DNA of 36,837 nt from an uncultured Chthonomonas sp. Its GTDB lineage: Bacteria; Armatimonadota; Chthonomonadetes; Chthonomonadales; Chthonomonadaceae. Under the pieces are notes generated by a model. It worked only from the letters and a program-made list of their open reading frames with translations, did not search any database and was not told the DNA's origin. Shown piece by piece: positions 1 through 36,837 of this stretch. A program made the position numbers and the translations under genes. Positions within the stretch are counted from its first letter, which is position 1, and each line of letters opens with the position of its first letter. The DNA lies in contig CAIONQ010000049.1 of the NCBI GenBank assembly GCA_903859705.1, positions 1-36,837 of the forward strand, written 5' to 3'.

Positions 1-318
1 AGCTTACAACAGGCAAAACAACGTGATAGCTTCGCTGTCTTCGCCGTGCCAAACCAAAAGCTCCCGGTTAGCACAGCCTTGCATCCACCATGAGCCTCGA
101 TTCAGAAATGCATTTCGCGCTAAGGAAATGCAAAGCACGCGAAGAGATGCATCCAAGAGGGAAGTGGTACCGCTCAAGCTACCCAATGCGCAGGCACAGC
201 TTACAACAGGCAAAACAACGTGATAGCTTCGCTGTCTTCGCCGTGCCAAACCAAAAGCTCCCGGTTAGCACAACCTCGCATCCACCATGAGCCTCAATTC
301 AGAAATGCAATGTTTCGC
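1..318 (+). repeat. Direct repeat pair of a dispersed repeat family
   Basis: Bases 1-118 recur at 198-318 (offset 197) with only a few substitutions and a small indel near the 3' end. After the shared end, which finishes in a cagaaatgca...ttcgcgc motif, the two copies diverge. The first copy continues into a block at about 143-185 that contains a short KREVV-type reading frame, and then runs directly into the second copy. The unit probably extends left of the window. No transposase or other gene is visible. A related inverted copy lies at 36340-36461. Confidence 0.85.
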
Positions 319-386
319 GCAAGCAAGCGTAGCGCGGTAGATATTGCTTTTCAATAACATCATGTTATGCGTTGCGCGAAGAAATT
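300..386 (+). repeat. Dispersed repeat block, inverted partner at the right end of the window
   Basis: This block, containing the distinctive core gcgcaagcaagcgtagcgcg, is repeated in reverse complement at about 36377-36461 with high identity (a handful of differences over about 85 bp). It follows directly on the second copy of the 198-318 direct repeat. In the first repeat copy the block is replaced by a shorter unrelated segment (about 120-142), so the family is modular. I see no protein that it would encode. Confidence 0.8.
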
Positions 387-561
387 CAACCGGTCCCCTT
401 TAGCAGCCACACCATCTTACCGAAGCACAAACTCTCTACAGAATCTTTGCGTCCCTGCAGCTCTGCGTGCGATTAATTCCTCTCATCGCAAGGATGGAAC
501 CTTACGGGCACCACTACCAAATTTAACCTCACGACGAGGAGATATCACCTGCACAATTAAC
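387..561. other. Intergenic stretch without a recognisable gene
   Basis: Between the repeat block and the terminator of the gene at 640-1587 I find no reading frame with a plausible ribosome binding site or recognisable protein. Around 438-475 there is an internally repetitive motif (tttgcgtccctgc, tctgcgtgcg), probably degenerate repeat debris. Nothing else is supported. Confidence 0.5.
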
Positions 562-598
562 AATGCCGGGCAGATCTGGAGTTGATCTGCCCGGCATT
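562..598 (-). terminator. Hairpin terminator downstream of the 640-1587 gene
   Basis: A perfect 15-bp stem (562-576 paired with 584-598, AATGCCGGGCAGATC on the plus strand) encloses a 7-base loop, 42 bp beyond the stop codon of the minus-strand gene. In the minus direction it is followed by a weak T-rich run. The 3' ends of the stem are AT-rich, as in intrinsic terminators. It could also work in the plus direction. Confidence 0.7.
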
Positions 599-639
599 TC
601 CACTTTATGCAGTATGGGTAGTGTTACTTCCCTACCCGA

Positions 640-1587
640 TTAGTGCAGGAATTTGCCTTTTACATCCAGCACCTGGGAACCGCAGAGGTTGTTGCCCACT
701 ACTGCAAAGTTCTTGTAGGTCCACACCACCTTTTTATCGTGCGATATTTCGATGAGCTGCGGATTATCCGGACCAGCATGTGTGTTGCCAATTATGATGT
801 TGCCATTCGGCAGTGCCTGCAGCGATGTTACCCAGCAAAGATGTATGCCGGGAAGTTCATCCCGATCGATGCTCCAAACAATTTCGCCCGCTTTGTTCAC
901 TTCCAACACGCGGTTGTTGTTGCCACCTGCAATCAGGGTGTTGCCGTTCTTCAATCGCAACGCGCCAAAGGGCTCGGCGCCATGGCCATCGCCGCCGGGG
1001 GCGCGCTCGCGGCCTGCCAGATCGACTTTGTAAGACCACACTACGTTGCCGTTTTGATCGTACTCGCGAATCATGCCCCGGCCTTCGTGCCCGGCCAGGT
1101 AGTGGCCATTATCCAGCCTTCTTACTCGCCGGGTATCGCTGTGCACGGGCGGGGTATCGAACTTATAAGGGACTTCGTGGACAATTTTGTCCTCTTTATC
1201 CACTTCTATAATCCGAGAATTGCCCGTTTCCGAGATCATCGTGGTGCCATTTTTAAGCCGCTGAAAGGCGTGGATCTGCACATCGCCCGGGTTGGAGGCG
1301 ATTGGTTTGCTCTCGTGCTTCCACACAATCTCTTTTTTGGGGGTCATCTCTACAACAGTGGTAATGCTGTTCTGGATGAGCAGATTGCCATTTGGCAACA
1401 TCTGAATATCGTGAGATGTGAACGGCATATCCACCTGCCATTCGATCTCGCCTTTAGCATTAAGGATCATCACATGGCCATTGGCATGCGCCACCATGCG
1501 ATGCCCAACCGGCTCCTCTGCGCGAACAGCGGCTGCCAGCCCCAACGCCACTACAACCGTAAGAAATGTCCTGAAACTGTTTTTCAT
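640..1587 (-). CDS. Secreted beta-propeller-like (PQQ/arylsulfotransferase-type) protein
   Basis: A 315-residue protein with an N-terminal signal peptide (MKNSFRTFLTVVVALGLAAA...RAEE). The mature part is built from repeated units of the form NG(N)...I.E....G.IVW, for example LPNGNLLIQN, LKNGNTLIAG, LDNGHYLAGH and LPNGNIIIGN, each followed by a Trp-containing strand (IEWQV, IVWKH, VVWSY, IVWSI, VVWTY). This is typical of PQQ-like or arylsulfotransferase-type six- to eight-bladed propellers. Such proteins are usually exported and act as binding or enzymatic scaffolds; no catalytic residues can be assigned here. The ATG at 1587 was preferred over an upstream in-frame start at 1674 because it is preceded by a GAAAGG box and begins the signal peptide. 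It lies 142 bp downstream of the 1730-3346 gene on the same strand, with a hairpin terminator behind it. Confidence 0.8.
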   Translation of the reverse strand: MKNSFRTFLTVVVALGLAAAVRAEEPVGHRMVAHANGHVMILNAKGEIEWQVDMPFTSHDIQMLPNGNLLIQNSITTVVEMTPKKEIVWKHESKPIASNPGDVQIHAFQRLKNGTTMISETGNSRIIEVDKEDKIVHEVPYKFDTPPVHSDTRRVRRLDNGHYLAGHEGRGMIREYDQNGNVVWSYKVDLAGRERAPGGDGHGAEPFGALRLKNGNTLIAGGNNNRVLEVNKAGEIVWSIDRDELPGIHLCWVTSLQALPNGNIIIGNTHAGPDNPQLIEISHDKKVVWTYKNFAVVGNNLCGSQVLDVKGKFLH

Positions 1588-1700
1588 CCCGTGCCTTTCG
1601 GTAACGCGCTGTATGGAAACCCGATAAATAGGTGTTGTTGCAAGGGCAGCATGCGGTCTGTTTCCCGCCCACATGGCTGCTTCCCCCGCCGAGGTTGTTT

Positions 1701-1729
1701 GGTATACTCCCCCACAATACTAACACAAA
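1701..1729 (-). promoter_or_regulatory. Candidate promoter for the 640-1587 gene
   Basis: On the minus strand TTTGTG (1724-1729) and TATACC (1701-1706) are separated by 17 bp. This would give a 5' untranslated region of about 110 nt. Both boxes are imperfect, so this is tentative. Confidence 0.3.
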
Positions 1730-3346
1730 TTACTTTAGCTGCCCCACAAAGTACCGTGGGTTTAGCTCTTCTCCGGTGGCGTGGTGAAGCCATTGCTGCC
1801 ATGGGCGGGTGGCGCCAGGTTCAAATAGCTCTGCGCACATCCACTCCCCTACTTTTGCGCTGGAGACAAGCGCCTTTGCATCGCCGTTGAGCACGGTGTT
1901 CTGCAGGTAGTTAAGCAGTTGGGATGCCGCCATTTCACCTAACAGGTAGTTGTGGTAGTACACGGGCGCGGTGGCGATGTGGATTTTTGCAGCCCACATC
2001 CCTGGCTGTCTGTCTTCCGGAGGGCAACTTACCCCCTGGAAGCGCTGCGTTAACGACCACCATAATGCATCCAGATCCTGATCCGGGTTGGAATAGAGTT
2101 CACGCTCGAAGTAGCACATTACAAAGCACCAGCGCATAAACACCAGGAAGTAGGCCGTTAGCTCCCGCTGTGCGGCAGCGGCGATGCGCTCTGCCTCGGC
2201 AGGGTCGGCGCCTGCCCAGGCTGCAAGCCAGTTTGCACTTTTGGTAAACCGGCCCATCAGCAGAGCAATCGCTTCGGTGGTGAGGGTGTGTGCCGGGCCT
2301 CGCAGCAGATAGGGCAGGTTGTGATCTGTAAACTTATCGTAAACTGCGTGCCCGTATTCGTGCAGCAGGGTGCTCATCCAGCGCTCATCCGAGCGCAGGT
2401 TGCACAGCACGCGCACATCGCCAAGCCTATCGGCATCCAGGCAGAATGCATGCTGGCACTTGCCTTCGCGCTCATACAGGTCTGCCTTTGTAAGCAAATC
2501 CTCTATCGGCATGCCAATAGCGGCAAAGAAGCCTGCGGAAATGGGCTCCAGCTCTTTACCTTCAAAAAACCGATCGAGATTAGCTTCGCCAGATCCCGGC
2601 TCCTGAAAGAAGCGGTTGGCATGATGCCATGGCTGAACGGGTTGCTGTGCCGAAAGTCCGAAGCGGGTGCGCAGGCTGGCCTCAAGGCCCGCCCTGTAGT
2701 TGTTCCAAACATCCGTGCACTCTGCCTCAAGCCGCTCCAGCAGGCCAAACAGTGTTTCACAATCCTGCTCTTGCAGGGTTAGTGACATTTGATAGTAGTC
2801 TGCAAACCCCAGCTTCTTTGCCTCGCGGTTTCTAAGGCGAACCAGCTCAATAACGCTTTCTGCGGTATTGCAGCCTATCTGTTTAGAGGCAAGCCAAACT
2901 GCTTTTCGCGTATCAGAATCTAAAGATTCCAAAAGCACATCGTCAATCTCGTTATCGGATAGTAGCTTCTGTCCATCGGCATCAGAAGGATCGATTGGCC
3001 TGAAAGAGTTGAACTTCTCGGCTATAGAAACCTCAAGCGTAACAATTTCATCGATTGCCTCTGCAGACATCTGGCTGCCCGCATACTCCAGCAGCAGAAG
3101 TTCGTGCTGCCGGCGCAGCAAAGGATCAGAAATCTGTGCAGCATCAATGCTCTTTAACAGCGCGTACTCATCCGGGTTGGCATAAATCATTGCGATGCGC
3201 TTGTTCAGCTCTTCAGATAGGTTCTGTGCCTCTTCAGAGCTTGTTGTTTGCAGATCCCATTCTGCAAGCGCTGCCTCGCGGTTAAGCGGTTCAATAAGCG
3301 AAGTATGCGCGTGTATAAACTCTGAAAGCACCTGTTCCGTAGTCAT
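1730..3346 (-). CDS. M3/M2-like zinc metallopeptidase (HEXXH)
   Basis: A 538-residue protein of the gluzincin peptidase type. The zinc-binding HEYGH motif is at about residues 329-333, followed 25 residues later by Glu in TLTTEAIALLMG (about 358) as the expected third ligand. The rest is alpha-helical, as in the M3 oligopeptidase and M2 angiotensin-converting-enzyme folds, and the length fits this clan. No signal peptide is seen, so it is probably a cytoplasmic oligopeptidase that degrades short peptides. The ATG at 3346 is preferred over one 12 codons upstream because a GGGGAG box sits 6 bases before it. It is divergent from the DUF5693-csaB operon. I am confident of the metallopeptidase clan, less so of the choice between M3 and M2. 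Confidence 0.85.
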   Translation of the reverse strand: MTTEQVLSEFIHAHTSLIEPLNREAALAEWDLQTTSSEEAQNLSEELNKRIAMIYANPDEYALLKSIDAAQISDPLLRRQHELLLLEYAGSQMSAEAIDEIVTLEVSIAEKFNSFRPIDPSDADGQKLLSDNEIDDVLLESLDSDTRKAVWLASKQIGCNTAESVIELVRLRNREAKKLGFADYYQMSLTLQEQDCETLFGLLERLEAECTDVWNNYRAGLEASLRTRFGLSAQQPVQPWHHANRFFQEPGSGEANLDRFFEGKELEPISAGFFAAIGMPIEDLLTKADLYEREGKCQHAFCLDADRLGDVRVLCNLRSDERWMSTLLHEYGHAVYDKFTDHNLPYLLRGPAHTLTTEAIALLMGRFTKSANWLAAWAGADPAEAERIAAAAQRELTAYFLVFMRWCFVMCYFERELYSNPDQDLDALWWSLTQRFQGVSCPPEDRQPGMWAAKIHIATAPVYYHNYLLGEMAASQLLNYLQNTVLNGDAKALVSSAKVGEWMCAELFEPGATRPWQQWLHHATGEELNPRYFVGQLK

Positions 3347-3530
3347 CTTATCTCCCCGGGGTTGCCTGCTTGGTGGCCACAATTATTAATATGCGAGTAT
3401 TGTACAACCTTTAGCATTGGGGCACAAATAACCGGGCGAAAACCTGCCTTTGTGCAGCCAAGAAATGCCGATTCTACCGGTTGTAGAGCGCAGTGGCGCG
3501 GCAATACCCGGGCTTAACGCGGCATCAACG

Positions 3531-3560
3531 TTGAGTATCCGGCCCTTTTCGTGATACAAT
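3531..3560 (+). promoter_or_regulatory. Candidate sigma-70-type promoter of the DUF5693-csaB operon
   Basis: TTGAGT (3531-3536) and TACAAT (3555-3560) are separated by 18 bp. The predicted transcription start near 3567 leaves a leader of about 46 nt before the preferred ATG at 3613. It lies in the 266-bp divergent region (3347-3612), in which I see no other element. Confidence 0.5.
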
Positions 3561-3612
3561 CGCCCGGGGATTCGTGCAGAATCCAATGATTTTGAACAAG
3601 TTCAGGAACTCA

Positions 3613-5673
3613 ATGTCTATGTCTTCCCGTAAGCCGCGCGCTCTTGTGCTCGCACTCATCGCGCTTGGTACCCTCGCAGGATTGCTTGCAGCGCGCTATC
3701 GCCTTCATGTAGAAACCTCTAATAAGAGGGTGGAGATTGCGCTGGAGTGGGATGAAGTATCCCGGCTGGCACAGTTTACCCACCGCCCTGTGCAGGATGT
3801 GCTGCAGCAGTTTAAGCTGGCGAATGTTACCAGCCTGGTAATTCAGGAAGATACCTTCACCACTCTGGAGCAAACCGGCCAGGTGCGCCCGGTTCATGCT
3901 GTGCGCCCGGTTGGTGCAGGTGGCACAGAGATCCATGGAGTTGAGCCAGCGCTGTTTGAGAGAATTCGGCAGCAGCTTACGCTGAGGGGCATATATAAAG
4001 GAGAGCAAGCAGAATCTGCTGGTCCATTTACGCATATTGTTGCCGCCGCCGACCCGCAAGCACCCGCCGACGCTGTGCCCGCAGCCATGACCATCGGCAT
4101 TGATTACTCCAGTTTGCGCACCGTTGGAATTGGCCTGCCCGTGGAGGCCATGAAGGCGGCATCCCGCGCACGGCTGCAGGTGGGGGGCCGCATCGGCAAC
4201 TATCCGGGCGCAACCCTGGCCAGCGCCCGCGCCGTGCTAACCGATCTGGCAAATCAGGGCGTGGGCATAGTTATATTTAATGGAGAAGAGGTTCTTGGCT
4301 ACCGGGACATGGAGAAAGAGGTAGCGGAACTGTTCAAGGAGGGTGCCCTGCCGGTACGATCTGCCGGGCGTGAGCGCAACGGAGTTGCCGCCAGCCTGGC
4401 CTACGGCGCCGTTGAGTTTGGCAAACAGAAGGGCGATGAGAAGCTATCGGCCAAGCTGCATGGCGATGTGATACGCGTACATAGCATTCAAACCGGCGAA
4501 ATGGGCCAGTTGGATGAAGTAGAAGCGGTAGATCGCTTTGCCAAAGCTGCGAGGGAGCGCAACATTCGCTTCTGCTACGTGCGCCTGTTCACGTTTGCGG
4601 GCGACGATCCTGTTGCAGACAATGTAAAGTTCTTAAACGCTATTGCCAGGGCAATTCATAAGGGCTCGACACTTACCGGCGGTGGGCTGCAGTTTGGCCC
4701 GGCTCGCCGCCTTTCCGAAACACATACACCCAAATTGCTGCTGCCGTTAATAGGGCTTGGCATAGCAGGTGGCTTTGTGTGGATGATGGCCCTTTTGATG
4801 CCCCTATCCGATAGCCGCCAGACCACCATTATCGCAGCATCCGCACTGATATTTGCCGGACTGGGGCTGGCAGGCGATTTCGGCCCGAAATTGCTTGCGC
4901 TGGCAGCGGGCATCATATTCCCGGCGGCTGCCTGTTTGTACACATTCCCGCTGGCTCCCAGCAATGATCCCGAGAAGCCCGTTAAGCCTCGCGATATTGT
5001 AAAAACCGCCATGCGCCTCATTGCAACTGCAAGTGGTATTACCGCGCTGGGCATCGTTGCGGTAATTGGCCTACTGGCGCAACGCCCATACATGGTGCAC
5101 ATCAGCCAGTTTATGGGCATCAAAGCCCAGCACGCAGTGCCGCTGTTTCTGGTAGCTTTCGCCGCCCTTACAGGTGGCGTGGCAGGTTCTGGCGAGCGGC
5201 TGGCCCGCTATCGGCAACGCGCTAAAGAGAACGTTCGCTCGGCATTTGCTCAGAATGCCCGATACGGCACACTGATTTTTGGGCTAATAGTGCTTGCTGG
5301 CCTGATGCTGGTAATTGCCAGAACGGGCAATGATGCTGGCGTTGGCGTATCTGGCTTCGAGCTGAAAACACGCGCCATTCTGGATAGAATACTGCCAGTG
5401 CGACCACGCACCAAAGAGTTCCTGGTTGGCCACCCGGCGTTTATTCTGGGGCTTTGCTGGTGGATGCGGGGCCGTAAGAAGATTGCTGTGCCTGCCATTG
5501 TTATTGGCAGCCTGGGGCAGGTATCTCTGTTAAACACGTTCTGCCACATCCATACCCCGCTCATCATCTCGGCATGGCGCGATGTCATAGGGCTGTTTAT
5601 TGGCGCAGGCATCGGAGCGGCGGTTTACCTGGTGCTGGAGAAGTTGTTGCCCGCTCCGGAGAGCGCGGAGTGA
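3613..5673 (+). CDS. DUF5693-family membrane protein
   Basis: A 686-residue protein with one N-terminal membrane anchor (about residues 9-28). A large extracytoplasmic domain of about 330 residues follows; it contains Val/Ile-rich strands and sequences such as VSRLAQFT and VTSLVIQEDTF. The C-terminal half holds about seven or eight hydrophobic segments. This layout and the pairing with csaB match the DUF5693 family, which is commonly encoded beside csaB in envelope-polymer clusters; its biochemical role is not established. The ATG at 3613 is chosen because AGGAA precedes it; the ATG at 3619 is an equally good alternative. Its stop codon overlaps the csaB start (GTGA), which suggests translational coupling and joint function in cell-wall polymer modification. 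Confidence 0.8.
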   Translation: MSMSSRKPRALVLALIALGTLAGLLAARYRLHVETSNKRVEIALEWDEVSRLAQFTHRPVQDVLQQFKLANVTSLVIQEDTFTTLEQTGQVRPVHAVRPVGAGGTEIHGVEPALFERIRQQLTLRGIYKGEQAESAGPFTHIVAAADPQAPADAVPAAMTIGIDYSSLRTVGIGLPVEAMKAASRARLQVGGRIGNYPGATLASARAVLTDLANQGVGIVIFNGEEVLGYRDMEKEVAELFKEGALPVRSAGRERNGVAASLAYGAVEFGKQKGDEKLSAKLHGDVIRVHSIQTGEMGQLDEVEAVDRFAKAARERNIRFCYVRLFTFAGDDPVADNVKFLNAIARAIHKGSTLTGGGLQFGPARRLSETHTPKLLLPLIGLGIAGGFVWMMALLMPLSDSRQTTIIAASALIFAGLGLAGDFGPKLLALAAGIIFPAAACLYTFPLAPSNDPEKPVKPRDIVKTAMRLIATASGITALGIVAVIGLLAQRPYMVHISQFMGIKAQHAVPLFLVAFAALTGGVAGSGERLARYRQRAKENVRSAFAQNARYGTLIFGLIVLAGLMLVIARTGNDAGVGVSGFELKTRAILDRILPVRPRTKEFLVGHPAFILGLCWWMRGRKKIAVPAIVIGSLGQVSLLNTFCHIHTPLIISAWRDVIGLFIGAGIGAAVYLVLEKLLPAPESAE

Positions 5674-6782
5674 GCTTAAGAACCCTACCGAGGATTGCAA
5701 TATCTGGCTATTATGGCTGCGGAAACTCTGGCGATGAAGCAGTGCTGATGGGTATTCGGGATGCCTTCCGACGCACAGCTACCAATAGGGTGGTTCTTAC
5801 TGCCCTATCCCAGAACCCGGATGAAACCACTCGGCTGCACGGCATTGATTCGGCTTTCAGAATGGATATCCCCACTCTAAAGCGCGAAATATCCGGCTCT
5901 CAGCTGTTAATTTCCGGCGGAGGCAGCCTGCTTCAGGATACTACCAGCCTTAAATCGCTGCTGTACTACCTGTATGTAATGCGCGTTGCGGCGACCTACA
6001 AAGTGCCGTTTATGGTGTATGCACAGGGTATTGGCCCGCTGCGCAGGCCAATATCTCGCAAACTGGTTGTGGCCATGTTAAAGCGCGCTGCCGCCATAAC
6101 CGTGCGGGATAACGAATCTAAGCTGTTGCTGGAATCAATCGGTGTTATAAGCCCGCCGATTGAGGTGACTGCAGACCCGGCATTTGCATTAACGGCTGCT
6201 CCCATCAGCGATATATCAGCAGTATTTGCCGCAGCTGGTGTGGGCCTGGATAGCCAGCCTATTGGGGTGGCTCTTCGGCCGTGGGGCGATGCGGCAAAGG
6301 CCCCCATAGAGCGCTATGCGGCACTGATTGCGGAGTTGCAAAAGCAAACCGGGCAGCCGGTGGTTATGCTGCCCATGCATCACCCGGATGATGTGGATTT
6401 TTCCAATAGAGTTGCCGCCGTGTGCAGCAATAAGCCTGCCATCCTGAGCACGCACATGCCGCCCGATGCCGTGCTGGCAACTGTATCCACATTTAAGGCC
6501 GTGGTGGCGCTGCGTTTGCATGCCCTGATATTTGCCGCACGCTGCGGCGTGCCTGCCGTGGCACTGGCTTACGACCCGAAGGTTACTTCCTTAATGCAGA
6601 GCCTGGGGGCCGAGCAGAACTTACTGGATTGGCGTGATTTCGATCCTGCTGAAGCAGCCGCGCTGGTGGTTAAAGCAATAGAATCGAACAAAAATACCAA
6701 TAGCGCCTCCACAATGGCTGCAGAGCGCGAAGCACTTGCACTGAGAAATAGTGAGATTGCACTGAGTATTGCTGGCCGGTGA
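5670..6782 (+). CDS. csaB: Polysaccharide pyruvyl transferase CsaB
   Basis: A 370-residue protein of the polysaccharide pyruvyl transferase family. The N-terminal signature ISGYYGCGNSGDEAVL is characteristic of CsaB. The C-terminal RLHALIFAARCGVPAVALAYDPKV region carries the conserved Arg/His pair of the active site. The enzyme transfers a pyruvyl group from phosphoenolpyruvate to a wall polysaccharide as a ketal; in Gram-positives this creates the anchor for SLH-domain S-layer proteins. The start is a GTG whose last bases overlap the TGA of the DUF5693 gene, with GGAG boxes just upstream. The 3' end forms a hairpin with the stop codon in its loop (6774-6794), shared with the convergent EamA gene. 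Confidence 0.92.
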   Translation: MSLRTLPRIAISGYYGCGNSGDEAVLMGIRDAFRRTATNRVVLTALSQNPDETTRLHGIDSAFRMDIPTLKREISGSQLLISGGGSLLQDTTSLKSLLYYLYVMRVAATYKVPFMVYAQGIGPLRRPISRKLVVAMLKRAAAITVRDNESKLLLESIGVISPPIEVTADPAFALTAAPISDISAVFAAAGVGLDSQPIGVALRPWGDAAKAPIERYAALIAELQKQTGQPVVMLPMHHPDDVDFSNRVAAVCSNKPAILSTHMPPDAVLATVSTFKAVVALRLHALIFAARCGVPAVALAYDPKVTSLMQSLGAEQNLLDWRDFDPAEAAALVVKAIESNKNTNSASTMAAEREALALRNSEIALSIAGR

Positions 6783-6794
6783 ACATTACCGGCC
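6774..6794. terminator. Hairpin between convergent csaB and EamA genes, enclosing both stop codons
   Basis: GGCCGGT (6774-6780) pairs perfectly with ACCGGCC (6788-6794) around the 7-base loop gaacatt. The csaB stop (6780-6782) and the EamA stop (6786-6788) both fall at the loop. There is no U-tract on either side, so whether it terminates transcription or stabilises the mRNA ends is open. Confidence 0.5.
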
Positions 6795-7238
6795 CACAGC
6801 GCGCCGTATGCTCTCTTGCACGGAAGGCAGTGTCAGCATGGCTCCGGTGAGGATCATTGCTGCACCCAGCCATGTGAGTTTTGAAACCTTCTCGTGAAGA
6901 AATGTTACTCCCAGCAGCATAGCAACGATAAAGCTGAGTTTATCGATGGGTGCCACGTGTGAAATTGGCCCGGCCTTTAGGGCTGCAAAGTAGCACAGCC
7001 AGGATAGCCCGGTAGCCATCCCGGATAGAACTAAGAAGGTCCAGTTCTTACTCGATAGCGTGCCTATATTCTTAAGTTGCCCCTGTGCCAGCACAATGCC
7101 AAAAGCAAATACCAGTATAACGCCTGTGCGTACAAAGGTGGCAAGGTTTGAGTTAACATTGGCGGTGCCCAGTTTTGCCAGCACGGCCGTTAGCCCTGCA
7201 AACAGCGCTGAAAGCAGCGCAAAAGCCGTCCAGTTCAT
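6786..7238 (-). CDS. Half-size EamA/DMT-family transporter
   Basis: A 150-residue protein with five hydrophobic segments and a single EamA domain (N-terminal WTAFALLSALFAGLTAVLAK, C-terminal FLHEKVSKLTWLGAAMILTGAMLT). Full-length drug/metabolite transporters have two such domains; single-domain members are known and are thought to function as dimers in the inner membrane. The substrate cannot be predicted. A purine-rich AAAGGGGG lies about 12 bases before the ATG. It is convergent with csaB, only 3 bp apart, and divergent from the outer-membrane protein gene. Confidence 0.85.
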   Translation of the reverse strand: MNWTAFALLSALFAGLTAVLAKLGTANVNSNLATFVRTGVILVFAFGIVLAQGQLKNIGTLSSKNWTFLVLSGMATGLSWLCYFAALKAGPISHVAPIDKLSFIVAMLLGVTFLHEKVSKLTWLGAAMILTGAMLTLPSVQESIRRAVGR

Positions 7239-7568
7239 AATGAGCGAGGCCCCCTTTCAGCCCCATTGGTGTTGGCACAAATGTGCCGTTCAGAATCTTC
7301 TGCTGTAAGTTGCTCCTACGCATGCACCACTTCCTGCATTTGCAGGGGCCAATTAGGGGTTAAGGGAGCGCTGAATCGTGTCTCAGTGAGAAGGATTTCA
7401 CATGCCCTTTGGCGGAAAAAGCAGTGTGGTATACTGGAAATGTCAGGTGGGCGCATGCGTGCATCGCACCGTCACCCTGTTGCCCCCCGCTCACTTCCGT
7501 GTCAGTCACAGCCTGGCTGTTTCTGTATCTATGCCAAGGCTCTGGCCATTTCGTTGACGGTGGAGTTT
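7239..7568. other. Divergent intergenic region of 330 bp
   Basis: No gene is evident. It contains a small palindrome (CCTGC...GCAGG, about 7334-7347) and a candidate promoter at 7408-7435. An open reading frame runs through it in frame with the downstream gene, but it lacks a good start signal and does not read like a protein. Confidence 0.5.
7408..7435 (+). promoter_or_regulatory. Candidate promoter for the outer-membrane protein gene
   Basis: A good -10 box TATACT (7430-7435) with a weak -35 (TTTGGC, 7408-7413) and a 16-bp spacer. The implied leader to the ATG at 7569 is about 127 nt. The -10 is better than the -35, so this is only tentative. Confidence 0.35.
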
Positions 7569-10500
7569 ATGCTTCGTTCGTACGCTCGTCGCGCATTTCT
7601 TGTAGCCGCACTATCTGCTCTGGAACCCATGGCCGCGTCTCGCGCTACTGGTGACGACACCATTCGCCAGGTGCAAGTTCCTAACGCCCCTGCCGCGCCT
7701 GCATCGCAGAGCCCGGCATTGGATGATGGGCCAACCCTTTTCGATGTATTATCCCGCATTCAAACTCCCAACCCAACCGTAACAGGTGTCGGTACCGGTG
7801 CTGGCATGCCTGCTGCCGAACAGGCTGCAGCCTCGGCAGTGCGCCGCCCGCTTGGCCCTGTTCCGGGTATATCGCTGGCTGGCACAGAGGCCGCGGCGGC
7901 GCGGAAGAAGCATGGCGGGTTTCTTGGTGCTGTTTCTGATTGGTTCAGCAGCATAGAAACGCGCACTGGCACGCGGATTAAAGCAACCGGTTACAGCACG
8001 CTTTCGTTTTCTAATCAGAATATCTCTGGCTCCGATTCGGCTTTTCAGAGTGATCAATACTATGGGCGTGGCTCCGGTGGTGTATACAACGATACCGATC
8101 TTACTGTTGATGCCACCCTGTTTAAGTGGTTTCACTATCAAACGCGCGTTACAAACTCCCTGTTTAAAAACCCCAACGATAACCGGGTAAAGCTGGATTA
8201 CAACACGCCAGCCACCCGTGTTGAGTTTGGTGACATAAATGTAAACTTCCAGGGCAACTCGCTAATAGATTTTAGCCGATACCTGCATGGTGTACAGATC
8301 CGGGACGTTTGGTCGCCAAAACTATCAACAACAGTTCTGTATTCTAAAACCAAGGCCACCACACAAACGCTGGTAATTAACGGCAACAACTCCAGCGGCC
8401 CCTATTATGTGTACGCCGGGCAGATTGTGGATGGAAGCGCCCAGGTTCGTATTGACAATCAGGTGCTAACCGCGGGTACGGATTACACTCTGGATACCTT
8501 TACGGGCCAGCTTAACTTCCTGAGAAACCGCATCGTTCTCCAGACTTCCACCATTGCGGTTTCCTTTGAATCGCTGGGATATAACTCCAGCCAGGGCTCC
8601 ATATATGGTGCACGTGCAGAGGTAACGGCTAAAAAAGGCTGGACACTTGGCACAACCTTTATTCAGCAAGAGGCTCAGGGAACTACCGGTAACCAGATGC
8701 ATACCGAGCAGTTCAATGGGTATGGCATTCCAACGTTCTACTACACCTCGGCACCGATCGATCTCTCTAAGCCGATGATCGTTACCGTGGGAGGGCAGCC
8801 GCTTACTAAAGGCCAGTACACGGTAGATACGTCTACATCAACCACTAACAGAATCTTCCTGACAGTAGCGGTTGATGCCAGCACGATTGTTCAGATTCAG
8901 TATGTGCCGTTTAACAGCAGTGTAACGCCCGGCAGCCGCAGCATTGTTGGCCTGGATACGCGTTACACCATGGGCAAGCTGGGCACCATCACCCTGGAAT
9001 CGGCAATGTCTGGCTTGAGCCTTACCGGTGCCACAGTAAATGGCAACGCCTGGCTGGCGCGTGCAGACCTGGTGCCAGCAAAAAATCTGCATACAACGAT
9101 CACCTTAAAATCTGTTAGCCCAACCTTCTCATCCATTCAGAGCCCGGGATTCTCGCAAAACGAAAAATCGATTCAGCTTGCGGGTGATTACTCCCCTATT
9201 AGCAGGCTTAAGCTGAATTTTGATGTTCAGCACTCCATGCGGCCAACCTATTCTGGAACAAACCAGTTTACGCTGAGCACGGCCGGAGACGATGCCTTTA
9301 ACCAGTACAGCTTGGGTGCAAACTATTCGCTTTCCAAGAGCTCTAATATTGCCCTTACGCGTAGCGATATCAACACCAAGTATGCTGCGGGCGGAAATAG
9401 CACCACAAGCAGCAACGCGCTAACCTATAGCCAGACTATTAAGGCCATTAGCGTAGACCTTTCGCTGAACAGCAATGCCTCAAATGTAAACTCGAGCGCT
9501 GCGCTGTTGGGCCTTACTACAGGCACAACGGGCAGCACCGGATATATAAGCGATTCTTCCAGCCTGGGTGGGCGCCTTGGTTTAAGGTGGCAGGCAAACA
9601 AGGCACTAAACTTTAGTGGTGCGTTATCGCTAAACAAGATTTCCAATACCAGCCAGGGTACCAGCACCGGATCCACAGCTAAAGATTCCCAGATATCCGC
9701 GAGCTACACCGGCATACGCAAGGTGCGCTTGAACTGGTCGCTGGATCTTTCCGATACGGGCAGCGCAGCGATATCTACAAACGGAACAACAACAACAACC
9801 GGTTCGGCTGGCAGCAAGGCCATTCTTGCCCCCTACTCATCGCTAGCTGCAGCGCCCGATATCAGCATTGCAAGCTCCATTCGCAACGCACTAAACAGTA
9901 TGAATCGGGCCTCGGCCACCACATCAACAGGCACTGGTGCTGGAACACTGTTTGGAGGCGGCATCAACAGCGGCCTGGGTGGGTACGGTAACCAGAACAA
10001 CGTTATAAACAACACCACAGGCTTTACAAGCTTTGGTGGCCGGAGCCTTACAAACAGGCTTCAGGCCGACGTACAGCCGCGTAAAGATGTGCAGGTAGGT
10101 GTTAGCCTGGATAGTTCATCCAGCCTGGGAGATTACCAGTACAACAGTAACCGTACAGGCCTTGGCCTTAACACCAACTGGCAACTTAGCGACCGCATGC
10201 AGCTTTCTGGCAGTTTTAATATGCAGCACATGGTGTATACCGGTTCGTTCGGTGGCACGGATAGCAGAACGGCCCTGTTCTCGTTTCAGGGCAAGCCTTT
10301 TGGTGGCAAGCTTGGTACCCAGTTTGGCTTCCAGATGATGCATACAAGCAGTGCATTCAATACATCAGCAACAAGCACAACCACATCGTTAACCAACACC
10401 AGCAACGATCTGAGTTCGCTTTCTGCACGGCTGGACTATCCAATATCGCAGAAACAAACGGTATTTGTAGAATTGCTGAAGTCTACCACTGCGGGCTACC

Positions 10501-10670
10501 TATCTAACACCGAATCAGACGTACGCTTTGGGCTGGATTATGCGATTACACGAACGCTTAAGTTCTCTTTTGGATGGCAGATATTGAGCCACGTTTACAA
10601 CGACGCCGCCAATTCAAACCTGAACTACCACGCCAGCAACCTGCTTGCACAGTTTGGCGTACACTTTTAA
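7569..10670 (+). CDS. Large outer-membrane beta-barrel protein (candidate)
   Basis: A 1033-residue exported protein. The N-terminus (MLRSYARRAFLVAALSAL) reads as a signal peptide, and the ATG at 7569 is preceded by GGTGGAG; upstream in-frame starts lack this. After a Pro/Ala-rich linker the protein is almost entirely alternating, Ser/Thr/Asn-rich beta strands. The last residue is Phe at the end of an alternating strand (LLAQFGVHF), the usual C-terminal signal recognised by the BAM outer-membrane insertion machinery. A DYTLDTFTGQLNFL motif around residues 300-315 resembles the turn seen in SprA-like surface proteins. Low-complexity Gly/Ser/Thr stretches occur in the C-terminal third. I cannot name a specific function; porin, export channel or surface scaffold all remain possible. 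It is followed by a small HTH gene that may be translationally coupled to it. Confidence 0.7.
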   Translation: MLRSYARRAFLVAALSALEPMAASRATGDDTIRQVQVPNAPAAPASQSPALDDGPTLFDVLSRIQTPNPTVTGVGTGAGMPAAEQAAASAVRRPLGPVPGISLAGTEAAAARKKHGGFLGAVSDWFSSIETRTGTRIKATGYSTLSFSNQNISGSDSAFQSDQYYGRGSGGVYNDTDLTVDATLFKWFHYQTRVTNSLFKNPNDNRVKLDYNTPATRVEFGDINVNFQGNSLIDFSRYLHGVQIRDVWSPKLSTTVLYSKTKATTQTLVINGNNSSGPYYVYAGQIVDGSAQVRIDNQVLTAGTDYTLDTFTGQLNFLRNRIVLQTSTIAVSFESLGYNSSQGSIYGARAEVTAKKGWTLGTTFIQQEAQGTTGNQMHTEQFNGYGIPTFYYTSAPIDLSKPMIVTVGGQPLTKGQYTVDTSTSTTNRIFLTVAVDASTIVQIQYVPFNSSVTPGSRSIVGLDTRYTMGKLGTITLESAMSGLSLTGATVNGNAWLARADLVPAKNLHTTITLKSVSPTFSSIQSPGFSQNEKSIQLAGDYSPISRLKLNFDVQHSMRPTYSGTNQFTLSTAGDDAFNQYSLGANYSLSKSSNIALTRSDINTKYAAGGNSTTSSNALTYSQTIKAISVDLSLNSNASNVNSSAALLGLTTGTTGSTGYISDSSSLGGRLGLRWQANKALNFSGALSLNKISNTSQGTSTGSTAKDSQISASYTGIRKVRLNWSLDLSDTGSAAISTNGTTTTTGSAGSKAILAPYSSLAAAPDISIASSIRNALNSMNRASATTSTGTGAGTLFGGGINSGLGGYGNQNNVINNTTGFTSFGGRSLTNRLQADVQPRKDVQVGVSLDSSSSLGDYQYNSNRTGLGLNTNWQLSDRMQLSGSFNMQHMVYTGSFGGTDSRTALFSFQGKPFGGKLGTQFGFQMMHTSSAFNTSATSTTTSLTNTSNDLSSLSARLDYPISQKQTVFVELLKSTTAGYLSNTESDVRFGLDYAITRTLKFSFGWQILSHVYNDAANSNLNYHASNLLAQFGVHF

Positions 10671-10720
10671 TAGTCTCCGGATTTACCGGATGCATCGAAA
10701 ACAGACCCCCCTGGAGACTG
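10671..10720 (+). promoter_or_regulatory. Hairpin that can hide the ribosome binding site of the next gene
   Basis: Starting one base after the stop codon of the barrel gene, TAGTCTCCGG (10671-10680) can pair with CTGGAGACTG (10711-10720), 10 bp with two G-U pairs. The 3' arm contains the GGAG box of the TTG-started gene at 10722. A ribosome finishing the upstream gene would cover the 5' arm and free the box. Confidence 0.5.
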
Positions 10721-10721
10721 C

Positions 10722-11003
10722 TTGAGAACCCGAGCAAGAATACGTTTTAAGAAACAGGAACGCATACAACGGCATGCCAGCAACAGGGTACTGCACACCC
10801 TTACCTGGGATCAGCGCAAGATACTTGCTTTATCCGCAGAGGAGTACACTCCGGGAGAAATTGCCAGAGAGCTGGCCATGGAACCAGAGTACGTATCACA
10901 CTTTATGTTTGGGATGGTACAGAGGCTGGTGCAGGATAGGGTTATACCATCGCCAGAGTGGCGATGTGTTGTGGATTGGGCCGAGCAGCAGGGTTTGATT
11001 TAA
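10722..11003 (+). CDS. Small helix-turn-helix protein
   Basis: A 93-residue basic protein. Residues 27-70 (LTWDQRKILALSAEEYTPGEIARELAMEPEYVSHFM) fit the helix-turn-helix of LuxR and sigma-70 region 4 proteins: LT-x-Q..IL.L, then a turn, then EIA..L, then a recognition helix. No receiver, sigma region 2 or other domain is present, so it is probably a stand-alone DNA-binding regulator or a diverged remnant. The start is a TTG with GGAG 6 bases upstream. That box can be sequestered by a hairpin beginning right after the preceding gene. Its 3' end overlaps the convergent recN by 4 bp, and both stop codons fall in a small hairpin (10991-11006). Confidence 0.65.
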   Translation: MRTRARIRFKKQERIQRHASNRVLHTLTWDQRKILALSAEEYTPGEIARELAMEPEYVSHFMFGMVQRLVQDRVIPSPEWRCVVDWAEQQGLI

Positions 11004-12667
11004 CCCATGCCTGCCAGCATCTCCCTGGCATGTTGCAGCACGGTTTCGGTCATCTCAGTTCCACTGATCATGCGTGCAATTTCACGTACTCTACGCTCGC
11101 CATCAATTGGCGAAACATCCACAAATGTGCGGCTTTGCTCTTCTCGCTTCTCAATGTAATGGTGCCGTATACCGCGGCTAGCAAGTTGAGCAAGGTGTGT
11201 AATACAGATAACCTGTGCACTGGCCGCAAGCACACATAGTTTCTCTGCAATCGTAACTGCAGTTCTACCACCAACACCCACATCAATCTCATCAAACACC
11301 ATCGTTGGCAGGGCTTCCTGCCGGGCCATTGCCGTTTTGATGGCCAGCATGATGCGCGAAATTTCACCGCCAGAGGCGATTTTGCTCAGCGGTTTTAGCG
11401 CCTCACCGGCGTTGGTTGCAATCATAAATTCGATACGATCTGCACCGCGTGTCGTAACCTGAATGGGCTCGATGCTAACCTGAAAGCGCGTCTTTTCCAT
11501 CGAGAGGCTCTTAAGTTCCGCCTCAACGGCCTCTACAAAACGCCCGGCAGCCTTCTTGCGCAGATCCGTAAGGGTATCCGCACTTACCTGCAGTTGCTTC
11601 TCTGCGTTGGTTAACTCGCGCTCCAGATCTGCACTGCGCTCTTCAGAGTTATTAAGATGCGCTGCCTTTTCTCGAACCTGCGCACCATAATCCAGAATCT
11701 CTTCAATACTGGTGCCGTACTTACGCTTGAGGTTCCGAATTACTTCCAGGCGCTGTTCTATCTGCTCCAGGCGCTCCGGATCTACTTCCACGCGATCCTG
11801 GTAGCGATCGAGATCCCTTGCGGCCTCTTCCAGTTCGTACCCAGCAGAGCGCACTGTCTCCAGTTGGGGCTCGAGTGTGGGATCCAGCAGGGCCGCCTCT
11901 TCCAGCAGCCTTACCGCCGCAGATACTGCCGCAGAAGCGCTGCGCGTATCACCGGCAATGGCCTCAGAGGCACCTTCGGAGAGATCGCGCAGCTTTTGAG
12001 CGTTAAACGCTCTGCGGTACTCCGTTTCGAGCTGTGTATCCTCACCTGCTGTTGGATCAGCAGATTCAATTTCGTTTAGCTGAAAGGCATACAAATCCAG
12101 CAGATGTACCCGCTCGCGCGCCTGGGCATCCAGCTCGTTTCGTTCTCGGCGAAGCTCCTGGCAGCGGCCATACTTGAGGCCATTCTCCTGAATAGCAGCA
12201 TCTATCGTTTTGCCGCCCCACGCATCGAGGATTTCAATATGTTTGGCCTGTGCCATAAGGCTCTGGTGTTCGTGCTGGCCATGCAAATCTACCAGCCACT
12301 CGCCTATCTCTTTGAGTTGAGAAACGGCGGAAAGGCGGCCGCATACCCGGCATGTGGATTTGCCTGCCGCAGACACATCTCGGCTAATGAGCAGCAGATT
12401 ATCTTCTGGTTCAAAGCCCATTTCGTTCAAAAATACAATTAGCTCATCACTGCCGGTAATATCAAAACGGGCATCTACACTGGCGCGTTCGGCACCCTGG
12501 CGCACCATCTCGGAGCCAGCACGGCCTCCAAGAATAAGGTTAAGCGCCTGCAGGATGATGGACTTACCTGCGCCAGTTTCACCTGTAAGCACATTGAAGC
12601 CCGGCCCGAACTCAATATCAAGCCGATCGATAATAGCGAAGTTTTTAACGGATATGGCAGTCAGCAT
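11000..12667 (-). CDS. recN: DNA repair protein RecN
   Basis: A 555-residue SMC-like ATPase of double-strand break repair. The Walker A motif GETGAGKS is at residues 29-36. A long central coiled-coil follows, then the ABC signature region KIASGGEISRIMLAI and the Walker B TMVFDEIDVGVGG. Length and domain order match RecN throughout. It is the third gene of an apparent operon behind penicillin-binding protein 2 (35-bp gap). There is no Shine-Dalgarno sequence before the ATG; instead CATAAT lies 5 bases upstream, which may indicate an additional leaderless transcript. It overlaps the end of the convergent HTH gene by 4 bp. Confidence 0.97.
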   Translation of the reverse strand: MLTAISVKNFAIIDRLDIEFGPGFNVLTGETGAGKSIILQALNLILGGRAGSEMVRQGAERASVDARFDITGSDELIVFLNEMGFEPEDNLLLISRDVSAAGKSTCRVCGRLSAVSQLKEIGEWLVDLHGQHEHQSLMAQAKHIEILDAWGGKTIDAAIQENGLKYGRCQELRRERNELDAQARERVHLLDLYAFQLNEIESADPTAGEDTQLETEYRRAFNAQKLRDLSEGASEAIAGDTRSASAAVSAAVRLLEEAALLDPTLEPQLETVRSAGYELEEAARDLDRYQDRVEVDPERLEQIEQRLEVIRNLKRKYGTSIEEILDYGAQVREKAAHLNNSEERSADLERELTNAEKQLQVSADTLTDLRKKAAGRFVEAVEAELKSLSMEKTRFQVSIEPIQVTTRGADRIEFMIATNAGEALKPLSKIASGGEISRIMLAIKTAMARQEALPTMVFDEIDVGVGGRTAVTIAEKLCVLAASAQVICITHLAQLASRGIRHHYIEKREEQSRTFVDVSPIDGERRVREIARMISGTEMTETVLQHAREMLAGMG

Positions 12668-12702
12668 ATTAAATTATGACCGATTTCGGCAGGCGGTGGG
12701 GG

Positions 12703-14550
12703 TTAGTCTCCCCCATGAATTCTGCCGACATGCATTTCAACGGGTTTTAGATTAAGCTTGAAATACTGGCTCAGCATTCTGCGCGCAATTGGCCCGGCAA
12801 CCTCATACCCGAAACCGGCACCTTCCACCAGTACAGCAATGGCGATTACGGGGTGCTCTGCCGGGGCAAAGCAAACAAAAACAGAGTTGGTACGATGATG
12901 CCCATGAAAGATCATCTGTGCAGAACCGGTTTTGCCTGCAACACGCATCCCGGGTATGGCTAGAGTGTGTGCCGTACCCCCCTCTTCAAACACGCGTTCC
13001 ATTCCACGCAAAATTGCGGTGCGGTGCTCATCCGATAGATCCAGGTGCCTGCGTACCGTTTTGCCGATTTTACGCACTGGAATAGGTTTGCCAGTGGATA
13101 TATCATCGATTTCGCGAACCAGATGTGGCGTAAGCAGATCACCACCATTTGCAAGGGCAGCGGTATAACTTGCGAGTTGGAGTGGTGTAACAAGGATGGC
13201 CCCTTGCCCGATGCTCATGTTGATAAGATCCCCCGGAACCCAGGGGCCCCTGCGCGTTTTCTTCTTCCATGCGGGGGTAGGTACCAGGCCAGCATTGTCC
13301 GTTCCTGATGGCAGATCAATTCCGGACTTCTCACCCAGCCCAAAGTTTTTTGCGGTTTCTACCAACCTATCGGTGCCCAGCATCTGACCAACACGGTAAT
13401 AGTAAACATCGCAGGACTTTGCTATGGCATCTTCCAGGCTGAGCGAGCCATGGCCAGATAGCTTATCGCAGTGAAACGTTCTGTTGCCAACCTGCAGAAA
13501 CCCGGGACAGTAGATATATGTGCCGGTAGTGATAACACCGGCCTGAAGGCCCGCAGCAGATGTTACGAGCTTAAACGTTGAGCCGCATGGGTAGGCACTA
13601 TCCGATGCCCTGTTAATCAGGGGAGACATCGGGTTATTCAGAAGATCTTTAAACTGCTTAGAGTAGCTATTCGCATCGTAAGAGGGGGCGCTTACCATCG
13701 CCAGCACAGATCCATCGTTGGGATCAATGGCTACAGCAGAGCCCGGGTGGCCATCTTTTAGTGGCTCCTGAAGCGCATCATATGCAACCTTCTGAAGGTC
13801 GCCATCAATGGTTAGCTTTAGGGTGTGGCCGGGAACTGGCTGTGCTTCATCAAGTAAGTGCTGAATTCGGCCATGGGCATTAACGGATATCCACTGGCCG
13901 CCATCGTGGCCTCTAAGCTCCTGCTCGTAAGTTTTTTCGATTCCTTCTTTGCCAATTATATCGCCGCCGTGGTAGTTGCTGCCATGTTCGTTGGCTTTTT
14001 TAAGCTCATCTGGGTTGATGGCACGTGCAATACCCAGAACATGCGTGCATGCCTGATTATCCACGTAATACCGTAGCGGATCCCGGGTGATGATAACGCC
14101 GGGAAGATCTACACGCTGCTCTTCCACCTGAGTCATTAGCTCAATGGGTGCATCTTTCACAACGGGGACAGGGTCTGAAGGAGCCAGATGATCGTGGCTT
14201 ACTATGTCATCGATCTGATTGTGGAGATCCTCCTCACTCATCTTTATGAGGGAGGCAAGGCGTGTGTAGGATGCGGGGTTTTTGCGGGCTTCATCCGGGA
14301 TGATGGAAACTACAAATTGCGGCCTGCTGGTGGCAAGCGGCCGCCCCTGCGCATCCACAATCATTCCTCTGGGGGCAGCGCGGCGAATAAGGCGTGTTCG
14401 CTGATTATCGGCCTGTTCGGCAAGTTCTGGCCCGCGCACGATCTGCAGAAGCCAGAGGCGTGCAATAATCACGGCCATCACAATGGTGATGGCCGCAAAA
14501 AGTGCTCTCACTCTTCCGAGATCGGGAGTACGTTCGGGCCGCTCAATCAT
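12703..14550 (-). CDS. mrdA: Penicillin-binding protein 2, peptidoglycan transpeptidase
   Basis: A 615-residue class B penicillin-binding protein that cross-links peptidoglycan, usually in the elongation complex. An N-terminal transmembrane helix (about 13-35) is followed by a dimerisation/pedestal domain. The transpeptidase motifs are STFK (Ser324 nucleophile, Lys327), SCD (379-381) and KTG (540-542), all intact. Sequences such as PRGMIVDAQGRPLA and KEGIEKTYEQELRG are typical of PBP2. The ATG overlaps the stop of the upstream unknown gene as ATGA, so the two are probably translationally coupled. The partner genes rodA and mreBCD are not in the window. Confidence 0.95.
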   Translation of the reverse strand: MIERPERTPDLGRVRALFAAITIVMAVIIARLWLLQIVRGPELAEQADNQRTRLIRRAAPRGMIVDAQGRPLATSRPQFVVSIIPDEARKNPASYTRLASLIKMSEEDLHNQIDDIVSHDHLAPSDPVPVVKDAPIELMTQVEEQRVDLPGVIITRDPLRYYVDNQACTHVLGIARAINPDELKKANEHGSNYHGGDIIGKEGIEKTYEQELRGHDGGQWISVNAHGRIQHLLDEAQPVPGHTLKLTIDGDLQKVAYDALQEPLKDGHPGSAVAIDPNDGSVLAMVSAPSYDANSYSKQFKDLLNNPMSPLINRASDSAYPCGSTFKLVTSAAGLQAGVITTGTYIYCPGFLQVGNRTFHCDKLSGHGSLSLEDAIAKSCDVYYYRVGQMLGTDRLVETAKNFGLGEKSGIDLPSGTDNAGLVPTPAWKKKTRRGPWVPGDLINMSIGQGAILVTPLQLASYTAALANGGDLLTPHLVREIDDISTGKPIPVRKIGKTVRRHLDLSDEHRTAILRGMERVFEEGGTAHTLAIPGMRVAGKTGSAQMIFHGHHRTNSVFVCFAPAEHPVIAIAVLVEGAGFGYEVAGPIARRMLSQYFKLNLKPVEMHVGRIHGGD

Positions 14551-16526
14551 TTTTCAGTTAGCAGGGGTTCCGTGTAGTAACGAGCTGTTTCTGCAATTTT
14601 GCGGAACCAGCCGCCAGTAGAATCAACCATAGGCAGCCACCATGCCGAAGGGCGATGGTTTGTGTGCGGCAGCCCATCCGAAGTAAGAAGAGCGTTGCGA
14701 ACCAGTTTAAGGCGTGCCATTTCTGCATCGCGCTCAATAGAATCGAGTTCCGTTCGCAACCGTTGTGCGGCGGCACCCTTTTCTATGGCTCGAATATCTT
14801 CTTTCAGGGTTATTACGTGCCTCAGCAGCTCTCGGATTTCATAATCTAGCGCACTAATCTGGTTACCAAACTCTGTACGCTTCTCAGTGGCTTCCTCGTT
14901 CCACTCCGTAATGGAGCGGAAGTGGCTACCCATTTGGCTTTGTGCCTCGGCTCGCTGCTTGCGTAAGGATGAAACACGTGTATACGCATGCTGAACCTCC
15001 GAATGCAGGGGCATTGCCTCCTGACGAAGAACCAACAAGCCCGTGCGGATTTCAGCATAGCGCTGAAGTTTGGAATCCCAGTTTCCAAGCGGGTCGCGGC
15101 CCTGTAAGTAGTTCATCAAATCCGATGGTTTACGAAGGGCAGCGCTGGTGGTGCACACCTGCTTCTGCTCTTCTACCACGCTACGCCAGCTTGCAGCAAA
15201 TTCGGGGCACGTAATTGCTGCTCGGCCAAAGGCGGAGGCAAGATGATCGGGCAGGCGAATGGTTGCGGTAGCTGCACTCAGCGCATCCCACGTTTCGTAC
15301 CGAATGCGCAAAATTGGGCGCATATCGAGTGGAATACCCGCCTCGGCCAGAGTATCGTTAAGCTGGCGGGTGATGGTTACGTAGGTAGAGCCCTCTTCGT
15401 TGAAAACGAATATGAACTCCTGGGCCAGCATAGAAACCAGCGAAACAGCTTTGCCTACCAGGCTAATTTCGTTACCGAGGCGGGCGGCTAGAACCTGCGC
15501 AAGCTCTTGTACAGAAGTTACAGGTTGCTTGAGACCAATGGCAACGGGCTGAGGAGTTTCTACAAAAACAACGCGCGGCGTTACTCGAATGGTGCCACGG
15601 CCCTTGCCCGGAATAATGAGATCGAACGGAATGGCACCCGCCCCAAACTTATCCAGGGTGTAGATGTTGGAACCCTGTACTGCTGCATTGTAGGCAGATG
15701 CAGCAAGCTCCCGCGAGGCAGGAGATAGAAACAGATCAACGAACTTGAAGCGCGGCAAAGATGCAGTTGCAGGGGTAAAACGAAGCAGATTTGCGGTGCC
15801 ATCCACCGTTACGTTGGATGGGGCTGAGCCAATTACCAGCTCATACATGCGTGGCAGAACAGACTGAAAGAGATCCGTTAGAAACTTATCCGGGTTTTGC
15901 TCGCAATACTCCCGGCACCAGCCGAGAACAGTATCTGCCGAGCGGTGCGCTTCGCCGCAACAACAGGCAGGGCCAATTTGTACGGCTGCATTTTCGAAGG
16001 CCCAGGCAAGCAATTGCAGTACGCCAGCTCCAACATCTTTCAGAGGTAGCCTGCTCACAATGAGATCTGTGGAACCGGTATACACCAGCCCGCGCCATCC
16101 CCATGCCTCCGTTACGGAATCAAGAAATGCTGCGGCGGCCTCTCCATGGCTGCGCGCCAACCTCTGGAACGGCACGCCTGCCGCTTTCAGCCGGTGCCTG
16201 TCTGGCAAGGTTTCACTACCAAAAAGTGTGGATACTTCGCCCGCAGCAGACCACAAATCACGTGTGGTGCCATCGTTATGAGCCATCAACACAAAACGCC
16301 CGGGTCCAGACTTTCGGACTCGGGTTTTAGCAAAATAATCTGTATCGTGAACGCCCAGCACCATGTGGCCGGCACCGAGGTTATCGAGCGCCAGCCGGAG
16401 GACTGCTTTTACGGGTTCATCCCAGAAAACGGTTTGGCCGAGCGCCAGAAACGGTGAGCCCGGGTAATCAGCAAGCAACTGAGATACCACGGACGACCCG
16501 GCGGGCTCCGTATCGGTTATTGACAT
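14547..16526 (-). CDS. Unknown protein with Cys cluster and C-terminal coiled coil
   Basis: A 659-residue protein that I do not recognise. Residues 1-490 look globular and soluble, with a motif-rich N-terminus (LGVHDTDYF at about 57-65, MAHNDGTTRDLW at 81-92) and a Cys cluster (PACCCGEAH at 187-193, then C204 and C208) that could bind a metal. Residues about 506-610 are charged heptad-like coiled coil. The C-terminus is a Trp/Pro-rich tail with SAWWLPMVDSTGGWF. No signal peptide or membrane span is seen. The ATG at 16526 is preferred over 16604 because GGGGAG precedes it and a promoter lies between the two. It overlaps penicillin-binding protein 2 by ATGA, suggesting a role linked to wall synthesis or division, but this is only context. 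Confidence 0.75.
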   Translation of the reverse strand: MSITDTEPAGSSVVSQLLADYPGSPFLALGQTVFWDEPVKAVLRLALDNLGAGHMVLGVHDTDYFAKTRVRKSGPGRFVLMAHNDGTTRDLWSAAGEVSTLFGSETLPDRHRLKAAGVPFQRLARSHGEAAAAFLDSVTEAWGWRGLVYTGSTDLIVSRLPLKDVGAGVLQLLAWAFENAAVQIGPACCCGEAHRSADTVLGWCREYCEQNPDKFLTDLFQSVLPRMYELVIGSAPSNVTVDGTANLLRFTPATASLPRFKFVDLFLSPASRELAASAYNAAVQGSNIYTLDKFGAGAIPFDLIIPGKGRGTIRVTPRVVFVETPQPVAIGLKQPVTSVQELAQVLAARLGNEISLVGKAVSLVSMLAQEFIFVFNEEGSTYVTITRQLNDTLAEAGIPLDMRPILRIRYETWDALSAATATIRLPDHLASAFGRAAITCPEFAASWRSVVEEQKQVCTTSAALRKPSDLMNYLQGRDPLGNWDSKLQRYAEIRTGLLVLRQEAMPLHSEVQHAYTRVSSLRKQRAEAQSQMGSHFRSITEWNEEATEKRTEFGNQISALDYEIRELLRHVITLKEDIRAIEKGAAAQRLRTELDSIERDAEMARLKLVRNALLTSDGLPHTNHRPSAWWLPMVDSTGGWFRKIAETARYYTEPLLTEK

Positions 16527-16575
16527 ATACAAGCAGCTCCCCAGGCGGCTGTGATAGGATAAGAGCGATATGTGA

Positions 16576-16604
16576 TTAATATGCTGCGCAACTGCGCGCC
16601 GCAA
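16576..16604 (-). promoter_or_regulatory. Promoter of the unknown protein-PBP2-recN operon, with a spacer dyad
   Basis: On the minus strand TTGCGG (16599-16604) and TATTAA (16576-16581) are separated by 17 bp, giving a leader of about 43 nt to the ATG at 16526. The spacer holds a perfect dyad, GCGCA-GT-TGCGC (16586-16597), which could be an operator. Confidence 0.5.
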
Positions 16605-16671
16605 TGGCTCTCAGACATCTTTATTGTAAACCTGCCGCAGGCGTGTTGTTGGTACCTATGAGTGCTACGAA

Positions 16672-17670
16672 TCATACGGCAATCGGGTTCCGTTCCAACG
16701 GTGCAACCTGGTTCTGGCCACCACGCTTACGCGGTAAGAACAGGTACAGGTACCAGGCAATTCCATTGACAACCGCAAATGCGTAGCGGTAGGCCGGAGC
16801 AAATGCCTGATGGGAGAACATACCTTCTACCATGCCAGCAAATATGAACATTGGGATGGTGCCCAACACCATCTTAATGGCATCCTGCGCGGCGGCCTTG
16901 AGAGCATCTGCACGCCGGAGCCTACCAGGAAACACAAGGGCACCAGAGAGCACAAACCCTGCACCACCGCACACGAATATTGCCGATAGCTCGGATACAC
17001 CGTGCGGCACGATACCAGGCCAAAATGTTGAGTGGGCATGCGCCCGCGTCATCTCTGCGCCAAATGCGCCCAGCATGGCTCCGTTGTAGTACATGAGAGA
17101 TGCATCCGGAACAAAGGCAACGCCCAGCGCAAATGCTGTTAAGCCAACCTGCAGGTTATGGGTCATCAGCATGCCGGATTGCTCCAGATGCGCTTCCTCC
17201 TTAACCTTACCGCTCTTCCACTGCTCCAGGGCACCTTTAAAATCGCCAGATACAAACAGATCGATATCATCCGGATGATGCAGAATGATGCCGTAGGTAA
17301 CCAGCCCACCGAATACCGTGATAAGCATTGCTAACAAGAAACTGCGCCAACGCTTTTGAAGCACGGCCGGAAACTCATAAACGTAGAAATCCAGCACAGA
17401 GCGAAACGGATTGGTGGATATCTCCGACTCATACAACAAGGAATGGGCCTGGCCAACCAGTGCATTGAGGTGCGCTATTAAATCGGCACTTACCGCATGG
17501 CGCCGTGCACGCGCAAGATCGGAGCATGCGCGCCTGTACAGCGGGCCAAGAGCGAGCAACTGCTCTGAAGTGAGCGATCGTTTACCGCCTGCCGAGTTGG
17601 CTGTGCGAACTATGCCGGCAAGCCGATCCCAGTCTGCCTGTTTTTTCTGCGCAAACTCTCGTTCGTTCAT
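16672..17670 (-). CDS. SpoIIM-family (stage II sporulation protein M-like) membrane protein
   Basis: A 332-residue integral membrane protein. The N-terminal 100 residues are cytoplasmic and helical (LLALGPLYRRACSDLARARR is typical of the family). Several membrane spans follow, with family features such as NLQVGLTAFALGV, YNGAMLGAF and the GIVPHGVSELSAIFVCGGAG loop. In Bacillus SpoIIM takes part in peptidoglycan remodelling during engulfment. The family is widespread in non-sporulating bacteria with unknown function, often beside RDD or MoxR genes that are absent here. There is no Shine-Dalgarno sequence; TGCTATAAT lies 5 bases before the ATG, so the mRNA may be leaderless. The cytochrome P460-like gene precedes it by 34 bp. 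Confidence 0.9.
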   Translation of the reverse strand: MNEREFAQKKQADWDRLAGIVRTANSAGGKRSLTSEQLLALGPLYRRACSDLARARRHAVSADLIAHLNALVGQAHSLLYESEISTNPFRSVLDFYVYEFPAVLQKRWRSFLLAMLITVFGGLVTYGIILHHPDDIDLFVSGDFKGALEQWKSGKVKEEAHLEQSGMLMTHNLQVGLTAFALGVAFVPDASLMYYNGAMLGAFGAEMTRAHAHSTFWPGIVPHGVSELSAIFVCGGAGFVLSGALVFPGRLRRADALKAAAQDAIKMVLGTIPMFIFAGMVEGMFSHQAFAPAYRYAFAVVNGIAWYLYLFLPRKRGGQNQVAPLERNPIAV

Positions 17671-17675
17671 GGCAG

Positions 17676-17684
17676 ATTATAGCA
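17676..17684 (-). promoter_or_regulatory. Extended -10 promoter abutting the SpoIIM start codon
   Basis: TGCTATAAT on the minus strand is a consensus extended -10 element. Only five bases separate it from the ATG at 17670, so transcription would begin at or next to the A of the start codon. No good -35 box is seen, as is usual for extended -10 promoters. Confidence 0.55.
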
Positions 17685-17704
17685 CGCCAGGGCACGCTCA
17701 AAGC

Positions 17705-18259
17705 CTAAATCTGGCCTCGTTTATCTCTTACACGCGCATATGGATACCGGTAGACGTGATCGGACCAGACCTCCGACTTATTGTGGCAATTTATACAGGC
17801 TTCGATTCTGCCTTCTGATTCGGGCTTACCAGATGCTGAACCATATACCGAAAACTCCCAGTCACCACATGCAGCATTAAAGCCCTTTTCACGCTTGCGC
17901 ATCACCGTTAGCAGTTCTGGCTGATTGGAGGTGGTGCTCTTGAGCTTTTCTTTCACTATTACCGAGCCAACTGGAAAGGTGCCGGGCGTGCCATTGACGA
18001 GCATTTTGCTGGCCATTTTATTGGTATACACGCGTACCCAGCGATTAAGGTGAACCGAAGGCAGTTCATGCGCCATAGGCCCGCGGCAAAGCTGCGCTGA
18101 AACGGGGTCCATGTGCACAGGCCGGTTGTTGATACAGGTCCATGCTTTATAGTTCTTAATGGAGTTAGTATCGTCTGCCACACCAGGCTGCGGTGTTAAG
18201 AGCAGCACACCAGTTGATAGCGACACAGCACAAACAGCGGCGATGGATGGCGCTTTCAT
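17705..18259 (-). CDS. Cytochrome P460-like mono-heme c-type protein
   Basis: A 184-residue exported protein with a signal peptide (residues 1-29, cleaved after GVA). The body matches the cytochrome P460 family pattern: RVYTNKMASKML, FPVGSVIVKEKL, VMRKREKGFNAACGDWEFSVYG, then a single heme attachment site CINCH at residues 155-159 close to the C-terminus. P460-type and cytochrome c'-beta proteins bind one c-type heme in the periplasm; some oxidise hydroxylamine, others bind NO. The substrate cannot be assigned. The ATG at 18259 follows GGGAG; an upstream in-frame ATG would spoil the signal peptide. It is transcribed separately from the large operon, whose terminator lies just upstream. Confidence 0.75.
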   Translation of the reverse strand: MKAPSIAAVCAVSLSTGVLLLTPQPGVADDTNSIKNYKAWTCINNRPVHMDPVSAQLCRGPMAHELPSVHLNRWVRVYTNKMASKMLVNGTPGTFPVGSVIVKEKLKSTTSNQPELLTVMRKREKGFNAACGDWEFSVYGSASGKPESEGRIEACINCHNKSEVWSDHVYRYPYARVRDKRGQI

Positions 18260-18351
18260 ACGTTTCTTACTCCCTGACTCTGGCAAAAACTTTCGCCTGT
18301 ATGATTCCATCTACGCAGTATTTAACGGTTTTGGTTCACTACAGCAGACAC

Positions 18352-18414
18352 AAAAAAAGGCCCGGTCTACGCTCACTCTGAAAATCAGAATGCGGACTCA
18401 GCGTAGATCGGGCT
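18352..18414 (-). terminator. Intrinsic terminator of the large minus-strand operon
   Basis: On the minus strand GCCCGATCTACGCT can pair with AGCGTAGACCGGGC (one mismatch), with a smaller TCTGA/TCAGA hairpin nested inside. The stem is followed directly by seven T (18352-18358 read on the minus strand). This is a textbook rho-independent terminator and marks the end of the operon that begins at 33436. Confidence 0.85.
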
Positions 18415-18517
18415 GATAAGTTTTAAGGGTTGCTGGAACCAGCAGGGCAGTCAGTTCCGACGAGGAAATTGCATCAGCCATGCTTTCAGAGGGCTCATCC
18501 TGGAGCGTGCTCAACAT
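18398..18517 (-). CDS. Possible 39-residue small protein at the operon end
   Basis: An ATG-started frame of 39 codons lies between the last clear operon gene and the terminator, and its stop codon falls within the terminator's 5' stem arm. The product would be acidic at the N-terminus (QDEPSES) with a hydrophobic middle (ELTALLVPATL) and a YQPDLR end. No Shine-Dalgarno box precedes the ATG and I recognise no family. Its position, immediately before a strong terminator, is the main reason to list it. Confidence 0.22.
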   Translation of the reverse strand: MLSTLQDEPSESMADAISSSELTALLVPATLKTYQPDLR

Positions 18518-18614
18518 GGAAACTGCAGTAACCTACATCAATCATCCCTTGGGGATAAGATGCAGCGAGATCCATGATAAATACATGCCTTGAAAAGTTT
18601 TTCAAAAAAGATTT

Positions 18615-18803
18615 TTACCGCCTTCCAAACGTGCCACCGCGCATCCATGTAACGCCAAATGCAATCAGCAAACCGCTGAATACCAGCGATTCCAGCGACT
18701 GCATGTTATGCATCTCTGGTATCTTGAAGAAGCCATAAACCAGGAATCCACCGAAGAAAACCCCCAGAAGAAAACCAAGACACCCGAACGCGCGTTTGAA
18801 CAT
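18615..18803 (-). CDS. Two-helix small membrane protein
   Basis: A 62-residue protein with two hydrophobic segments: residues 8-26 (CLGFLLGVFFGGFLVYGFF) and about 38-54 (LESLVFSGLLIAFGVTW). A short polar linker joins them and the tail is basic, ending RGGTFGRR. I recognise no family. It lies 29 bp behind the D-2-hydroxyacid dehydrogenase gene on the same strand and ahead of the operon terminator. An AAAGGG box is present but rather far (about 14 bases) from the ATG. Hydrophobic Gly-rich proteins of this size are often accessory subunits of membrane complexes; that is only a possibility here. Confidence 0.6.
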   Translation of the reverse strand: MFKRAFGCLGFLLGVFFGGFLVYGFFKIPEMHNMQSLESLVFSGLLIAFGVTWMRGGTFGRR

Positions 18804-18832
18804 CTGACTATCAATCCCTTTCTAAATAAGAA

Positions 18833-19831
18833 TCAGTACCCTAACTCCGCATCGTACACGTTCTCAAGCGGCTCTCCACGCAGGTAGCGCTTCATGTTTT
18901 CCGCAAACTGCACCGCAAACCGTTGAAAGTAGTATGGCGTGAGGCCAGCAACGTGCGGGGTGATGAACACATTTGGCATGTGCCACAGGGGGCTATCCGC
19001 GGCGAGAGGCTCATTTTCGAACACATCCAGGCCGGCACCTGCAATTCTGCCCTGTTGCAGCGCTTCAATCAGGGCTGCCTCGTCTATAATCGCACCCCTT
19101 GCGATGTTGTACAGATAGGCATCCGGACGCATTTTGCCAATCATTTCGGCATCAAACAGGTGATGGGTTTCCGGCGTGTACGGCGCAGCAATGCATACAT
19201 GGTCGGCTTGAGCAAGGGCTTTAGGCAAGGTGGCTACCGAATATACTTCGTCTACAAGATCGGCAGTCTGGGAAGAGTAGTGGCGCGTAACATCCCTCTT
19301 CACTGCAATCACGCGCATTCCAAAGGAGCGGGCGCGCTCAGCAAGGCATGCTCCTATGCGGCCATAGCCAACAATAGCCAGTGTTTGCCCGGTTAACTCT
19401 GCAGCGGCAGGGCGATCTACAGGCATCTGCCTATCCCACACGGCTGCGGCCTGGTTGCGCAAATGCACATCAAACCTGCGAGTAAACATGAGCATAAAGG
19501 CCATAACATGCTCGGTAATATTGGGGCCATGCACTCCGCTGGCATTGGTAAGTAAGAGATTGCGTTCTAATAGCTGGGGCGATAGCTTGCCATCCAGCCC
19601 TGCACTCCAATAAGCAATCCAGCTAAGCCGATCGGCTTCTTCAAGAGCCTCATCTCTTAGCACTCCGCAGGCCACTACTTCTGCATGGCTCACATACATT
19701 GGCGCATCTGCTGGCGCGCAGTAACGCAGCTTAACATCAAAATCCAGGCCTGCATCGGAGATGGCCCGATTAAAGTAATCTGCCGAGGGATCCCCTTCAG
19801 GCAACAGTACCAGAACGTCTATGGGCGTCAA
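18833..19831 (-). CDS. D-isomer-specific 2-hydroxyacid dehydrogenase
   Basis: A 332-residue NAD(P)-dependent oxidoreductase that interconverts 2-hydroxy and 2-oxo acids. The Rossmann motif VGYGRIG is at residues 154-160. The catalytic Arg (NIARGAIID, R245), Glu (VFENEP, E274) and His (TPHVAG, H293) are all present. The substrate (glyoxylate, hydroxypyruvate, phosphoglycerate or other) cannot be told from sequence. The start is a TTG overlapping the previous stop (TTGA), with a near-perfect AGGAGGTG about 10 bases upstream, so the unusual start codon is well supported. It is coupled to the PtsI-like gene; both relate loosely to phosphoenolpyruvate and hydroxyacid chemistry, but a joint pathway is speculative. 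Confidence 0.93.
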   Translation of the reverse strand: MTPIDVLVLLPEGDPSADYFNRAISDAGLDFDVKLRYCAPADAPMYVSHAEVVACGVLRDEALEEADRLSWIAYWSAGLDGKLSPQLLERNLLLTNASGVHGPNITEHVMAFMLMFTRRFDVHLRNQAAAVWDRQMPVDRPAAAELTGQTLAIVGYGRIGACLAERARSFGMRVIAVKRDVTRHYSSQTADLVDEVYSVATLPKALAQADHVCIAAPYTPETHHLFDAEMIGKMRPDAYLYNIARGAIIDEAALIEALQQGRIAGAGLDVFENEPLAADSPLWHMPNVFITPHVAGLTPYYFQRFAVQFAENMKRYLRGEPLENVYDAELGY

Positions 19832-21072
19832 ATCTGCTGCACCTCCTGCATTGCTGTACGATACTCCTCACGGCAGCTTTCGGCAGATTCGCTTCGTACC
19901 GCCGCTTTCACTGCCTGCACATCTTGCGGATGTACAATAATCCCGGAAGCACCGCCTCCTACAAGAAGGCGTACTGCACACTCGATTGTATTTTCGAGGC
20001 TCCCAAAACCAAATGGGTTTATAGAGACACTGCGGCAAACAACGTACGCTGGAACGGTAGCATTTACTGCAGCCCGCAGCCAGGGATCGAGTTCGGCAAG
20101 CATCCCCTCTCCCAGCGATTCGCTGTTGTAACCAAGTAAGAGGCGGGTACTCCGCACCTCTGCACTCCAGTTCAGCAGTGTTTCGCTGTCTAAATCAGTG
20201 GCTGATTCGTGGGATCCTTCTGATGGTGTGCCCGAGTTTACTGCAACGGCAATCTCTGGCATTGTGGCAGGCTCATCTGCATCCAGCAACCTCTCGGTGG
20301 ATTCTCGAAAAGCTCCACAAACTGCAGCACCCAGAACCATATCTGACGGCTGGCTTACAGAGAGCAAAACGGTGAATTGGCCTCTATTGCCAGTGGTTAA
20401 CACGGACGTTAACCCTCGCAACCCGGGTGCCATTAAGAGGATCTCTTTGCCGGAGGCCAGTTCCGTAGCCCTGGCCAACAGGGGTTCGCAAGCTGCAGGA
20501 TCGGCGACCGAGAGCAAGATGCCATCGGCACCGTTTTCAATAGCCTCTGCCAGTTCCCCTTCGGATGATGCCAGGCCAAGCACTGGTATTAATACCCCAT
20601 CCATGGTGCGGGCAGGATCGTGCCCGGCATCCAGGAAGATACGCCTACGTGGTGCCAGATTTGCGGCCGTTGTAGTGTAGTGTGCAAGAAAAATCGGATC
20701 CGGGTCTGGAAACACAAAACTGCCGCCGGCATCTACCAGCAGCAGCATATCTTCATCGATTGCGCTAAGCAGCCCATCTATTGAGCCTATAACCGGTACC
20801 CCGGGTAAATCTGGAATTACAGGCGCTGTTTCGGCAACAATCGCAACTACTTTTCCCCAGGATATTAAGGGGGCAAGAGCTGCCGCGGCCCGGCAATCAC
20901 GCGCAGCAAGCACAATATCTGGCTTTTCTGAGGCACCCCGGCGGCGCACCAGCTCCTTCACAACCCTTTCGGGCGGCTGAGGAGCTATGGGGATACCGTT
21001 AAGCTCTTGAATAATGGCGGCGGTGCCAAGCACCATACCGGTCCCTGCCGAAACTCCGCGCAATCGTGCCAT
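19828..21072 (-). CDS. Degenerate PtsI/PEP-utilising-enzyme-like protein
   Basis: A 414-residue protein. The N-terminus (RGVSAGTGMVLGTAAII) has the look of the start of PTS enzyme I. The next part (about 55-130) resembles the mobile phosphohistidine domain, with VPVIGSIDGLL and DMLLLVDAGG. However, the usual phosphorylated His (in a T-S-H-x-A-I context) is missing. The C-terminal half has weak alpha/beta-barrel similarity, for example ENGADGILL and MAPGLRGL, and ends in a GASGIIVHPQDV stretch reminiscent of enzyme I. It is shorter than enzyme I (about 570 residues). I read it as a non-phosphotransferring paralogue. A strong GGGAGGG box precedes the ATG. It overlaps the downstream dehydrogenase by 4 bp and lies 12 bp after the ABC ATPase. 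Confidence 0.55.
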   Translation of the reverse strand: MARLRGVSAGTGMVLGTAAIIQELNGIPIAPQPPERVVKELVRRRGASEKPDIVLAARDCRAAAALAPLISWGKVVAIVAETAPVIPDLPGVPVIGSIDGLLSAIDEDMLLLVDAGGSFVFPDPDPIFLAHYTTTAANLAPRRRIFLDAGHDPARTMDGVLIPVLGLASSEGELAEAIENGADGILLSVADPAACEPLLARATELASGKEILLMAPGLRGLTSVLTTGNRGQFTVLLSVSQPSDMVLGAAVCGAFRESTERLLDADEPATMPEIAVAVNSGTPSEGSHESATDLDSETLLNWSAEVRSTRLLLGYNSESLGEGMLAELDPWLRAAVNATVPAYVVCRSVSINPFGFGSLENTIECAVRLLVGGGASGIIVHPQDVQAVKAAVRSESAESCREEYRTAMQEVQQI

Positions 21073-21084
21073 CGGCCCTCCCGG

Positions 21085-21837
21085 TTAGTGTTCGCCTTCG
21101 ATTTCGCCAACCTTGATGTCAAGATCTGCGCGCTCTTCAATTTTGGCAACTTTGCCATCGCGGATCCACACAACACGATCAGAAACATCTACCATCTTAT
21201 AATCGTGGGTAGCTGAGATAATGGTAACGCCTTCGTTCTTATTAAGCTCACGCAATAGTTCAATAATCTCGGTACCGGTTTTCAAATCCAGGTTGCCAGT
21301 GGGCTCATCTGCAAGAACAATGCTTGGGCGGTTGGCAAGCGAACGTGCGATTGCCACACGTTGTTGCTGACCTCCTGAGAGCTCTGATGGCCGGTGGTGC
21401 AGCCGATGGCCGAGGCCAACTTTGTTAAGCATCTCGATACCGCGCTCGATGCCCTCATCGGTTGGCATACCTGCGAAGATTGTTGGCAGCGTTACATTTT
21501 CCAACGCAGTCATAACGGGAATCAGGTTGTAAGATTGGAAGATGTAGCCAATGGTGTGGCAGCGCAGGTAGGCAAGCTCCGAGGCATCCAACTGAGCCAT
21601 GTCTACATCGTTAATAAACACTGAGCCAGAGGATGGTTTATCAAGGCCACCAATTGCGTTAAACAGCGTGGACTTACCCGAGCCGGATGGACCCATGATT
21701 GAGATGTACTCACCACGGATTATATCAAGATCCACCCCATTAAGCGCCCGCAGCGTTTCACCACCCATGGTGAACTCTTTAACGAGCCCTTTGGTTCTCA
21801 CCACATATTCGTTTGCGGGTTTGCTTGCAGCTGTCAT
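21085..21837 (-). CDS. LolD/MacB-type ABC transporter ATP-binding protein
   Basis: A 250-residue ATPase. Walker A GPSGSGKST is at residues 49-57, Q-loop FQSYNLIPVMTALENV near 100, signature LSGGQQQR at 153-160, Walker B IVLADEPTGNLD near 173-184 and H-loop SATHD near 208-212. The GNLD after Walker B and the MTALENV segment are typical of the LolD/MacB/FtsE branch, which drives FtsX-type permeases in mechanotransmission rather than classic import. Its partners are very probably the short FtsX permease just upstream (21906-22541) and the giant M28-like/FtsX protein at the head of the operon. The 68-bp gap upstream holds a small hairpin (21875-21895). Confidence 0.95.
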   Translation of the reverse strand: MTAASKPANEYVVRTKGLVKEFTMGGETLRALNGVDLDIIRGEYISIMGPSGSGKSTLFNAIGGLDKPSSGSVFINDVDMAQLDASELAYLRCHTIGYIFQSYNLIPVMTALENVTLPTIFAGMPTDEGIERGIEMLNKVGLGHRLHHRPSELSGGQQQRVAIARSLANRPSIVLADEPTGNLDLKTGTEIIELLRELNKNEGVTIISATHDYKMVDVSDRVVWIRDGKVAKIEERADLDIKVGEIEGEH

Positions 21838-21905
21838 AGTATCGTAATACCCTCTGCCTCTCGAAACGGATCCTCGCCTGCTTTATAGCCAGGCGGCCAT
21901 ACAAA

Positions 21906-22541
21906 CTAAACGGTTGTGCGCAACGCCACAGCCGGTGGCATTCTGGCGGCATTCACTGCCGGCGGTATGGCTGCAAGCAGGGTAATTACCACACCAATTG
22001 TGGTAGAGATTACCGCCTGTTTGAGCGATGCCGAAAGTACATGGGCTGTGAATACATGCGGCCCTTCGGTAACCAGATGCACCACACACACTATAAACCA
22101 GCCTGAAAACCAGCCGAGTACGGATGCAACCAACCCCATGAGGCCTGCTTCTATAAAGAAAAGGGTTACGATGAACCGGTTAAGTGCACCGAGGCACTTC
22201 ATAGTGCCGATTTCTCGGAAGCGCTCTGTAACGGCCATTAGCATGGAGTTTGTGATGCCTACAGCACAAACGAGCAGCGCCATGATGGCCAGCCACTCCT
22301 GCCTATGCCCGGCTGCTATAACTGCAGGGTCGTGCGGATCCCCGGACATCGGGAACAGGCCCGAAGTTTTTACGGAGCTGTAGAAAGCGATGCCAAGGCA
22401 CACACCGGCTGCTGTAATAACCGAACGCAGCAAGCGAATGCGGATGCTTTTGAGGCTGATTTCCCATGCCTTGCTGAAAGGCAGGTGTATCTGTCTCTGG
22501 ATGGCCGGAGATGCGGCCTGTGTACCGGTTTCTGACTTCAT
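21906..22541 (-). CDS. Minimal FtsX-type ABC permease without ectodomain
   Basis: A 211-residue membrane protein with the four spans of a MacB/LolC/FtsX permease. The cytoplasmic N-terminus (PFSKAWEISLKSIRIRLLRSV) matches the family's coupling helix before TM1. The later NSMLMAVTERFREIGTMKCLGA segment is the conserved FtsX motif that contacts the ATPase. The periplasmic MacB_PCD domain, about 200 residues in normal members, is reduced to about 20 residues between TM1 and TM2. It lies directly upstream of the ATPase gene. The ectodomain function may be supplied by the giant FtsX protein of the same operon, giving an asymmetric pair; that is inference. Confidence 0.88.
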   Translation of the reverse strand: MKSETGTQAASPAIQRQIHLPFSKAWEISLKSIRIRLLRSVITAAGVCLGIAFYSSVKTSGLFPMSGDPHDPAVIAAGHRQEWLAIMALLVCAVGITNSMLMAVTERFREIGTMKCLGALNRFIVTLFFIEAGLMGLVASVLGWFSGWFIVCVVHLVTEGPHVFTAHVLSASLKQAVISTTIGVVITLLAAIPPAVNAARMPPAVALRTTV

Positions 22542-22558
22542 CTCTTATCCAGGCTCCG

Positions 22559-23023
22559 TCATGACTTCTTGACCTTCTTGTAGAACCCGATGTAGTTCTT
22601 CTCATGCAGCATCTGCAGAAACATCGTAACCGAGACCTCTGCCTCGCGGCGGTTCATCTTGTACTCTTTGCCGGTTTTCTGAACGATGGCCTCTATGGTG
22701 TTGGTGCCATCACACAGTTCCCACACAAAGCCGCCGACCTCATCAAGCTCTACTCTGCGCTCCGTTGGTGCCCGCATAACGCGAGCAAGCACACGGGTTG
22801 GCCCTTTATGCTCCAGCGGTACCGTGAGCATGGTTTTGCCAGGCTCTGAAGTTTCCCAGGTAAGTGCCGAGTTTCTTGCCGGGCGCAGTGTAAGCGCACC
22901 CTGACGATCCATCTCTGGCGGTGTTACTTTCAGAAACGGCAGGTACTTGCTGGCAAAGGTGAGCGCCTTCATCCGCAGTTTTGGGTTCAGTGACAGTGGC
23001 ATTTTCCCGCTACCTGATCCCAT
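22559..23023 (-). CDS. PqqD-like protein
   Basis: A 154-residue protein whose C-terminal 80 residues fit the PqqD fold: VELDEVGGFVWELCDGTNTIEAIV, then YKMNRREAEVSVTMFLQMLHEKNYIG. PqqD and related RRE domains bind peptide substrates for modifying enzymes, classically with a radical SAM protein. No radical SAM enzyme and no PQQ gene is in the window, so a role in PQQ synthesis is not supported. Stand-alone PqqD-like proteins also occur in transport operons. The ATG at 23023 follows GGAAGG closely and makes the gene overlap the preceding one by 37 bp; a later start at 23002 or 22972 is possible. It sits 17 bp before the short permease. Confidence 0.8.
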   Translation of the reverse strand: MGSGSGKMPLSLNPKLRMKALTFASKYLPFLKVTPPEMDRQGALTLRPARNSALTWETSEPGKTMLTVPLEHKGPTRVLARVMRAPTERRVELDEVGGFVWELCDGTNTIEAIVQKTGKEYKMNRREAEVSVTMFLQMLHEKNYIGFYKKVKKS

Positions 23024-24060
23024 AAACCTTCCGTTTTTGCATTGTGCAGCACCTGCACACTGAAAAGCTTGTTCTGTTCCTCACAATGCCAGGCGCCGCC
23101 TGTGTACCTGGTAGGGAAAGGGCGCATGGAGCCCTTGCACTCCTTCATAGCAGTTAGCCTGGCGGCCAACGGCAATACGCCGGTTGCCACTATGGCTTTG
23201 TGCCCGTTTACCTCGGCGTTTGAGTGAGTCATTTTGGCGGTAGCACATTGCGCATTGCGCTCAAACCACTCTTGTAGTTTAAAGCGCTTGAGAGCAACAT
23301 TGGCCAGCCCCCACCTATCGATCAGTATCCGTTCGGCACCGCGCGCAAATGCCAGATGCAGATGGCCAGACATTACACGGTGTGCAGCCAGATGAAACTC
23401 AGTTGGCACCTCTGCCTGCAGATCGTACAGTGCCCACAGATCGTTGCCATCTACACTGTGATCCTGAAAGGTTGCAAACAGCTGCGAGGCCACGGCGCCA
23501 ATCTGATTATGGTCTTTCTGCAGGCCAACAACCTGCGCCATAACCACCCTGTTACAGGTGCTGCATCGCCAGATCTTGCCCTGGCCACGGCCTGCGCCGG
23601 TCCAGGTAAAGCCCATGGCAATGCGCTCATCGTTGAGGCCTTCCGCCTTCTCGGGGCGGGTTTGGCACTCGAACGGGGCACGCCCGCTTTTCTTAGCTTC
23701 CTTCGCCGCATCTTTCAGGATGCGATCCAGAGTTTGCCTCAGATCTGTTTTTGGTACCGGGGGTGCCGGCCGTTTAAGCAGCTTACGAAAGTAAGGTGCA
23801 AACATATAGTACGGTGTTGGCGGCCCTTGCTCCGGCTTTGCCGCATTGCTCCAGCGTACCTGAACGCTCATGGTGGCTGTGCCCGGCGAATCTACCCGCA
23901 CGTAACCATTATCTCTATCCAGAGAAAACCCGGTTACGTTCCATTCTGGCGGCAGTGAGAACCGAACTCCTTGCCAGCCCACCACGGTTTTGCCGGGCAG
24001 CACTGCCGTTGCTTCTGTGCTAGCCACTGGTTTATCTGATTTGTTGGTGTTACCTGCCAT
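22987..24060 (-). CDS. Unknown Cys-containing protein with two similar halves
   Basis: A 357-residue soluble protein that I cannot assign to a family. Two segments look like copies of one module: residues about 29-70 (GWQGVRFSLPPEW followed by GYVRVDSPG and MSVQVRW) and about 208-255 (LYDLQAEVPTEF followed by GHLHLAFARG and ILIDRW). Each is followed by a Cys-containing strand: CSTC at 166-169 and HCEEQNKLF at about 325-333. The protein ends CHCH. The paired cysteines and terminal Cys/His suggest a metal or disulfide site. It lies 8 bp after the H-X9-DG gene and overlaps the PqqD-like gene by 37 bp, so those two products may work together. No Shine-Dalgarno box is obvious. Confidence 0.7.
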   Translation of the reverse strand: MAGNTNKSDKPVASTEATAVLPGKTVVGWQGVRFSLPPEWNVTGFSLDRDNGYVRVDSPGTATMSVQVRWSNAAKPEQGPPTPYYMFAPYFRKLLKRPAPPVPKTDLRQTLDRILKDAAKEAKKSGRAPFECQTRPEKAEGLNDERIAMGFTWTGAGRGQGKIWRCSTCNRVVMAQVVGLQKDHNQIGAVASQLFATFQDHSVDGNDLWALYDLQAEVPTEFHLAAHRVMSGHLHLAFARGAERILIDRWGLANVALKRFKLQEWFERNAQCATAKMTHSNAEVNGHKAIVATGVLPLAARLTAMKECKGSMRPFPTRYTGGAWHCEEQNKLFSVQVLHNAKTEGLWDQVAGKCHCH

Positions 24061-24068
24061 ACGATGAG

Positions 24069-24896
24069 CTATTTGCCTTTGCCGGGATCGGCCCCCGGAG
24101 CAAGGGCCTCCACATGCCCATCACAGTACAAAACGTTGTTGTGTCCGCTGTGGCGGCCACTTGTTGGCAGGCTCTTCACAGCATCGTGCGCGCTGCCCGG
24201 CAGCGTGCTGGAATCATAAACCAGCGGTGTATGGGCGGCATCCGGCATTTCTGACAGCTTCTTGCCGTTTAACTGTTTGTTTGCCAGCGCCTCATTGTAT
24301 GCGTAGCCAAACTTATCATCGTGCTGGTTGGAAACCTGCGGGCAGTGAAACCACTCATTCTTTTGCACGCGTGATGCGATTTCGTCGTTCTCCATCCACT
24401 TTTCCGCAGGTGGCAACGATCCGTTGCTCTCTGCGTACTTATCGAATGCAAAGTAGAGCGCCTTCAGGTTATCTGCACAGCCCTTCTGCTCGGATGATTC
24501 TGCCGCGACTTTTGGCCGCGTAAGCCCCATAGTTTCTGCCAGATCTGCAACCTTGTGGTTGAGCGCATAAAATGCGCCAAGATCCGCCACTATCAGCACC
24601 AGAGCCACGGGCCAGGCAGCCTTCAGATTCTTGCCTGTAGAGGAGGCGAGGGATCCGCCTACAACACCTACAGCCGGGCCGAAAGCCAGGAATATGCCTT
24701 CAGCAATGACGATAGGGCCAATTTTTGCCTGAAAGGCAATGCCTGCCCCCAGAGCAGCTACACACCATATAGCCACCAGGGCAATGAGAGCAGTGCGTGC
24801 CGATTTGGAAAGGCTGGCTCTAGCCGCTGCACCGGCTCCCACCGAGAGCAGTGCCGAAACAGCCAGTATTATCCTGAGTATCTTCTCGATATCCAT
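24069..24896 (-). CDS. Membrane-anchored H-X9-DG (DUF1559-like) protein
   Basis: A 275-residue protein. Residues 1-115 form four hydrophobic segments (about 5-25, 35-53, 60-80 and 95-112). The C-terminal 140 residues resemble the prepilin-processing-associated H-X9-DG module: CADNLKALYFAFDKYAESNG, then FHCPQ, GYAYNEAL, TPLVYDSS, and finally His249 followed nine residues later by Asp-Gly (259-260) in GHNNVLYCDGHVEAL. That module normally follows a single type IV prepilin N-helix. Here the prepilin signal is absent and a four-span membrane domain takes its place. Function unknown; possibly a display or sensing module. It lies 37 bp after the OPT transporter gene, with a hairpin between them. 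Confidence 0.75.
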   Translation of the reverse strand: MDIEKILRIILAVSALLSVGAGAAARASLSKSARTALIALVAIWCVAALGAGIAFQAKIGPIVIAEGIFLAFGPAVGVVGGSLASSTGKNLKAAWPVALVLIVADLGAFYALNHKVADLAETMGLTRPKVAAESSEQKGCADNLKALYFAFDKYAESNGSLPPAEKWMENDEIASRVQKNEWFHCPQVSNQHDDKFGYAYNEALANKQLNGKKLSEMPDAAHTPLVYDSSTLPGSAHDAVKSLPTSGRHSGHNNVLYCDGHVEALAPGADPGKGK

Positions 24897-24925
24897 CTAT
24901 TGCCGCAATTCAGAGATTGATCTGG

Positions 24926-24947
24926 ACCTGCCGTTAGAAAGGCAGGT
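24926..24947 (-). other. Hairpin enclosing the OPT-gene stop codon
   Basis: ACCTGCC (24926-24932) pairs perfectly with GGCAGGT (24941-24947). The 8-base loop contains the stop codon of the OPT transporter (24934-24936). No T-run follows, so it is more likely an mRNA-processing or stability element inside the operon than a terminator. Confidence 0.5.
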
Positions 24948-26982
24948 AGTTAACAGATTTTGCGATTAGCGCTAGAGCGATGGCAGACATCGCTATCAGC
25001 CCGGTTCCGCAGGCAAATCCTGCAAGCAGAACGGGTGTGTACATGCGCCAGTTATCGACTCCGAATCTTCTGGCAAAGTACTTCTTGCCGAGCCATGCGC
25101 CCAGGAAGGTTGGGATTACATCGTGCGGGAAGGCACCTGTACCCCCAATGAACCCGTAGAACGTGAGCATCGGTAAGTTGAAGGTTTTGAAGAATGTAAA
25201 CAGCAGCAATCCGGCCGCGATGCCACCACCAATACGTGGGAAGCTGATGGCTTCACGCACCCAGGTGATGCTACCATCCTTGCGGTTAATGGTGTTAAAC
25301 AGCGCCTGCATAGTGGCACTTATCGGCCAGAACTGCGAAGCATACGGATGCTGTGAAGATGGTATCTGGCTGGTATGCCAGAAGAAAGCCCAGAATATAA
25401 AGCTTGCAGGCAGGATGATGGCAAGCATCAGCAGCTCTACCTTAACAATGCTTACAAACTTGGTTCCGGTTAGCTCCACTTCACGGAAGCGCTGGGCTAC
25501 ACCACCAAAATCGTACAGTGGGATTGGTGCATACCAGATATCAGCATACTGGTAGCCAGATTTCATGATCGAAACTTCTCGCAGGTATGGGAACGAAACA
25601 CCACCACCTGTAAGGCCGATCATTCTGGCAGAAACATAGGAGTTGATGGGCGACCATATGAGGCCGTAGAACACAAGTATCCAGATAGGGAAGTTGTGAT
25701 CTTCGTGCAGCTTACTGCCATCCATATTCAACAGAAACCTGGTTAGGCCAATGTAGAAGGTGGTTACTGTGAGCCAGGTTACCAGCGGAACCCACAAGGG
25801 CAGATCTCCGCGCCCTTTTGGCACAGTAATCTTCAGGCCCCTATCCTTCATCTGCTTGCGCAGTGCGCTAACAGATTGGAAAACACTGAACAGGCCTATT
25901 AGAGCTACCGAGATCTGAAGCCCGATACCAACAGAGGTCCAGAACTTGATGTTGATGGCGTTGTTGGTGTAGATGGCATTCATGCCACGGGTCCAACCCG
26001 AACCATCGGTGCCACCGAATGCGCCGAAGTGGTACAGGATGGGGGCAAGGCCAACGCGGCAAAGTAGCGAGCCAATGAGCGAGCCCTGCACGATGGGGTA
26101 CGGAATTACAAACCCCGTAAGCACCTTTGTGAGGTCGCCAGAAATACCAACCAGGGCACCGGGCAGAATAGTTTCTGTATTGGTGGTGAGATCGAAGAAC
26201 GGAATTGGTATTAGCTGGAATGCCTTACCAAACACAACGCTGGTAAATACGGGAACGGCGATATAGAAAAAGCCGAAGATAAGCCCGATTACACTGCCGG
26301 TTGAGAACACCTTCCAGCGCCAGCTCTCCTCCTTGTTTGCGGCTTCGGCAAGGGCAGTTGCGCCACTGGCGGCAACAGGGGCCATTGGGAAGGGCAAACG
26401 TTCGATATCCGAAGTAACGCGGAACAGGAAGTAACCGGCACTGAGCGAGTTAAGCTTGCCAAGCACCTGCGTTATCAACAGAAGCGTGATTGGCAAGAAC
26501 CACGCCGAATCAAAGAAAGTGCGGTGCAGCAGTGCAGGTGAACCTGCGGGAGGCACAACCCAATGCGGCACCTGGCTGGCTACAATTGCGGCCTGTGGAG
26601 ATTGAACGAAGTACTGATTCCAGATCAGTTCTCCGAAGGGGCCACCAGAGATACCACGATCTGCAGCCAGGCCTGTGAGGCCAGCCGCGATGTAGTACAG
26701 AATGTAGATTTCCTGCCGCTTCATTGGCAGGAACGAGCGGCGCATGATTTCGGCAAAGAGTACGATGGTTACCCACTCTGCCGCGGGGCCAAGGCCCTGC
26801 CCGGCAACGAGGCCAAGATACAGAGCGCCAGGTAGCATGATGAAGCCGACGAACAATGCGCCAATAACTGTTTTGGCACTAAAACCATCCTCAAATTGAG
26901 GCTGGTGTCCCTGTTCGCCGTCTTCGGTAGATTCCGCCTCTACCTGAGCTCGTATTTGCGCGTACTCGCTGTCGGTCGCCAC
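24934..26982 (-). CDS. OPT-family (oligopeptide transporter-like) membrane protein
   Basis: A 682-residue polytopic protein with about 14-16 hydrophobic segments and a charged cytoplasmic N-terminus. Gly-rich loops such as DRGISGGPFGELIWNQYF, FGAFGGTDGSG and FIGGTGAFPHDVIPTFLG fit the OPT superfamily, in particular the bacterial branch annotated with DUF6785/DUF6784. Characterised OPT members import small peptides or metal chelates by proton coupling; no substrate is known for this branch. The start is GTG with GAGAGGG upstream. It lies 35 bp after the LolA-TlpA gene. An OPT transporter within an FtsX/LolD-type operon is unexpected and may supply a peptide or metal ligand to the system. Confidence 0.85.
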   Translation of the reverse strand: MATDSEYAQIRAQVEAESTEDGEQGHQPQFEDGFSAKTVIGALFVGFIMLPGALYLGLVAGQGLGPAAEWVTIVLFAEIMRRSFLPMKRQEIYILYYIAAGLTGLAADRGISGGPFGELIWNQYFVQSPQAAIVASQVPHWVVPPAGSPALLHRTFFDSAWFLPITLLLITQVLGKLNSLSAGYFLFRVTSDIERLPFPMAPVAASGATALAEAANKEESWRWKVFSTGSVIGLIFGFFYIAVPVFTSVVFGKAFQLIPIPFFDLTTNTETILPGALVGISGDLTKVLTGFVIPYPIVQGSLIGSLLCRVGLAPILYHFGAFGGTDGSGWTRGMNAIYTNNAINIKFWTSVGIGLQISVALIGLFSVFQSVSALRKQMKDRGLKITVPKGRGDLPLWVPLVTWLTVTTFYIGLTRFLLNMDGSKLHEDHNFPIWILVFYGLIWSPINSYVSARMIGLTGGGVSFPYLREVSIMKSGYQYADIWYAPIPLYDFGGVAQRFREVELTGTKFVSIVKVELLMLAIILPASFIFWAFFWHTSQIPSSQHPYASQFWPISATMQALFNTINRKDGSITWVREAISFPRIGGGIAAGLLLFTFFKTFNLPMLTFYGFIGGTGAFPHDVIPTFLGAWLGKKYFARRFGVDNWRMYTPVLLAGFACGTGLIAMSAIALALIAKSVNYLPF

Positions 26983-27017
26983 GCTTTGGGTTCCCTCTCC
27001 ATGCTTCAGAAGCGCAG

Positions 27018-28217
27018 TTAGCGCACTCCTGCTTTCGCAAGGGCTGCTCGTATGCCCTGCTCATCAAATCCCATAAACCGCGCCAGGATCTTTCCAGACG
27101 GGTCCAGGACATAGTTGGTTGGTATTGCCTGGATGTGGTACTGTTCGGAGACCTTTTCTCCACCCAGCACGGCATGCATCCCCAGCCTATCTTGCTTCCA
27201 GATTTTTTCTACTGTTCCGCGGTCGTCTCCGAGGTTCACCGAGTAGATATCCAGACCTTTGCCTTTTAGCTGCGCAAGCATCCGCGATAGTTGCGGCAGC
27301 TCTTCGCGGCATGGGCCGCAGCCTGCGTTCCAGAAATTAACCAGCGTAACTCGCCCGGCCCGGCAAGCATAGTTTAGCGACATCGTGCCGCCATCCAGCT
27401 GCGGAAGCGTAAACACAGGTGCGGCACTGCCTACGGGCAGTAACCCCTGTTCTTCGGAGCCAGTGCCACTTGATGGCGTATTTCGGCTGGCGGCTACCTC
27501 TTGCACAGAGCGTGCGTTCTTGGGCAGCCTGTAGGCCGCAAGCGCAGCAGGTGTGGCTGCATTCACAACCACGCGGGTTATCCTGCTCTCGCGAGTAACG
27601 GTTGCATCGCCCTGCACTGCCTTCTGGCTGTAGCCCCGCAGCAGATCATCTGGCCCGATAAATACTTTCCAGATACTTCCACTATCACCCAGCACCTGCA
27701 CTACACGGCATGGCACGCCGGAAAGTGTTGCTGTGGCAATTAGCCTGGCCCTGTGCCCGAAACGCATACGGTCCAGAAGATCCGGGTTAAAGAAGGCTGC
27801 AGCCTCCAACAGCTCACAATCTCTGGTTATGTTTCCGCCCGCTACATCAACGGGCTCTCGCGCATACTGGTTATCGGTTGTGCTGTACGTAAGCAGCAAC
27901 TTACCATCCGCATGCGCCACCACTGTTCCGCTGGTACCCTCACGCGTGAGCTCTATATGGCCCCAGTTCGGTTTGCGAAGGGCTATATGGCCCTTTACGG
28001 TGCGAATATCGGAGCCCTGGAGTGTGAAATCGGCCTGCAGAGAGTTGGCACGCCTTTCGGCGGCAATGCACTTCTCTAACATGGCGTCCGCCGCTGCATC
28101 CGCATTGGCCCTACTCGGCACACCCAGCATGGCTGCTGATACAGTGCAGTAGAGCACTGTTACAGTTAACGATGCGGATCGAACACACCCCCATACCGAT
28201 GCCTTTGACACCCCCAT
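27018..28217 (-). CDS. LolA-fold/TlpA-thioredoxin fusion, periplasmic
   Basis: A 399-residue exported protein. A signal peptide (about 1-39, ending in SRANA) is followed by a LolA/DUF2092-type beta domain (about 42-235): AAERRANSLQADFTLQG, then strands ending with VVNAATPAALAAYRLP. LolA-fold domains bind acyl chains and ferry lipoproteins or lipids through the periplasm. After a Ser/Gly linker, residues 260-399 are a TlpA/ResA-type thioredoxin with active site CGPC (300-303) and cis-Pro at 366 (AIPTNYV). It could deliver lipidated cargo and at the same time reduce or isomerise its disulfides. It lies 59 bp after the giant M28-like/FtsX gene. The thioredoxin call is certain; the LolA-fold call rests on pattern and is less so. 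Confidence 0.85.
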   Translation of the reverse strand: MGVSKASVWGCVRSASLTVTVLYCTVSAAMLGVPSRANADAAADAMLEKCIAAERRANSLQADFTLQGSDIRTVKGHIALRKPNWGHIELTREGTSGTVVAHADGKLLLTYSTTDNQYAREPVDVAGGNITRDCELLEAAAFFNPDLLDRMRFGHRARLIATATLSGVPCRVVQVLGDSGSIWKVFIGPDDLLRGYSQKAVQGDATVTRESRITRVVVNAATPAALAAYRLPKNARSVQEVAASRNTPSSGTGSEEQGLLPVGSAAPVFTLPQLDGGTMSLNYACRAGRVTLVNFWNAGCGPCREELPQLSRMLAQLKGKGLDIYSVNLGDDRGTVEKIWKQDRLGMHAVLGGEKVSEQYHIQAIPTNYVLDPSGKILARFMGFDEQGIRAALAKAGVR

Positions 28218-28261
28218 GGCAGTATCTCCGTCTGGTAAAATCCCGCGCCCGTTTCACATGT

Positions 28262-28289
28262 GCCGGCATTAACTCATCAGGATGCCGGC
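28262..28289 (-). other. Hairpin enclosing the stop codon of the giant FtsX gene
   Basis: GCCGGCAT (28262-28269) pairs perfectly with ATGCCGGC (28282-28289). The 12-base loop holds the stop codon (28277-28279). No T-run follows it in the direction of transcription, and the operon continues 45 bp later. Confidence 0.5.
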
Positions 28290-31200
28290 GACGGCTCCAG
28301 TCCTGCGCCTTCCGGCGCATCCTTCTCTCCGCTAAGGTACCTCTCTCGCTCCGCCTGCTTAAGGGTTCGCCAGATAAGGAACTGCTTTCGCAGCGTGTTT
28401 ACAAACCGCCTGTTAACGCGTTTCCAGTTCGAGATGTCTCCCGATTCTCTATCCACAACCAGGCGGATATCGTACACACCTTCCGTGGAGGTTGGTATCG
28501 TTTCTATGGCAACCTTTTGAGATACGCCGAGGTCAAATGGTGCCAGCCAGCACATGCAGCCAACCCGATAAGCTTTACCGAATTCTGCCTGATACTCTTC
28601 AGATAGTACGCCCTGAGTAACGAAATCTCCAATGCTGTACTCTTCGTAGGCGGCAAACCATTCATGCAGGAAGGAGTTCATACCGCTTGCCTGCTCACCG
28701 GTTACCGCAAACGGCAACGGGATTATCCAGTGGTCGCCATCCGGATCCGGAACCTTCCAGTTACGATCGATGGCAGGAGTTGCCACTTCGGAAGCGCGGC
28801 GCGCCGGGTAGATGGTGGATAGTAGCACCACGGCAACAACCACCAGGGTTGTCATAACGGCAGATACACTGGAGAAGTTCAGGTACAGATCTGGCAGCCA
28901 GCCGGTCCACACCAGCACCTTACTTGTCAGCTGCCCCAGCAAATACCCGGATACAGAACCAAGAATGGCATACACCATGGCTTCGGCCATAAACAGCATG
29001 CCAATATGCGAGGGCGATAGGCCAATACTGGAGAAGATGCTGATCTCTTTAACGCGCTCCAGCACCGAGTTGAGCATGGTGTTGAGAACTATAAGAGATG
29101 CAATCAGGATTGGCAGGAACACCAGTTCCAGGCCCCGTGAGCTGGTTGCAGCTATCGAGGAGTACCGCTCTACATGCCCGCGATCTTTAGGATCTGGCGC
29201 GTTCGCATTGGTGATCTCGCCGGCATACAGGTTAAGGCCCAGGCGGTGCATCAGGGGGTTAAGGCGCTGAAGTACCTGAGCCCTATCGGCAAAATCGATG
29301 GCGATGGAGCGCAGTTCTGCACCCATGTTGGTTGCGGTTTGATAGGGTACGAAGAACACCTGATCAGGCTCAAGGTGGGTGTACTCTTTAAAGCCCTGCT
29401 CGCCGGCAGATCCACCGCCGCTACCCTTAGACATCTTGTTCATCGCAACAAAGTCTACAGGAGTCATCGGCTCGTTATCGAGATCCGCCATCTCCTTAAG
29501 CTTCTGCGAGTTAACTATGCCAATAACCAGATACGGCACACCGCTGTAGTTTACGCGGGCTTTGCCTACATCCGCGGTATCTATACGTAGCGCCGCAGCC
29601 ACAGAATCTGGCAGGATCATGGTGTACGTATCACCAGGCTCAAACCAGCGGCCAACCGGCTGCCCGGTTTTTTCATCGGTAAGTAGCGCATCTTGCGGAC
29701 GCGTAATCTTCGCTTCCGCGGCACTCAGGCCAACCATGGCTCTGGCGTCGTAGCTCTTATCTGCACGGCTGAGGGTAAGGAACGATTGCTCGCCCATCTG
29801 CGTGCCGTAGAACCATGCACGTGGTGCAACCGAATAGGTGCGTGCATATTCATCAGATAACAGGCGATATGCCGGTTCCTGCAGCGGATCCCACATCGCG
29901 GTGCGGATCATGATACCGTTGTATCTGGGACCATGGTCGCTCGGAGCTGGTACCTGGTTAAACCGAATGGTCTGCACAACCGAGGTAAACGATAGCACCG
30001 TAAAGGTAAGCAGCACCAGGGTAACGCACGTAAGGAAGGTGCGCATTTTGCGCCGGCGCATGTTTGAGATGCCCAGATTGAAGGCTGCAATGGCAAGCGA
30101 GAACTTGGCAACATCTGCCTTGTGCACGCCTCCAGAGCTCTGATTCATCTGTTTGAGCTGCTCTTCAAACTTGCCCGCAATTAGCCCGATAACGATAATC
30201 GAAAGTGCCGCCATGATGAAGGCCAGCAGAACAATTATCGGGTTCATGGTGATATCGAATGCCGGGTGGATGAACCGGAACACCATGAAGATTGCAAGGA
30301 AGATGAGGCCTGCCACGCTGAGCTGGCGCTTAAGATCGAAGAAGCCGAACAGCAGGCGCTCGCCAAAGTAGGCGAAAGGCATCAGCAATGCGAGGTAGAA
30401 CAGAACGCCCTGAACTACATCGGTTGCGATCTGCTGAACGTCCGGATAGGCCCTGCTCTCGTAGCCCCACGCTGCGCGGGAATCGGCATCAAACCGTTCC
30501 CAGTTCAGCGCTTCTTTATCTTTTACAGCCTTTGCAATGGAGTCTTTGGCAAGTTTGTGCAATCCGGGCACGCCCTCGTTAGAATCCATATCTAGGATTC
30601 TGTAGCGTGCCAGGCGGCGCATACGGAAATCGTCCAGACGCCACATGTCTTCTGCAACATGCAGCGCCGTATCGTAAATCGCACCAGATTTTGCAATCTC
30701 GCGTCCCGCATCAAACTTAACCTGTGCTATATCACCAAGCAAATCGGCATTCTGCTGATCTCTTGGATCACCGGCAACCAGGTAGCCCTCGCCCTCAGGC
30801 GTGCCCCCTTCTGCCTTCGGGTTTTTCGGATCAAAGTGATAATCCGAGTTCACCAGAAGCAGGCGGGTTGCGCCCGGGCCGCTATTCATGGCAATCTTCA
30901 GGCGTGTGCCCGGCGCAGAGAACAGTACCGCTACATCTTCTACATAAGAGCCAACCAGCGATGGATCCTGAGGATCGATGGCATAACCAAACATACGTGG
31001 TTCGCCGTTGGTTTCTCCATCGTACACATCGATGCCCGTAAGTGCCCTCAGCGACTGCTGATCTACGAGATCATACACCGCAGTTGGCACACACCGAAAC
31101 ACAATTATCGGTGTTTCTTTAACCGCTGTAGTTACCATCACGTCCAGCGGAATATACTTGGCTCCGGTGCTGCCCAGATCCGGCGCATAGTCTATCTCGC

Positions 31201-33436
31201 CACGATGTGGGTTTGCAGCAGCTGTGCCATCTGCATTCTTAACGGTATCGGCGTTATCTACATGGTAAGCGGCAAGCATGGATGGCTTATTGGTGCCGTA
31301 CGCGGTTAGTGGCGCTATCCCATGAAACGCAAAATAGTTATTGGGTAGTACCTGATTGCCAGCCTCATCCACCGCATTGCCGGTGGTGGGATCGATTATC
31401 AGGGAACCATCTGGCGCACGTTTAAGCACGGTATGGGTTTCGGGCGCGGTCCATTGTGCCTGTTGCACCATATTGCCGCGCACACCCATAAAGCTCTTGT
31501 TTCGGTTGCGAACTACCACCAGCGAATCTGCCAGCCGGGGATCCGGGCTGGAGATAAACGATTTGCGCGGGTTAAACATCTGAACCCGGCCCTGGATGGT
31601 GGCAAACCCGCCCTGCAACGCCATGCGCGACCAGTTGGACGGATCCGTAATCGGCATGCGTTGCGAGTTCACGTCGCCTGGCGCATTGTCATCGGTAACA
31701 ATATGCCACATCAAACAGGAAAGCAGCTTTACTTGCTGCGCCAGGTTTGCTGTGTTTACACGGTCTACTGTATCAAACGGTGTATCCACGTAGGAGCGGC
31801 TATCATCCGTTGTTGCAAACGTGATGCCTTCGCCGCCGGCCATGGTTACGGCCTCGGAATCAAAGGCGGGTTTGCCCGGTATATAGTTTCGCCAGTTTTT
31901 GCCATCTACAGGGTTAACGCCATCGTTAAAATAGCGCTTGGAGTTGATACCCCATACCGCGCCAACCTTTTCGGCATTTTCGCGGCAAACACGGGCAATA
32001 TCACTGAATTTGCCCTGAATATCCTCACGGAAATCGTAGAACCAGCCCTTGTAGAAAACTCCGAAAGACTGGGAGTGGCTGGTCATATCCAACCCACACC
32101 ACAGGTATATGGTGGGTGGCTTGCGCAGTGTGGCATCGTGCGGGCGGGAGTAGAACACTCCGTTAACCGAAAGCACAATTACAGCCAGCAGAACAGCCCC
32201 CACCGATGCTGCATGCACGCGGGAGCCAGAAGCGGTTTTTCGTGCAAGCGATCGAATTGCGAGCGCTATTGAGCCCAGGAGTAAGATGCCAAGCCAAATG
32301 GAAGCGCTACCGGATTTCTCTTTTGTGAGCGAGGCTTCCACCACGCTGGGCGGGGTCCAGGAATCGATGTGGCGATCAACATACTCACGTATGCCCTGCA
32401 GAGCCTGAAAGTGCGCACTGGTGGCCACAAACATCACGGAGCGAGCCGGCGGATGTGCTTTAAACTGGCGAGCCTGCTCCAGCATGGCCGCGATACCGCA
32501 AGCAGATTCGGCACCCGGTGCGAGGCCAGGAACTACAGATATTGCATCGTAGTAAGACTGCACCACAATAAGTTGGCTCTTTAGCTTTGGATCTGTGCCC
32601 TCTATAAACCCTGTAATGTTGCGAGCGCGGCGTGTTTGCCACGGCATATCACAGTTTAGAGTAACCTGCGGAGGGGTGCCACCTGCCATGCAAAGGGCCA
32701 TTAGCGGCGCAGCATCCTCCATCTTCATGTAGAAGCGTGGAATGGCAATGGGAATGGAGATAAACTTGGCTTCGGCCTCACCGCGCATCGATGTTTGCGG
32801 GGCAACGAAGATAACCGCTTTAGCACCGAGGCGAGGTGCATTCATCCATTCGGCGGCACAGTTAAAGTCAACCATTACCACCGCGCCATCAACGTTTTTG
32901 CCGTTAAAATTGCGCAGGCGGCCATCTCTAACGTAAATTAGCGGGGCGGTTAGTCCATCTTTAGGAAGTGTGGGAGTGCGAACAAGGTTTGGCCACAGCG
33001 GATACATCCGAAGAGATGTATCTGCTGCACCGGAGGCCAGGTTCACATGGATACGTGCGCCAAGCTCAGGCTTTTCTACGCCACGATCATAGGGAACAGT
33101 TACATCGAAATCGTCGTGAGTAATTCCAGAGAGGCCAAGCTCTTTAAACTGCGATTCTACGTAATCTGCAGCACGCGCGTCATCTGGATACCCCGCGATA
33201 CGAGATGTCATGCCGCCAAGCGTGTGAATGGTGCGCTCAAGCCCGGCTTGATCCACACTTTTCTGAAGCTCGCGATACATCTCCTGGCGTTTAGCCTTAG
33301 CCGCATCGCTTTTCTGATCCGCACGGGAAGGGTTTACACAGGTGAGGAGCCCGATTACGGCGGAGATAAGCAGGTAGGTGGAAATGCGCCGACCGTTAGA
33401 ACACAGCAGGCTTTTTCCGTTGCACAACATGTACAC
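28277..33436 (-). CDS. Giant M28-peptidase-like/FtsX permease fusion
   Basis: A 1719-residue envelope protein. A signal or anchor segment (about 19-33) leads into an M28 aminopeptidase-like domain (about 55-575). Two membrane helices (about 379-397 and 409-427) interrupt it. A beta-rich extracytoplasmic region (about 600-940) follows, then three membrane spans (about 1007-1090). From about 1108 there is a complete FtsX/MacB permease: coupling helix FNLGISNMRRRKMRTFLT, TM at 1133-1155, MacB_PCD-like ectodomain, TMs near 1437-1460, 1480-1501 and 1525-1543, with LERVKEISIFSSIGLSPSHIG between them. A cytoplasmic tail of about 165 residues ends it. In the M28 domain the zinc-binding HYD motif is YYD (295-297) and the bridging Asp is Glu310. 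The catalytic Glu pair is replaced around 341-345 and the late His near 550 is missing, so peptidase activity is unlikely. The start is GTG, or an ATG two codons later, after GAAGGGAA. It is the first gene of the operon. Confidence 0.9.
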   Translation of the reverse strand: MYMLCNGKSLLCSNGRRISTYLLISAVIGLLTCVNPSRADQKSDAAKAKRQEMYRELQKSVDQAGLERTIHTLGGMTSRIAGYPDDARAADYVESQFKELGLSGITHDDFDVTVPYDRGVEKPELGARIHVNLASGAADTSLRMYPLWPNLVRTPTLPKDGLTAPLIYVRDGRLRNFNGKNVDGAVVMVDFNCAAEWMNAPRLGAKAVIFVAPQTSMRGEAEAKFISIPIAIPRFYMKMEDAAPLMALCMAGGTPPQVTLNCDMPWQTRRARNITGFIEGTDPKLKSQLIVVQSYYDAISVVPGLAPGAESACGIAAMLEQARQFKAHPPARSVMFVATSAHFQALQGIREYVDRHIDSWTPPSVVEASLTKEKSGSASIWLGILLLGSIALAIRSLARKTASGSRVHAASVGAVLLAVIVLSVNGVFYSRPHDATLRKPPTIYLWCGLDMTSHSQSFGVFYKGWFYDFREDIQGKFSDIARVCRENAEKVGAVWGINSKRYFNDGVNPVDGKNWRNYIPGKPAFDSEAVTMAGGEGITFATTDDSRSYVDTPFDTVDRVNTANLAQQVKLLSCLMWHIVTDDNAPGDVNSQRMPITDPSNWSRMALQGGFATIQGRVQMFNPRKSFISSPDPRLADSLVVVRNRNKSFMGVRGNMVQQAQWTAPETHTVLKRAPDGSLIIDPTTGNAVDEAGNQVLPNNYFAFHGIAPLTAYGTNKPSMLAAYHVDNADTVKNADGTAAANPHRGEIDYAPDLGSTGAKYIPLDVMVTTAVKETPIIVFRCVPTAVYDLVDQQSLRALTGIDVYDGETNGEPRMFGYAIDPQDPSLVGSYVEDVAVLFSAPGTRLKIAMNSGPGATRLLLVNSDYHFDPKNPKAEGGTPEGEGYLVAGDPRDQQNADLLGDIAQVKFDAGREIAKSGAIYDTALHVAEDMWRLDDFRMRRLARYRILDMDSNEGVPGLHKLAKDSIAKAVKDKEALNWERFDADSRAAWGYESRAYPDVQQIATDVVQGVLFYLALLMPFAYFGERLLFGFFDLKRQLSVAGLIFLAIFMVFRFIHPAFDITMNPIIVLLAFIMAALSIIVIGLIAGKFEEQLKQMNQSSGGVHKADVAKFSLAIAAFNLGISNMRRRKMRTFLTCVTLVLLTFTVLSFTSVVQTIRFNQVPAPSDHGPRYNGIMIRTAMWDPLQEPAYRLLSDEYARTYSVAPRAWFYGTQMGEQSFLTLSRADKSYDARAMVGLSAAEAKITRPQDALLTDEKTGQPVGRWFEPGDTYTMILPDSVAAALRIDTADVGKARVNYSGVPYLVIGIVNSQKLKEMADLDNEPMTPVDFVAMNKMSKGSGGGSAGEQGFKEYTHLEPDQVFFVPYQTATNMGAELRSIAIDFADRAQVLQRLNPLMHRLGLNLYAGEITNANAPDPKDRGHVERYSSIAATSSRGLELVFLPILIASLIVLNTMLNSVLERVKEISIFSSIGLSPSHIGMLFMAEAMVYAILGSVSGYLLGQLTSKVLVWTGWLPDLYLNFSSVSAVMTTLVVVAVVLLSTIYPARRASEVATPAIDRNWKVPDPDGDHWIIPLPFAVTGEQASGMNSFLHEWFAAYEEYSIGDFVTQGVLSEEYQAEFGKAYRVGCMCWLAPFDLGVSQKVAIETIPTSTEGVYDIRLVVDRESGDISNWKRVNRRFVNTLRKQFLIWRTLKQAERERYLSGEKDAPEGAGLEPSPAS

Positions 33437-33665
33437 TGCTTCCCTTCAGTTGTTCTTGCACACACCGCCAGGCGCGGCCTACATTTGCGTAGGATGCGTA
33501 CCATTGGCGGTCTTCTCAGAGGCTGAGCGAAGACATGCCGACTTGCGGGATCGACTTCGATCGTAAGGCATAAAGCGACAGGAGCGGGCATTTTCGACAG
33601 CGAAAAGTACAGCGTATGTCGTACTGCGTACGTCGTTGACATTGCACCTGCCGGATACCCGGGGG
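33437..33665 (-). promoter_or_regulatory. Long structured 5' leader of the large operon
   Basis: About 230 nt lie between the predicted transcription start (about 33666) and the GTG. They hold a run of hairpins: AGTAC/GTACT (33606-33625), TTTTCG/CGAAAA (33591-33606), GATCG/CGATC (33549-33562), a 10-bp stem with a 2-nt bulge (33510-33534, GTCTTCTCAG with CTGAGCGAAGAC), and ACCGCCA/TGGCGGT (33464-33511) enclosing CCTAC/GTAGG (33478-33493). The last two big stems compete for two bases. It matches no riboswitch class I recognise. Confidence 0.45.
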
Positions 33666-33672
33666 TCGCTCC

Positions 33673-33701
33673 ATAATATCATACCGCCCCGCAAAAAGCA
33701 A
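33673..33701 (-). promoter_or_regulatory. Promoter of the 15-kb operon
   Basis: On the minus strand TTGCTT (33696-33701) and TATTAT (33673-33678) are separated by 17 bp, with a TG one base before the -10 (extended -10). It is one of the best promoter matches in the window. It lies between the serC terminator and the giant FtsX gene. Confidence 0.6.
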
Positions 33702-33852
33702 GCGAAATAGCACGCCCATACAGGCAGTTAAAACGGCACCAATTGCGCACAGTTTCGCCTCTTGTTGCAGAATGGTTATTGCTTCTGATCGTTACAAGAA
33801 GCACACTACATTTTAGATGCCTGGCGCGCAGATTTGTGGCTGATAAATACAA

Positions 33853-33891
33853 ACAGCCCCCGGAATGGATATGCTCCATTCCGGGGGCTGT
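33853..33891 (-). terminator. Terminator of serC
   Basis: A perfect 17-bp stem (33853-33869 with 33875-33891, ACAGCCCCCGGAATGGA on the plus strand) with a 5-base loop lies 12 bp after the serC stop codon. On the minus strand it is followed by TTTGTATTT. Confidence 0.9.
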
Positions 33892-33903
33892 CTTATTCAG
33901 ACA

Positions 33904-34989
33904 CTACGCGTTACTCTTTGCAAAATCATGCAGATATTGCGCCAGTGCGTCGCATCCATCTTTTGGGAAAGCATTATAGATGGATGCACGCATTCCGCCT
34001 ACATTGCGGTGGCCTTTAAGGCCATCCATGTCTCGGCTCTGAGCGCCGGCAAGGAAGGGCTTTTCCAAATCCTTGTTTTTAAGCCGGAACGTGATGTTCA
34101 TGAGCGAACGATCGGCCGCGCCAGGAACTGCAGGCTCGTAGAAATGTGTATAGGCATCCAGAGCATCATAAATAACAGCCGCCTTTGCGCGGTTTCGGGC
34201 CTCGATAACGCCCAATCCTCCCTCTTTCTCGATCCACTTCAGCACCAGGCCAACAACATAAATGGGAAATACTGGCGGGGTGTTGTACATTGAGTCTGCT
34301 TTGGCATGCGTTTTGTATGAGAAGATCGTGGGCAGGTTATCCAGGGCACTATCCAGATACGCTTTGCGCGCAATCACCAGAGTAACACCGGCCGGGCCCG
34401 CATTTTTCTGGGCGCCTGCATAGATGAGCGTAAACTTGGAGTAATCCAGGTTCTTGCCCATGATGTCAGAAGATGCGTCCGCGATGAGTGGCACATTTCC
34501 CGTTTCCGGAATGTATGACCACTCGGTACCATATATAGTATTGTTGGTGGTTATATGAACATACTTTGCATCCGGGCTAAAGTTGTGCTCCGTTGGGATA
34601 TATGTATGGGATCGGTCTTCAGAACTGGAAGCAACATTTATAGTTCCGTAACGCTTGGCCTCTTTAATCGCCTTGGATGCCCATTCGCCGGTGTTTACGT
34701 AATCAGCGGTATCGCCCGGACTCAGGAAATTCATGGGGAGCATGGAAAACTGTGTGCTGGCTCCACCACCAAGAAACAGAGCGGTGTAAACCTCTGGGTC
34801 GAGCCCGAGCACGCGCAGCAGGCGTTCGCGCGTTTCAACATGAATGGCATCATAATCCTTGCCACGATGGCTTACTTCCAGGATAGACATGCCGGATCCA
34901 TTGATCTCCAAAACGCCCTGGCTCGCTTCCTGCAGAACCTCCACCGGCAAAATGCCCGGACCGGCGCTGAAGTTATAAATCCTTTTCAT
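33904..34989 (-). CDS. serC: Phosphoserine aminotransferase
   Basis: A 361-residue PLP enzyme that makes 3-phosphoserine from 3-phosphohydroxypyruvate and glutamate in serine synthesis; in some bacteria it also acts in pyridoxal phosphate synthesis. The N-terminus YNFSAGPGILPVEVL and the motif SHRGKDYDAIH are diagnostic. The PLP-binding Lys is K195 in IYAGAQKNAGPAGVT. HTTNNTIYGTEW-type residues around 146-157 bind substrate phosphate, and the C-terminus GLKGHRNVGGMRASIYNA is canonical. The length is normal. GAAGG lies 10 bases before the ATG. It appears to be a single-gene unit with its own strong terminator and a dyad in its promoter region. Confidence 0.97.
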   Translation of the reverse strand: MKRIYNFSAGPGILPVEVLQEASQGVLEINGSGMSILEVSHRGKDYDAIHVETRERLLRVLGLDPEVYTALFLGGGASTQFSMLPMNFLSPGDTADYVNTGEWASKAIKEAKRYGTINVASSSEDRSHTYIPTEHNFSPDAKYVHITTNNTIYGTEWSYIPETGNVPLIADASSDIMGKNLDYSKFTLIYAGAQKNAGPAGVTLVIARKAYLDSALDNLPTIFSYKTHAKADSMYNTPPVFPIYVVGLVLKWIEKEGGLGVIEARNRAKAAVIYDALDAYTHFYEPAVPGAADRSLMNITFRLKNKDLEKPFLAGAQSRDMDGLKGHRNVGGMRASIYNAFPKDGCDALAQYLHDFAKSNA

Positions 34990-35009
34990 TCGTTCTTACC
35001 TTCCTGACT

Positions 35010-35039
35010 AATATGCCACTACAGATCATCCTGTAGCAA
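35010..35039 (-). promoter_or_regulatory. Candidate serC promoter with overlapping dyad
   Basis: TTGCTA (35034-35039) and CATATT (35010-35015) are 18 bp apart on the minus strand. A perfect dyad CTACAG-N6-CTGTAG (35019-35036) overlaps the -35 and spacer and could be an operator or a small hairpin. The predicted leader is very short, so this is tentative. Confidence 0.35.
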
Positions 35040-35073
35040 CTAAACACACTGCGTTTGAGATATGCAAACAGCA

Positions 35074-35823
35074 CTAAGTCGACTGCTGCGCGGCATGGCG
35101 TGCGGTTGGGCTCCACGGGTGTAGCCGAAGCTTCCATGGCATCAGAAACGACTCTAGTAACACAGCCCGGGATATCTTGGATTTGCCGAATTGCCTATCC
35201 GTAAAGATAATGGGAGACTCCGCTATCCGCATACCAGCACGGCAAGCCCTGTGTAGCATCTCCACCTGAAACGAGTATCCCTCAGAGTGAAGACTGCTGA
35301 TTTCAACGGATTCCAGCGCATGGCGGGTCCAACAACGATATCCGCCCGTGGCATCGGCCACCGGGATCCCGGCTACTTTGTGGACATACCAGCATGCGAA
35401 ACGAGATAGCATTACGCGGCGAGCGGGCCAGTTTTGCACGCCTCCGCCCGGGCAATAACGAGAGCCAATAACCAGCTCGGCGCTATTTGCAGCCTCCAGC
35501 AGAACCGGCAGGCGTGCCGGATCATGCGAGAGATCGGCATCCATCTGAATGATACGCTCGTACCCGGCATCCAGGGCGCGTTGAAAACCATCGCGATACG
35601 CGCGGCCAAGCCCACGCGGCCCGGTGCGGCGCACTACGGTATAACCTGCAAACTCAGGACGGGAGGAGAATAGCGCCTCGGCAGAATCTGACGTACCATC
35701 CGGTGAATTGTCATCCATTAACATGAGATGCACCCCCGGAAGCGCCTGCGCGATCTGTGCCGCAAGAAGCGGAACATTCTCCGCTTCATTGTAGGTCGGT
35801 ACAACGATCACGGTTTTATTCAT
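35074..35823 (-). CDS. Polyprenol-phosphate mannosyltransferase-like GT2 (DPM1 type)
   Basis: A 249-residue family 2 glycosyltransferase without membrane spans. The N-terminal VVPTYNEAENVPLL, the MDDNSPDGTSD motif and MDADLSHDP (metal-binding DxD) are those of dolichol/polyprenol monophosphomannose synthases, as are GSRYCPGGGVQNWP and GYSFQVEMLHRA. Such enzymes transfer a sugar from GDP-mannose, or a related donor, to a polyprenyl phosphate for later use in the envelope. The exact sugar is not assured. TATAAT lies 7 bases before the ATG, exactly where a leaderless transcript would start; the GGAG between them is too close to the ATG to be a normal ribosome binding site. Confidence 0.9.
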   Translation of the reverse strand: MNKTVIVVPTYNEAENVPLLAAQIAQALPGVHLMLMDDNSPDGTSDSAEALFSSRPEFAGYTVVRRTGPRGLGRAYRDGFQRALDAGYERIIQMDADLSHDPARLPVLLEAANSAELVIGSRYCPGGGVQNWPARRVMLSRFACWYVHKVAGIPVADATGGYRCWTRHALESVEISSLHSEGYSFQVEMLHRACRAGMRIAESPIIFTDRQFGKSKISRAVLLESFLMPWKLRLHPWSPTARHAAQQST

Positions 35824-35830
35824 AGCTCCG

Positions 35831-35836
35831 ATTATA
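35831..35836 (-). promoter_or_regulatory. -10 box placing transcription start at the GT2 ATG
   Basis: A perfect TATAAT on the minus strand, 7 bases from the ATG at 35823. No convincing -35 is seen. Confidence 0.5.
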
Positions 35837-36339
35837 CCTTAGCGGTGGGTAAGGGCGGCAGCACACATGCAACGATAATACCGAATAGCGACGGAGATGA
35901 ACACCAAGGAAACAATAACGAGCTAGAGCACTCCTAGCTCAGGCATCTTTCGCAAAATGGTAGCGGGCATCGAAAAAGTAAACACATTTGCCTGAAAGGA
36001 ATTATTTCAGCAAATCCGATCCACCAAACAGCCACATCCCATGTGTTTAAAGGCTGTGCGCTAATTGTGAGAGGAAACTTTTTGAAACAAAACCGCGCTG
36101 GGATCACCGTATGATGCAGAAGAACCACGGCGTTGCGGCGCCCTGTGAGAATTCAGTGCCCAAAAGGTACGAAGAAGCCCGGCTCTACAAAGCAAATTCT
36201 GTAACATATTTTCGTCGCAGGTACCCAAAGCGGGCACAGGAAGCGACGTTTGTTGGCAGCAATCCTCCCTTAGAATTAACAACCCAGGGGTACATAAGCG
36301 CGACAATTGCATCCCAGACCGTAGCTCTGCTTAAGCGAC
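35837..36339. other. Non-coding region with small hairpins
   Basis: No gene could be supported. There is a perfect GAGCTAG/CTAGCTC stem (35920-35940) and a longer stem with one bulge at 35986-36015 (ATTTGC-c-TGAAA with TTTCAGCAAAT). Short frames are present on both strands without ribosome binding sites. Part of it (about 36100-36339) may be an extension of the repeat at 36340-36461, since one short frame reads on from it. Confidence 0.5.
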
Positions 36340-36461
36340 AGGCAGCTTCAGCCGTACCACCTCCCTCTTTCGCTGCATCTCTACACGCAACGCATAATAT
36401 GATGTTTATGAAAAGCAATACCTACCGCGCTACGCTTGCTTGCGCGACACATGCATTTCTG
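36340..36461 (-). repeat. Inverted copy of the left-end dispersed repeat
   Basis: Read on the minus strand, this block first matches 300-386 (the gcgcaagcaagcgtagcgcg core) and then, without a break, the KREVV-type block that in the left copy lies at about 143-180. It therefore joins in one unit two modules that are separated at the left end. It lies about 36 kb from, and inverted to, the left copies. Confidence 0.8.
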
Positions 36462-36481
36462 CGTGCTGGCCAGTAGATAGA

Positions 36482-36557
36482 AACCTGTGCTTGAGGCACA
36501 AGAATATTGCCTGCGGCCAAGCCCCCATCCGCAGGCGGCACCAATCCGTCTCAGGTT
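36482..36557. other. Structured non-coding element near the rRNA operon end
   Basis: A perfect 8-bp stem GCCTGCGG/CCGCAGGC (36509-36536, 12-base loop) and a 5-bp stem TGTGC/GCACA (36486-36500) are bracketed by AACC...GGTT (36482-36485 and 36554-36557). It may be a small RNA or part of the repeat family. I recognise no known RNA. Confidence 0.3.
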
Positions 36558-36669
36558 ACATTCGCACACGCAGTGATCCCGGCAGCCCGCTCTACATTTA
36601 CTTGCAGCCTACCACGTTTGCACAAATCTATTGCTGCTCACTTACGTCTACCCTCTCCAAAGCAAAACG

Positions 36670-36695
36670 CCCCGTACACATCATCGTGTACGGGG
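36670..36695 (-). terminator. Terminator of the rRNA operon
   Basis: A perfect 10-bp stem (CCCCGTACAC at 36670-36679 with GTGTACGGGG at 36686-36695), 12 bp after the 5S rRNA end, is followed on the minus strand by GCGTTTTGCTTT. Confidence 0.9.
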
Positions 36696-36707
36696 AGTTT
36701 AAGGTTA

Positions 36708-36825
36708 TTCTGGCGGCTACCTATCTTCCCGGAGGGTTGCCCCTCGAGTATTGTCGGCGTAAGTGGGTTTCACTACCGTGTTCGGGATGGGAACGGGTGG
36801 GCCACCACTGCTATGACCACCAGAA
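36708..36825 (-). rRNA. rrf: 5S ribosomal RNA
   Basis: About 118 nt on the minus strand. The ends TTCTGGTGG and CCGCCAGAA pair to form helix I with one G-U. The conserved stretch CCCATCCCGAACACGG and the following GTGAAAC are the loop B/C and helix III bases of bacterial 5S rRNA; the GGGGCAACCCTCCGGG region is helix IV. The 16S and 23S genes would lie beyond the right edge. The terminator lies 12 bp downstream. Confidence 0.96.
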
Positions 36826-36837
36826 ACTTGACTGATG

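Follow-up and report, generated by a model that had tools for sequence, protein, structure and literature searches.

A predicted M28-fold domain with a remodelled pocket on a giant FtsX-type permease

What does a peptidase-like domain do on a giant membrane permease when the residues of the peptidase active site have been replaced? The question is raised by a gene of an uncultured Chthonomonas sp. (Armatimonadota; NCBI GenBank assembly GCA_903859705.1, contig CAIONQ010000049.1) that lies in the window, the whole 36,837-nucleotide stretch of DNA analysed here. An earlier note, made from the letters alone, had read its product as a pseudopeptidase on a mechanotransmitting permease. We examined the anatomy of the gene, the predicted fold of its ectodomain, the conservation of its pocket and the genes that accompany it.

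Anatomy of the giant permease

The giant is encoded by a single open reading frame on the minus strand; its length of 1719 residues agrees with the earlier note. The proposed fusion of an M28-like domain to an FtsX permease is borne out by Pfam matches to Peptidase_M28 at residues 273-355 (E 1e-9) and to FtsX (PF02687) at residues 1440-1549 (E 9e-16). Hydropathy places an N-terminal hydrophobic stretch at residues 18-36, and the remaining parts are as follows.

28277..33436, minus strand: giant permease gene, a pseudo-M28 ectodomain plus an FtsX-type permease; one open reading frame, 1719 aa, GTG start at 33436
31685..33295, minus strand: predicted M28-fold domain with a PA-like insert, residues 48-584, split by a membrane hairpin (AlphaFold2 model and PDB comparison)
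32153..32299, minus strand: transmembrane hairpin, residues 380-428 (hydropathy), found in 19 of 59 homologues
30854..31603, minus strand: beta-rich domain, residues 612-861, without family assignment (secondary structure of the AlphaFold2 model)
30182..30430, minus strand: about three membrane helices, residues 1003-1085, ahead of the FtsX core (hydropathy)
28811..30031, minus strand: FtsX core, with TM1 at residues 1136-1154, a periplasmic loop at 1155-1435 and TM2-4 at 1436-1542 (PF02687 and hydropathy)
28280..28810, minus strand: conserved C-terminal tail, residues 1543-1719 (conserved columns)

Membrane topology was inferred from hydropathy, by which the C-terminal tail (1543-1719) is probably cytosolic. 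An FtsX domain (PF02687) and four transmembrane helices, the first two separated by a periplasmic domain, give the giant the layout of a type VII ABC permease. Its scores miss both relevant NCBIfam cut-offs, at 29.9 vs 473 bits for LolC and 25.1 vs 966 for MacB.

Two membrane helices, at residues 380-398 and 410-428, do lie inside the M28 domain, as described earlier. They do not define the protein, since the hairpin is present in 19 of 59 homologues (18 of Chthonomonadales type plus the homologue L054) and absent in the other 40; it is a lineage-specific extra, and we dropped it as a key feature of the giant.

Giants of the Poribacteria phylum (L113-L126) are longer, at ~2340-2560 aa where the reading frame is complete. 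The giant gene of the Fimbriimonadales genome KatS3mg016 (L066, 7830-12528) is broken over several frames, in a pattern like that of sequencing errors.

The ectodomain is predicted to have the M28 fold

An AlphaFold2 model of residues 45-998, computed from a 50-sequence alignment, reached a mean pLDDT of 92 and a pTM of 0.90. The top Foldseek matches to this model were 2ek8 (E 5e-23) and 6hc6 (E 2e-21), and the best VIA-align match was 1amp, with a Z score of 29.8 and 2.6 A over 270 residues. The M28 fold, which the earlier note had claimed from sequence, is secure as a prediction because the model and its PDB matches by both programs support it. At the profile level, the PA family matches 19 of 50 homologues of the giant, and the nicastrin large-lobe profile (PF05450) matches 9 of 50 weakly (best E 0.001). 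Nicalin and TfR1 also turn up in a profile search with the ectodomain, and TfR1 is among its structural matches as well.

Replaced residues at the canonical M28 site

The aminopeptidases YwaD (2ek8) and AAP (1amp) share the fold and the PA-type insert with the giant, whereas in the giant the catalytic Glu and three of the five metal-site residues are of other types. We numbered the metal sites 1 to 5 after AAP, as in PMC7522609. Tyr295 stands at site 1 (AAP His97), Glu310 at site 2, the bridging Asp (Asp117), Phe343 at site 3 (Glu152) and Asp551 at site 5, the last His ligand (His256); at site 4 Asp179 survives as Asp450, and His342 takes the place of the general base, Glu151. The positions lie as follows.

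32546..32554, minus strand: YYD, residues 295-297, at the HxD motif; His replaced by Tyr, Asp kept in 59 of 59 homologues (alignments)
32507..32509, minus strand: Glu310 at the bridging Asp; Glu in 45, Asp in 13 and Gln in 1 of 59 homologues (alignment)
32408..32413, minus strand: His342-Phe343 at the Glu-Glu pair; H342 invariant (alignments)
32087..32089, minus strand: Asp450 at 1amp Asp179; kept and invariant (alignments)
31772..31786, minus strand: DTPFD, residues 551-555; Asp551 at the last His ligand (Asp in 57 of 59, Asn in 2), Asp555 invariant (profile and multiple alignments)

Most of the earlier reading of this site survived closer alignment. The change of HYD to YYD was seen at residues 295-297, that of the bridging Asp to Glu at residue 310, and the catalytic Glu pair is gone, with His-Phe at 342-343. 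The framework motifs GAESACGIAAMLE and DTPFDTVD, said to survive, are both present. The last His had been matched to Val550, which is off by one: Asp551 holds that position in a profile alignment to 2ek8, which sets 'lvdTpfDt' on 'wyhTPnDt', and in an alignment that includes the genome's own M28 enzymes. Two features go beyond the earlier account, namely the retention of Asp179 as D450 and an invariant His in place of the catalytic Glu. Intact zinc ligands elsewhere in the domain were not apparent in the sequences.

An M28 peptidase requires His, Asp, Glu, Asp and His as ligands together with a catalytic Glu, where the giant has Y295, E310, F343, D450, D551 and H342. Because the canonical ligands and the catalytic Glu are missing, we class the giant as an M28 homologue and do not file it as an M28 peptidase. 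Seven M28 enzymes are encoded elsewhere in this genome. HxD is present in every one of them, and the D, EE, D and H motifs are for the most part intact; two of the enzymes (L110 and L111) deviate or align loosely at some later motifs. Judged from the alignments, loss of the canonical metal site and catalytic Glu in the giant is well supported.

The replaced residues are themselves conserved

We aligned 59 homologues, with a minimum pairwise identity over the domain of 28% and a median of 46%; most genomes in the comparison are metagenome-assembled. The altered residues were highly conserved: D297, H342, D450 and D555 are invariant in all 59, an acid stands at position 310 in 58, Tyr or Phe at 295 in 56, and Phe at 343 in 48. 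A further 14 homologues, 13 from the GTDB phylum holding a Candidatus Poribacteria genome and one (L128) from Armatimonadota, repeat YYD, GAE/GAD/GAQ, H-F, D and DTP. The catalytic Glu is absent from all 59 aligned homologues and from the 14 further ones, so that the proposal of a non-canonical M28 domain on a mechanotransmitting-type permease stands as far as sequence can carry it. HYD, with the only His at position 295, occurs in a single long-branched paralogue, L074 (G097:C341, open reading frame 4955-10174), which has Asn at the last-His position; in a quick permease tree it sits on a long branch beside other long branches, and its placement is ambiguous.

A decaying, pseudogene-like domain with no selected function is hardly credible on these counts. 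One divergent paralogue in G100 (L084, 3306-8381) has lost the whole motif set, as decay would have it, but it is the sole such case, the reading frame of the giant is intact throughout a phylum, and the invariance of the pocket in 59 + 14 homologues led us to rule this explanation out. The L084 locus still has a carrier gene, an FtsX gene and two ABC genes adjoining. Since the pocket positions hold a new set of conserved residues, the 'lost active site' of the earlier note is half the story: the canonical residues are indeed replaced, but the pocket appears from its sequence to be remodelled rather than decayed, and it may yet form a catalytic or metal site of a non-standard kind.

Conservation is centred on the site. 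By entropy, H342 and D450 rank at zero and D551 falls in the top 6% of the domain, followed by Y295 (17%), E310 (23%) and F343 (30%). Six columns that include the neighbouring D297 and D555 are more conserved than the remaining domain (Mann-Whitney p 9e-5), a value that is indicative only because the sequences are related and two of the six columns were picked from the same alignment. We consider it improbable that the M28 domain is a mere structural scaffold or a dimer interface of the permease, with pocket residues kept for folding: scaffolding alone does not predict the zero entropy of H342 and D450 and the rank of D551, and Y295, E310 and F343 are less extreme. Such a role would fit the survival of the framework motifs along with the pocket, and TfR1, one of the structural matches, is a non-enzyme with this fold.

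The main rival is a rewired single-metal enzyme. Three acidic positions and a His left in the pocket make a one-metal or otherwise non-standard enzyme possible, in which E310, D450 and D551 would hold one metal, H342 would act as general base, and a substrate resembling a peptide or a lipid, supplied by the permease, would undergo hydrolysis or acyl transfer. The near-complete conservation of these acids and of H342 speaks for it. PDB entry 2anp is, by its title, a mutant Aeromonas aminopeptidase that is functional with Glu151 changed to His, exactly the H342 position, which counsels caution against taking H342 as proof of inactivity. A case has also been made that GPAA1, with changes at sites 1 and 5, is an M28 enzyme working with a single zinc (PMC7522609); its kept and replaced site positions are not those of the giant. 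A type VII ABC system with a hydrolase partner, YbbAP-TesA, is known. Both His ligands are missing, however, the catalytic Glu occurs in no homologue checked, and site 3, among the two strongest zinc partners in molecular dynamics (PMC7522609), is Phe in 48 of 59 homologues. We regard such an enzyme as doubtful, if less so than a scaffold.

Our preferred reading, to which we assign a probability of about 0.5, is that the giant serves as the large permease subunit in an ABC transporter of type VII (MacB/LolC/FtsX-like), and that its fused M28-fold domain works as a receptor or adaptor without catalysis. In these bacteria a predicted M28 peptidase fold has become a fixed, non-canonical part of an FtsX-type engine, a parallel to EnvC on FtsEX, which derives from another peptidase family.

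An operon conserved in two phyla

The giant heads an operon, and its partner genes lie downstream on the same strand.

27018..28217, minus strand: thioredoxin-fold protein (AhpC-TSA/ResA-like), a variable operon member
24934..26982, minus strand: membrane carrier, 682 aa, predicted Yellow-stripe-1 (OPT/YSL) fold (AlphaFold2 and fold comparison)
24069..24896, minus strand: 275 aa protein with a DUF1559-like H-x9-DG tail (sub-threshold match), at Chthonomonadales-type loci only
22987..24060, minus strand: 357 aa protein with a near-invariant CxxC and a C-terminal CH, without a Pfam family or an obvious export signal
22559..23023, minus strand: PqqD-domain protein (PF05402, 50.7 bits vs a cut-off of 23.4)
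21906..22541, minus strand: small FtsX permease, 211 aa, with a short TM1-TM2 loop (PF02687, E 1e-16)
21085..21837, minus strand: ABC ATPase closest to LolD/MacB (TIGR02211, E 1e-70, 237.5 bits, under the cut-off of 307.75)

A cognate LolD/MacB-type ATPase, as expected of a type VII ABC system, is thus encoded in the same operon, the pairing being by gene context. By eye, the first 230 residues of the thioredoxin-fold protein (27018-28217, minus strand) resemble a LolA/LppX-type domain, near the LolD-like ATPase.

By hand count, 26 of the 30 Armatimonadota-type loci whose flanks are long enough have the gene for the 682-aa carrier after the giant; the remaining four are of Fimbriimonadales type, and two of those genomes have the carrier gene elsewhere, unlinked. 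Loci of the Poribacteria phylum repeat the order seen in Armatimonadota: giant, carrier, 357-aa-type protein, PqqD, ATPase. When the small-FtsX profile was run against their open reading frames it matched only giants, and no small FtsX was found at these loci. Across 101 genomes, giant and carrier were concordant, both present or both absent, in 98 (Fisher p 1e-12, which overstates independence because the genomes share ancestry). Of the three discordant genomes, two (G004 and G085) have assemblies that are fragmented in one case and incomplete in the other; in G092 the carrier match is strong and that of the giant weak. Scanning genome contigs with six peptide patterns returned Armatimonadota-type genomes and one Poribacteria genome. 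In the open-licence literature searched, no paper on M28 with FtsX or an FtsX-like permease, or on PqqD with OPT and FtsX, describes the system.

The carrier has a predicted OPT/YS1 fold

The AlphaFold2 model of the carrier has a pLDDT of 76 and matches barley Yellow stripe 1 (7wst) over its whole length, with a Z score of 22.3 and an rmsd of 4.0 over 559 residues; the next unrelated structure reaches Z 4.4, and Foldseek gives an E of 1e-10 for the same match. On this model the carrier is of the OPT/YS1 fold. Sequence resemblance is weak by comparison: TIGR00728 (OPT_sfam) matches 2 of 16 family members, with a best E of 0.003, the 682-aa carrier has no Pfam match, OPT included, and sequence searches found no relative of solved structure at E 10, the match having come by fold only.

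As is established for these families, OPT/YSL carriers transport either peptides or chelated metals, and PqqD domains are peptide binders. Because an OPT/YS1-fold carrier and a PqqD protein accompany the giant, the gene context favours a ligand that is peptide- or chelate-like, a guess from the partners; the earlier note had conjectured a peptide or lipoprotein for the ectodomain.

Proposed mechanism and relation to known systems

The recurrence of the same partner genes, including the YS1/OPT-shaped carrier, in two phyla indicates that the giant probably belongs to an undescribed machine for handling peptides or chelates. In Armatimonadota, it would pair with the small FtsX in a heterodimer driven by the LolD-like ATPase. 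This heterodimer is not universal, since the search of the Poribacteria loci gave no small FtsX; there the giant would probably homodimerise. The remodelled pocket may bind a ligand resembling a peptide or a chelate and leave it uncut, and ATP-driven movement would open or close the ectodomain; the ligand could then be handed to the OPT/YS1-fold carrier, or the carrier could be gated by the movement. More tentatively, and with less confidence than we place in the receptor or adaptor reading, we propose that Armatimonadota and Poribacteria share an ancient, undescribed machine, in which a type VII ABC system with a peptidase-derived receptor energises or gates an OPT/YS1-fold carrier and the PqqD protein handles a peptide on the cytosolic side. 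Gene order and co-occurrence tie the ABC engine to the carrier, which offers a concrete, testable case of a primary pump coupled to a secondary carrier, within a multi-gene system kept in two phyla and without description in the open-licence literature searched.

EnvC, which FtsEX drives and whose LytM domain is devoid of catalytic residues (PMC7668044), is by analogy a functional precedent for the giant: in FtsEX-EnvC, too, an ATPase-driven FtsX-type permease acts through a catalytically dead peptidase fold (PMC7668044). EnvC, however, is a separate protein of the LytM/M23 family, whereas the M28 domain described here is part of the permease chain itself, and the operon adds an OPT/YS1-fold carrier, a PqqD protein and a small FtsX. 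YbbAP-TesA, a type VII ABC system that presents ligands to a periplasmic hydrolase (PMC12646458), likewise pairs such an engine with a periplasmic hydrolase-fold partner, but TesA is an active, separate esterase, unlike the fused M28 domain with its canonical site replaced. LolCDE and MacB are closest by profile to the permease core and to the ATPase described here, yet the giant scores far under the LolC/LolE and MacB family cut-offs. GPAA1, nicastrin, nicalin and TfR1 share an M28 fold with an altered site on a membrane protein or complex; these proteins are eukaryotic, and none is fused to an ABC permease.

Other genes in the window

Two further loci of the window, both on the plus strand, drew our attention. 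A 1134-aa protein at 7266-10670 is repeat-rich and beta-barrel-like, with a weak match to SprA/Sov (TIGR04189, E 2.4e-9, far under the cut-off). At 3574-6782, a DUF5693 membrane protein adjoins a polysaccharide pyruvyl transferase, and the pair recalls S-layer anchoring genes.
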